NCBI GenBank assembly: GCA_964019135.1
Contig: OZ025249.1
Location: 6,498,039-6,562,038, forward strand
DNA from: Arenicola marina
Taxonomy: Eukaryota; Annelida; Polychaeta; Arenicolidae
DNA length: 64,000 nucleotides
Direction: 5' to 3'
The number at the start of each line of letters is the position of its first letter. Within the stretch, counting starts at the first letter, position 1. The position numbers and the translations under genes are program-made. Positions 1 to 64,000 of this stretch are shown in pieces. The notes beneath the pieces were generated by a model. That model was not told the DNA's origin and ran no database searches. It saw only the letters and a list, made by a program, of their open reading frames with translations.

Positions 1-354
1 GGGTTCACGTTACCCCCTCCTCTCTGGTATCGCCCTCCTAGACCTCCCCGACCCCCCGTCCCCCCGTCCCCACACACACACCAAGACCCGGTCAGCAACA
101 ATGAACAGGTACACAGATACAGAGGAATAGTGCAGGTCCGCGTCAGAGAAGCGTGGAAGGTCAAGGACAAATAACACGTTTGCCATGTCAGGTTTCACAC
201 ATTGTGATGCGCAATCGAGAGGAATACACAACCGCCATCCCCAGGCAAGATCATTGTAAACGATGATCAACAGAGCATGTATTGTAATGGGGTAGGGGAT
301 ACGGTATGAGAGTTACAAAGTTATTTTGAATGAATCTTTCGTTGGAATGAGAGG
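1..354. other. non-coding flank, nothing recognised
   Basis: C-rich stretches and a short CA run occur, but I see no exon with good splice sites and no recognisable protein. It probably belongs to the intron or 5' flank of the EML-like gene that runs rightwards. Confidence 0.4.
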
Positions 355-1015
355 TGAAATGCCCCGCTGGTCCAGATATTGCACTCCCCCGCTGTTCCAG
401 ATATTGCACTCCCCCGCTGTTCCAGATATTGCACTCCCCCGCTGGTCCAGATATTGTACTCCCCCGCTGGTCCAGATATTGCGTTTCCCCGCTGGTCCAG
501 ATATTGCATTCCCCGCTGGTCCAGATATTGCACTCCCCGCTGGTCCAGATATTGCACTCCCCCGCTGGTCCAGCTATTGCACACCCCTGCTGGTCAAGAT
601 ATTGCGTTTCCCCGCTGGTCCAGATATTGCAGTCCCCCGCTAGTCCAGATATTGCACTCCCCGCTGGTCCAGATATTGCACTCCCCCGCTGGTCCAGATA
701 TTGCACTCCCCTGCTGGTCCAGATATTGCACTCCCCCGCTGGTCCAGCTATTGCACTCGCCGGCTGATCCAGATATTGCGTTCCCCTGCTGGTCCAGATA
801 TTGCACTCCCCGTTGGTCCAGATATTGCACTCCCCCGCTGATCCAGATATTGCACTCCCCGCTGGTCCAGATATTGCACTCGCCCGCTGATCCAGATATT
901 ACGCTCCGCCGCTGGTCCACATATTGCTCTCCCTCGCTGATCCAGATATTGTACTCCCCCGCTGGTCCAGATATCGCACTCCCCCGCTGGTCCAGATATT
1001 GTACTCCCTGTTGTC
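355..1015. repeat. minisatellite, 24-25 bp unit, about 26 copies
   Basis: The unit core is GCTGGTCCAGATATTGCACT followed by four or five C. Copies differ by single substitutions and by one C, so all frames stay partly open and give false reading frames on both strands. Each unit holds CCAG after a pyrimidine-rich run, which resembles a weak 3' splice site, but no exon next to the array could be identified. Confidence 0.9.
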
Positions 1016-1510
1016 GATTATGTTGCACTGGCGGATCCAAGGAGAGTGATTTAGAAGTTTTTTAATACCTCTCCCTTCAAGCAAGGGGGTGTTAAAGACT
1101 GCTATGCCTCAATGGCCCTTTTTGAGGAATAATGCCGTTTTCCATGCAAAATCAAGACCATCTCATGTGTGGAACTCTCCTCCCCCACCCCCAGGTTCGC
1201 AATTTTTGCAGTGCCGCCCCCTCCCCCCTTCAAATTCTAGATGCGTTCTTGTGTTGGTTTAACTTGTCTTCTGTAGGTAGTTGTTTGCTAACGTGACGCT
1301 TGCTGCACTTGCATATGCTCTGTGACTGTTGTATTGTGATACATGTGGTGATCTATTGCGGTGCTTTCCTTTCGCTGGGTGTTTTAATTAATCGCAAGTA
1401 TACGATTGTTACATGGTGTTGTCTCTTCTTTCGATGTTGTCTCTGATCGCTATTGTAACTTTATTGTTGTGTCTTTCCTTTCTGGATGTTGTGGATATCT
1501 TTTGCCGCAG

Positions 1511-1582
1511 ACATTCGTAAATTTACGGGCGCTGTCAAGCGGGCATCCGGGTTCCTGACGACCATGAGATCCCTTGTCAGAG
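1511..1582 (+). CDS. EML: EML-like exon A (first seen in window)
   Basis: The 72-bp exon lies between acceptor TTTGCCGCAG and donor AGAG|GTAAAG. It enters and leaves in phase 1 and encodes residues 1-23 (IRKFTGAVKRASG...). No domain is recognised; support comes from the good splice sites and the in-frame join to exon B. Its donor is the seed of the following 35-bp array. Confidence 0.65.
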
Positions 1583-4500
1583 GTAAAGAACCGCCATGTT
1601 TGTTATGTATGTCAGAGGTAAGGAGCCGCCATGTTTGTTATGTATGTCAGAGGTAAGGAGCCGCCATGTTTGTTATGTATGTCAGAGGTAAGGAGCCGCC
1701 ATGTTTGTTATGTATGTCAGAGGTAAGGAGCCGCCATGTTTGTTATGTATGTCAGAGGTAAGGAATCGCCATGTTTGTTATGTATGTCAGAGGTAAGGAG
1801 CCGCCATGTTTGTTATGTGTGTCAGAGGTAAGGAACCGCCATGTTTGTTATGTATGTCAGAGGTAAGGAGCCGCCATGTTTGTTATGTATGTCAGAGGTA
1901 AGGAGCCGCCATGTTTGTTATGTATGTCAGAGGTAAGGAGCCGCCATGTTTGTTATGTGTGTCAGAGGTAAGGAACCGCCATGTTTGTTATGTATGTCAG
2001 AGGTAAGGAGCCCCCATGTTTGTTATGTATGTCAGAGGTAAGGAGCCGCCATGTTTGTTATGTATGTCAGAGGTAAGGAGCCGCCATGTTTGTTATGTAT
2101 GTCAGAGGTAAGGAGCCGCCATGTTTGTTATGTATGTCAGAGGTAAGGAGCCGCTATGTTTTTTATGTATGTCAGAGGTAAGGAGCCGCCATGTTTGCTA
2201 TGTATGTCAGAGGTAAGGAACCGCCATGTTTGTTATGTATGTCAGAGGTAAGGAGCCGCCATGTTTGTTATGTATGTCAGAGGTAAGGAGCCGCCATATT
2301 TGTTATGTATGTTAGATGGTGAGGCCAAGGGATGCCGCCATGTTTGTTCCAGCGGAATGGCGAGCCGAAGCATTGACACCCAAGGCTACACGTTGATTAA
2401 TAATGCAATTGCCCCACGAATGGTCCATCTGAGGCCCAAAATGGGGAAACTGCAGGAATTGACACAGATGGTACGGACAATAGATGAAGCACAAAGCCAT
2501 GTTAACGACGAAACTGGAGCCAAAGTTTTGAATAGGGCGAGTGGAGGGAAGTGGGAACGATCCATATGCCCCTCCCCCCCCCCACCCCCCCTCGTTCTGC
2601 CATCACTGTCCCCTCTTTGTGAGCCTCTCTTTATTGTTTCTCGTGAAAGTATTCAAGTGAAATCATTAACATTCCTCGTGGCATTGTCCTACCATGATGA
2701 AAACAGTCAGTGACGTTTAACCTATAATGATGGTACTTTGTCAGCAAAGCACTATCTGCACAGCGTAATAGATGCCACTCAAAAAATCCGAAGGATTATG
2801 GATTTATAAAGGCAATTTTTAGCCATCGTACGACGAACACATGTATTGGTGTCTTGATTATTCCTTGCCCCTGTCGCTAACGACATTGGTCCTCCATTGA
2901 TTGAATGACCGTTGTGGAGATTACTAACGTCCCCCCCCTAACGTTGTCTGCCAGGAGACTCCAGCAAGCCGATACCCCTGATTCAACTGGAGCGGTCAGC
3001 GACTGAAGGGCCCATTGCAGAGGAAGAGCAGACCAGGGCGCGTAAGTCAAGCCTTCTTGTCGTCCTCACCAATATGGCTTAGGTCAAGGCCGAGGTATTC
3101 ACTGTGAAGAAGATGGCCTCTTACCATTCTAGCCTAGAGTTTGCTAGGCGGGAGAAGTCAATGGAACGGTTGCCATGGTAATGTAGAGTAACAGAATCCG
3201 ACGACCTCACTCTTACAATAATAGCCGGTATGACCTTGTCTCGTAATAGCAATAGCTGATCCGACCTTGTTGACTGTTAACAATAGCCAATATGACATTG
3301 TTAACTAATAACAATAGCTGACATGACCTTGTTGACTAATAACAATAGCTGATATGACCTTGTTGACTAATAACAATAGCTGATATGACCTTGTCCATTA
3401 ATACAAATAACTGATATGACTTTGTCCAATAATAACCGCAATGACCTTGCTCAACAAAAATCTTATTGAAAACGCTTTATTGGAAGCGGAATAAGGATTT
3501 TGCTTTGAAATGGTTTAAAGCTTCGTCTAAATCTTCGGACTTTAAACAGATTCTGCATGGAGCATTGCTGTGATTTAATCGGATTCTGCTTGGTATGGGG
3601 TATGTGCTGTACTTTGGGCCTATCTCAATAGTGAAATATAAGATGCCATGGAAACAAGGAGACTGGCACTTTGTTTTATGCATGATATATAATATGGATA
3701 CAATGCAGGACATGCTCAAAGTAACATATATGATACCAGATGAACCACGCAACATACGGAATGGGTTTGTGGGGGGTGGGGGGGTTGAACCCAAACTGGG
3801 GTTGGACGTTGAATTAGACAACGTCAATCATGTTGTCCTGGATACCGCGGTATTCCACTTAAACCACGGTGGGGGGCACCCCACCAACCCATTGATTGCA
3901 TTTTTCTCTGCCACACTTAGACACGCCGCCATCGGATGACAACACTGTGAAACTTTTTTTCATGTTTATTTCGAAGAGGAAATCTTGTTATTCGCAAACT
4001 GCGATCAAACAGATCATCAGGTATATGCCATTATTCGGTCAAGAAAAGTAGCACTGTGAGATTCTTTTAATATTCTAAAAACGTTCAATCTAAAATTAAT
4101 TTCGGCATTAAAGAACATAACAATATTGCACGTGCGTTCGTTTGGATGATTATTTCGAATTGATCAATCTTTGTATAAAAGGTAAGCTGTTAAAGATAGA
4201 ATGACATCAATATCATGATTAGTGCTACCAATGAATATATCGAAGGCTGTCATATTTATAGCCAAAGCTATTTCTATTTAACTCCAGATAATCGTTGCAT
4301 TCATATATGAGATGGATTATATCATGTGTACTGTCACAAATCGTGCATTGAGTACAGTCACTTTTACCCCATCGCATTAAAAGTTTCTTGCATGCTAGAA
4401 TCAGTTGTAAAACTTTGTAATTAAATTCTGCCAATTTCTTATCCGTCATTGTTTTTATCTTAATACGGTAAACTTCATGGAACTTCATACCAGAGTCCAT

Positions 4501-7500
4501 AAACGATTTAACCAATAAGCTCGTGTTTGTTTGTTTGTGATAATTGAATTCCGCAAGAATATCAAGTAAGCCTGGTTTATTTGTCGGTTGTGGACTGGAG
4601 TTTAGGATGCTGTTATCCATGCATATTTTTTTATAAAATAGTGGTAGCTTGATGAGATCAGGCACTTGCTTCTCGTCTATCGCTTTGAATCCTAAACTTT
4701 CTAAACTGTCCCCAAGCAATAGTATATATTGCTGCCCCAAAAACTTCCAGCTGTCACTGTCACAATGAGTTTTAGCCACATGACATCAATAGCCCGAAAA
4801 TGAGATTTAACATCTGTCATTTCAGAACCGCCATATTCACATCTCTGGATTAATACCTTTCTTTTAATTATCTCGATCCCCAGATAAAACGGGGGACACA
4901 CACACGGGGGCGGAGCAGTTAATTACAACGTAGGTGAGAATAGAAAGCACAAGAGATTTTGTAACAATAATTTTGCCGAATGGAGTCAATTGACGTTGTT
5001 TCCATTGCGTAAGGAATTGCATCGATCTTGTCCGGCTTAGCGTACCAGTTAAAGCTGTTGCACCTTTCCTCATCATACCCGACTTAAATCCCGGACATCT
5101 TATGAGTTCTGTTGTAAATTTAACACCTTCTGTTTCGTCTCCATTATTCCCTTCCGCGCTAAGAAACATTCCTATGGTTTTACTTATATTAAGTTCGGGG
5201 CCCATCGCCATAGAAAACAGATTGATTTCCTTGAGGGCCTCACTTATTTGGTTTGCATCCCTTAAGAGAAGAGTCGCATCATCAGCACATTGATATATTT
5301 TTTTAAGCTTTTTTTGGAAGCCTTTATCTTCATCGTATATTCTTCAATAGCGTTGTTTCGTTTTATTCTCAGGGCTAATAATTCTACCATTAAAATACAA
5401 AATAGATGAGAGATCGGACAACCTTGCCTAATTCCGGTTTTAATCCAGTTGATGAAATTAATCAGTCCAAGACTGTGAATCATGCATGGTTCAACCATTG
5501 CTAACACAGCGGGTAGCAGGCCAAGACAGCAGTGCACAGTCCATACCATGTCAATTGATGCCTACACAATAGCTATAAGTGGCCCATATTGCTGAAGTGG
5601 CGATATAGAAGGGGTAAATGGCGACACGCGACACATGTATATTGGAAAAATCGGCATTCGACATTGACCGTCAAATTCCGACATCAGATTTCGAATCAGA
5701 TTTTTGAAGAAAAAAAACACGTCACTGCAAAGAATCGACACTGGACACTGGCCCTACCATTCCAGACCCCTTGAGGTGTCCCAGCACTATTGTTTAATTG
5801 TGGTCCAGAATCAATGTGTGGTTGAAGCCCCACAATGTACACGAGGTTTCTGGGAACCATTCTTGGGCATGTCTAGACCACCAGATACCGTTTCATAGGG
5901 TTAAAGCGGGTGTCAACCCTAATCTATTCGCGATATGCACGGAACATTTAAATCTTTAAATTAAATTGGCGTGTGTTAACGCTTTGTTTTGGCCGACTGA
6001 TAAGGAGAAATACATTAAGGCAACACGCCTCTACCAATGCCGAGCAGCTTGGAGGATAGACACTTGGGTATAATATGAAGCGTTAAAGCAGCATTAGAGG
6101 CTAGGCTGGCGGCTTCCTTTAATGTTTAATGTTATGATCTATGATGCAATATTCCTTACAATTTTAATTTCCGTTGCTCTGTGTAATGCGCAGTGGTTTG
6201 CAGACCCCTGGAGGCCGGCCGCCCGAGTACCCTAGAACCGCCGTTGCGTGTTAATTGCGGTGTGCCGTGGCAGGCCACGCGTGGCCGACCGCCGAAGTAC
6301 CATTGTGGGATAACGCTGTTCTATAAATAGCCAAGCTGCTGTCTTCAGAGTCCTGCACATGCGCACCCTATAACTACGCAGTCCAAGTCGGTCTTCGGTG
6401 TCTAGCGGCTTAAAGGATCTCATAATAGCTCAGCGAGTGATATGAGGCATGTAACCCAACGCCGTCTGATTACTAATACCGTAATAAACCAGATTCTATC
6501 CCACTAGGCAATTTCAGTATGGCAGACAGTGATCCCAGTTTATTCTTTTATATACTGTTGAAGTTTTGACATTAATATGACAATGACATACCTAAACCCG
6601 TCCAAATAGGTGGTCATGTAATGTTGTTAAGATGCCTCAGGCGTAAGGCTGATATTGGGGTTGATAATGGCGTCCAGGACATGAGGCATTTACTCTGGGA
6701 CGGGTATCCACTTCCAGATACTCACTTCTGTACGGCCACAATCTTCACATAATAGCATTTCTGTAATACTTGCATGTGATATATCGGTCCAGCGCTAATA
6801 GACAAATACTCAAAAAAAAACTCGAATCAAAAGGGGGAACTTCCGTAACTAATGCGTTAATAAATTGCACGGAATGGGGACAATGCGACACTGTCGCAAA
6901 TGTAAAATTGAAACCTCTAATGTTATGTCTAATCTAGTTCAATGTAATATGAACATGATTTACGTACCTACGCCATTACTAGGTTTTTTAGATCGCACTT
7001 GGATTAACGTTACCAATTAAGCCGAAATAGTTTAGGATAAAATAAGATAAATGCCTAGCCACATTTCATTGATTTCTGCTTTCTGTTCGCGCTGCGCGCC
7101 GACGACACAGAGCGTCACGTGTCGTGAGAAGGGTACCCGGGTGTGGTTGTTTGAGGGAAGCAAGACGTTCACACTTGAAATAATTGTTGACAGGTGATGG
7201 CGACGTGACGCCCACCCAGACCCCTACCTCCAGCACCATGGCACTCGGCGGCGGCGGCGGTGGGGGTCGGGGCCAAGCCGACGGGGGCAGGGTGGAGATT
7301 CGAGTCCGGGGCAAGAAGACGCAGGTGCCAATGCCGGACGCGTCCCTGGGGCGACAGGCCAGCCTTGAACCGCCGGACGAGACACTCAAGCTGGAGTGGG
7401 TGTAAGTCTCTAGCTCTCAGTCTACTGCAGCCCAGCATTAAGCCGCCGGGTAGGCCAACTGAGGCAATATGTGTACTGAAACGGCGGCCGGTAGCACTCT

Positions 7501-10500
7501 TATTCGTGCAAACATCACTTATTTCACGAGGTTTCCGACAAAGGCATATCCATGTAAACGATCACCTTCACAAATACTAAGAATCATCATCAAGCCGACC
7601 GAGAGGCATCACATCCCACATCGCCTACGATGTCATTGCTAAAAATTAAAAACAACAACGTGCCTAAACAGGATGGAACCTTTAGGGCAAACCAGAATCT
7701 GTGTGACGCCAATCTGAAGGCTTTCCGTCAAGAACAACTCGCCGTTGACGACCGGAGAGATAACTGCTAAACCAACCATGCCATTCCTCTGTAATTCCTA
7801 ATGACTGTAACTTTAAAAGTAACCCTGTATACTAGGCCGGTGACATTGCACCTTGGGCAGTCAGCACGGCATACGGCCATCCATCCCAGAGGACTGCTGC
7901 TTTGACGCGATCGTATATTTGAAGCATTATATTTAGCGTATTCCAAGAGGCAAGCATGGGCAAGAAATAAATAACTAATTAATAATATATTAAATCTCCT
8001 TATAATTTTGTGTGGAAGAAACTGATTTATGTTATTAATTGAGACATGACGTAAAAGTAATTATTGCGAGCTACCACCGTCAATTCATTGTGTGTTGTGT
8101 ACTGGCGATAGAGAAACGGCGTGCGTCATCGGGGAAGTGTTACATAAGTGTATAAACATGTGTATCTACATTGCAGGTACGGTTACCGTGGCAACGATTG
8201 TCGATCGAACATCCTGGTGACGAAAGACAATGAGATCGCCTACTTCATCAGCAATGTGGTGATCTTGCTCTCTAGGGAGCAGCACCGTCAGCGTCATTAC
8301 CGGGAACACAGCCAGGAAATAAGAAGGTCGCGCGCATCATGCATATTCCATACCGAGAAGTTATTCTGGCCACGAAGCCAACAATTCCTTTGCCACTTTC
8401 TTCTAGTCAGATAAGAACGGTGCACCTGAGCGAGTGCGCTTGTCTCTTTCTTACATAACAGTTTTCCTCGGGGGCAGCTAGGTCACTGAACCCAAGGTTT
8501 GCACTGCTCAGCGACAAAGCCTAACATAGAACTTGGTATGTTGATGTTAAAGTGATTAAGACTAGAACCATTTTTTACAGCATGGCCCTGCATCATAATG
8601 GAGTTACCATGGCGACAGGACAGTCCAGCTCCCCCGACAAAAAAGACGTAAATATATTTTCACATTGCTGGAAATATCATGAATGTTTTAGTCAGTCGCC
8701 ATTTCACCCCCAATTAATTCATGTCGCATGTTCCACACTGATGTAAAAACACGTTGACAACATACTAGATGCAATAATTCATCCTCCAGTCCATGAGTCA
8801 TTTAATTAAGTTATTATAATGCGGATAATATATGGAGCAATTATTTTAAATTTGAATTAACCTTTACATAAATACGGTTATTCAAATCATTATAATGCGG
8901 ATCATATATGAAGCAGTTATTCTAAATTTTAATTGATCTTTATGAAAATACGGTTTTTTGTCAGCCCTGTTGTTCCTTTTCTTCCCAGCAGGCGCACGTG
9001 CGACTGTGGCAGACAGACACCCTGGACACACTGCGGCTTGTCGGCACTGGCGTCCTCGACAAAACTGTCCTCTCGCTAAGCTTCTCCAAACCAGTGGTAC
9101 GAACACGTGACTAGGCATGTTGTGTGGCCACGTTTTATTCCATATTGTGACTAGAAGTTATTAACCCAGTCTTTGTTATTAGCGATTGTTTTGCGCCAGG
9201 CAATCTTCTTCGGAAAATGATAATTCCACGAACCTCGTCATGAAGACTAATTAACTATCATTTAGCGTAGGCCGAGAGCCGCGTGCAGAGGAAGGGAAGG
9301 GGTGCTTCGCTTGGAGCAACATTGGCGAAAAATGAACTCATATGTCATGTGGTACAAGACACGAGCCGTAATTGCTGAAATTCTTTTGAGCTGGTAATGG
9401 CACAGGAGACGCTAGAGTGTTGATATGTGACCTTGTGCGGACGGCTTGACCTTGAGACGGCTGGAGTGTTAGTGACGTGACCTGTGACCTGCTGCTGCCA
9501 ACAGGACATGTGACCTTGTGACCTGCTGCTGCCAACAGGACATGTGACCTTGTGACCTCTGACCTCCGGACAGCAGAACGTGACCTAATGAACTCCTACC
9601 TCCTGACAACAGGACATGTAACCTAATGAACTCCTACCTCCTGACAGCAGGACATGTGACGTCGTGACAAGGTAACATTTGTATCTTCTTCTCACAAGCC
9701 TACCCCAGCGCCATCTCTGAACGGACCGGGGCAGTCAGCGGCAGATGACGAGGTTGGAATTTTAATACGTTTCATATGAAACATATATTTATCATGACCC
9801 ATGAAGACCCATAAATATTTAGAGGTCTTTTAATATACACCGTATATTAATCCGATACAGAATTATAACCCGTGAAAGCCTTATTAATGTAATTATTCTT
9901 ACTCGTCACATGTACATCAAGTGTCGTCAAATGAACGACATTGAACTTGTTGTTACGGTAACCATAGATACATTCTTATCAACGGACACTCATTCCTCAC
10001 ATCACCACTGCCCCACGTCACCGCTCACCTCACCGTTGACCCCAACGGTGCTGGGGTCACGAATGATTTTAGGTGGTTTTCGAGGATCGAATATTGAATT
10101 TTTGGTGCAGAATTTGAAGAAAATAGACATTCCGTTGTCGAATGATTACAATGGAAAGGTTACGCGAAAAAATATTTCAAAATAACACGGGGTCAAAGTT
10201 TAAAACGTTTTACGCCTTTGACCTCGACCGCACTCGAAAATATAGTTCGAAAGTAACATGGTTTTAAATTAATCAAACTTAAATGCATTCATCAGGTATG
10301 GTGCCAGTGGCACAGTAAATGCTAAACAGTGGTGTATTTGATGCCAAACTGCTAATTTATCTTCGATGGGATTCGTTTTAATTTTCGCATCTGAAGGATA
10401 ATTCTGATAGTTAAATTTGACGTGGGGCAGAGGGACTATGGCGCAAGCATAACACCCTCTGCCGGGAGATCGATCAAAGGAATTTATACATGTATACAGT

Positions 10501-13500
10501 ACAGAATGATTGGCTGTTGTCTACTACTGTTGAGTAGATTGATGCTCGAGGGCCCCATCTTCTGCTCGCGAACGGTTCAGTATGCAGGGAGCAATTAGAA
10601 CAGACATAATTGTGGCTAAAGAACATTTACCCTCAAGGAATATCAGAACAGTGTTTTTGCCATAACATTTAGTTTAACTAGGGGTAATGCGCCCTCTACC
10701 GTCAACAGACTCCTGGCCGTGATCACTTAGTATCTCACGTATATTGAGTCCGCCCAGGCCGAGTCCCAGTCCGCCCAGGCCGAGTCCCAGTCCACCCAGG
10801 CCGAGTCCCAGTCCGCCCAGGCCGAGTCCTAGACCGCCCAGGCCAAGTCCAGGTCCGACCAAGCCGAGTCCAAGTCCGCCCAGGCCGAGTCCCAGTCCAC
10901 CCAGGCCGAGTCCAAGTCCGCCCAGGCCGAGTCCTAGACCGCCCAGGCCGAGTCCCAGTCCGCCCAGGCCGAGTCCAAGTCCACCCAGGCCGAGTCCAAG
11001 TCCGCCCAGGCCGAGTCCCAGTACGCCCAGGCCGAGTCCAAGTCCGCCCAGGCCAAGTCCAGGTCCGACCAAGCCGAGTCCAAGTCCGCCCAGGCCAAGT
11101 CCAGGTCCGACCAAGCCGAGTCCAAGTCCGCCCAGGCCGAGTCAGAGACCGCCCAGACCAATGTTAAACCAAATGAAGGGCGTGGCGCGCGCCCCCTATC
11201 GGTCGGAGATTGCTGACGCTAATCATTGTAATGACACGTTACTGAAGGTTCCCGTGTTATGTTCTTAGGAGCTGCTCAGCGTCATAGACGGGCGTAACGG
11301 ACATGGACTGTCGGTGTGGAACTCAGCATCCGGGACCATGGTCTGCCAGACACAGGTGGCTCTCTGTTGTACTACCACCTGGTCACCCCGCCCGCCATAT
11401 CGCCTCCCCCACATTGCTAACCCCACAGCACCACCCCACACCGTTAACCCCAACCCGCTAACATCCATCACACCGCCACCCCACACCGCCACCCCACACC
11501 ACCACCCCCACACCGCTAACCCCACAGCACCACCCCCAGACCACCACCCCACACCGCTAACCCCACAGCACCACCCCACACCACTAAGCCCACACCACCA
11601 CACCATACCGCCACCCCCACACCGCTAACCCCACACCGCCACCCCCACACCGCTAACCCCACACCGCTAACATCCATCACACCGCCACCCCCACACCGCT
11701 AACCTTACACCGCCACCCCCACATCGCTAACCCCACACCGCCACCCCCACACCGTTAACCCCACACCGCCACCCCCACACCGTCAACCCCACACCGTTAA
11801 CACAACACCGCTAACCCCACACCGCTAACCCCACACCGCCACCCCCACACCGCTAACCCCACACCGCCACCCCCACACCGCTAACCCCACACCGCCACCC
11901 CCACACCGCTAACCCCACACCGCCAACCCCACACCGCTAACCCCACACCGCCACCCCCACACCACTAACCCCACACCGCCACCCCCACACCGCTAACCCC
12001 ACACCACCACCCCCACACCGCTAACCCCACACCGCTAACATCCATCACACCGCCACCCCCACACCGCCACCCCCACACCGTTTACCCCGCACCGTTAACC
12101 CCACATCGTTAACCCCACACCGCCACCCCCACATCGTTAACCCTACACCGCCACCCCCACACCGCTAAAATCCATCACACCGCCACCCCCACATCGCTAA
12201 CCCCACAGGCACCACCCCCACACCACTAATCCCCACACCACCACCCCCACACCGTTAGCAACACACCACCACCGCTCTCATCGCCAACTCAATACCGCTA
12301 ACCCCACACCGCCACCCCCACACCACCACCCCCACACCACTAACCCCCACACCGCTAACCCCACACCGCTAAAATCCATCACACCGCCACCCCCACATCG
12401 CTAACCCTACAGCACCACCCCCACGCCACTAACCCCCACACCACTAATCCCACACCACCACCCCCACACCGCTAACCCTACACCGCCACCTCCACACCGC
12501 TAACCCCACACCGCCACCTCCACACCACTAACCCCCACACCGCTAACCCCACACCACCACCCCCACACCATTAACCCCACACCGCTAAAATCCATCACAC
12601 CGCCACCCCCACATCTCTAACCCCACAGCACCACCCCCACACCACTAACCCCCACACCACTAATCCCACACCACCACCCCCACACCGCTAACCCCACACC
12701 GCCACCTCCACACCACCACCCCCACACCGCTAACCCAGCACCGCCACCTCTCACATCGCCAAACCCACACCACCATCTCCCACATCGCCACCCCCACACC
12801 ACCATCTCCCACACCGCCATCCCCACACCACAACCTCCCACATCGCCACCCCCACCCCACCACCTCTCACATCGCCACCCCAACACCAAAACCTCCCACA
12901 TCGCCACCCCCACCCCACCACCTCCCACATCGCCACCCCCACACCACTAACCCTACACCACCACCCCCTACCACCATCTCTCACATCGCCACCCCCACAC
13001 CGCTAACATCCCTCACACCGCCACCCCAACACTGCCACCCCACACCACCACCCCCATACCGCCTCCCCTCACACCGCCTCCCCCACAATCCCAAGCCCGC
13101 CACCCCCAGACCGCCACCCCCACACCCTCAGGCCCAGACCGCCACCCCATGCCGCCACCCTGCTGTTGATACCTGTTGTCTTAATGATCTGTCCTAAATG
13201 TAGAGCCTCCCTGATTACCTGTAATATTATTTAGCAAAAAACAAGTGAACGTTTTCATCGGTGTCATCGAACGCAGGGATACAAAATCAACGCCAGAAGT
13301 AAACCATGACCCAGAGGGATCAGATACATACGTGGCTTTCCGGTAAACCATGACCCAGAGGGATCAAATACATACGTGGCTTACCGGTAAACCAGTATAA
13401 TTGGCTGAGCATAGTAACAAGTGGAAAACCCACTCCTGCCCTGTCTGTATCGTATGTCTCATCTCTGCCCACCCCTGCCCACTTCTTGCCCTGTTTGTAT

Positions 13501-16500
13501 GGTGTGTCTTCTCACAGCCCACTTCTTGCCCTGTTTGTATGGTGTGTCTTCCCACAGCCCACTCCTTGCCCTGTCTGCATAGTGTGTCTTCTCTCTGCCC
13601 ACTCCTTGCCCTGTCTGTGTAATGTGTCTTCTCTCTGCCCACTCCTTGTTTTGTCTGTGATGTGTGTCTTCTCTCTGCCCACTCCTTGCCCTCTCTGTGT
13701 AATGTGTCTTCTCTCTGCCCACTCCTTGTTTTGTCTGTGATGTGTGTCTTCTCTCTGCCCACTCCTTGCTCTGTCTGTGTAGTGTGTCTTGTCCCTGCCC
13801 ATTCCTTGTCCTGTCTGTATGGTGTGTCTTCATTCTGCCCACTCCTGCCCACTCCTTGCCCTGTCTGTATGGTGTGTCTTCTCCCTGCCCACTCCTTGCC
13901 CTGTCTGTATGGTGTGTCTTCTCTCTGCCCACTCCTTGCCCTGTCTGTATGGTGTGTCTTCTCTCTGCCCACTCCTTGCCCTGTCTGTATGGTGTGTCTT
14001 CTCTCTACCCACTCCTGCCCACTCGTTGCCCTGTCTGTATGGTGTGTCTTCATTCTGCCCACTCCTTGCTCTGTCTGTATGGTGTGTCTTCATTCTGCCC
14101 ACTCCTTGCTCTGTCTGTATGGTGTGTCTTCTCTCGGCCCACTCCTTGCCCTGTCTGTATGGTGTGTCTTCTCTCGGCCCACTCCTTGCCCTGTCTGTAT
14201 GGTGTGTCTTCTCTTTGCCCACTCCTTGCTCTGTCTGTATGGTGTGTCTTCATTCTGCCCACTCCTTGCTCTGTCTGTATGGTGTGTCTTCTCTCGGCCC
14301 ACTCCTTGCTCTGTCTGTATGGTGTGTCTTCTCTCGGCCCACTCCTTGCCCTGTCTGTATGGTGTGTCTTCTCTTTGCCCACTCTTTGCTCTGTCTGTAT
14401 GGTGTGTCTTCATTCTGCCCACTCCTTGCTCTGTCTGTATGGTGTGTCTTCTCTCTGCCCACTCCTTGCCCTGTCTGTATGGTGTGTCTTCTCTCTACCC
14501 ACTCCTGCCCACTCTTTGCCCTGTCTTTATGGTGTGTCTTCATTCTGCCCACTCCTTGCTCTGTCTGTATGGTGTGTCTTCATTCTGCCCACTCCTGCCC
14601 ACTCCTTGCTCTGTCTGTATGGTGTGTCTTCTCTCTGCCCACTCCTTGCCCTGTCTGTATGGTGTGTCTTCTCTCTGCCCACTCCTTGCCCTGTCTGTAT
14701 GGTGTGTCTTCTCTCTACCCACTCCTGCCCACTCTTTGCCCTGTCTGTATGGTGTGTCTTCATTCTGCCCACTCCTTGCTCTGTCTGTATGGTGTGTCTT
14801 CTCTTTGCCCACTCCTTGCTCTGTCTGTATGGTGTGTCTTCTCTTTGCCCACTCCTTGCCCTGTCTGTATGGTGTGTCTTCTCTTTGCCCACTCCTTGCT
14901 CTGTCTGTATGGTGTGTCTTCTCTTTGCCCACTCCTTGCTCTGTCTGTATGGTGTGTCTTCTCTTTGCCCACTCCTTGCCCTGTCTGTATGGTGTGTCTT
15001 CTCTTTGCCCACTCCTTGCCCTGTCTGTATGGTGTGTCTTCTCTCTACCCACTCCTGCCCACTCCTTGCTCTGTCTGTATGGTGTGTCTTCATTCTGCCC
15101 ACTCCTTGCTCTGTCTGTATGGTGTGTCTTCTCTCTACCCACTCCTGCCCACTCTTTGCCCTGTCTGTATGGTGTGTCTTCATTCTGCCCACTCCTTGCT
15201 CTGTCTGTATGGTGTGTCTTCTCTTTGCCCACTCCTTGCTCTGTCTGTATGGTGTGTCTTCTCTTTGCCCACTCCTTGCCCTGTCTGTATGGTGTGTCTT
15301 CTCTCTACCCACTCCTGCCCACTCTTTGCCCTGTCTGTATGGTGTGTCTTCATTCTGCCCACTCCTTGCTCTGTCTGTATGGTGTGTCTTCTCTCTACCC
15401 ACTCCTGCCCACTCTTTGCCCTTTCTGTATGGTGTGTCTTCATTCTGCCCACTCCTTGCTCTGTCTGTATGGTGTGTCTTCTCTTTGCCCACTCCTTGCT
15501 CTGTCTGTATGGTGTGTCTTCTCTTTGCCCACTCCTTGCTCTGTCTGTATGGTGTGTCTTCTCTCTACCCACTCCTGCCCACTCTTTGCCCTGTCTGTAT
15601 GGTGTGTCTTCATTCTGCCCACTCCTTGCTCTGTCTGTATGGTGTGTCTTCTCTTTGCCCACTCCTTGCTCTGTCTGTATGGTGTGTCTTCTCTTTGCCC
15701 ACTCCTTGCTCTGTCTGTATGATGTGTCTTCTCTTTGCCCACTCCTTGCTCTGTCTGTATGGTGTGTCTTCTCTTTGCCCACTCCTTGCCCTGTCTGTAT
15801 GGTGTGTCTTCTCTTTGCCCACTCCTTGCCCTGTCTGTATGGTGTGTCTTCTCTCTGCCCACTCCTTGCCCTGTCTGTATGGTGTGTCTTCTCTTTGCCC
15901 ACTCCTTGCCCTGTCTGTATGGTGTGTCTTCTCTCTACCCACTCCTGCCCACTCTTTGCCCTGTCTGTATGGTGAGTCTTCATTCTGCCCACTCCTTGCT
16001 CTGTCTGTATGGTGTGTCTTCTCTTTGCCCACTCCTTGCTCTGTCTGTATGGTGTGTCTTCTCTTTGCCCACTCCTTGCCCTGTCTGTATGGTGTGTCTT
16101 CTCTCTGCCCACTCCTTGCCCTGTCTGTATGGTGTGTCTTCTCTCTACCCACTCCTGCCCACTCTTTGCCCTGTCTGTATGGTGTGTCTTCATTCTGCCC
16201 ACTCCTTGCTCTGTCTGTATGGTGTGTCTTCTCTTTGCCCACTCCTTGCTCTGTCTGTATGGTGTGTCTTCTCTTTGCCCACTCCTTGCTCTGTCTGTAT
16301 GGTGTGTCTTCTCTTTGCCCACTCCTTGCCCTGTCTGCATGGTGTGTCTTCTCTTTGCCCACTCCTTGCCCTGTCTGTATGGTGTGTCTTCATTCTGCCC
16401 ACTCCTTGCTCTGTCTGTATGGTGTGTCTTCATTCTGCCCACTCCTTGCTCTGTCTGTATGGTGTGTCTTCTCTTTGCCCACTCCTTGCCCTGTCTGTAT

Positions 16501-19500
16501 GGTGTGTCTTCTCTCTACCCACTCCTTGCCCTGTCTGTATGGTGTGTCTTCATTCTGCCCACTCCTTGCTCTGTCTGTATGGTGTGTCTTTTCTCTGCCC
16601 ACTCCTTGCTCTGTCTGTATGGTGTGTCTTCATTCTGCCCACTCCTTGCCCTGTCTGTATGGTGTGTCTTCATTCTGCTCACTCCTTGCCCTGTCTGTAT
16701 GGTGTGTCTTCATTCTGCCCACTCCTTGCTCTGTCTGTATGGTGTGTCTTCTCTTTGCCCACTCCTTGCTCTGTCTGTATGATGTGTCTTCTCTTTGCCC
16801 ACTCCTTGCTCTGTCTGTATGGTGTGTCTTCTCTTTGCCCACTCCTTGCCCTGTCTGTATGGTGTGTCTTCTCTCTACCCACTCCTTGCCCTGTCTGTAT
16901 GGTGTGTCTTCATTCTGCCCACTCCTTGCTCTGTCTGTATGGTGTGTCTTCATTCTGCCCACTCCTTGCCCTGTCTGTATGGTGTGTCTTCATTCTGCCC
17001 ACTCCTTGCTCTGTCTGTATGGTGTGTCTTCTCTTTGCCCACTCCTTGCTCTGTCTGTATGGTGTGTCTTCTCTCTGCCCACTCCTTGCCCTGTCTGTAT
17101 GGTGTGTCTTCTCTCTGCCCACTCCTTGCTCTGTCTGTATGGTGTGTCTTCTCTTTGCCCACTCCTTGCTCTGTCTGTATGGTGTGTCTTCTCTCTGCCC
17201 ACTCCTTGCTCTGTCTGTATGGTGTGTCTTCTCTCTGCCCACTCCTTGTCCTGTCTGTATGGTGTGTCTTCTCTCTGCCCACTCCTTGCTCTGTCTGTAT
17301 GGTGTGTCTTCTCTCTGCCCACTCCTTGCCCTGTCTGTATGGTGTGTCTTCTCTTTGCCCACTCCTTGCCCTGTCTGTATGGTGTGTCTTCATTCTGCCC
17401 ACTCCTTGCTCTGTCTGTATGGTGTGTCTTCTCTTTGCCCACTCCTTGCTCTGTCTGTATGGTGTGTCTTCTCTCTGCCCACTCCTTGCCCTGTCTGTAT
17501 GGTGTGTCTTCTCTCTGCCCACTCCTTGCTCTGTCTGTATGGTGTGTCTTCTCTTTGCCCACTCCTTGCTCTGTCTGTATGGTGTGTCTTCTCTCTGCCC
17601 ACTCCTTGCTCTGTCTGTATGGTGTGTCTTCTCTCTGCCCACTCCTTGTCCTGTCTGTATGGTGTGTCTTCTCTCTGCCCACTCCTTGCTCTGTCTGTAT
17701 GGTGTGTCTTCTCTCTGCCCACTCCTTGCCCTGTCTGTATGGTGTGTCTTCTCTTTGCCCACTCCTTGCCCTGTCTGTATGGTGTGTCTTCTCTTTGCCC
17801 ACTCCTTGCTCTGTCTGTATGGTGTGTCTTCTCTCTGCCCACTCCTTGCCCTGTCTGTATGGTGTGTCTTCTCTCTGCCCACTCCTTGCCCTGTCTGTAT
17901 GGTGTGTCTTCTCTCTACCCACTCCTGCCCACTCTTTGCCCTGTCTGTATGGTGTGTCTTCATTCTGCCCACTCCTTGCCCTGTCTGTATGGTGTGTCTT
18001 CTCTTTGCCAACTCCATGCCCTGTCTGTATGGTGTGTCTTCTCTCTGCCCACTCCTTGCCCTGTCTGTATGGTGTGTCTTCTCTCTGCCCACTCCCTGCC
18101 CTGTCTGTATGGTGTGTCTTCTCTCTACCCACTCCTGCCCACTCTTTGCCCTGTCTGTATGGTGTGTCTTCATTCTGCCCACTCCTTGCTCTGTCTGTAT
18201 GGTGTGTCTTCTCTTTGCCAACTCCTTGCTCTGTCTGTATGGTGTGTCTTCTCTTTGCCCACTCCTTGCTCTGTCTGTATGGTGTGTCTTCTCTTTGCCC
18301 ACTCCTTGCCCTGTCTGTATGGTGTGTCTTCTCTTTGCCCACTCCTTGCCCTGTCTGTATGGTGTGTCTTCTCTCTGCCCACTCCTTGCCCTGTCTGTAT
18401 GGTGTGTCTTCTCTCTGCCCACTCCTTGCCCTGTCTGTATGGTGTGTCTTCTCTCTACCCACTCCTGCCCACTCTTTGCCCTGTCTGTATGGTGTGTCTT
18501 CATTCTGCCCACTCCTTGCCCTGTCTGTATGGTGTGTCTTCTCTTTGCCCACTCCTTGCCCTGTCTGTATGGTGTGTCTTCTCTCTACCCACTCCTGCCC
18601 ACTCTTTGCCCTGTCTGTATGGTGTGTCTTCTCTTTGCCCACTCCTTGCTCTGTCTGTATGGTGTGTCTTCTCTTTGCCCACTCCTTGCCCTGTCTGTAT
18701 GGTGTGTCTTCTCTTTGCCCACTCCTTGCTCTGTCTGTATGGTGTGTCTTCTCTTTGCCCACTCCTTGCCCTGTCTGTATGGTGTGTCTTCTCTTTGCCC
18801 ACTCCTTGCTCTGTCTGTATGGTGTGTCTTCTCTTTGCCCACTCCTTGCCCTGTCTGTATGGTGTGTCTTCATTCTGCCCACTCCTTGCTCTGTCTGTAT
18901 GGTGTGTCTTCTCTCTGCCCACTCCTTGCCCTGTCTGTATGGTGTGTCTTCTCTCTACCCACTCCTGCCCACTCTTTGCCCTGTCTGTATGGTGTGTCTT
19001 CATTCTGCCCACTCCTTGCTCTGTCTGTATGGTGTGTCTTCTCTTTGCCCACTCCTTGCTCTGTCTGTATGGTGTGTCTTCTCTTTGCCCACTCCTTGCT
19101 CTGTCTGTATGGTGTGTCTTCATTCTGCCCACTCCTTGCTCTGTCTGTATGGTGTGTCTTCTCTTTGCCAACTCCTTGCCCTGTCTGTATGGTGTGTCTT
19201 CTCTCTGCCCACTCCTTGCCCTGTCTGTATGGTGTGTCTTCTCTCTGCCCACTCCTTGCCCTGTCTGTATGGTGTGTCTTCTCTCTACCCACTCCTGCCC
19301 ACTCTTTGCCCTGTCTGTATGGTGTGTCTTCTCTTTGCCCACTCCTTGCCCTGTCTGTATGGTGTGTCTTCTCTTTGCCCACTCCTTGCCCTGTCTGTAT
19401 GGTGTGTCTTCTCTCTGCCCACTCCTTGCCCTGTCTGTATGGTGTGTCTTCTCTCTACCCACTCCTTGCCCTGTCTGTATGGTGTGTCTTCTCTTTGCCC

Positions 19501-22500
19501 ACTCCTTGCCCTGTCTGTATGGTGTGTCTTCTCTCTGCCCACTCCTTGCCCTGTCTGTATGGTGTGTCTTCATTCTGCCCACTCCTTGCTCTGTCTGTAT
19601 GGTGTGTCTTCTCTTTGCCCACTCCTTGCCCTGTCTGTATGGTGTGTCTTCTCTTTGCCCACTCCTTGCCCTGTCTGTATGGTGTGTCTTCTCTCTGCCC
19701 ACTCCTTGCCCTGTCTGTATGGTGTGTCTTCTCTCTGCCCACTCCTTGCCCTGTCTGTATGGTGTGTCTTCTCTCTACCCACTCCTGCCCACTCTTTGCC
19801 CTGTCTGTATGGTGTGTCTTCATTCTGCCCACTCCTTGCCCTGTCTGTATGGTGTGTCTTCTCTTTGCCCACTCCTTGCCCTGTCTGTATGGTGTGTCTT
19901 CTCTCTGCCCACTCCTTGCCCTGTCTGTATGGTGTGTCTTCTCTCTACCCACTCCTGCCCACTCTTTGCCCTGTCTGTATGGTGTGTCTTCTCTTTGCCC
20001 ACTCCTTGCCCTGTCTGTATGGTGTGTCTTCATTCTGCCCACTCCTTGCTCTGTCTCTATGGTGTGTCTTCTCTTTGCCCACTCCTTGCTCTGTCTGTAT
20101 GGTGTGTCTTCTCTTTGCCCACTCCTTGCTCTGTCTGTATGATGTGTCTTCTCTTTGCCCACTCCTTGCCCTGTCTGTATGGTGTGTCTTCTCTTTGCCC
20201 ACTCCTTGCTCTGTCTGTATGATGTGTCTTCTCTTTGCCCACTCCTTGCTCTGTCTGTATGGTGTGTCTTCTCTTTGCCCACTCCTTGCCCTGTCTGTAT
20301 GGTGTGTCTTCTCTTTGCCCACTCCTTGCCCTGTCTGTATGGTGTGTCTTCTCTCTGCCCACTCCTTGCCCTGTCTGTATGGTGTGTCTTCTCTTTGCCT
20401 GCCCCCACAGCTCGGATTAGATGTCGTCTGTGACATGGACTTCAGCCCGCAGGAACCGGACACTGTGGTGATAATCGGCAAGGAGCACCTGGGGTGGTGG
20501 CGAGTGGACACCCAGGGGAAGGCCGTCTCGCTGTGTCGCCAGCCCGACTACCAGGTATGGAGGGGTCAGCGAGGCCCGACCTCCCCCCCCCCCACCTCCT
20601 CGTCGGTGTCATGTAACATTCGCACATGTTCTTGGGTCACCGCCCGTCCCTCCGTCTGTGACCCGCCTCGTCAAGGTGTGATGTTGCCCCACCCCCTGTC
20701 TTGTCTCAGGCACTCAGACCCCTCGATCGTCAGACCCTTAACCCCCGTCTGCGTCATAACATCGATGTCATGTAACGGCGCTATAGGGCTATACAGTTCT
20801 CGCGATCAGGGCCGCGAGACTTCAGCTTGGGTTCCAAACAAACACACATGTTGAAGTATAGGCAGCTATAAGACCATCTCACTAAACATGGCTATTGGAG
20901 GTATACGGTAAAATATTTAGAGGCGATGAATATAGCAAATATTCGTCATTGTTTTGGCGCAAAGGAATGAAAAATATGTCGTCTATCCGTTTTGTGTACC
21001 TACATTTCTTAAATATGCTTAATCATATCGCTAGGCCTTCCGCAATGGATCCACCCCTCGGCGCCTGGCTCCTGCGCAGGTAGTCTGGTTCCCTGTCACT
21101 GTCTTTACGGAACATATACGTTACGCATATGTCACAGATAGCCAGGATACCAGTGTGTGCAGAGATTCTAAACTCGTTCTGAACAGGTGCTTCGTTTGTT
21201 TTTCTCCAAAATAAGTAAACTGGAAGTCTTGGCGAACGAGGCTTTCTTGTAAATTTAGCTTCAGCTTTCTCTGCCGTGCACTGCGGACAATAAGGTGTAC
21301 ATGTCAACTTCATCATAGGTTAACATGATGTTTCTAAAAACAAAAACACACTTCGTGCAAAGAAATAATTATTTTTCTGGCATCTATTTTGACTAGAGAT
21401 ATTAATAAGCTAATTCAGGAATACATATCGTACAAAATACATAACTTGATACCCGATGTGTACCGATTGTAACTTGTTATGATATGGATCGGTATACACT
21501 GTCTTTTCAATGCGAATCCCAGTGCACTCGAGGGACATGGGGCCCTGTAGCGTAGCAACCAGGAAAGTTGAACGGGGAGCCTGACATATAGCATTCTTAA
21601 ACTGTTCTTAAGTTGGTGCAATATAAGCTGCGATTCCATTACAATATGTCAATACTCAAAGGGAATTTTATAGAGACAATTTGTGTGTTGTTCTGTGAAT
21701 ACCAATGCCATAAAGCCAACCTACCCCTGACAAAGAAACGTTGACGCCGGGGGTACCTGAACCAACATGTGAGATCTACGCTGGAATCGGTTTTATAACC
21801 CGAAACACGTGGTGTCTATGTTTGACGATGGATGTCGCCAGGGGTATCTTGACGGTCTATACCTTATCAGAAATATTGGTGTTTGACGATCCCGTGGATA
21901 ATACGTAACTGATTGAGGATGCGGTGCCAATCCAATTTCTCATACTGCTGATATCCTATTCATCGACTACTATGTATTTCTCTCTTTAATGTAGACATAC
22001 CTGCGGGCAAAGTTCGTTATCTGTTTGCTGCACAACGACAATGGTGATCTTATCACTGGCGATTCCAACGGCACGGTGTACGTTTGGGGGCATGGCGGCA
22101 ACGTGGTCACCAACCTGATCAAGCACGCTCACAGCGTACGTATGTCATACCGACTAACACCGTCATGCCATGATGGCACGCTCACAGCGTACGTATGTCA
22201 TACCGACTAACACCGTCATGCCATGATGGCACGCTCACAGTGTACGTATGTCATACCGACTAACACCGTCATGCCATGATGGCACGCTCACAGTGTACGT
22301 ATGTCATACCGACTAACATCGTCATGCCATAATGGCACGCTCACAGCGTACGTATGTCATACCGATTAACACCGTCATGCCATGATGGCACGCTCACAGC
22401 GTACGTATGTCATACCGACTAACACCGTCATGCCATGATGGCACGCTCACAGCGTACGTTTGTCATACCGACTAACACCGTCATGCCATGATGGCACGCT

Positions 22501-25500
22501 CACAGTGTACGTATGTCATACCGACTAACACCGTCATGCCATGATGGCACGCTCACAGTGTACGTATGTCATACCGACTAACACCGTCATGCCATGATGG
22601 CACGCTCGCAGTGTACGTATGTCATACCGACTAACACCGTCATGCCATGATGGCGCGCTCACAGCGTACGTATGTCATACCGACTAACACCGTCATGCCG
22701 TGATGGCACGCTCACAGTGTACGTATGTCATACCGACTAACATCGTCATGCCGTGATGGCACGCTCACAGTGTACGTATGTCATACCGACTAACACCGTC
22801 ATGCCATGATGGCACGCTCACAGTGTACGTATGTCATACCGACTAACATCGTCATGGCATAATGGCACGCTCACAGCGTACGTATGTCATACCGATTAAC
22901 ACCGTCATGCCATGATGGCACGCTCACAGCGTACGTATGTCATACCGACTAACACCGTCATGCCATGATGGCGCGCTCACAGTGTACGTATGTCATACCG
23001 ACTAACACCGTCATGCCATGATGGCACGCTCACAGCGTACGTATGTCATACCGACTAACACCGTCATGCCATGATGGCACGCTCACAGTGTACGTATGTC
23101 ATACCGACTAACACCGTCATGCCATGATGGCGCGCTCACAGTGTACGTATGTCATACCGACTAACACCGTCATGCCATGATGGCACGCTCACAGTGTACG
23201 TATGTCATACCGACTAACACCGTCATGCCGTGATGGCACGCTCACAGTGTACGTATGTCATACCGACTAACACCGTCATGCCGTGATGGCACGCTCACAG
23301 TGTACGTATGTCATACCGACTAACACCGTCATGCCATGATGGCACGCTCACAGTGTACGTATGTCATACCGACTAACATCGTCATGCCATAATGGCACGC
23401 TCACAGCGTACGTATGTCATACCGATTAACACCGTCATGCCATGATGGCACGCTCACAGCGTACGTATGTCATACCGACTAACACCGTCATGCCATGATG
23501 GCACGCTCACAGCGTACGTTTGTCATACCGACTAACACCGTCATGCCATGATGGCACGCTCACAGTGTACGTATGTCATACCGACTAACACCGTCATGCC
23601 ATGATGGCACGCTCACAGTGTACGTATGTCATACCGACTAACACCGTCATGCCATGATGGCACGCTCACAGTGTACGTATGTCATACCGACTAACACCGT
23701 CATGCCATGATGGCACGCTCACAGTGTACGTATGTCATACCGACTAACACCGTCATGCCGTGATGGCACGCTCACAGTGTACGTATGTCATACCGACTAA
23801 CACCGTCATGCCATGATGGCACGCTCGCAGTGTACGTATGTCATACCGACTAACACCGTCATGCCGTGATGGCACGCTCACAGCGTACGTATGTCATACC
23901 GACTAACACCGTCATGCCATGATGGCACGCTCACAGTGTACGTATGTCATACCGACTAACATCGTCATGCCATAATGGCACGCTCACAGCGTACGTATGT
24001 CATACCGATTAACACCGTCATGCCATGATGGCACGCTCACAGCGTACGTATGTCATACCGACTAACACCGTCATGCCATGATGGCACGCTCACAGCGTAC
24101 GTTTGTCATACTGACTAACACCGTCATGCCATGATGGCACGCTCACAGTGTACGTATGTCATACCGACTAACACCGTCATGCCATGATGGCACGCTCACA
24201 GTGTACGTATGTCATACCGAATAACACCGTCATGCCATGATGGCACGCTCACAGTGTACGTATGTCATACCGACTAACACCGTCATGCCGTGATGGCACG
24301 CTCACAGCGTACGTATGTCATACCGACTAACACCGTCATGCCATGATGGCACGCTCACAGCGTACGTTTGTCATACCGACTAACACCGTCATGCCATGAT
24401 GGCACGCTCACAGTGTACGTATGTCATACCGACTAACACCGTCATGCCATGATGGCACGCTCACAGTGTACGTATGTCATACCGACTAACACCGTCATGC
24501 CATGATGGCACGCTCACAGTGTACGTATGTCATACCGACTAACACCGTCATGCCGTGATGGCACGCTCACAGCGTACGTATGTCATACCGACTAACACCG
24601 TCATGCCATGATGGCACGCTCACAGTGTACGTCTGTCATACCGACTAACACCGTCATGCCATGATGGTACGCTCACAGCGTACGTATGTCATACCGACTA
24701 ACACCGTCATGCCATGATGGCACGCTCACAGTGTACGTATGTCATACCGACTAACACCGTCATGCCATGATGGCACGCTCACAGTGTACGTATGTCATAC
24801 CGACTAACACCGTCATGCCATGATGGCACGCTCACAGTGTACGTATGTCATACCGACTAACACCGTCATGCCATGATGGCACGCTCACAGTGTACGTATG
24901 TCATACCGACTAACACCGTCATGCCATGATAGCGCGAGTGAAACCTAAACAATAATCAGTGTAATTGCAGAATTGACTTTAATAATAGGCCTATACACGA
25001 AAGAGCGAAACATGCCAAGTCTAATGTTACCAAACTTGCTGAATTGCCGGTGTATGATTGTATATTTGAATGTCAAAGACGCACTTTTTCTTCTCAGAAG
25101 AAACAAAGTTACTAAAATTCACATGAAGTTCATTGCATTATATATTGCATTATAACCCTGTCTGACCTGAGTTTGAACACCCAGGGCCCGGTCCACATCA
25201 AGTACATTGCATTATATAATGGGTTTAACCCTGTCTGACCGGACTTTGGACATTCAGGGCCAGGTCCACATGGAGTACATTGCATTATATAATGGGTTTC
25301 ACCCTGTCTGACCCGACTTTGGACATCCAGGGCCAGGTTTACATGGAGTACATTGCATTATATAACGGGTTTAACACTGTCTGACCTGACTTTGAACATC
25401 CAGGGCCCTGTCCACATCAAGCACATCGCATTATATAACGGGTTTAACACTGTCTGACCTGACTTTGAACATCCAGGGCCCTGTCCACATCAAGTACATC

Positions 25501-28500
25501 GCATTATATAACGGGTTTAACGCTGTCTGACCTGACTTTGAACATCCAGGGCCCTGTCCACATCAAGTACATTGCATTATATAACGGGTTTAACGCTGTC
25601 TGACCTGACTTTGAACATCCAGGGCCCTGTCCACATCAAGTACATTGCATTATATAATGGGTTTAACCCTGTCGGGCCTGACTTTGAACATCCAGGGCCA
25701 GGTCCACATGGAGTACATTGCAATATATACCGGGTTTAACCCTGTCTGACCTGACTTTGGGCAAACCTGGGCTAGGTCCACATCAAGTACATTGTATTAT
25801 ATGATGGGTTTAACGCTGTCTGACCTGACTTTGGGCAAACCAGGGCTAGGTCCACATCAAGTACATTGCATTATATAACGGGTTTAACCCTGTCTGACCT
25901 GACTTTGGACATCCAGGGCCAGGTCCACATGGAGTACATTGCAATATATACCGGGTTTAACCCTGTCTGACCTGACTTTGGGCAAACTAGGGCTAGGTCC
26001 ACATCAAGTACATTGCATTATATAACGGGTTTAACCCTGTCTGACCTGACTTTGGACATCCAGGGTCCGGTGTTCTCGTTACTCCTGACGCGAGGGACTC
26101 TGGTGACCACTGGTCGAGACGGCGCCATACACGGATGGACTTTCAACAAGAACATGGAGAAGACCGGCAAGTTACAGGTCTGTATGCCATGTGCATACTG
26201 TGCATTATATATACTGACATGTAGTTGTTAACGGAGAAACCCAATAGTAATTCCATATAACTGCATCCAATTTGATTCCCACATGCCAGATTGTATTGCT
26301 CTACGCATGTAACTTCAAATTATGAAAATATTATATTACATGGATGAGTGCATACTTCTACAAAACCATTGAGCAATTAGCACCCGCCCCCACCGCCCTC
26401 CGCACTTAATCTACATACGCTAATTATTAAATCAACATTAATACAGTTTCAGAATTTAAGATATATTCGATTGATTTATTTTAAGATCTAATCCCGATAT
26501 CATCAATAGCTGATCAGGACACTTAGTTATGGCCGTAATTCGGTTTGTGCAGATTCCTGGGCAGGAGGGAGGGGGCCGGATGCTACAGGTACACAAAGAC
26601 AGCCTCCTGATCGGCACGACCACCAACTCGATCCTCAGGGTCAAGCTGGCTGGTCACGCCTTGAGAAACCCTCTGTCAGGCTGCGTCATGGATGCTCTGG
26701 CCATCACACAGGTTCGCTATTGGCTGTAGTCTGATATTTAATATATTTGTGTTCATCAAACTGCTGCATGGCCAGTTATGGAGCGTAACGTAACAAGCCA
26801 TGTATGCTAGTTGCAGACCAAGACAATTTACCCCTGGCCCTATAATTCCATACGGAAATAACCGTTATACAGTGAGTATAGGGGTGCAGCCATCTTCGTG
26901 GAATTTACCTTTCAGCCAATAATATTAGAAAGACATTGCAATATATTTAGGATAAATTCGATATTTGTCCTTATGATTTTTATGAGCGGAGGCTACGAGA
27001 TCTAAGTGTATCAGAAAGAAATATATAGCCAGGCGTCGCGCCACCGACCCTAACCCCCCCCCCCCTACCTTACTGTGCCACTTTGTCTCGTTATATCTGT
27101 CGTGTCACTCTGTCACATAGGGTCACTATGACGACCTGCAGGGCCTGTGTGCCCCCCAGGACGAGGAAAACTCGGGTTTCGTCGTCACCGGGGGCCAAGA
27201 TGGCATGTTATGTCTGTTTGACACCGCGAAACGGCAACCATGTTGGAAGTTCGCCATTCAGGTAGTTGTTGACCCTACTCTATTCAGCGACCCGTGGGCA
27301 CTATCGCCATCGGAAGCGAATTAAAGGAGTTAGCTGGTATCGAGCTGATACTACTATGAACACACTTCCAAGAACAAAATGTATCATGAGTTTCATGCCT
27401 GTGGACACATGTTTTGGAATACATGTATGTACTTTATTAGTACCGTAATTTGGGGTATCAGGGGACTGTTTATGCCATGTAAACGTTGGTATCTCCTTTT
27501 CCAACGCACCACCCCCCTCCCCTCTTTTCTTCCCATCCCACCGACCCCCACGTCACGTGACACTTCCATGTATCAATATCAACCTGACAATAGCTAAAGC
27601 AGGCTAACAATTCAGGATGGAAACGCAAACATCTGTTGTGTGTTGCCAGGACGCCCAGATCACGTGCGTCGACGTCAACATCTCGGATGGCATTGTTGCT
27701 ATAGGAACGTGTAACAGGTGAGCGAAAAAGGAAAAACTCATTTTGGATGCAATTTCTTTGCATCCAATACAATTTAATTTTGCAAATGAAAAAAAACGAG
27801 CCGTTCTCTTGGTCCTTTGCTGATACTGATATGGACGGGTTCACAGCCATGCTATTATAAGCTCATACCGCCTTTGTCATGGACAGCCATTGCTTACTTA
27901 TTCGTGATATGTTTTCCTCGTCACAGCCTTGTTGTTCTGACCATTCACACCAGTGAAGAGGGACAGACGTATCTTAAGGAAGTCTGCAGAATGGAGATGG
28001 CTGGGAATGCCGCCAGTGTAATTAAATTGGCCCCAGGTAAGCTGAGCGTGGTCGCTAGGGACATTGTGGTGTTTCGAAGAAAGTGAACTGGCTCTCGCAA
28101 AAGCTTCGTCAGCTCAGCGTAAGCTAAAGATTTTATTCCCTTTTATTCCCATATTTAGTTGATACGCATTGTTGATGCACATATGGCTATTAATCCTAAT
28201 CCTTATCTAAATGCAAGCCACCACCACATGTCACCACAACTCTTTCTATGTCTGGTTCTATGTTTGCTGTCACTTCGCCCTGTCTATCTCGTCTGTTTCT
28301 ATGTCTGATTTCACATCGCCGTGGCTGTCTCTTCTGTTTCTATGTCTGCTGTCACTTGGCTCTGTCTGTCTCGTCTATTTCTATGTCTGCTTTCACTTCG
28401 CTCTGTCTATCTCTGCTGTTTCTATGCCTGCATGCTTTCATTTTGCCCTATCTATCTCTCCTGTTTTCATGTCTGTTCATACTTCGCCCTGTCTCTTCTG

Positions 28501-31500
28501 GTACTCCGTCTGCTTTCACTTCGTCCTCTCTATCTCTGCTGTTTCTATGTCTATTTTCGCTTCGCCCTGTCTGTCTCTTCTGTTTCTATGTCTGTCTTTA
28601 ATCGCCTTGTTACTCTTTACTTCGCTGTGTTTGGCTTGACTTGACTCGAGCCCCTTCTATCGTTCCACGGCGTGCTTTTCTGTGGTTCTCGTTTTATTTT
28701 CTTATGCAATCTCCCATATCATAAATGGACTAAATTTATTCATTTCGCCCGGCCAACGCCGATCCTTGCCCATGCGTTGCCCGGATACATCCATTTCTCC
28801 CAAGGGTTACCGCCGTCACGCGTAAATTGTCAAGTGCTTTTATTAGACGAATCAAGGTGCTACATGTCCATTTCGTCTTCACCCTATTTCCACAGGGTTT
28901 CCTGCCTTCTTGTCACAACTATGTCGTTATATGATTACTGGCTGCGCCCCCCCCCCTCCCCCTCATCCTTGCTATCGTACCTAGCTCCCCACCCCCGCCT
29001 ATCCCACGCCCCCCCCCCACCCACTTTCCTCCGTTCGATAAATTGCCGTTAAATTGCGTCCATGTTTCTTGCCTTGCCGCTCCCGTGGAGACTGCGAGTC
29101 CGTGGCGGTCGGTGACACTTCCGGCTTTGTCTGGGTTGCCGGCATGCAGGACAAGGAGGTGGAGTGCGAGGGTGAGGGCGAGGAGGCGGCAGAGGCGTGG
29201 GAAATCGTCACCAGGTGGAAGGTAACTATCACCTTGACAGTGATAAATGAAAAACGCGATAACCTCCATGCTCCTCCAAGCATTGGTGTCGCCTCGAGCC
29301 ATCCCACCGCCGGGGCAAAAATACATTTTTATAACAAGGCATGTATAATAATCTATTTACAACGCTCGATGATGCTTATTGCTGCAATCGCTCTTTAAAG
29401 TATGAAAAACACGTGCTTTGGTATCAGCAGCGATAGCGGGGCCATCTTCATTTCCTTTAACTGACACGTGTTCGATAAAACAAGAGGTCCATTCCCCGTA
29501 TCTTGACCTTTTCATTTCCAAACTTTTCCTCTTAGGGTTAGATTGAGTTAGAGGGCGCCCCAGTCTTTAAACCCGCCTGGGTCCGCCCAGGTCCGCCAAG
29601 TACCGTCCGTACTATCGCGACCAAATAGCCCCATGACTCACACGCCCCATTACTGCCATATGCCCTCTCGGCTCTTACGGGAGATTTTATTATATATTTT
29701 TTGCTCTCAGTAGTTAATGGATTAATGTGTCTTTGCCCACTCACCAGGCACATGCCGCTCCTCTGATCGCGATGGACTGGTCGAAGGACATGGTGGCCGA
29801 CGTCTACGTCTTGAGGACAACCTCTCGTCAACTTGACATATGCCACTGTAAATGTCATATACGCAACTGAACAAGTAAAACAAGCTCGTAGATTTTAATC
29901 CCAGTCGGCGGCGGGAAGATGGGATGGCATATGTAAATCTTTGTTTCCGCAAATGGATTGGTCGCAGCGCCTTGAAGCTTTTCGCTTTGACTTTGTAGGT
30001 TTTGCCTTTATGTATATTTCATCGAAGGGGGCTACCGTTTTGATTTGCTTGCTTAACGGTTGTCGAAGTGACATTGACATCATTTCTTGTTTTCAGGGAA
30101 TGGCGAAAATGGTGATAAAATGTCTGACTTTACCAAAGTGAACAACTTGACCTGGGCAACAAAACAGTGTCCCATAGGCTATGACACATCAGGTAATGGT
30201 TAGGAAATCGGGCAGAACACAACTGAAACTCTACTGTTCTTGCTTCGTGAGTATAATTAAAGATATATTGAATGGGCTACTGGATATACTATTATCCTTG
30301 TGACACGTGGCACATGTTCCTTCCGCAAAGTTATATTACGTTTATAAAGATGGCATTGAAATGTTGAAAAGGCTTTGACACTGCCCCGTTCATTTGCAGG
30401 AATCTGGCATTCACGACAAGCCAAGGAGGCCATCGTTAACGTCGTCGACGTCAACCCGTCAAGGACATTGGTTGCTATGGGCGATAATACGGGGATACTT
30501 AGCCTCTTTCGCTATCCTTGTATATTGCAGGGGGTAAGTCACGTGCCACATGTGGCATCTCTCGTGCCCATGCCCATATTTTTCAGTGCACGACACCAGT
30601 TCACAGCAACGCTGTGTACACTCAGGTTATAACAATCATGTCCGCCCATGACCATTGTGTTAAACCCATTTGGTGAACCATCCCTGCACCTGCAAAAGGG
30701 TAACACCAATTACTGGCCAAATGACTGCGCGCCTGCGGTCGGACCGAAAAACTGTATCTTCAGGGATGGGTCCTCAGAGAGCGGGCGTTGCATCGCGGTT
30801 GACGAAACAGGTGTTTTCCGTCCTATTCTATACGGCATGAGTCGTGTACACAGAGACTGTCGCCATGGTCAGTAGGACCGCTCCACCCACCCTCACAACG
30901 CGTTGGTAATACATTTAATACATTACTGGACTTGACAACTGATCATGACATGTTATATTCTCTTGACAACTGACCGTGGTAGGTTGTCTTGTCTTGACAA
31001 CTGGCTATGGTAGGAGATCCTGTCTTCCCAACTGAGCATGATATGTCGTCTTGCTTTCACAACTGACCATGGTGTGTCGTCGTGTCTTGACAGCTGACAA
31101 CTGACCATAGTGTGTTATCTTGTATTGACAACTTACTATGTTATGTTACTTGTGTGGATGTCTGACAATGGTATGTTATCTTGTCTTTATAACTCTGCGT
31201 GTGGTCGTAGAATAAAGATCCCATGTTCTCATTCGCGAAGACCAGTTACCCCAGAGACATGGTTTCGCTCGTTCCTGCCGCCTTCCATTAAAGCGATATG
31301 ACCAAAAGTGGTTAAAGCGTCTCGAATATACAGCCATATAACCCTCCCATTATCTCCCAATCACATCCGCCTCTGGTTCTACTCTAATTCTGCCCCTCCC
31401 ATTACCTTCCGCTCACATCCGGCTCTGGTTCTACGCTCGTTCTACCCCTCCCATTATCTCCCACTCACATCCGGCTCTGGTTCTACGCTCGTTCTACCCC

Positions 31501-34500
31501 TCCCATTATCTCCCACTCACATCCGGCTCTGGTTCTACTCTAATTCTACCCCTTCCATTACCTTCCGCTCACATCCGGCTCTGGTTCTACGCTGGTTCTA
31601 CCCCTCCCATTATCTCCCACTCACATCCGGCTCTGGTTCTACGCTCGTTCTACCCCTCCCATTATCTCCCACTCACATCCGGCTCTGGTTCTACTCTAAT
31701 TCTACCCCTTCCATTACCTTCCGCTCACATCCGGCTCTGGTTCTACGCTCGTTCTACCCCTTCCATTATCTCCCACTCACATCCGGCTCTGGTTCTACTC
31801 TAATTCTACCCCTTCCATTACCTTCCGCTCACATCCGGCTTTGGTTCTACGCTCGTTCTACCCCTCCCATTATCTCTCACTCACATCCGGCTCTGGCTCT
31901 ACTCTAATTCTACCCCTTCCATTATTTTCCGCTCACATTCGGCTCTGGTTCTACGCCCGTTCTACCCCTCCCATAACCATCCGCTCACATCCGGCTCTGG
32001 TTCTACGCTCGTTCTACCCCTTCCATTACCTCCCGCTCACATCCGGCTCCTGTTCTACGCTCGTTCTACCCCTTCCATTATCTCCCACTCACATCCGGCT
32101 CTGGTTCTACGCTCGTTCTACCCCTCCCATTACCTCCCGCTCACATCCGGCTCCGGTTCTACGCTCGTTTTACCCCTTCCATTACCTTCCGCTCACATCC
32201 GGCTCTGGTTCTACGCTCGTTCTACCCCTTCCATTACCTCCGCTCACATCCGGCTCTGGTTCTACGCTCGTTCTACCCCTTCCATTACCTCCGCTCACAT
32301 CCGGCTCTGGTTCTACGCTCGTTCTACCCCTTCCATTACCTTCCGCTCACATCCGGCTCTGGTTCTACGCTCGTTCTACCCCTTCCATTACCTCCGCTCA
32401 CATCCGGCTCTGGTTCTACGCTCGTTCTACCCCTTCCATTATCTCCCACTCACATCCGGCTCTGGTTCTACGCTCGTTCTACCCCTCCCATTACCTCCCG
32501 CTCACATCCGGCTCCGGTTCTACGCTCGTTCTACCCCTTCCATTACCTTCCGCTCACATCCGGCTCTGGTTCTACGCTCGTTCTACCCCTTCCATTACCT
32601 CCGCTCACATCCGGCTCTGGTTCTACGCTCGTTCTACCCCTTCCATTATCTCCCACTCACATCCGGCTCTGGTTCTACGCTCGTTCTACCCCTCCCATTA
32701 CCTTCCGCTCACACCAGGCTCTGGTTCTACGCTCATTCTACCCCTTCCATTACCTCCCGCTCACATCCGGCTCTGGTTCTACGCTCGTTCTATCCCTCCC
32801 ATTACCTTCCGCTCACATCCGGCTCTGGTTCTACGCTCGTTCTACCGCTCCCATTACCTTCCGTTCACATCCGGCTCTGGTTCTACGCTCGTTCTATCCC
32901 TCCCATTACCTTCCGCTCACACCAGGCTCTGGTTCTACGCTTGTTCTACCCCTCCCATTACCTTCCGCTCACATCCGGCTCTGGTTCTACGGTCGTTTTA
33001 CCCCTCCCATTACCTTCCGCTCACACCAGGCTCTGGTTCTACGCTCGTTCTACCCCTGCCATTACCTTCCGCTCACACCCGGCTCTGGTTCTACGCTTGT
33101 TCTACCCCTTCCATTATCTCCCACTCACATCCGGCTCTGGTTATACGCTCGTTCTACCCCTCCCATTACCTCCCGCTCACATCCGGCTCTGGTTCTACGC
33201 TCGTTCTATCTCTCCCATTACCTTCCGCTCACACCAGGCTCTGGTTCTACGCTCGTTCTACCGCTCCCATTACCTTCCGTTCACATCCGGCTCTGGTTCT
33301 ACTCTCGTTCTACCCCTTCCATTACCTTCCTTTCACACCAGGCTTTGGTTCTACGCTCGTTCTACCCTCTCATTACCTTTCGCTCACAACCGGCTCTGGT
33401 TCTACGGTCGTTTTACCCCTCCCATTACCTTCCGCTCACACCAGGCTCTGGTTCTACGCTCGTTCTACCCCTGCCATTACCTTCCGCTAACATCCGGCTC
33501 TGGTTCTACAATCGTTCTACCCCTCCCATTACCTCCCGCGCACATCCGGCTCTGGTTCTACGCTCGTTCTACCCCTTCCATTATCTCCCACTCACATCCG
33601 GCTCTGGTTCTACGCTCGTTCTACCCCTCCCATTACCTCCGCTCGCATCCGGCTCTGGTTCTACGCTCGTTCTACCCCTTCCATTATCTCCCACTCACAT
33701 CCGGCTCTGGTTCTACGCTCGTTCTACCCCTCCCATTACCTTCCGCTCACACCAGGCTCTGGTTCTACGCTCATTCTACCCCTTCCATTACCTCCCGCTC
33801 ACATCCGGCTCTGGTTCTACGCTCGTTCTATCCCTCCCATTACCTTCCGCTCACATCCGGCTCTGGTTCTACGCTCGTTCTACCGCTCCCATTACCTTCC
33901 GTTCACATCCGGCTCTGGTTCTACGCTCGTTCTATCCCTCCCATTACCTTCCGCTCACACCAGGCTCTGGTTCTACGCTTGTTCTACCCCTCCCATTACC
34001 TTCCGCTAACATCCGGCTCTGGTTCTACGCTCGTTCTACCCCTCCCATTACCTCCCGCTCACATCCGGCTCTGGTTCTACGCTCGTTCTACTTCTTCCAT
34101 TATCTCCCACTCACATCCGGCTCTGGTTCTACGCTCGTTCTATCCCTCCCATTACCTTCCGCTCACACCAGGCTCTGGTTCTACGCTCGTTCTACCGCTC
34201 CCATTACCTTCCGCTCACACCAGGCTCTGGTTCTACGCTTGTTCTACCCCTCCCATTACCTTCCGCTAACATCCGGCTCTGGTTCTACGCTCGTTCTACC
34301 CCTCCCATTACCTCCCGCTCACATCCGGCTCTGGTTCTACGCTCGTTCTACTTCTTCCATTATCTCCCACTCACATCCGGCTCTGGTTCTACGCTCGTTC
34401 TATCCCTCCCATTACCTTCCGCTCACACCAGGCTCTGGTTCTACGCTCGTTCTACCGCTCCCATTACCTTCCGTTCACATCCGGCTCTGGTTCTACGCTC

Positions 34501-35570
34501 GTTCTACCCCTCCCATTACCTTCCGCTCACACCAGGCTCTGGTTCTACGCTCGTTCTACCGCTCCCATTACCTTCCGCTCACACCAGGCTCTGGTTCTAC
34601 GCTCGTTCTACCCCTCCCATTACCTCCCGCTCACATCCGGCTCTGGTTCTACGCTCGTTCTACTTCTTCCATTATCTCCCACTCACATCCGGCTCTGGTT
34701 CTACGCTCGTTCTATCCCTCCCATTACCTTCCGCTCACACCAGGCTCTGGTTCTACGCTCGTTCTACCGCTCCCATTACCTCCCGCTCACATCCTGCTCT
34801 GGTTCTACGCTCGTTCTACCCTCTCATTACCTTCCGCTCACATCCGGCTCTGGTTCTACGGTCGTTTTACCCCTTCCATTACCTTCCGCTCACACCAGGC
34901 TCTGGTTCTACGCTCGTTCTACCCCTCCCATTACCTCCCGCTCACATCCGGCTCTGGTTCTACGCTCGTTCTACCCCTCCCATTACCTTCCGCTCACACC
35001 CGGCTCTGGTTCTACGCTCGTTCTACCCCTCCCATTACCTTCCGCTTACACCTGGCTCTGGTTCTTCGCTCGTTCTACCCCTCCCCTTAACTTTGTCCTC
35101 ACTCCGGTTCTGGTCTCTTTCGGATCAAACTCCTGCTCGCGTCCGGCTCTCTTTCTGCTCTCTACCTGACTCCCGTCTTGTCAAGATTACTTCTTCCGAC
35201 AAATTTGTAGCGTCACTTTTTCTCTCAGCATGTCGAGATAAAATGCCAGACTTCGTGAACGTGAAATAGTTTTAACAGTAACGCCCCCTCCCAGTGCACA
35301 GGCCACAGACATCTAGTTGCATGACCATTTCTGCCCCCGCCCCCCCCCCCCCCTCAGTAATGAACAACTAGGTTTGCCTGCGTTATCCCCGCCTCGTGTG
35401 CACCTCCACCCCACATGGCATGACGTCACACACTGGTCGCCCCTCTCTAGAGTGAATGCCGCACCTACATCATACACCGCCAAGTGCACCAGCTGACCTA
35501 CACCGGAAGCGGGCGCCTTCTCACCACAGGAGGCGCTGATGTCTGTCTCGCGCAATGGCTCCTCGAATGA
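1511..35570 (+). CDS. EML: EML-like microtubule-associated WD-repeat protein (19 exons, 5' partial)
   Basis: Members of the echinoderm microtubule-associated protein-like family bind microtubules through a HELP motif and tandem beta-propellers made of WD repeats. I joined 19 exons: 1511-1582, 2955-3041, 7194-7401, 8177-8326, 8581-8647, 8992-9096, 11269-11355, 20411-20554, 21995-22135, 26064-26177, 26553-26711, 27121-27261, 27650-27717, 27927-28036, 29091-29221, 29748-29847, 30097-30192, 30400-30533, 35451-35570. Every junction keeps frame and has GT/AG borders, giving 743 residues to a TGA. Residues 117-127 read LKLEWVYGYRG, the HELP signature, followed by an NDCRSN segment typical of the family. 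Blade motifs include LSVWNSASG (about 244-252), GDLITGDSNGTVYVWG (about 323-338), LVTTGRDGAIHGW, FVVTGGQDGMLCLF and RLLTTGGADVCLAQW. The N-terminal coiled coil seen in EML1-4 is not in the window. Divergence from vertebrate EMLs is considerable, so I do not assign a numbered orthologue. Expected location is the microtubule cytoskeleton. Confidence 0.88.
1573..2312. repeat. minisatellite, 35 bp x about 21, carries copies of exon A donor
   Basis: The unit starts GTCAGAGGTAAGGAGCCGCC and ends ATGTTTGTTATGTAT. The first copy is the true end of exon A (GTCAGAG|GTAAAG), so each later unit repeats the last exon bases plus a consensus-like 5' splice site. Reading on from exon A meets TAA about 70 bp into the array, so only the first donor gives a normal product. 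Confidence 0.93.
2955..3041 (+). CDS. EML: EML-like exon B
   Basis: The exon is 87 bp, with acceptor CTGCCAG and donor GCGC|GTAAGT, phase 1 on both sides. It encodes GDSSKPIPLIQ... through ...EEEQTRA (residues 24-52), a hydrophilic acidic linker of the kind found before the HELP domain. No motif fixes its function. Confidence 0.72.
3238..3435. repeat. short tandem array, about 31 bp x 6
   Basis: The unit is close to GACCTTGTTGACTAATAACA followed by ATAGCTGATAT; it is degenerate at both edges. It lies in the EML intron after exon B. Confidence 0.8.
4225..5550 (-). mobile_element. decayed non-LTR retrotransposon (LINE), reverse transcriptase C-terminal part
   Basis: On the - strand three broken reading frames follow each other. 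The first (about 5549-5262) contains TGIRQGCPIS, a hallmark of LINE reverse transcriptases. It then shifts frame near 5290, where an ADD catalytic-type motif is found in another frame. The next block (about 5211-4864) reads like the thumb region, and the last (4779-4225) ends with a Cys/His cluster (CTQCTICDSTHDIIHLIYEC) common at LINE C-termini. Frameshifts and missing 5' parts show it is dead. The clade (L1/Tx1-like or other) is not decided. It lies antisense in the EML intron. Confidence 0.8.
5551..7193. other. intronic sequence, no feature recognised
   Basis: This is the remainder of the intron between exons B and C. Short reading frames here lack family resemblance and splice support. 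A short GC-rich stretch near 6190-6300 holds two related segments ending in GTACC, of unknown meaning. Confidence 0.4.
7194..7401 (+). CDS. EML: EML-like exon C (linker and start of HELP motif)
   Basis: The 208-bp exon, acceptor TTGACAG and donor GGGT|GTAAGT, enters in phase 1 and leaves in phase 2. It encodes residues 53-121: a Thr/Ser-rich start, a run of seven Gly, a basic patch (RVRGKKTQ) and then PPDETLKLEW, the first half of the HELP motif. The basic linker before HELP is typical of microtubule-binding EMLs. Confidence 0.9.
8177..8326 (+). CDS. EML: EML-like exon D (HELP domain)
   Basis: The 150-bp exon (phase 2 in, phase 2 out) encodes VYGYRGNDCRSN..., completing the HELP motif, then an AYFISNVVILL segment and QRHYREHS, all recognisable against EML proteins. 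Donor AAG|GTCGCG is weaker than the neighbours' donors. Confidence 0.9.
8581..8647 (+). CDS. EML: EML-like exon E
   Basis: The 67-bp exon (phase 2 in, phase 0 out), acceptor TTTTTTACAG, donor AAAGAC|GTAAAT. It encodes SMALHHNGVTMATGQSS..., matching the family pattern of a blade strand ending in IATGQ. Confidence 0.88.
8992..9096 (+). CDS. EML: EML-like exon F
   Basis: The 105-bp exon (phase 0 both sides) encodes AHVRLWQTDTLDTLRL... to FSKPV; HVRLW is the classic blade strand. The acceptor is a CAGCAG tandem, so the exon may also start at 8989 with one extra Gln. Confidence 0.9.
9485..9670. repeat. degenerate tandem repeat, about 35-40 bp
   Basis: Variants of ACAGGACATGTGACCTTGTG alternate with ACTCCTACCTCCTGAC. 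It lies in the intron between exons F and G. The rest of this intron (9097-10740) shows nothing else I recognise. Confidence 0.7.
10745..11160. repeat. minisatellite, 21 bp x about 20
   Basis: The unit is CCGAGTCCAAGTCCGCCCAG plus G. Being a multiple of three it stays open in several frames, giving PSPSPPR-type and GLGLGGL-type false proteins. The EML protein joins exon F directly to exon G across it, so it is intronic. Confidence 0.92.
11269..11355 (+). CDS. EML: EML-like exon G
   Basis: The 87-bp exon (phase 0 both sides), acceptor TTCTTAG, donor ACACAG|GTGGCT. It encodes ELLSVIDGRNGHGLSVWNSA..., where LSVW is a blade strand seen at this point in EML proteins. Confidence 0.9.
11400..13150. 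repeat. C/A-rich minisatellite of mixed 14-16 bp units
   Basis: CACACCGCTAACCC and CACACCGCCACCCC types are interleaved, with occasional ACATCCATCACACCGCC. The sense strand is almost free of G, a marked strand asymmetry. It fills the first part of the 9-kb intron between exons G and H. Confidence 0.92.
13435..20400. repeat. giant minisatellite, 40 bp x about 170, with 50-bp variants
   Basis: The unit is ACTCCTTGCCCTGTCTGTAT then GGTGTGTCTTCTCTCTGCCC. Variable sites are T/C at the CTCTCT/CTCTTT and GCC/GCT positions and a CATTCT form. About 20 units carry an extra 10 bp (ACTCCTGCCC). The unit lacks stops in most frames on both strands, and 40 mod 3 is 1, so the array is open for kilobases; these frames are artefacts. 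The array ends directly at the exon H acceptor, supplying its pyrimidine tract. Confidence 0.97.
20411..20554 (+). CDS. EML: EML-like exon H
   Basis: The 144-bp exon (phase 0 both sides), acceptor CCCCCACAG, donor TACCAG|GTATGG. It encodes LGLDVVCDMDFSPQEPDTVV... to CRQPDYQ, with the family pattern FSP..PDTVVIIGKEHLGWW (a blade strand ending in a Trp). The preceding array reads in frame into it, but the exon starts at the AG. Confidence 0.9.
20779..21250 (+). mobile_element. dispersed repeat family 1, copy 1 (possible TIR element)
   Basis: Positions about 20935-21250 match, in reverse complement, positions about 43505-43860, including the shared block CTAGGCCTTCCGCAATGGA and the block GAGATTCTAAACTCGTTC. 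The left edge here (CTATAGGGCTATACAG) is the reverse complement of the right edge inferred from the other copy, which suggests terminal inverted repeats of a small non-autonomous DNA transposon. No coding capacity is seen. Confidence 0.65.
21365..21880 (+). mobile_element. dispersed repeat family 2, copy 1
   Basis: Matches 55585-55910 in the same orientation. Shared blocks include GATGTGTACCGATTGTAACT, TGTTCTGTGAATA.CAATGCCATA and TAACCCGAAACACGT. Copies are clearly diverged. No protein is encoded; the class is unknown. Confidence 0.65.
21995..22135 (+). CDS. EML: EML-like exon I
   Basis: The 141-bp exon (phase 0 both sides), acceptor AATGTAG, donor CACAGC|GTACGT. It encodes TYLRAKFVICLLHNDNGDL... 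with ITGDSNGTVYVWG, a strongly conserved EML blade. The last 11 bases and the donor are the seed of the 53-bp array that follows. Confidence 0.92.
22124..24930. repeat. minisatellite, 53 bp x about 53, carries copies of exon I donor
   Basis: The unit starts GCACGCTCACAGCGTACGTA and ends ...CCGTCATGCCATGATG. The first copy includes the real exon I end, so each unit repeats AAG-less exon bases GCACGCTCACAGC and the GTACGTATGT donor. A C/T change at the last exon base (AGC/AGT) alternates through the array in blocks, giving a higher-order pattern. Read-through in the exon frame meets TAA in the second unit. Confidence 0.95.
25165..26063. repeat. minisatellite, 73 bp x about 12, carries copies of exon J acceptor
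   Basis: The unit contains GACTTTGAACATCCAGGGCC then CTGTCCACATCAAGTACATT. The real exon J acceptor (TTTGGACATCCAG|GGTCCGGTG) is the last member, so each unit repeats the 3' splice site and the first codons (Gly-Pro-Val). Use of an upstream copy would read into TGA inside the same unit. Confidence 0.94.
26064..26177 (+). CDS. EML: EML-like exon J
   Basis: The 114-bp exon (phase 0 both sides), donor TTACAG|GTCTGT. It encodes GPVFSLLLTRGTLVTTGRDG... with the GRDGAIHGW blade end. Joined to exon I it gives AHSGPVFSLL, a family-typical D-A blade turn, which fixes the acceptor among the repeated copies. Confidence 0.92.
26553..26711 (+). CDS. EML: EML-like exon K
   Basis: The 159-bp exon (phase 0 both sides), acceptor TTTGTGCAG, donor ACACAG|GTTCGC. 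It encodes IPGQEGGGRMLQ... with LLIGTTTNSILRV, matching the EML strand that normally reads IGTT.N..L. Confidence 0.92.
27121..27261 (+). CDS. EML: EML-like exon L
   Basis: The 141-bp exon (phase 0 both sides), acceptor GTCACATAG, donor ATTCAG|GTAGTT. It encodes GHYDDLQGLCAPQDEE... with FVVTGGQDGMLCLFD, a complete blade (GH dipeptide to final strand). Confidence 0.92.
27650..27717 (+). CDS. EML: EML-like exon M
   Basis: The 68-bp exon (phase 0 in, phase 2 out), acceptor GTTGCCAG, donor AACAG|GTGAGC. It encodes DAQITCVDVNISDGIVAIGT..., a blade strand ending in the VAIGT motif. Confidence 0.9.
27927..28036 (+). CDS. EML: EML-like exon N
   Basis: The 110-bp exon (phase 2 in, phase 1 out), acceptor CGTCACAG, donor CCCCAG|GTAAGC. 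It encodes SLVVLTIHTSEEGQ... to SVIKLAP; the C-terminal part leads into the LAPD.ESVAVGD turn completed by exon O. Confidence 0.9.
28235..28625. repeat. degenerate tandem repeat, about 45 bp x 9
   Basis: Units resemble CTGTTTCTATGTCTGCTTTC followed by ACTTCGCCCTGTCTATCTC. The sense strand is pyrimidine-rich. It lies in the intron between exons N and O; the rest of that intron shows nothing else. Confidence 0.8.
29091..29221 (+). CDS. EML: EML-like exon O
   Basis: The 131-bp exon (phase 1 in, phase 0 out). The acceptor CCGTGGAG has a G before AG and is unusual, but it is the only AG that joins exon N in frame and restores the family pattern APDCESVAVGDTSGFVWVAG. An acidic insert (EGEGEEAAEAWE) follows before the next blade. 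Confidence 0.82.
29748..29847 (+). CDS. EML: EML-like exon P
   Basis: The 100-bp exon (phase 0 in, phase 1 out), acceptor TCACCAG, donor CACT|GTAAAT. It encodes AHAAPLIAMDWSKD... to RQLDICH, matching the EML segment with H..I...DWS.. Confidence 0.88.
30097..30192 (+). CDS. EML: EML-like exon Q
   Basis: The 96-bp exon (phase 1 in and out), acceptor GTTTTCAG, donor ATCAG|GTAATG. It encodes WNGENGDKMSDFTK... with VNNLTWATKQCPIGYDTSG, the family pattern .D..WAT..C..GF.. Confidence 0.9.
30400..30533 (+). CDS. EML: EML-like exon R
   Basis: The 134-bp exon (phase 1 in, phase 0 out), acceptor ATTTGCAG, donor AGGG|GTAAGT. It encodes GIWHSRQAKEAIVNVV... with LVAMGDNTGILSLFRYPC, one of the clearest EML signatures (GD..G...LF.YPC). 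Confidence 0.93.
30930..31195. repeat. degenerate tandem repeat, about 37 bp x 7
   Basis: Units vary around CTTGTCTTGACAACTGACCA followed by TGGTATGTTAT. It sits in the last EML intron, just before the SINE remnant. Confidence 0.75.
31199..31335 (+). mobile_element. 5'-truncated SINE remnant
   Basis: Shares its body and tail with the SINE at 42250-42525: GTGGTCG.AG.ATAAAGATCC, then TTACCC.AG.GACATGG, and the identical tail GCGATATGACCAAAAGTGGT then TAAAGCGTC. The tRNA-like head is missing. Confidence 0.82.
31330..35085. repeat. large minisatellite, 51-52 bp x about 72
   Basis: The unit is TCACATCCGGCTCTGGTTCT then ACGCTCGTTCTACCCCTCCC then ATTACCTTCCGC. Common variants are CACACCAGG for CACATCCGG, TATCTCCCA for TACCTTCCG, and a 51-bp form lacking one T. 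The sense strand is pyrimidine-rich. It gives spurious reading frames of up to 581 codons. It lies in the last EML intron, about 365 bp before the terminal exon. Confidence 0.96.
35451..35570 (+). CDS. EML: EML-like terminal exon S (with stop)
   Basis: The 120-bp exon, acceptor CCTCTCTAG, phase 0, encodes 39 residues: SECRTYIIHRQVHQLTYTGSG... then RLLTTGGADVCLAQWLLE and TGA at 35568-35570. TTGGAD....QW is the canonical end of the last EML blade. A second AG two bases downstream would break the frame. Confidence 0.88.
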   Translation, partial: SECRTYIIHRQVHQLTYTGSGRLLTTGGADVCLAQWLLE

Positions 35571-35927
35571 GGTCTATACCGGAAACGGAAGTGAATATTA
35601 TACATTTCTAACAACGGTAACTATGACACCGCAAACGTGTCGTGTTGGTATGAATGGCGCCTGGAACGCTTCCCAGATATAAGTAGCGTATTTTTATTGT
35701 AATCATCAAAGTTGCAATTTGCTGTTTTAAGCACAGTTGCAAATTGCTTCGCGGCTTTTTATCTGTTCATATTTTCTCCATATGGCGTCATGGTGGCCCA
35801 TCAGACGGCCCAGACGGTAATGCAATCAAGCGGGATATGTAATTGCTGTGTCTCTGCTCACCACGTAAACAGTACCAATGTCATGTCGCAGTACGGTTAC
35901 AGACAGTGACCCCCAAAAGGTTCATAG

Positions 35928-36132
35928 CTTGTGTATGGTGTTTACGAGGAGCTATATGTACAATGTGTACACCCTACACATTGTGTATGGTGTTTATGAG
36001 GAGCTATATGTACAATGTGTACACCCTACACATTGTGTATGGCGTTTATGAGGAGCTATATATACAATGTGTACACCCTACACATTGTGTATGGTGTTTA
36101 CGAGGAGCTATATATACAATGTGTACACCCTA
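35928..36132. repeat. tandem repeat, 52 bp x 4
   Basis: The unit includes GTGTATGGTGTTTACGAGGA and GCTATATGTACAATGTGTAC. It ends about 40 bp before the alternative terminal exon. Confidence 0.9.
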
Positions 36133-36170
36133 CTTATAACACGATGCCGCTTTCTGTGGTCGTTTTTCAG

Positions 36171-36293
36171 GCGTACAGCCACACCTATGGCTGCGGCTGG
36201 CCAGTCCACAGATTGGCCTTCCCGGCAAGCGGTGCCCATGTCATTACCGTGGCAGGGCCATACCTTTGTCTCCAACAGTGGCTGGTCAACTGA
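36171..36293 (+). CDS. EML: second, diverged EML-like terminal exon
   Basis: After acceptor CGTTTTTCAG a phase-0 frame of 40 codons plus TGA reads AYSHTYGCGWPVHRLAFPAS... to YLCLQQWLVN. It aligns end to end with exon S (H.LT versus HRLA, CLAQW versus CLQQW) and, like it, could be joined to exon R. The GGAD of the blade is replaced by AGPY, so the WD structural Asp is lost. It is either an alternative last exon or a relic of a duplication. Confidence 0.6.
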   Translation, partial: AYSHTYGCGWPVHRLAFPASGAHVITVAGPYLCLQQWLVN

Positions 36294-36712
36294 CCGCCAT
36301 CTCCCTGACCCTAGCTCCGCCTTTTCCACGACCAGCCATGATTAACACCCAGGAATCCGGACCCATTGCGCGGAAAAGCAGCAGCAATAACTCCTGACTT
36401 GCTATTGGTCTGGTTACTTCGACTGACAATTCAACTGCATTTTGTGTCAATTTGTTATTCCGCCATTTATTACATCGACGCTACATTAATTTAAAATTTA
36501 AACATGATAGGGGAAGGGGGAAGGCTTACAAAATATTATAAAAAATGAACAGTTAGATTTGTTAACGTCGTTTATTTCTTGAGTATTAATGCTATGTACA
36601 TCTTTCCAAAGAATATTTGCGTAAACATGATGCCAATAATGGATTTATACGACATGATTGTTAATAACAACTTGCGCTACAATATCATAAAGACCAATGA
36701 TATCTGAATATC

Positions 36713-36718
36713 AATAAA
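36713..36718 (+). terminator. candidate poly(A) signal of the EML-like gene
   Basis: This is an AATAAA on the sense strand, the first after both terminal exons that I found. It lies about 420 bp after the second stop and 1.14 kb after the first. The stretch from 36294 holds no other coding signal and is read as 3' UTR or flank. Confidence 0.5.
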
Positions 36719-37100
36719 ACCGGTTGGTTGATTTCGCTACTTCCGTCATCGAGATATTCCCGTCTGTGTTAGGATAGTAGGGTGAGGTTTTAACTGATAA
36801 TGTAAACCTTACGATCATAACGGGTCTGCAATCAGTTATCATAATGCGCCCGTGCATTGCCGCGTTGTGACCCGAACTTCGTTCCAGATGAGCGGTGGGG
36901 TCAGTGACGTCACAGGTCGTCGCTGCGCATGATGTACACCTCGGCGCCTGTCGGTTTGATATCCGGGTTACCTACTGGAGCAGACGGGAAAATGTCTTCA
37001 CATTCACATTTAAAGAAAACAGGCCGCCCGTTATAAGCAAAGCAAGCTGTTCTGTCTATGCGGACAAACATATGTGGACTAAAAACACGTTGATAAATCA

Positions 37101-37106
37101 TTTATT
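37101..37106 (-). terminator. candidate poly(A) signal of AQP-a
   Basis: TTTATT on the + strand is AATAAA on the - strand, about 420 bp downstream of the AQP-a stop. Together with the signal at 36713 it places the convergent gene ends within about 0.4 kb. Confidence 0.5.
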
Positions 37107-37119
37107 GAATTAACAAAGA

Positions 37120-37240
37120 AATAAAATTAATACTATTATCATTACTATAGTATATAATTATATAATTACTATAGTATATAATTATATAATCAAAATAGTA
37201 TATAATTAAATAATTACTATAGTATAAATAGTATTACTAA
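37120..37240. repeat. AT-rich palindromic repeat
   Basis: ATTACTATAGTATATAATTA recurs three times with small changes, and TACTATAGTA is itself a perfect palindrome. The block sits upstream of nothing coding: it lies in the 3' UTR of AQP-a, between the poly(A) signal and the stop. Confidence 0.75.
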
Positions 37241-37527
37241 ATATTATTATTGCATTGTCCTGGAACACTAAAGCTATAATAAATATGGCGAGCCTTCATC
37301 TGAAAATAGGTTACATTTTGGTGGTATAGTCATAATTACAATCAAGCAACAAAACTCAAGAGGTTGGCTTCAAATGGCCACGTATATGCCTTGACATGGG
37401 GGAATCACATGATTATAGTAGGTCATCATCAGATAAAAGGTGCAGATTGGCGTTCAACAAAGGGTGAACGGTCAGCACCCGCCCAGGAAGCCCAAGAATA
37501 ATAAAAATATCATTATATTATCGTTGG

Positions 37528-37698
37528 CTAAGTTATCGTGACGTCACAACCATATGTTATGACGCCACGTGGATCAGCGTCCTCCACAGTACCTGGCTCG
37601 GCCTCCTCCTCCTCCTCCACCTGTCCCACACGATCCAGACACACGCAGTAGATGACTGAGGCCAAGGCGCCCCCCGCCATCGGACCCGCCCAGTAGAC
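37528..37698 (-). CDS. AQP: AQP-a exon 5 (helix 6, acidic tail, stop)
   Basis: Encodes [20 protein letters not shown] and a 37-residue cytoplasmic tail with EEEEE, ending in TAG at 37528-37530. Acceptor TCTGACAG. Confidence 0.9.
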   Translation of the reverse strand, partial: VYWAGPMAGGALASVIYCVCLDRVGQVEEEEEAEPGTVEDADPRGVITYGCDVTIT

Positions 37699-40600
37699 CT
37701 GTCAGAGACACAAGACACCACTGGAATCCAACTCCACTATAGTATACCACCCACCGTTCTGCTAGTGTCCTGGACGGGCGTGTCCCGCTAACGGTGAGGG
37801 GGGGGGGGTGTTTTATGTTTACCCTCTTATCTTTTCTATCCACCTTGTAGTCAACAGTATGTATGTCCAGTATTGTTTAACAGTGTATACTTCCAGTATT
37901 GTTTAACAGTGTATAGTTCCAGTATTGTTTAACTGTATGTTTCCAGTATTGTTTAGCAGTGTATAGTTTCAGTATTGTTTAACAGTGTATATTCCCAGTA
38001 TATTTAACAGTGTATAGTTTCAGTATTGTTTAACAGTGTATATTTCCAGTATTGTTTAAAAGTGTATATTTCCAGTATTGTCTAACAGTGTACATTTCCA
38101 GTATTGGTCAACAGTGTATAGTTCCAGTATTGTTTAACAGTGTATAGTTCCAGCATTGTTTAAGAGTGTAGCCTATAGGTCCTAGCGTTTGGCAGTTAAA
38201 CCTAAACCTAAACAACTGGAGTGTGGATGGTTGGGGTGGCCTGGTGCCTATGTCTGTGACAGAGACAGAGTCCGAGCCACCATGCTACTCACCCAGTGGT
38301 CCGTCCAGAGGCCCTGGATCACAGCCGGACCGATGGAGCGAGCCGGATTCATGCTGCCTCCAGTGTGATTCCACTGCCAGCCAGACGGTAGTAAGCGGCA
38401 AACGATTACCATCCATAATGTGTCATCAACCCACACCCAACCTCTAATAATGCTTTATAAATCTGCAGAAGTACTGGCAATTATTACATCTCTACTTAGA
38501 TGTCAAAAACAAAATTGTCACTAGGATACCCCACAAAAGAAAAAAACATATGTAAGTGTAAAACATTCCTACAATTATGAAATAAAACATCTATTATATA
38601 ATTGGCTTTATTTCTAAATTTTTATTGATTCAAGCTAATACATAACCTTTCTGTACCGGCTTACCCCGGACATAATGCCGAGTGTCACGGCTAGGCCAAT
38701 CAGAAGCGGCGGTACAAAGACTCCTCCCTTCTTGCGCGTCCCATTGGTGGAGCCGTGAACGGTGATAACCAGGATGGTGGTAATCCACATTTCTGTGAGG
38801 AAGCCCTGCCAGGGTGCCACGTCGGGGCCCAGCAGAGTGGCTGCCAGACCTTCCTGCATGGGTCCCGGGGTAATCCTGCATGACACACAAAGCCACACAA
38901 GTTAATTACAGAGCGGGATTATCATCAAAACTCATATATCACTGTATATCATTTGTTTTTTGATTGTATGTTTTTGAGAAACAGAGCGAACGTCGCGTGT
39001 ACTTCTGTACACCTATAAACAATTACAGTCATAAATATGCTCGAACCTTCTAGCTATCTATCAGGTATAATGGATTATCAGTCGATACCCGAAACTTTAA
39101 TATTATGGTTAATAATATGTAACAAAAACACATTATCAGTGTTATAATTAGTTTTTTGGGTTTTTTTTTCTCATAACTGCCTTTGGATCGGTATAGAGGG
39201 CGCTAAATTGTATTACGCTAATAGTAAATTACGCATAAACAAATTTATATATATGCATCAACATGAACTATAGATGGGATTTAACTTGCTGCTATTCGTT
39301 AGCATATTAATTGTGAAAGTGTCGGCCTGCTGACACATAAGTAAACAATGCTATACGTTATAACTGCCCATGTGGAATGTATTATTATTATAACGCACAC
39401 ACTGAACCAATATGCAAACAGTTGAGACTATTAAGAATTAGGGATATTCATAGACTGCATCACCTTAAACTGTTCTATAACCTAGAGCACAGTAAATTAC
39501 CAATATGTTTTTTCCACTATGCTTCTAAATCTAAATTTGAATATTCATCCATATGACACACGAAGCAAAAGTAACAGAACTAGACATGATGCATGGTACC
39601 GTGAGACATGATAAAGCCTTCAAGGCTTGGTCGCAAGATATTTCCTCACACTGGATGAAGCACCTGAGAAATTGGAAATCTGCGGTTAAGTCGAGTCGTG
39701 GTGTACTCACAGTTTCACAAAGCCGCACCCCGCTATGGCCCCTCCAACCTGCGCCACCATGTACACAATGGCTGAAACATACAATACAAGGAACCTTTTA
39801 TTTTACTATATACACGATGGCTGAAGAAGAAACAAACCTTTTATTTTATTACGAACATAATGACTGAAATATGAAGCTTTTATGTTATTATGTACACAGT
39901 GGCTGAAATATGAAACGAACAATTTGTTTTATTATGTACACAGTGGTTGAAATATAAAACGAACAATTTATTTTATTATGTACACAGTGGCTGAAATATG
40001 AAACGAACAATTTATTTTATTATGTACACAGTGGTTGAAATATGAAACGAACAATTTATTTTATTATGTACACAGTGGCTGAAATATGAAACGAACAATT
40101 TATTTTATTATGTACACAGTGGCTGAAATATGAAACGAACAATTTATTTTATTATGTACACAGTGGCTGAAATATAAAACGAACCGTTTATCTGTTATTG
40201 TCCCTTCTGGACAATCCTTGACATATCTTGTTACTTAAATATTTTGAAACTCCGACTAAGCGCAATTGTTTCTTCAATTGTATTACGCCACGAGTTGCAT
40301 AAGACACTATTATTAACAAATACAAAAAATCATTAACAAACGCACAAAATGTATTATGAAATGAATAATATGCAAATAATTAAAACTGTTAGGACACCAT
40401 TACAGGCTCAATTCCGTCCAAAGAAGAAGAAGAACAATTATATGTATCTACCTCTGAGGACGCTGATTTTGCAGGACAGCAGCATGGCGAAGGAGACGGC
40501 TGGGTTCAGGTGTCCGCCGCCGAAGTCCCCGAGTGTCCACGCCATGGTGGCCACGATGAAGCCCACTCCGAGGCCGGTCTGGACGGCTTTCGCCGCTGTG

Positions 40601-40740
40601 GGGCCCCCCCAGGACAGCGGCAGCGCGCTCTGCACGGACATCAACATGAAGGTCCCCACGAACTCGGCGAAGACATCGCGCCACAGCGTCAGGCTACGGA
40701 ACTCGCGTCTCACGCACAACTTCTCGCTGCAGACTCCCAT
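37528..40740 (-). CDS. AQP: aquaporin AQP-a (5 exons)
   Basis: This is a complete membrane channel of the MIP/aquaporin family. Exons on the - strand, 5' to 3': 40740-40452, 39771-39711, 38875-38665, 38373-38293, 37698-37528. All have GT/AG borders and join in frame (phases 1, 2, 0, 0) to 270 residues. The first NPA is at 79-81 in [10 protein letters not shown], the second at 196-198 in GGSMNPARS, with the filter Arg at 199. Six hydrophobic segments fit the family. By spacing to human AQP1 the selectivity-filter positions are Val59, Ile184, Gly193 and Arg199, without the usual His, so strict water selectivity is doubtful. The C-tail has a run of five Glu. The start at 40740 is the first ATG; an in-frame TTG lies two codons upstream. 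Closest sister is AQP-b. Confidence 0.92.
37855..38170. repeat. tandem repeat, about 26 bp x 13
   Basis: The unit is AGTATTGTTTAACAGTGTAT then AGTTCC. It lies in AQP-a intron 4 and does not contain a splice site. Confidence 0.88.
38293..38373 (-). CDS. AQP: AQP-a exon 4 (second NPA)
   Basis: An 81-bp, phase-0 exon encoding [18 protein letters not shown]... to WTDHW. Acceptor TGGCTGGCAG, donor CACTGG|GTGAGT. Confidence 0.93.
38665..38875 (-). CDS. AQP: AQP-a exon 3 (211 bp)
   Basis: Encodes [18 protein letters not shown]..., helix 4 ([14 protein letters not shown]), a basic loop (NGTRKKGG) and helix 5 ([16 protein letters not shown]). Acceptor CATGCAG, donor GGG|GTAAGC. Same length as AQP-b exon 3. 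Confidence 0.92.
39711..39771 (-). CDS. AQP: AQP-a exon 2 (61 bp)
   Basis: Encodes [20 protein letters not shown] and part of Leu117 (helix 3). Acceptor GTTTCAG, donor AAACT|GTGAGT. The same 61-bp length is found in AQP-b and AQP-c. Its acceptor is repeated in the adjacent array. Confidence 0.92.
39760..40185. repeat. tandem repeat, about 44 bp x 8, carries copies of AQP-a exon 2 acceptor
   Basis: On the - strand each unit reads ATTTCAG|CCACTGTGTACAT, matching the real acceptor GTTTCAG|CCATTGTGTACAT and the first exon 2 bases, then an AT-rich spacer (ATAATAAAATAAATTGTTCG). Use of an upstream copy would meet TAA within eight codons. Confidence 0.9.
40452..40740 (-). CDS. AQP: AQP-a exon 1 (N-terminus, first NPA)
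   Basis: Encodes residues 1-96, [14 protein letters not shown]... through [16 protein letters not shown] and ISVLR. It includes transmembrane helices 1 and 2 and half-helix B. Donor AGAG|GTAGAT, phase 1. Confidence 0.92.
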
Positions 40741-42245
40741 CGTCAACGCGTCAATTAATAACGATTAAAGGTGGTTTTCTTTTCAGTAATTACAATATGG
40801 CTGGCGAAGTATGACTGAATCTGCGTGGGAGCAGCCAGCGTCTGGTTGAACGAGATATTCGGTTCGCTAAAGGTCATGCATGTTAGTCTGATGCGCAGAT
40901 GAATCCACACTCTCAGCCTGTTGGGTGTTTGTCTGAACAGACACACCAGCGCTGTCCCTGGCACGATTATACCTTCCCTGACACCACGGATATTAATCTG
41001 GCCGCCTAGCTGGATGAGTAGCGCGGCACCATGACAAACTTTTTAAAAGCCACTTCGGTTACTGTTTGACCGTTCTCCGGTTGGGACATAAACCATGTCA
41101 ACAAGGGACATGAACGACGTTTATAGCGGCCAAAAGGCCTCCGCTAGTCGGTGCTAGAGAGAGGCGGTACGCCCGACTGAAGTGCTCACCTTGTTCCAAT
41201 TACATATTTAAATGTTTAATAGAATTGCTTAAATACCGGTACGTTTGAAAAAAATCCTATCTTTGTATTAAAAACCGACTATACTCGGTGAAAACGTTTC
41301 AACAGGGCGCCACTTCTGGCAGCTTCCACTAGTGCCCACACATTCCAGCCAAAAGCCAGATACACCCCCACCCTCTACCCCTCCCCCGGGATGCATATAT
41401 TAACCCTCCAGCCAGTCATACCACGGATCGCATCAGTAATAAGGCTTTTCTCCTTCCTAAGATCGGATAAATGTTTCCGGTGGGTCGTGTCCGTCAATAA
41501 GGATTGAGCGGAGATGGGTCACGAAGACGGCTCCCCTGGGACGGCTCACGCTCTCTGCTTATAGCCTGTTGAACTCCGCAAAGCAACGTGGCCATTTCCA
41601 TTAGTTCTTGTGCCATCAAACTCTCAATAAACTGCTCGTCATGGTCTGTAAACCGTGCTCGATCCCCATAATGCCCTTCCAATGAGTATGTTGTCATGGG
41701 AGGCATGTTCGGTAAGGGGGACCGGTGTGGACAAAACTGCGGCTTATAAAAGTTCAAATAACCCAGGTACTTGACCGTCCGTCCCGTATTTAGTTAAGCA
41801 CAATGCTGACACGACTGCAAGGACTTTTTTTCTCGAAAATCTTATGTTTTGCTCAGGTCACCGTTTAATGGAGAAGTAAGCCATCTTAGATATGACCCCC
41901 ACGCCCCAGCCCCTCCGCCTCTACCTATTTTGGTAAACACCCATTTCTTTTGTGCGTTAATGGGAACCCCTGGTCTCAGAAAAAAATCTTAAAATATTCC
42001 ATTCAGGGTCCATCCTACGAGCGTGAAATAAGTTTTAATTTTAAGTTTATAAATAATTTAATTTTAAGTTTATAAATATTTAACTGGATTTCGATCCCAG
42101 CTGGTTTTATGGATGCCGTGAGGCTTACATACAGGGCAGCAGGGGCCTGTTTCAACGACTGACGTGAGGATAATGCCTTATTCATCGACTCTTGCGTACA
42201 CCTCGTTACTGCCATGGGGCTCAATACAACTAGTCACCACACGAA
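40741..42245. other. 5' flank of AQP-a / intergenic
   Basis: No promoter element could be assigned with confidence. A short - strand reading frame at 41494-41706 is listed separately. Two copies of TTTTAAGTTTATAAATA lie at 42035-42080. Nothing else is recognised. Confidence 0.4.
41494..41706 (-). CDS. hypothetical small protein
   Basis: An ATG-initiated - strand frame of about 70 codons begins MPPMTTYSLEGHYGDRARF and ends REREPSQGSRLRDPSPLNPY before its stop. The composition is protein-like, with a possible amphipathic stretch (QFIESLMAQELMEMATLL), and a TATA-like TTTTATAAG lies some 40 bp upstream. No homologue is recognised. It could equally be a chance frame or an exon of a larger gene. 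Confidence 0.25.
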   Translation of the reverse strand: MPPMTTYSLEGHYGDRARFTDHDEQFIESLMAQELMEMATLLCGVQQAISREREPSQGSRLRDPSPLNPY

Positions 42246-42249
42246 TCCG

Positions 42250-42525
42250 CTGCCTCAAGGCAGTGTTAGGGCCGACGCGACAGCTCAGTGGGTTAGAGCG
42301 CTCGCATTGAGTGCTCTGGTCACAGGAGTGCCTAACGGTACTTGGGTCGGTGGTTCGAGCCTTGCTGTGGCCATGTCTGTGTGGTCGCAGGATAAAGATC
42401 CGATGTCTTTCCTCGTAAAGAGTAGGGGGTTACCCAGGGGACATGGCTCCACTCTCCCTTCCTTCTCCCATTGACGCGATATGACCAAAAGTGGTTAAAG
42501 CGTCCTGAATAACCAACCAATCATG
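42250..42525 (+). mobile_element. tRNA-derived SINE, full-length
   Basis: The head carries an RNA polymerase III box A (CAGCTCAGTGGGTTAGAGCG) and box B (GGTTCGAGCC) about 60 bp apart, as in tRNAs, followed by an unrelated body and the tail GCGATATGACCAAAAGTGGT, TAAAGCGTC, then AT-rich sequence. The body and tail recur at 31199-31335, showing dispersal. It is not a tRNA gene: the intervening sequence does not fold as a tRNA by eye. Confidence 0.82.
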
Positions 42526-42624
42526 GCAGTGTTATGACCCCGCACAAAGCGTGGATCAGCATTGATCAGCTCTGATCAGCATTGTGACCAACGGACGTGA
42601 GCGCTCGTGGTCACCGCTACCTCA

Positions 42625-43510
42625 ATGACCAAACTACCGAACTAAGGCCCAACCCGATGACCAAACTACCCAACTAAGGCCCAACCCGATGACCAAAATA
42701 CCAAACTAAGGCCAAACCCGATGACCAAACTACCGAACTAAGGCCCAACTCGATGACCAAACTACCAAACTAAGGCCCAACCCGATGACCAAAGTACCAA
42801 ACTAAGGCCAAACCCGATGACCAAACTACCGAACTAAGGCCCAACTCGATGACCAAACTACCAAACTATAGCCCAACCCGATGACCAAAGTACCAAATTA
42901 AGGCCCAACCCGATGACCAAACTACCAAACTAAGGCCCAACCCGATGACCAAACTACCCAACTAAGGCCCAACCCGATGACAAAACTACCAAACTAAGGC
43001 CCAACGCGATGACCAAACTACTAAACTAAGGCCAATCCGATAACCAAACTAAGATCTAACCCGATGACCAAAGCACCAAACTAAGGCCCAACCCGATAAC
43101 CAAACTAAGGCCCAACCCGATAACCAAACTAAGGCCCAACCGGATGACCAAACTACCAAACTAAGGTCCAACCGGATGACCAAACTACCAAACTAAGGCC
43201 CAACCGGATGACCAAACTACCAAACTGAGGCCCAAACCGATGACCAAACTACCAAACTAAGGCCCAACCCGATAGCCAAACTAAGGCCCAACCGGATGAC
43301 CAAACTCCCAAACTAAGGCCCAACCCGATGACCAAACTTCCAAACTAAGGCCCAACGCGATGACCAAAGTACTAAACTATGGCCAAACCCGATAACCAAA
43401 CTAAGGCCCAACCCGATGACCAAACTACCAAACTAAGGCCCAACCCGATGACCAAACTACCAAACTAAGGCCCAACCCGATGACCAAACTACCAAACTAA
43501 GGCCCAACCC
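42625..43510. repeat. minisatellite, 32 bp x about 28
   Basis: The unit is CCGATGACCAAACTACCAAA then CTAAGGCCCAAC, with some shorter 21-bp variants. It is intergenic, between AQP-a and AQP-b. Confidence 0.93.
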
Positions 43511-43870
43511 CCGTATAGGGCTATAAAGTCTCGTTGTCCAAGACCTCCGGTTTACTTATTTGGGGAACAAACAAACGAAGCATGAGAGTCAGTTCGGAAC
43601 GAGTTTAGAATCTCTGCGCACGCTGGTATCCTGACTGTCGACTGTCTGTCACGTAGTCGTGACGTATATGTTACGCAGAGACAGAGCCTACCTGCGCAGG
43701 TCCCAGGCGCCGAGGGGTGGGTCCATTGCGGAAGGCCTAGCGATACGAATAAGAATATCTAAAAAAATATAGCTGCACAAAACGGATAGACGACATATTT
43801 TTCATTCTTTTGCGACATTTCAATTACGAATATTTGTTACGACGGGACAACACGGCTGAGAAACAAGCGT
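43505..43870 (-). mobile_element. dispersed repeat family 1, copy 2 (inverted)
   Basis: Reverse complement of 20935-21250. The + strand left edge GTATAGGGCTATAAAGTCTC resembles the left edge of copy 1, consistent with terminal inverted repeats. The far end is lost or diverged. Confidence 0.65.
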
Positions 43871-46765
43871 TTTTTTTCGCATTTTCTACGACAACGAGGC
43901 AATATGACGTCACACGGATTCTCCCTGGTGACAACGTGAGCGCAACCCTTCAAACAGAAAACTTACAAAGAATGCAGAAACTTGAGATACGAAGAATTCC
44001 AAATGGTCTTGTTTTACCTTAATCATGTGGTTTAATGACCCACCCGTGTGTGCTTACTCCATGCTCTGTGCATTTTGATAGCGGAATGGGTTAATGTCGA
44101 CTGGGTGGGTTAATAGCGGAATGTCGACCACTTGCTCTCGCCATCTTTGTTACCGCGGAGGCGCGTGAGATTCTGTGACGTCACTGGATGTTCGGGGAAC
44201 TTGCGAAAGCCCGGATGCACGGCTAAATATAGACGTTAAATTTTGGATGTTTTGAAGACTGATTTTTCCTTGCACATTCCAAACGTTTCTATGGTTCATT
44301 GCCTCCAAACAGTTTAACGTATACCCAAAGCCATGTTTAGCGAAATGAGACTCATAGACTTTAGAATAAACCTGGAAAGAAATTGACTTATAGCAGGCTA
44401 AACTTCAACATACTTCAACATGACCTTAATGTATAATTAAACATCAAAGAATTTAAGCTAGCTTAAACTCATCCTTTATTCCAAAACTCTTAGTTTATTC
44501 ACGCAAGTGTCGCGAACAATAAGGCCAAGTGCTAAAAACTGGTTTCTTAGTAAATCATAATTATTCAAGTCCGTGCCCGCCAACTCCAAGCTGTGGCTAA
44601 TATCGCTCGTGCTTGGTTCGGTTGGTACTAGGTCCATGGCAGCACAATATGATCATCAGAGAATATTATAGGCTCTGTTTAAGCAATGGAAAGTTCTCTT
44701 TTAATAGTTTGCAACCACGACTTCACGCCCGGTTTTGAATAATTACATCCCATCTCTGAACAATTACAATCTAGGCTTCAAATAAATTTCGTCTAAAATT
44801 AATTAATTAGGCAATGCAATGTGATTTTACGCCCCACAATATGTTTGGCTTAGTAGGCATCTGGCATGTTAACGATGTTAACGATGTGGTCATAGCAATT
44901 TGCCTCCTAAGGGCATCGGCCGCAATACTTCAATACAATAAAGCGTGTATCTGTATTGGTTTTCATATTGTTTATTATCATATATTTCTTACACTGTATT
45001 CCTTGCATGACGACTTATATTTATACATGTTTTATATATACAACGACGTAAAACAAAGATCCAAAGTAGAAAAGTGGATCAGACAAAAATACTCAGAACA
45101 CACGAATATTTCCAAAAGCAGATAAACGGTAGACCTACATGAACAAGCCGCGAACCCGCACTTTCACCTGATTGATTCTCTGCAGTAGATTGCGCCATAA
45201 ACCACTCCATCAGTCTCAATGTGATCAACACTTACGCGGCCTACACCATGAAAAGGAACTAGCCAAATGATACTTATATTAGTTTAATGAAGATTATATT
45301 TATACGAGAAAAACATGATATACATGAGGACCTGATCCCATGACGAGTGGGACGGTTGAAGCCGGAGTAACATTTTGTCCGGCAAACAGACTCCGTTACG
45401 CATCTGCGGCACGACATTTCAATAACCTTTCAACAGTAACAAAACATGATATGGTAGACAAGAATGTGACAAGAATTTCCCTGTCTTACTTTCCCGGTTT
45501 TGATTATATTACTGAACATGTGCAGCATCTAAATAACCTTTCAATAAACCTTTCAATAAACTTTTCAATCGGCACTCGGCTGCGCCATTACCTGTAACTG
45601 GTTGCCTGGACCTTCAAAGTGCAGATCTTTTTTTTTGGACAGAGCATTTTCTTCTGACAGGTGACCCCCCCGGGGGTGGGGGTGTTAATTCTGTTGCAAG
45701 TAACAATGTTGTCAAGAATAAAATAAAAAATCCCCAAATCAATAAACATTCTCTCCTCGTGAGTGTTACAGATCATCTGCTATCAGAACCTCACGCCAAG
45801 TTGGTCCCCCTTACTTTAGCAAAATAGTTCCTACCCCTCTCCCCGTCACCGAATTCAATGATACGTCCTAGTGTGGTCGTGTATCCTTCAACCTCAGTAA
45901 CCGAGAGAACACGGATGTAGGTCAAAAACCTCGTCCGCTAGCCACCATGCCGGTACCCCACCCCTACCAGCCACCATGTTGTTATCCCACCCCTACCAGC
46001 CGCCATGCCGATACCACACTCCTACCAGCCTACATAGCCAGACACTCAATACATAGAGAATGTAAATTCAGGCGCAAAGCCTTCCAGGGTTGGTCCGAAG
46101 TTCAGCATTAAAGTTTAACGAGAGTAAGATACTTCAACTGCGGGAGCTTCGCTTACCGAATTCACTATTAAAGTCAACAGAAGAGTCAAGCCCATGGTTC
46201 ATCAAATAAGAACATCACGGTAGCTGACTGAATAAGTAACAATTGCTAAACGCATGGATGTAGATACAAACGAAAACACACACTGTAATACAAATAATTG
46301 CCTATAAAACTAAGCATTGTCTAAATAAGTCGAGTGATAAAATGGCACAGTTCATGCATGCATCATATGGTGATACTGTTTGTAACTATTTCAATGATAA
46401 TTATAATCGTCAGTTATTGTTTCATTGTGAAACGTTTTAGTGTCAGTGCCGTGAAACGGTACGGTTTCGTTGTCGTGAAACGGTTCAGTTTCATTGCCGT
46501 GAAACGTTTCAGTATCAGTGTCGTCAAACTGTGCCAGCAGTTCCTATTTTTGAACGCATGAAAAAATAAAAAATAAAACGTGCACGGTAACATTATGACG
46601 GCGCATATTGCGACAAGCTCCATGAACAAAGGACGACTGCCTTCTTGGGTCGCTTGCAGCAGTAAGGTTTGCAGATTCCATCCATACTATGCAATATCCA
46701 CTAACGATTTTTCATCCGCTGCAAATAATCAAACGAATAACGACACATACAACCAATAACAACCA
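43871..46765. other. intergenic region, nothing coding recognised
   Basis: Mostly AT-rich single-copy sequence. Small repeats are seen at 45950-46030 (CCTACCAGCC.CCATG, three copies) and 46425-46530 (GTGAAACGGTTCAGTTTC-like, five degenerate copies). No exon with family resemblance was found. Confidence 0.45.
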
Positions 46766-46768
46766 AGG

Positions 46769-46774
46769 TTTATT
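46769..46774 (-). terminator. candidate poly(A) signal of AQP-b
   Basis: TTTATT on the + strand is AATAAA on the - strand, about 190 bp after the TGA that ends exon 5. It supports exon 5 as the last exon. Confidence 0.5.
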
Positions 46775-46817
46775 GCACTAAGCGTACAATATGTAGATTG
46801 ACATCATGTATATAAAT

Positions 46818-46818
<1 letters not shown>

Positions 46819-46862
<44 letters not shown>
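46819..46862. repeat. (TA)n microsatellite
   Basis: An uninterrupted TA run of about 44 bp just downstream of AQP-b. Confidence 0.95.
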
Positions 46863-46864
<2 letters not shown>

Positions 46865-46965
46865 CCTATGTGTGTGTAAGATATACGTACAATAGATGCA
46901 CCCGAGTGTTTTAGAAAAATATCCGCGGTTTCGTGTCAAAACAAAACCTGTATGTGTACATAGGT

Positions 46966-47100
46966 TCACTTACCTGGCTGGTAACCATTGTTGTTGGTAA
47001 GTTTGGGTTTCTTTGAATGGTGACGTCCTATCTGGTCAAATATTCCTTTGTATACAAGGGTCCCAACGGCCCCACCGAGCATGGGGCCCGCCCAGTAAAC
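46966..47100 (-). CDS. AQP: AQP-b exon 5 (helix 6, basic tail)
   Basis: Encodes [20 protein letters not shown] and a basic tail ([10 protein letters not shown]...) ending GYQPGK and TGA at 46966-46968. If the CCAG|GTAAGT donor at 46974 is used, the tail would continue in an exon I could not find. Confidence 0.82.
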   Translation of the reverse strand, partial: VYWAGPMLGGAVGTLVYKGIFDQIGRHHSKKPKLTNNNGYQPGK

Positions 47101-50100
47101 CTGCAGAAAAACAGTACGCAAGTTTTATAAACCAGGGTCTCCATGGCCCCTCCGAGCATGGGGCCCGCTCAGTAAACCTGCAGAAAAACGTACACAAGTT
47201 GTCAACGCGACAAGGTAGCACCACCTTTCGTCGGGTTTAAATACAGTGCGTGCATATATTTATCCAGCATTTATGCAATTTTCAGCTTTTGTGTGTGAGT
47301 TGTGTGTGTCTTCCTCTGGTGGGTCATGCCGTGGTTGCATAATGATGAACTGTGGCTCCACCCAGTGGAGGGGGGGGGGGTGCTGGGGAGGTACTACCCA
47401 GGCGAGATTGACAGTGACTGTGCCCCCTGTGTCCCCTTCTTCAGAAAAAGGAGGTCACGTGCCTTTTTGTCGCCTATTTTCCAGCGAAAGAAAGGCATGT
47501 GCCATCTAAATATATAGCTGTACCCACTCCATGGCGGCTGGATAAGACGCAGAAGTGGATTTAAATGAGAACTGTTTTTCGTAAATTGAACTCAAGACAG
47601 GAAACTATTGCCGTCTGTCCGCCATGCTCACCCACTTTCTAAACTGATGTAGTCATGACAAAAGGTGATTGATTCAAAAGAAGGTCGGTTGCATATCAGC
47701 TGTTTCTTTCCTTACCCAGTGGTCTTTCCACTTGCTCTTGACTAACGCGGGACCGAAGCTGCGAGCCGGATTCATGCTTCCCCCGGTGTGCTTCCACTGA
47801 AACAAACACCAGCCACAATAATCACACTATACAGTGATTCATGCTTCCCCCGGTGGGCTTCCACTGAAACAAACACCAGCCACAATAATCACACTATACA
47901 GTGATTCATGCTTCTCCCGATGTGTTTCCACTGAAACAAACACCAGCCACAATAATCACACTATACAGTGATTCATGCTTCCCCCGGTGTGTTTCCACTG
48001 AAACAAACACCAGCCACAATAATCACACTATACAGTGATTCATGCTTCCCCCGGTGTGTTTCCACTGAAACAAACACCAGCCACAATAATCACACTATAC
48101 AGTGATTCATGCTTCCCCCGGTGTGTTTCCACTGAAACAAACACCAGCCACAATAATCACACTATACAGTGATTCATGCTTCCCCCGGTGTGTTTCCACT
48201 GAAACAAACACCAGCCACAATAATCACACTATACAGTGATTCATGCTTCCCCCGGTGTGTTTCCACTGAAACAAACACCAGCCACAATAATCACACTATA
48301 CAGTGATTCATGCTTCCCCCGGTGTGTTTCCACTGAAACAAACACCAGCCACAATAATCACACTATACAGTGATTCATGCTACCCCCGGTGTGTTTCCAC
48401 TGAAACAAACACCAGCCACAATAATCACACTATACAGTGATTCATGCTTCCCCCGGTGTGTTTCCACTGAAACAAACACCAGCCACAATAATCACACTAT
48501 ACAGTGATTCATGCTTCCCCCGGTGTGTTTCCACTGAAACAAACACCAGCCACAATAATCACACTATACAGTGATTCATGATTCCTTCTGCGTGCTTCCA
48601 CTGAAACAAACACCAACCACATGAATGTCACACTATACAGTGATTCATGCTTCCTTCCGCTTGTTCCACTGAAACAAACACCATCCACAGGAATGTCACA
48701 GTAGTCAGTGATTCATGCTTCCTTCCGCGTGCTTTCACTGAAACACACACCAACCACATGAATGTCAGACTATACAGTGATTCATGCTTCCCCCGGTATG
48801 CTTAATGGCAAGGGTTAGTCATGGGCCGAGAATTAACCATCGGTAGAATTTGCTTAAACTTGGCATACGGTTAGTATAATATCTCTTTAGTCTTAAACAT
48901 AAGGACAAAAAATGTATTATCATTGTTCCGATTGCATACCAACAATGGCACGATATAGCCTTACAGGCAGGATGAAAGTGCCGTTAAGCCCCAATCAAAT
49001 CAAAGCATACCAACACGATTCATGGCACAAAAGACTGAACCAGTGATAGGGTTATAACGAATACGACACAAAGGATCGATTTGACATTGCTTAGTCACAA
49101 TGCACCAATATTCTACCCGACTTTAGGGGTGGGTGTATACAGCCTCCCATAACTTTTTAAAGAGGTATTATAGTATTTTTTTTAGTTTCCATGTCTCAAT
49201 ATATATTTCTCAATAGCTCTCAAGTTGTAGGAAATTCTATGGAGCGGTTTTGTTTGAAAGACAAAAAATGTATCTGACATGTATTATGAAATCTGCCAAC
49301 CTTCGTTGCGTCATATTCGGAGTTGCCTTATATGCATAACAGAAGTCAGAACACTTTGCATAACGAATTGTAAACCTGGCTGATGTGTGTGAAATATGTA
49401 TGTAATGATATTACTACATACTTCCGTCAGGCGGAATACCTTAATATTTAGATTACACTACCTAAACCGGGGAGGGGGGAAGGGGGGCACTCTTATACAA
49501 ATCTGTGGGAGGGTTCCGCGTGTGCCCCTTGACATGCCTGAGGGGTCGGACACTTGTGATGAAATAGATACCCCTATAATAGAGCGGATATTTTAAAACT
49601 TGCGACTGGGGCGGGGGGCTCTGAAAATGCGCGACATTGAGCTGGTCTACGAAAAGAAAAACCCCTTGCGAGCGGATTTTGACGGTACAATGTTCCTACC
49701 GAGCGTTGTTTAGAGGTGAAAAGGGGGGGCTTTACGGCCCCCCCCCCCCGGGAAACCCAGCAATATACTAGGTACCTCCTATTTTTTACCTATTTATTAC
49801 CTCCTGGCATTTTAGGTTATTCAATCACATGCGACCTCGGCATTGGCCCTATCACGGCCTTCCACGCTCATGACAAATCAAGCCTACGCATTGTCTACGA
49901 AGTCCAGGCCTTCACATCGTCTGCCAAGTCCAGTGAAGACCTCCCATTTAACGACATACTGTACAGAGGATGCCGACAGTGAAGACCTCCCATTTAACGA
50001 CATGCGTACTGTACAGAGGATGCCGACAGTGAAGACCTCCCATTTAACGACATGCGTACTGTACAGAGGATGCCGACAGTGACGACCTCCCATTTAACGA

Positions 50101-53100
50101 CATGCTTACTGTACAGAGGATGCCGACAGTGAAGACCTCCCATTTAACCACATGCTTACTGTGCAGAGGATGCCGACGGTGACCGCCAAGCCAATGATCA
50201 GCGGCGGCACGAATAGCCCTCGCGGCTTGCGGAAGTTGTTAGTAGATCCGTAGATGGCTATGACCAGGACCATGGTGATCCACATCTCTGTCAGGACGCC
50301 CTGCCAGGGACTCACGCCGGGACCAAGCGCTGTGGCCGCCAGGCTCTCCTGGACGTCTTCAGGGGTGATCCTGGAAGAAAGCACATCTGGATCTCCATGA
50401 ACGTGAATGATGGATATCTCTGGTTGGCCAACGAGACTGTGTACTAGATTCCTCTGTCATTAAGAGAGACCTAGTTGGTCTGTTTGTATTTACAGTTTAC
50501 ATGTATGTACTGCCAGCCGGTGACGTCATATTACTGTTTTCACGACAGCGACGGTCACGTAGTGGCCTATTCTAGTCACGTGTCCTCTAAGGTTACAACC
50601 CAATATACGTAGTGTCATGCTAAAAAATGACGCTCTTGGGGCCTTGAATCTATATTTCATGGATGAGTACAAAGCCTTTGACAGGATACATATTGCAATG
50701 AGACAGCGTGAGCCTATAATTATGTTTTATCGGTTCCATTATGTTGACGTATGGCAAAAATTACTTGACCAGTGATATGGAACTTTATCTGTAGCTACAT
50801 TATGACTAATCGGTGGAGGTGACTTATGCATCGGTGTTTTTGTCTACATATCTATGACTGGGTTATTCCAAAGTAGAATGTCACATGCGATAACATCTTC
50901 GCTCCTGGTGGGTTGTGGTCGACATCACCCTGCACCGTAGTATCTTATTATGTGGGACTGGTGTCATGCCTACTTACATTTTTATGAACATCGCGCCGGC
51001 CATGGCACCAGCCATCTGGGCGAACAAGTAGAAAAGTCCTGAGAGACGAACAGAAATCAGAGAGTCAAGTAGCTTTCATTAAGGGTCGGTAGACCTGTTA
51101 CGTCAGATGCTTATTGAAAGCAATATTTTCTATATTTGTTATAATTCCAATCTCTTCTCCATGTCAAATAAGTATATTCTGTTTTAAATCTAAATCCTGA
51201 AAGCCTGTGGGTTTCCCGGAGAAAAGCAAATTTGTTCACGGGAAAAGAAGTTGGTGGCCGGCTTTATATCCCTGCGCCTTTTCACTGTTCGGTGTTCTGT
51301 GTGATGTCGACAGCGGCTCGCTAGGACGTCCGCGCGCAATAAAATAGTCCGCAGTTTTATGTTGAAATTGTTGTTTTACAGCCTCAACGTGATATAAAAC
51401 CTTTAGGCATCATAATTTACGTTAGATACATTTAGCCTTGATTCTAAAATGTTTAAAATCTAAGATGGCCCATGTAAGTAGGCTGCTTTAACACTATATA
51501 CTCGGAAATTTATGAGCAACGATAGTAGCTTTATGGAGCGAGTTCTCGATCACAAGATTCCTCTTTCATCTGGAGCTTTGTAATGTAGCTTGTAATGAAA
51601 TGTAAATATAACATGTGAAAATCAGGTCGTTCATTTTGGCCTTTCGTTGCGCTGTTGGCGATATTTATTGTCACCCCTTTCCGCCCACCCACACCCTCTA
51701 CCTCATGACAACGCCTACCATGTATAGCCCTCTCTTCTTCACTTTCTTCGCTTTCTCGTCACGGATGGTGACCCACCCCCCTCCAAGTCCCTCCAGATTC
51801 AACCCCTGCCTCGCCCTCGCCACAGCAACCCTCCAACAATTTAACGCCGACTCGTAACATCTAGCGAACAGTAGATTGTCAAGGCCACCGCAACGCTCCA
51901 TTGATTTACCGCAGACCGATATATGTGGTCTCGGCGCCAGATCGGAGAGCCATCTAGCGAATTAGATATTACCAGGGCCTCTGCAACGCCCAAACGGCCA
52001 CCATTGCTTGTTGAATACATGGGTACGTGTTACCCCAATAAATCTATCCAGAACTGTTTTCTTTGCCTTCAGTCGAGGTCTAAAATAAACAAAAAATCCG
52101 CCCGTCTCTTTGTCCCAAGTTTTTTTCCGCCATGGAGTTATAGGGCGGATATATAACTGACCTACCTCCCCCAGCCCCTCGACACGCATCTCCCCTCTCA
52201 CTCGGCCACCCCGACTTAGTCCCATGCACCCAAAACCCTGACGCGGGTCATTGACTTTCGCAATTGACGACACAGCCCGCCATGTCGTTGGTTACATAGC
52301 CAATGCGGATATTCATACACACATTTTGTTATACTCTAAAAACATTGGCCATCTGTGTGCATAGAGAAAGTTTAGAATACCAACATCAGGTGGAGAGATG
52401 GGCTTCTAGGCTTTCAAGGGATGCACAAATGAGCGACATAACCAAGACGACTTCAATGAAAACTGACGACCGGGTATCAGCATCTATTGGGAGGACACTC
52501 ATATTCTCCAAATATTAAGGAGTTTAAGGTAGTTGCCTGATTGATCGGTTTACGGGGTTTCATTTAGCCTTAACTACGCCATTCACTGTTAAACCACGTT
52601 GTCAATGTATTGCAATCCGTCATTCATATGACTTCAGTAATCAGATTTCAGTAATACATATGAAATCTCGTAATACGGAAATAAAAGTAATTCTAAATGG
52701 CTCCAACCATAACGAACCATAACGTACATGAATAAGAAAATAATAATCTTGCCCTCACCTAATCAATAAAAACTTGAAATTGTGCCCTCAACTCGCGTGA
52801 ACACGAATACAAACATTTAACAACCGGCATTCATCTCAAGTAAACGGGATGAATAATAATGTAAAACCTGCCCTTCCATCTGATGAAGATGGATATACAA
52901 TCGATGTCTTGTCCTCACCTCTGGTGAACGTGATTTCCAAGCCCAGCACCATGGCGAAGGTGACTGCCGGGTTCATGTGTGCGCCGCCGAAGTCTCCCAG
53001 AGCCCAGGCGAGGACGGCGACGACGAAGCCCATGCCGAGGGCGGTCTGGACGGGGGTGCCGAGACCCGGGTCCCCCCATGACAGCGGCAAGGTGCACTGC

Positions 53101-53213
53101 GCCGCCAGCAACAGACACGTCGCGAAGAACTCGGCCAGGACGTCGCGCCAGAACGAGGCGCTGCCGAGCTCCTCCCGGATGTGACGTCCGTCGCATACCC
53201 GGATGTACTTCAT
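46966..53213 (-). CDS. AQP: aquaporin AQP-b (5 exons)
   Basis: A second complete MIP-family channel. Exons on the - strand: 53213-52919, 51038-50978, 50370-50160, 47796-47716, 47100-46966. Phases are 1, 2, 0, 0 as in AQP-a, and exons 2-4 have identical lengths (61, 211, 81 bp). The product is about 260 residues: first NPA at 81-83 ([11 protein letters not shown]), second at 198-200 ([15 protein letters not shown]), Arg201. By spacing to AQP1 the filter is Met61, Ile186, Gly195, Arg201, again without His. The ATG at 53213 ([11 protein letters not shown]) is the first in frame. Exon 5 has a consensus donor (CAG|GTAAGTG) just before its TGA, so a further exon is possible, but a poly(A) signal follows closely. 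Three of its exons have their splice sites duplicated in arrays or as a decayed copy. Confidence 0.92.
47101..47177 (-). pseudogene. decayed tandem duplicate of AQP-b exon 5
   Basis: The 77-bp segment directly upstream of exon 5 repeats its acceptor (TTTTTCTGCAG) and its first 18 codons, with Trp changed to a TGA stop at the third codon ([17 protein letters not shown]). It then runs into the acceptor of the true exon 5. Splicing into this copy would truncate the channel. Confidence 0.85.
47716..47796 (-). CDS. AQP: AQP-b exon 4 (second NPA)
   Basis: An 81-bp, phase-0 exon encoding [18 protein letters not shown]... to WKDHW. Acceptor GTTTGTTTCAG, donor CACTGG|GTAAGG. Its acceptor and first nine codons are copied about 15 times upstream. 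Confidence 0.93.
47766..48800. repeat. minisatellite, 67 bp x about 15, carries copies of AQP-b exon 4 acceptor
   Basis: On the - strand each unit reads GTTTCAG|TGGAAACACACCGGG then GGAAGCATGAAT, i.e. the exon 4 acceptor and the codons for WKHTGGSMN, breaking off just before Pro-Ala of the NPA motif. The rest of the unit is intronic. Distal units (48580-48790) are more diverged. All copies run into TGA five codons after the Asn. Confidence 0.95.
48801..49929. other. AQP-b intron 3, unique part
   Basis: AT-rich sequence with several G- or C-homopolymer runs around 49470-49750. No coding or repeat feature recognised. Confidence 0.4.
49930..50166. repeat. tandem repeat, 50 bp x 4-5, carries copies of AQP-b exon 3 donor
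   Basis: On the - strand each unit contains GTCGGCATCCTCTGTACA|GT, matching the true exon 3 end GTCGGCATCCTCTGCACA|GT, followed by ACGCATGTCGTTAAATGGGA against AAGCATGTGGTTAAATGGGA. Decoy donors are GTACGC rather than GTAAGC. Read-through meets a stop in the second unit. Confidence 0.92.
50160..50370 (-). CDS. AQP: AQP-b exon 3 (211 bp)
   Basis: Encodes [18 protein letters not shown]..., helix 4 ([14 protein letters not shown]), loop (NNFRKPRG) and helix 5 ([16 protein letters not shown]). Acceptor TCTTCCAG, donor TGCACA|GTAAGC. Its end and donor are copied in the 50-bp array that follows. Confidence 0.92.
50650..50785 (+). mobile_element. short reverse-transcriptase-like fragment
   Basis: The + strand reads [12 protein letters not shown] and continues about 30 residues to a stop. 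The DY.KAFDRI pattern is found in non-LTR reverse transcriptases. Only this short piece is seen, in AQP-b intron 2, so it could be chance. Confidence 0.35.
50978..51038 (-). CDS. AQP: AQP-b exon 2 (61 bp)
   Basis: Encodes [20 protein letters not shown] and part of Met119 (helix 3). Acceptor TCTCTCAG, donor AAAAT|GTAAGT. Confidence 0.92.
51039..52918. other. AQP-b intron 1
   Basis: Single-copy sequence. Small frames on both strands near 51.7 and 52.0 kb lack resemblance to known families and splice support. Nothing further recognised. Confidence 0.4.
52919..53213 (-). CDS. AQP: AQP-b exon 1 (N-terminus, first NPA)
   Basis: Encodes residues 1-98, [17 protein letters not shown]... through [19 protein letters not shown] and [11 protein letters not shown] to EITFTR. 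Donor AGAG|GTGAGG, phase 1. Confidence 0.92.
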
Positions 53214-55584
53214 GTCACTCGTTATTATAATAACAAAATGATTCAGGACTGTGTCAGAGCATGGATATGACACTAGCCCCCGTGCCTTACGGGTACGTAC
53301 CTTCGATAATGATAAATGTTCATGTAACGCCCTAGACGTTCCGTGTGTGGCGACACTTATGGCCCGATGGTGCAGTTATCCGGGTTTTGTCTATGTCGGC
53401 GTTGAGATCCCCGCTTAGCATGAACGTAACGTCACTCAACCTTCACGGTGTGGTGGGTTTCACTCGCCTCTCAGATCGTTCCACCCCAGAGCACATCTTC
53501 AGTAGGTGGCTTTAACCAGCACAGCCACAAGGTTTGGTCAACAACATACCCCGCGCGGCGTCCCATTTTCAATTACATAAGCTTTGTGTCGATTTAAAAA
53601 GGACTAGATACACGTGGCTGTCTCCGTATAAAGGGACTCGAACCTGTGCATGCTGATGATGTAAGTAACCAAACCAAAACTCTTCAAGTGTTAGTCACCC
53701 AACCGCTGCAATGCGCGGGGCATGTGTCCTTGCCGCACCTTTCGCTATTAGGTATAGATAGTCATCACAGGCACAGCGCGCCGTGGTCTCGTATGAACAA
53801 GGACACTTCACCCCGGGGCCAGAGATTGCGGAGCCGCAGACAGGTGCAAAGACATGCGATATACAGGGGGCACGAACGATATACCAGTAATTGCCATGTC
53901 AGCCTTTATCATACCGAGAGGGCCACATGGTTTGGGGTGGGCGTGGGGGCAGTGGAGGGGGTGTGGTTGGCCCTGAACTGGGCTACTTGCAGAGCCGACG
54001 ATATATATATCTACTCAAGGCGATCAGCTGATCGGTATCGCCGGACGAGAGCGCATGCGCAGGTAATCGTGCCTGATATAATCTGATAGTGGTTTGTTTG
54101 TGGCTTTCATCAGTCTATTGACAGAAGCCCACGTCGTAGATGTCGTTCTCAGTCAACGGAATTATGACTTCTTATGTAGCCCCCCCCCCCCACTCCCCCC
54201 AATACGAACCTCTCTTCCGCCTCTATCGTCCGCACGGCCAGAGCGGCCAGTCCCCTTGGAGCCGTCACTTCATGGGTGCGCCAACCCCCACCCCGGTCCC
54301 CACCCCGGTCTCCACCCCGGCCCCACACAAACACAACCACACAAACATACTGTAGCTGTCCTCTCGCGCTTATAGAAATATATAAGTTTTTTAGGACATC
54401 ACGCAGAGCAAGTGTAATGAATCGTCTAGTGGAGATAACCCAAGAGTGAGACACCACTAGACATCACTCCAAGGTGGACGACGTATGCACTCGAGATGAG
54501 CTGCCGCTTTTTTCTTCGCCGCAGTCGGATGAAGCTCGCGGGGTTTGTATACATCGTGTGAGGCACGGTTGTTTGGCTGAGCTCAGACACCGCCCCTTAC
54601 CGCCACCCACAGGCGTTATCAACGCTGCCATCCATCGGGGTTATCATCTTATACAGGCAAATAAATGTGAGGACCTCGTATGACATGCATAGATAAGTGC
54701 AAAAAAAACACAGGCGTACAGATTACAGATTCCGATTGATGCGAACATCAACAGTGTTCGTAAATACATCACATGGTACAAAAACATACACATGGTAAAC
54801 AAGCACACAACACATTGCTACAGCCGTATACAAACAGTTCCCAATGAAGCATTCCAAGTTTACGCCAGGTTACCTTATACATTTGTTCCCACTTGATGCT
54901 TCTGATCTGTTCTGATGAAACGAATGCCCTCTGCTGGTTCTGCTTTATTGATCACTCACGCATAGGTATCACCACTTTGTTTAAAACGGGACCAAACCAT
55001 GGGTCATAGTTCTCTCCGCGGACCTAAACACTCGCCCAGTAAGTGGGCTTACCCCACAATCCCGTGTAGTTTATAAAGTTTGTGAGGTCATTGAAGACTT
55101 TAATTAGTATTCATCCCCTTTAATCGAAGACATTTAATGCTGACGTGCAATCCATTGTCCTGAGTTATCGTGTCTCGGTGGACTTATTGGTGAACTAGTA
55201 GTCAATCAGATCAATTAAATTTGATAATAGACGGCCCCAGGGGAAATTCTGGCAGAGCTAACTCTAGCTTGCTCTGCTAACTCTAGCTAATTTTAGCTCG
55301 CTCTGCTAACTCTAGCTAACTCTAACTCGCTCTGGGCCGCATAACACGCAAAAGGCGATTACTGACTTATAGTTGCATAATTTTCAACAGTTTATCATAT
55401 GTTCAACAGTTTATCGTATCTTCACTATCAAATTATACCATTTTAAGAACAAGATGGAGGAATAAAAGCCGAGCAAACAGCTGATATAAATGCCAACCGG
55501 GGAATGGCAAGACTGTCACTACGCGGTGCGATGCAGGAAAGCGGCCATATTCTCGGTTTGCTGCTGTTCTTCAGTGCGGAAATA
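53214..55584. other. 5' flank of AQP-b / intergenic
   Basis: Contains a short C-rich stretch at 54180-54330 and a small repeat of CTCTGCTAACTCTAGCTAA at 55255-55330. No promoter element or gene can be supported. Confidence 0.4.
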
Positions 55585-55910
55585 ATGATCGTTCTGGTGT
55601 CTATTTTGTCTAGAAATCTTACAAATCTGATTCAGGGATATATGTTGTGCAGAATACAAAAATTGGTACCAGATGTGTACCGATTATAACTTGTTATAAA
55701 GTGATCTTGTGTGTTTGTTCTGTGAATAACAATGCCATAGAACCAACCTTCCCCTGACAAAAGAAACGTTGAAGCCGGGCACCTGAACCAACTTCATACG
55801 CAGGCATGGTAAACGCATGCAAAACCGGTGTTCTAACCCGAAACACGTAGTGTATATTTTTAACGAGAGATGTAGCCTGTGGTATCTGGAACGGTCTATC
55901 CTATCTGGTT
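55585..55910 (+). mobile_element. dispersed repeat family 2, copy 2
   Basis: Same orientation as the copy at 21365-21880, with the same ordered blocks (GATGTGTACCGATTATAACT, TGTTCTGTGAATAACAATGC, CCCGAAACACGTAGTGT). An internal part of about 100 bp present in copy 1 is missing here. Confidence 0.65.
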
Positions 55911-56224
55911 AATGAAAATAGGTTCTTCCAAAATTGATTATGTCAACCTGAACAACATAGACCGAACTTGAACAACAAGCAGCGCGAAATATCGGAGGTT
56001 CCGAACCACGGTGCTTTCGCTATGTGCACTCAGCGGAAGGGTTTACAGAGCCATCAGGTAGAAGTGGAGAATGCCATAAAATTATATAGGCTTTATCTGC
56101 TTACAGGACAAGTGACAGTATGGCATGCTTCCGGGTTCTGACGATGTGAACTAATTGCGCTTTAACAACTTGTGAAACGTGTGACACAACCTCTGCGCAT
56201 GTTAAGCATGTTTCATTTCATGTT

Positions 56225-56890
56225 ATCGTTAGTCCCTGAGCCCCCGACCTGACCCTCACAGACCATGTACCCCGACCTCACCCTCACATTCTCTGAACCC
56301 CGACCTCACCCTCACAGACTCTGAACCCCGACCTCACCCCCACAGACCCTGTACCCCGACCTCACCCTCACAGACTCTGAACCCCGACCTCACCTTCACA
56401 GACCCTGTACCCCCGACCTCACCCTCACGGACTCTGAACCCCGACCACACCCTCACATTCTCTGAACCCCGACCTCACCCTCAATTTGACTCTGAACCCC
56501 GATCTCACCCTGACAGACCCTGAGCACCCGACCTCACCCTCACATTCTCTGAACCCCGACCTCACCCTCACAGACTCTGAACCCCGACCTCACCCTCACA
56601 GACCCTGTACCCCGACCTCACCCTCACATTATCTGAACCCCGACCTCACCTCACAGAATCTGAACCCCGACCTCATCCACACAGACCCTGAGCCCCCGAC
56701 CTCACCCTCACAGACCCTGAGCCCCCGACCTCACCCTCACATTCTCTGAACCCCGACCTCACCCTCACATTCTCTGAACCCCGACCTCACCCTCACAGAC
56801 TCTGAACACCGACCTCACCCTTACAGACCCTGAGCCCCCGACCTCACCCTCACAGACCCTGAGCCCCCGACCTCACCCTCACATGCTTTG
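56225..56890. repeat. minisatellite, about 28 bp x 23
   Basis: The unit is CCCTCACAGACTCTGAACCC then CGACCTCA, with ATTCT, CCCTG and GAGCCCC variants. It is intergenic, between the ends of AQP-b (5') and AQP-c (3'). Confidence 0.92.
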
Positions 56891-57272
56891 AGCACCGAGC
56901 ACCTTGCACAACATACCGCAAACACAACGTAATTAAACGGAACGTTTTAATTGCTACAACGCGGCATGGGCCGAACAATAAAGACTCCTGTTATTACACA
57001 CGGCTGCAGTCTTGCAATAACTCCAAAGACTCCCAGAATCTGGGACCCCATGTAGTGCTCAGGCCGTCTAAATAAGCAGCATTTACTATTCAATTTAGAC
57101 CAGATGGCGGTTAACATGGAAAGCATTGAAGGGCAGACGACGCAAAGTTGTAACGAAATTGTAACGAAATCCTCTGCAGCTACGTCTATGCTATGATGCA
57201 GTTTTCTGAATTCTTCATCGGGATTTAGTTGCTTGCAGGTATCTACACCCCTACCCTACCTGGTGACCATGG

Positions 57273-58103
57273 TTACGCAGGATGCGTGTTCTGGCCCCGC
57301 AGATGGGGCGGTTTCTTTCGGACCACCGCGTAATATGTGGCACCGGAAGTCACAAGCTGCTCCACTTCCGCTTTGGTTCTGCTTTCTCTCCTGCTCAGAT
57401 CCGCCCTGTTTTCTCTGGCGTCTGGACTCCTTAGGTCCAACCCTCGGTCTCTGGCGGCTGGATTCAACCTTGTGGATGGGCTCCCTGGATCTGACCTTCT
57501 CTCTCTTGTCTCCGGATGCTCTCTACCAGGAGAATGAGTTCGGTTACGTATATAATTGTTTTCTTCTGCTCTGTTTTGTCTGCTCATTGGATCCAGCCTT
57601 CTTCGGTGTATATCTGGATTCGCCGAGCTTTGCCCCCTGTCCGTATTTGCCGTGGTCTGTCCTCTTTCCGGATCCGCCGTGGTCTGTCCTCTTTCTGGAC
57701 TCGTCATGCTATGTCCTCTTTCCGGATTCATACCTCTGCCAGGATCAACGATACCCTGTCTTCTATCGGGATCCGCCCCACTCATTCGACCTTCTGGATC
57801 TGTCCTCCTAAGGTTGCCATGTATATCCACCTCGTCAGGTTGGCGGTCTGGATCATTCCGGGTCGCCCCAGATGCGGATCTCTGGACAGGCTGCCTTTCT
57901 CCGCCATCGACATACCGGACTCGCGGCGGCCCTCTGGATAACCGACCGAGGCGCCGGCGTGCCCTCTGGGGCGACCCCTGCCGGCGGCGGCCGCGGCGCA
58001 GGCCCCTCGGTCGGATCCAGGGTCGGGGTCGCTCCGGACTGTCCGCCAGGGTGTAGAGTCCCGCCGCCACGAAGGCCGCCACCACCGAGGACACCCAGTA
58101 AAC
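57273..58103 (-). CDS. AQP: AQP-c exon 5 (helix 6 and long tail)
   Basis: Codes 276 residues and TAA at 57273-57275. After VYWVSSVVAAFVAAGLYTLA comes an Arg/Pro-rich stretch (RPRGLRRGRRRQ), a repeat zone with SPERGQTTADPERGQTTA, then ERRSDPGSPS and SRRESRTKAEVEQL. No domain is recognised; the tail is predicted disordered and cytoplasmic. Confidence 0.85.
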   Translation of the reverse strand, partial: VYWVSSVVAAFVAAGLYTLADSPERPRPWIRPRGLRRGRRRQGSPQRARRRLGRLSRGPPRVRYVDGGERQPVQRSASGATRNDPDRQPDEVDIHGNLRRTDPEGRMSGADPDRRQGIVDPGRGMNPERGHSMTSPERGQTTADPERGQTTANTDRGQSSANPDIHRRRLDPMSRQNRAEENNYIRNRTHSPGREHPETRERRSDPGSPSTRLNPAARDRGLDLRSPDARENRADLSRRESRTKAEVEQLVTSGATYYAVVRKKPPHLRGQNTHPA

Positions 58104-61100
58104 CTGCAACACCACAAACCCATCATTGCATGTGTCCCTTGTTTAAATTTAATACTTTAATTGTTTGGTAACTAACTCTACCTTCATACACTGATTAACT
58201 ATGTAACTATATAATTTATATATATATAGATTTATTTGTGCTCCATCATACTTAAGCGATACAAGATTCGTAACAACGTAGAGTGAACCACTAATCCGTA
58301 AGGTACCCCCGAAAGTTATTATTACAAATAACATCATTCAACATGAATCTCATCATGCGAGTATCACTGGCGAAGGACCCGTAATACGGGTCTGACGCCC
58401 GAATGCAGGACTTGGGGGGAGCACAGGTTACCCCTCCCCCCCACCCCCCCCACCCCACTCACTCCGCCACACACACACACACTCACACAAACGAAACCAC
58501 CACCTTGGCGGCCCATGTTAGAAGCCGTCTGGGCTTCATGCAATTTATGCAATTCGATAATAAATATATATGGTTAAGATAATCAAGTTCAAAATAGAAT
58601 CAAACAACAACAGTGATAAACATTCTTGCTTGTTTCCAGATATCTGTTTCGTGATTATGTTATCTTTTGTTTGACAAAATAAACCGGGTTAGAGATAAAC
58701 ACTTGACAAAGCAAGGTCAAAATGTGCGAAACCGGCGAGCGGTAGCCAGCTGATTACGTGATCAGCAATTGAGCAACCTCAGCAAACGGTGACCCTCCCA
58801 GAGGCCACAACTTACACAGTGACCTTTCCACCGGTAGTAACTGTCCCAGTGACCCACCCAGGGGTCACAACTAACCCAGCATCCCTACCAGGGGCCACGA
58901 CTGCCCCAGTGACCCTCCCAGGGGTCACGACTCACCCAGTGACCCTCCCATGGGCCACGACTGCCCCAGTGACCCTCCCAGGGGTCACGACTCACCCAGT
59001 GACCCTCCCAGGGGTCACAACTAACCCAGCATCCCTCCCAGGGGTCATGGCTGCCCCAGTGACCCTCCCAGGGGTCACGACTCACCCAATGACCCTCCCA
59101 GGGGTCACAACTAACCCAGCATCCCTCCCAGGGGTCATGACTGCCCCAGTGACCCTCCCAGAGTTCACGACTCACCCAGTGACCCTCCCAGGGGCCACGA
59201 CTCACCCATTGACTGTCCCAGGGGCCACGATTCACCCAGTGACTGTAACAGGGGTCACGACTCACCCAGTCACCCTCCCAGGGGCCACGACTCACCCATT
59301 GACTGTCCCAGGGGCCACGATTCACCCAGTGACTGTAACAGGGGTCACGACTCACCCAGTGACCCTCCCAGGGGTCACGACTCACCCAGTGACTCTCCCA
59401 GGGGCCACGCCTCACCCAGTGACCCTCCCAGGGGCCACGATTCACCCAGTGACTGTCCCAGGGGTCACGACTGCCCCAGTGACTGTCCCAGATGTCACCA
59501 CTCACCCAGTGACCCTCCCAGGGGCCACGACTCACCCAGTGACCCTCCCAGCGGCCACCACTCACCCAGTGACTGTCCCAGATGTCACCACACACCCAGT
59601 GACTGACCCAGGGGCCACGACTCACCCAGTGACCCTCCCAGCGGCCACCACTCACCCAGTGACTGTCCCAGATGTCACCACTCACCCAGTGACTGTCCCA
59701 GGGGCCACGACTCACCCAGTGACTGTCCCAGATGTCACCACTCACCCAGTGACTGTCCCAGATGTCACCACTCACCCAGTGACCCTCCCAGGGGCCACGA
59801 CTCACCCAGTGACTGTCCCAGGGGCCACGACTCACCCAGTGACTGTCCCAGGGGCCACGACTCACCCAGTGATCCTCCCAGATGTCACCACTCACCCAGT
59901 GACTGACCCAGGGGCCACGACTCACCCAGTGACTGTCCCAGGGGCCACGACTCACCCAGTGACTGTCCCAGGGGCCACGACTCACCCAGTGACTGTCCCA
60001 GGGGCCACGACTCACCCATTGACCCTCCCAGGGGCCACGACTCACCCAGTGACTGTCCCAGGGGCCACGACTCACCCAGTGACCCTCCCAGGGGTCACGA
60101 CTCACCCAGTGACTGTCCCAGATGTCACCACTCACCCAGTGACCCTCCCAGGGGCCACGACTCACCCAGTGACTGTCCCAGATGTCACGACTCACCCAGT
60201 GACTGTCCCACGGATTGTCCACGCGGCCGTAGAGCGCCAGGACAACCACAGGGCCGAGGGAACGAGCGGGATTCATGCTGGCCCCGGTCGACGGCAACTG
60301 AAATAGTAACATATCCTTTCATCTCATAACATAACATAACATATATGTTATGCTTGGTTTAGGGAAAACATTAAAATGGCAACCATAGAGGAAACGAAAC
60401 ATGAGGCAGACATGAGGGACGGTACAAGGGGGTGGTGGGGAACATGCCATCCCCTGCTACCGTCCCTCTTGTCTGTCACATAGCATTATTTCATATGATA
60501 TTAACCTCATTTTACTGGGAGGGATATTATTTTAGCCCAAAACATATTTCGCTTCGAACCTCACAACACCTAATGACAAGTACACATTAATCTTTCAAAC
60601 GCCGCTTTTCTGATATGATTCTCATGGTAGCTGTCAGCCTTCGTTTCAGAGCTACCTGAGAGGTTAGAGGCCTCAAACAGAATCAGTGCCATCATTATGC
60701 AAACTTCAATGCTCCAAGTGCCACCGTTTCAGCCTTCACCCTTCACCTGGCCACGTGTAGTTTTACCCGTGTTGTACACCCATTGCATCTGGGACCTGTA
60801 TGGCCATTTAATAAGGGGCATGTTTTATCCATTCATCAATCAGCGTCCCTGGAGGTTCCCTGGAGGTTCCCTGGAGGTTCCCTGGAGGTTCCCTGGAGGT
60901 TCCCTGGAGGTTCCTTGAAATGTACATTCATGTCAGTACCATCGCAATGGTTTTGTTCAATTAGGGAGGTCGACGAACCTTATTCTGATGCCAACAAAGG
61001 ACTGTTAGTATATTAGATCACTGCTGTGCATAAAAAACATGTCCCGAGACCATAAAGGTAATTAGATGACGCACCGATGGGTTCAAGTCATCAAGAGTGC

Positions 61101-64000
61101 CCCCCCCCCCACCCCCACCTCCCTCCCTCCTCCCGCCTGCTTTCCCCTTACCTCCCCATGGATCCATTTTGTCCACCGCCCCCGTTGGTCTGACACCGCT
61201 GGGCACCAAGATGGCGGCCCAGCATTAGTCTTTGTGACCGGCTTCACGTTAAGGATAGTCACACAATTAGATCCCCCACCCTCATGTATATCCGTACGGG
61301 GGTCATTGAGTCAGACTTTGTCTCTAAGCGCTATTAGTAGCATGTTATGTTGAGGCGGGTTGCAAGCCACAAGAAATATTGGTTGGTTTTGAAGCAGCGG
61401 GAGACAGATCGACCAATGGGCGAGTACATAACAATGAGTGTTCTTGAGTCGGTTTGTATAAGTCCGAGACTGCATACGACCCGGTGAATTCATTCACTCT
61501 GTGCGAAAGAGGAAGCGCTATATCCAGACAGAAGATGGCCCAGTGATCTCATTCACTCCGTGAGATAGAGGAACCGGTATACTCAGACTGTATACGGCCC
61601 GGTGAACGCATTAACTCTGTGCGAAAGAGGAACCGGTATGTATACCCACACCAAATGCAACCCGGTGGCATCGTTAACTTCGTACTACACAGTATCTGGT
61701 TTATCCAACATACGCCCGCTCCATGACCTTCACCCCCTCTATGCGAAAGAGGGGGCAGACGGCTGACTCTGGATACGTACGGCGATGAGATGTCCGAGTC
61801 CCAGGACGCAGCCAATCGGAATGGAAGATATCGACACGATCTTCCTCCTCTCTTGATTGGTGGATCCCAGGACTGTCAAGGTCAACATGAGGGTGATCCA
61901 GAATTCTATAAGGAAGACTTGCCACGTGGCGTACCCCCGGCCAGGGAACGTGGCTCCCAAGTTACCGCGATCTCCCTCTGGGGTTATTCTGAAGTCAAAG
62001 CGGGGAACACGTCATTGTCTTTCCTGCTCTCATGAGTACTTCAATTTAATGTAATGCCGTACTTTTGATACTATTTGTTACTTAATTGATGTAGACCTGG
62101 TGAACCTGCATCATGTACGTAATGGGGGGAGGGGGAGGGGGGTTATAAAGGGAGAAACCCTTTTGGGGGGCGCGGACTTGTCATCGCGTTGGGGTAGTGC
62201 GTCCCGGGTCATTAACCTGGAGACGACTGCGGACAAGATGGCCGTTCTGTACGTATAACGGAGGTGCAGTGAGCATTGAGCATACCTCACACGGTCCGGC
62301 ACATACCGCTGATACTAAAACACTAACACACATTCTTCACCACGATACTATAGTGCAAACTAGAGGCGTATGCAGGAATCATTGAAAGGGTGGGGGGGGT
62401 GACAACATGTTCTGCATCAGGGGCGGATACAGTAATGTGAAAAGGAGGGGGGGGGGGGGTGTCCATTGAAACTGGACCAGGGGGTCCATTAAAAAATTTT
62501 ACGACAGGGGGGGGGGGGGTGTGGCACTGAAATCTTCTATGGGGGGTTAGGAACAAAATTACGCTGCATATTACGTACCATTTTGCACATTTTATAATCG
62601 TGGGTAAGAAAGAAAACATAAACTGCGAAGCTTGCTGCATTGTGCTATTTAAGGAGAGGCCAGCGGGCACAAAATTTAAAAAAGGGGGGTGGGACGCAAT
62701 AAAATTCAGGGCCTGAAATGGGGGCACGTGCCCCCTGTGCCCTGCCCCTCTCCCTGGACCCACCTATGCTAACGCTTTATGGTTGATAACTCACATGAAG
62801 ACGAACAGCGCCGCTGTCACAGCGCCCCCTAGCTGCATTATCCAGTAGAAGACAGCTACATGGTCGGAATAAATAAAGCAAGCTGTCATGTAATAAATGG
62901 TAACACAGTAATGCAAAACTATGTCATTGACACACCAAGCTTGCATTGAACCGATCAGACCTCAAAGGCGTTCCTGGTATACAGGCGTTTCAGCCCCTCG
63001 AACACAAAACTGAACGTATTGAGCTGGCATAAGAATTCACTCAGAAACATATACTATGCAATGAAAAATTTATATGTATAGCATATGGTCCTGGACACAT
63101 GGGGCATGGCAAATACCACTCTCCCGACAGGGGTCGCTCATTCCACGGTAACAAGCGGCTGCCCAAGACTGTTCAGGTTGAATATTACATTTTTACGAAC
63201 AATAGGAAAGGTTAAGAGATCCCGATGTTCTTATGACAACTATTGGGATTGGTGAAGGAAAGATCAGAATACAAGATGCCGTTACACTTCAAGAGGCCGT
63301 AGAGCGACTAGAGTTAGCAGTTAGCTTGGTAGCGGCTTTCTGCAGTGTCCTAACCATCCGCCGCCAATAAACCGATCAAACCGAGACATTGCGATTAAGG
63401 ACATGTCAACTGAACCAGCTTCTTGCTGTTTACAGCATAATTAACTGAAACAACTCTTTGCAATTTACAACATAATCAACTGAAACATCTCCTTGCAACT
63501 CCCAACATAACCAACGGAAACAACTCTTTGCATCTCCCAGCATAATCAACTGAAACAACTCTTTGCAGTTTACAACATAACTGAAAAATCTCCTTGCAGT
63601 TTACCACATAATTAAGTGAAAAATCTCCTTGCAATTTAACACATAATCAACTGAAACAACTCCTTGCAGCTCCCAACATAATGAACTGAAACGGTTCCTT
63701 GCAGCTCCCAACATAATGAACTGAAACGGTTCCTTGCAGTTTACAACATAATCAAGGGGAACAACCCCTTTTATTTTACAACATGATCAATTGGAACCTG
63801 TGCACCGACTACCTGCATACCGCTCACTTACCCCTGAGGACCGTGACCTCCAGCCTGGCAGCCAGAGCCAGCGTTATGGCCGGGTTCATGTGGGCACCGC
63901 CAAAGTCTGCGCATGCCCAGCCGACGGCGATCACGAGGAACGCCATCCCCACGCCGACCTGGAGACTTCCGGTGGCGCCATCTTGCGCCCAGGTTTTAGC
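57273..64000 (-). CDS. AQP: aquaporin AQP-c (5 exons seen, 5' partial) with long Arg-rich tail
   Basis: Third MIP-family channel. Exons on the - strand: 64000-63832 (partial), 62855-62795, 61988-61781, 60297-60196, 58103-57273, with the same phases 1, 2, 0, 0 as its neighbours. First NPA in [11 protein letters not shown], second in TGASMNPARSLG. By spacing the filter is Met, His (in LGLGHLIA), Ala, Arg, close to the orthodox AQP1/AQP4 type. Exon 4 is 21 bp longer than in the other two genes (34 codons), lengthening the loop before helix 6. Helix 6 starts VYWVSSVVAAF, lacking the usual Gly-Pro. The last exon codes 276 residues, of which about 250 form a hydrophilic Arg-rich tail with ERGQTTADP-type repeats. 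The start codon lies beyond the window. Confidence 0.9.
58785..60215. repeat. minisatellite, 30 bp x about 47, carries copies of AQP-c exon 4 donor
   Basis: On the - strand the unit is CACTGG|GTGAGTCGTGACC then CCTGGGACAGT. The first copy is the real exon 4 end, so most units repeat a full 5' splice site. On the - strand the array is open in the exon 4 frame from 60297 to about 58885, coding VSRGPWDSHW-type decapeptides. The + strand is open too (VTLPGATTHP-type), which is a shadow. Confidence 0.96.
60196..60297 (-). CDS. AQP: AQP-c exon 4 (second NPA)
   Basis: A 102-bp, phase-0 exon encoding LPSTGASMNPARSLGPVV... to NPWDSHW. Acceptor CTATTTCAG, donor CACTGG|GTGAGT. The end (WDSHW) and donor are the seed of the 30-bp array, and the exon frame continues open through it. 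Confidence 0.92.
60298..61780. other. AQP-c intron 3
   Basis: A short array of 11 bp x 6 (CCCTGGAGGTT) lies at 60850-60915. Around 61460-61700 segments like GCGAAAGAGGAACCGGTAT recur at about 60-bp spacing, a degenerate repeat. The rest is unremarkable. Confidence 0.6.
61781..61988 (-). CDS. AQP: AQP-c exon 3 (208 bp)
   Basis: Encodes ITPEGDRGNLGATFPGRG..., helix 4 (EFWITLMLTLTVLG), loop NQERRK and helix 5 (IPIGCVLGLGHLIA) with the filter His. It is one codon shorter than in AQP-a and AQP-b. Acceptor GACTTCAG, donor GCC|GTACGT. Confidence 0.9.
61989..62794. other. AQP-c intron 2
   Basis: Contains several long G runs (62430-62520). No other feature recognised. Confidence 0.4.
62795..62855 (-). 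CDS. AQP: AQP-c exon 2 (61 bp)
   Basis: Encodes AVFYWIMQLGGAVTAALFVF and part of a Met (helix 3). Acceptor CCATGTAG, donor TTCAT|GTGAGT. Confidence 0.9.
63415..63790. repeat. degenerate tandem repeat, about 35 bp x 10
   Basis: Units resemble AACTGAAACAACTCCTTGCA followed by GCTCCCAACATAATC, in AQP-c intron 1. The other part of the intron (62856-63414) shows nothing recognised. Confidence 0.85.
63832..64000 (-). CDS. AQP: AQP-c exon 1, 3' part (first NPA)
   Basis: Encodes 56 residues, TGSLQVGVGMAFLVIAVGWA then [16 protein letters not shown] to EVTVLR. Donor AGGG|GTAAGT, phase 1. The exon runs off the window edge. Confidence 0.92.

Follow-up and report, generated by a model that had tools for sequence, protein, structure and literature searches.

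Does a gene whose exon end is repeated dozens of times, splice donor included, make use of the copies, or does it merely live with them? The question is raised by the aquaporin gene AQP-c, which lies in the 64-kb stretch of annelid DNA analysed here (the window). An earlier note on this DNA described downstream of its exon 4 a ladder of 47 in-frame donors, the only one of seven splice-site arrays to stay open, and proposed that it could produce a graded family of isoforms or length variants of an extracellular loop, with chance openness named as a real alternative. The ladder is very probably a tolerated minisatellite of a splice junction, that is, a 'mirage' in the sense given to this word in amphioxus, with the first donor in use and the openness of the frame incidental.

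Each unit of the array, which runs on the minus strand, joins 15 nt resembling the end of exon 4 to 15 nt of intron 4. TRF delimited the repeat at 58789-60210 (30 bp, 47.4 copies, 84% matches), and in the register of the donor it contains 47 full units, from 60195 down to 58786 (Table 1). Both the unit list and TRF thus confirm the repetition of exon end and phase-0 donor at the place where it had been reported. The stop-free stretch of about 1.3 kb was recovered as well, the exon frame being open over 43 complete units (~1.31 kb, to 58888) and meeting its first stop, a TAG, in unit 44. The number of donors has to be revised: all 47 units are there, but the donor GT is present in 41/47 and absent from units 25, 36, 39, 42, 44 and 46, so that 39 donors carry GT, are in frame and precede the stop, among which 32/39 read exactly GTGAGT. 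The losses all fall in the distal half of the array (6/6), GT being intact throughout units 1-24, and many of the downstream donors near the exon are identical in sequence to the first one, so that nothing in the local sequence would bar their use. The exon-4 query had a single match in the genome, with no sign of a second allele. Chance could not account for the repetition, but it could for the openness of its frame.

Table 1. Features of AQP-c and splice-junction arrays of the window, in window coordinates (unit length x copies; a slash marks the exon-intron boundary).
Feature	Positions	Strand	Basis
AQP-c exon 3, donor without junction array	61781..61988	-	MIP match
AQP-c exon 4, second NPA exon, LPSTGASMNPARSLGPVVVLALYGRVDNPWDSHW, intron phase 0 at its end	60196..60297	-	translation; MIP match
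Exon-proximal donor GTGAGT (CACTGG/GTGAGT)	60190..60195	-	sequence; exon-4 end placed as in AQP paralogs
AQP-c donor array, 30 bp x 47	58786..60195	-	TRF and unit list
First stop in exon frame, TAG in unit 44	58885..58887	-	translation
Intron 4 acceptor TTGCAG	58104..58109	-	sequence
AQP-c exon 5, aligned start, helix 6, VYWVSSVVAAFVAAGLYTLADSP; exon extends further	58035..58103	-	translation, alignment
AQP-b exon 3 donor array, 50 bp x 5	49931..50182	-	TRF and sequence
AQP-b exon 4 acceptor array, 67 bp x 15	47769..48797	-	
AQP-b exon 5 acceptor duplication, 77 bp x 2	47057..47200	-	
Acceptor array, 73 bp x 13, other end of the same EML-like intron as the next array	25120..26065	+	
Donor array, 53 bp x 53, EML-like (WD40) gene	22123..24930	+	
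Donor-like array, 35 bp x 21 (CAGAG/GTAAGG), after open exon-like frame	1575..2324	+	

The gene that carries the ladder appears to be an intact aquaporin. Both NPA motifs are present, exons 1 and 4 each containing MNPA, and MIP matches were obtained at three exons, the one to exon 4 covering contig positions 6558231-6558347 (E 1.1e-4). Exon 4 ends in NPWDSHW, and exon 5, which is preceded by an ordinary acceptor, begins with VYWVSS. Once joined, exons 3-5 match AQP2 over residues 1-121 of 126 (E 1.2e-20), AQP4 being matched too, and the product of the first donor aligns with AQP2 through loop E into helix 6. Compared with AQP2, this loop has 7 extra residues before NPWDSHW, and the loop of AQP-d is equally long; the end of exon 4 lies at the same place in AQP-c and in the AQP paralogs compared. 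Judged from the predicted protein, splicing from the first donor would give a canonical aquaporin channel with the junction HW/VYW, and each later donor, if spliced, would insert 10 more residues where helix 6 begins. The anatomy proposed earlier, with in-frame phase-0 donors at an AQP exon-4 end, between the second NPA loop and helix 6, therefore holds.

The array was probably formed when a 30-bp segment straddling the junction of exon 4 and intron 4 was duplicated in tandem to give a minisatellite. The exon-proximal donor would remain the one used, as suggested by exon definition and by the canonical HW/VYW junction that it would yield, and the rest of the array would be removed with the 2.09-kb intron 4, the copies being presumably tolerated rather than used.

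Mirages, in the available parts of the papers describing them, are minisatellite-like tandem duplications that span exon-intron boundaries in the Adh3, globin, TnC and PGBD5 genes of amphioxus (PMC3087553, PMC3902484). They lie at donors and at acceptors, with units from 10-72 bp (Adh3) to ~160 bp (globins), and many repeats have AG/GT; Adh3 data and globin RT-PCR are said there to suggest normal splicing, and the length of a globin cluster differs between haplotypes (PMC3087553, PMC3902484). The AQP-c array, as read in genomic DNA, shares the defining anatomy: its unit spans the exon end and the intron start, and AG/GT signals are repeated. The present arrays differ from those sections of the amphioxus reports in their annelid host, in reaching up to ~84 copies, in the AQP-c unit that is divisible by three and open, and in a frequency that was measured (12/66 donors).

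Seven junction arrays were placed in the window, with periods of 35, 53, 73, 77, 67, 50 and 30 bp. Next to AQP-c, the AQP-d gene (L032), which has the same long loop, carries a different array (84 bp x 2.5) at the same donor. Units as unlike as these 30 and 84 bp in neighbours, and those of the other arrays, make it likely that the arrays of different genes arose independently, as far as can be judged by eye. The EML-like gene is named after the match of two joined exons to EML1 (PDB 4ci8, E 9.4e-11), designed propeller proteins scoring better; one of its introns (22123-26065, +) has arrays at both ends, a donor array at the 5' and an acceptor array at the 3' end. In AQP-b, the start of exon 5 is duplicated along with its acceptor, and the outer copy reads VY followed by a stop. 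The window also harbors a 40-bp x 168 tandem array that extends over nearly 7 kb (13475-20399).

The frequency of such arrays was surveyed across the 867-Mb assembly (762 contigs) at donors chosen through protein matches, irrespective of repeats, in exons of aquaporins (39) and CCT chaperonins (27), a spanning array being defined as a tandem array that starts within the exon and continues into the intron. Spanning arrays were found at 12/66 donors (8/39 for aquaporins and 4/27 for CCT), whereas ~2.0 were expected from the 16 other arrays that start in the next 400 intronic bases (binomial tail 2.1e-5 with the basic repeat periods used for the counts; multiples of the true period gave a weaker tail, 0.0026). 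The CCT donors alone gave a tail of 0.01, with 4 arrays at the 20 donors of a first batch and 0 at the 7 of a second. Array starts per base amounted to 0.0030 at -65 to -4, 0.0015 at 0 to 60 and 0.0004 at 61 to 400, and the junction excess was not significant when compared to the first 60 intronic bases alone (12 vs 6 array starts, p 0.12). Among the donors covered in this annelid genome, minisatellites of splice junctions are common. Acceptor arrays also occur, at AQP-b exon 4, L014, L025, L030, L072 and the EML-like intron, the comparison with expectation being confined to donors.

The aquaporin donors come from the 50 MIP matches listed when 150 of 1710 candidates were scored, 39 donors being used after near-identical copies (L015, L016, L040, L041), matches without a clear donor (L017, L021, L022) and 4 others were left out; the AQP-d array, which is not among the MIP matches, stands outside the survey count. 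For CCT, 28 of 49 matches were taken and 21 left out, with 27 donors used as L075 is a last exon. The first CCT batch consisted of the best 23 matches minus three with long open frames, one of which, the 1049-residue frame around match G000 C5:14202523-14202759, is perhaps another open array. Junctions were located by eye, with homology and GT as guides, and in the null test the non-junction array starts and a 380-base flank for seven added donors were entered by hand. Two of the aquaporin loci deserve mention: at L044 (C8), the end of an aquaporin exon 4 and its donor form a 72-bp unit present in ~84 copies over 6 kb (array 7-6392), with indels between units that break the frame, and L021 (C96:10750-11202) is a MIP-like frame interrupted by 3 in-frame TAA codons, on a contig, C96, that may belong to another organism.

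Why the array is there at all could be explained if 5' splice junctions were mutational hot spots that promote tandem duplication, for example by R-loops over a G-rich non-template strand, a proposal compatible with a tolerated mirage and one that we put forward tentatively. The excess of spanning arrays (12/66 donors vs ~2 expected) speaks in its favor, and so does base composition. Indeed, G exceeds C on the coding strand in 13/13 junction arrays (skew 0.08 to 0.62) and in only 4/12 non-junction arrays of the next 400 bases (median skew -0.09), a difference (12 vs 12 arrays, Mann-Whitney p 0.006) that includes the G brought to junction units by the donor consensus itself, which was unmasked and which this control does not remove. 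With the consensus thus included, a G-rich coding strand would fit an instability of the R-loop type. On the contrary, the lack of a significant excess over the first 60 intronic bases and the existence of acceptor arrays argue against a hot spot at the donor.

A wider reading would add a function to the hot spots: 5' splice junctions of the annelid lineage would be prone to minisatellites (about one donor in six), with a cause tied to transcription or splicing such as R-loops, and units whose length is divisible by three, such as those of AQP-c and the C4 aquaglyceroporin-like gene, would yield length-graded proteins through low-level use of later donors. We consider this combination rather doubtful.

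The graded isoform ladder taken by itself, in which several in-frame donors are used and n decapeptides are added at the extracellular start of helix 6, draws on the 39 GT-bearing, in-frame and stop-free donors, many of the proximal ones identical, and on the expectation that the exon with a few units added would still be of normal length. The comparison of the units does not bear it out. Over units 1-43, dN/dS is 1.09 in the exon frame (bootstrap 95% 0.88-2.15) and 0.90 and 0.94 in the other frames, minor alleles are distributed as 46/46/39 over the codon positions, and no purifying selection on the repeat peptide was found between these units. Units 1-24 alone give an exon-frame dN/dS of 15.6, which does not look neutral at first sight and might suggest diversification, although very few changes underlie it; a conserved peptide would give the opposite, and we attribute the value to chance because about six columns vary and hardly any synonymous difference exists.

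Openness itself costs little, as a stop is created by only 4/90 single changes to the AQP-c unit, and the probability that a random unit of its type is open is ~0.77. What keeps the array open is a period divisible by three, together with the lack of a stop in the ancestral unit. Since no other junction array placed in the window has such a period, the observation that only this one of the seven is open is correct there and follows from arithmetic; it does not extend to the genome, where L018 (C4:17270557-17270742), a 33 bp x 46 donor array at an aquaglyceroporin-like exon, forms a second open ladder with a 687-residue open frame and a dN/dS of 1.25 among 42 of the 44 units delimited. The periods break the frame in 6/7 arrays of the window, and no bias to multiples of three was found over 12 junction arrays (remainder 0, 1, 2: 5, 3, 4). 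Furthermore, amphioxus mirages are said, in the accessible sections of the reports, to splice normally (PMC3087553, PMC3902484). An isoform ladder is thus unlikely. The graded isoforms or selected length variants of the earlier note find no support in a dN/dS of 1.09, in a donor GT that is not preferentially kept and in unbiased periods, and its own alternative of chance openness is the better reading.

Repeated 5' splice sites might also be selected for a non-coding role, as landing sites for U1 snRNP, either to stabilise the definition of the exon or to guard against premature polyadenylation. In the longer arrays the majority of units still have GT (41/47, 79/83, 43/45, 27/27 and 34/44) and array starts crowd at the 5' ends of introns, but preferential retention of the donor GT was not found when it was ranked among the other dinucleotides of the unit in 13 arrays (mean mid-rank 0.54, p 0.68), and the acceptor arrays at L014, L025, L030 and L072 are unexplained by U1. 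By plain means, GT lies above the average column in 11/13 arrays, and it is intact in every unit read in 6/13, where ties make the mean uninformative. We hold such a role to be very improbable. Growth polarity, with fresh units next to the exon, showed no significant trend in any of 10 arrays.

The exon-4 donor of AQP-c occupies what we take to be the old exon 3/4 position of vertebrate AQP genes, and this position is common to paralogs with and without arrays, which argues for an old intron. That the arrays mark recently created introns, as proposed for amphioxus globins in the available part of PMC3087553, is scarcely credible with the same donor position in both kinds of paralogs. In the Rogers model, as told in that part of the paper, introns are created by tandem duplication of AG/GT proto-splice segments (PMC3087553); a splice signal is duplicated in AQP-c as well, whereas its intron position is shared with paralogs that have no array.

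The tolerated junction minisatellite that we prefer can be set beside one annelid case. The metallothionein genes of the earthworms Lumbricus rubellus and Eisenia fetida contain intronic minisatellites, with mean monomers of 178 and 181 bp, which are likewise large tandem arrays in annelid introns but are not described in the accessible part of that report as spanning splice junctions (PMC12783039). No report of junction-spanning repeats in annelids was found in the open-licence literature. The taxon, the frequency and the G-rich coding strand are new here, the anatomy having already been described in amphioxus. As far as the available sections of the amphioxus papers go, mirages were so far an oddity of a few genes, whereas they are found here at about 1/6 of the annelid donors surveyed, housekeeping chaperonin genes included. 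With this frequency, three questions can be put to the test: do splice junctions act as hot spots for tandem duplication, how does the spliceosome continue to select a single donor when dozens of copies are present, and to what extent do such arrays mislead gene prediction, open frames of 477 and 687 residues being able to pass for long exons?

Finally, the mitochondrial contig of the assembly (C762), which led us to drop amphioxus in favor of an annelid as the source, has all its genes on one strand, in an order that also exists in some marine sedentarian annelids. GFP family members were searched for and none was found, a result of little weight as the control gave no match either. The mitochondrial protein genes except COX1 were recognised by eye, and of the 25 tRNAs predicted by ARAGORN, 22 agree with the order and 3 were discarded as spurious. 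The order is that of clitellate annelids, according to the Eisenia table of PMC9848864 and the available part of PMC10090101.
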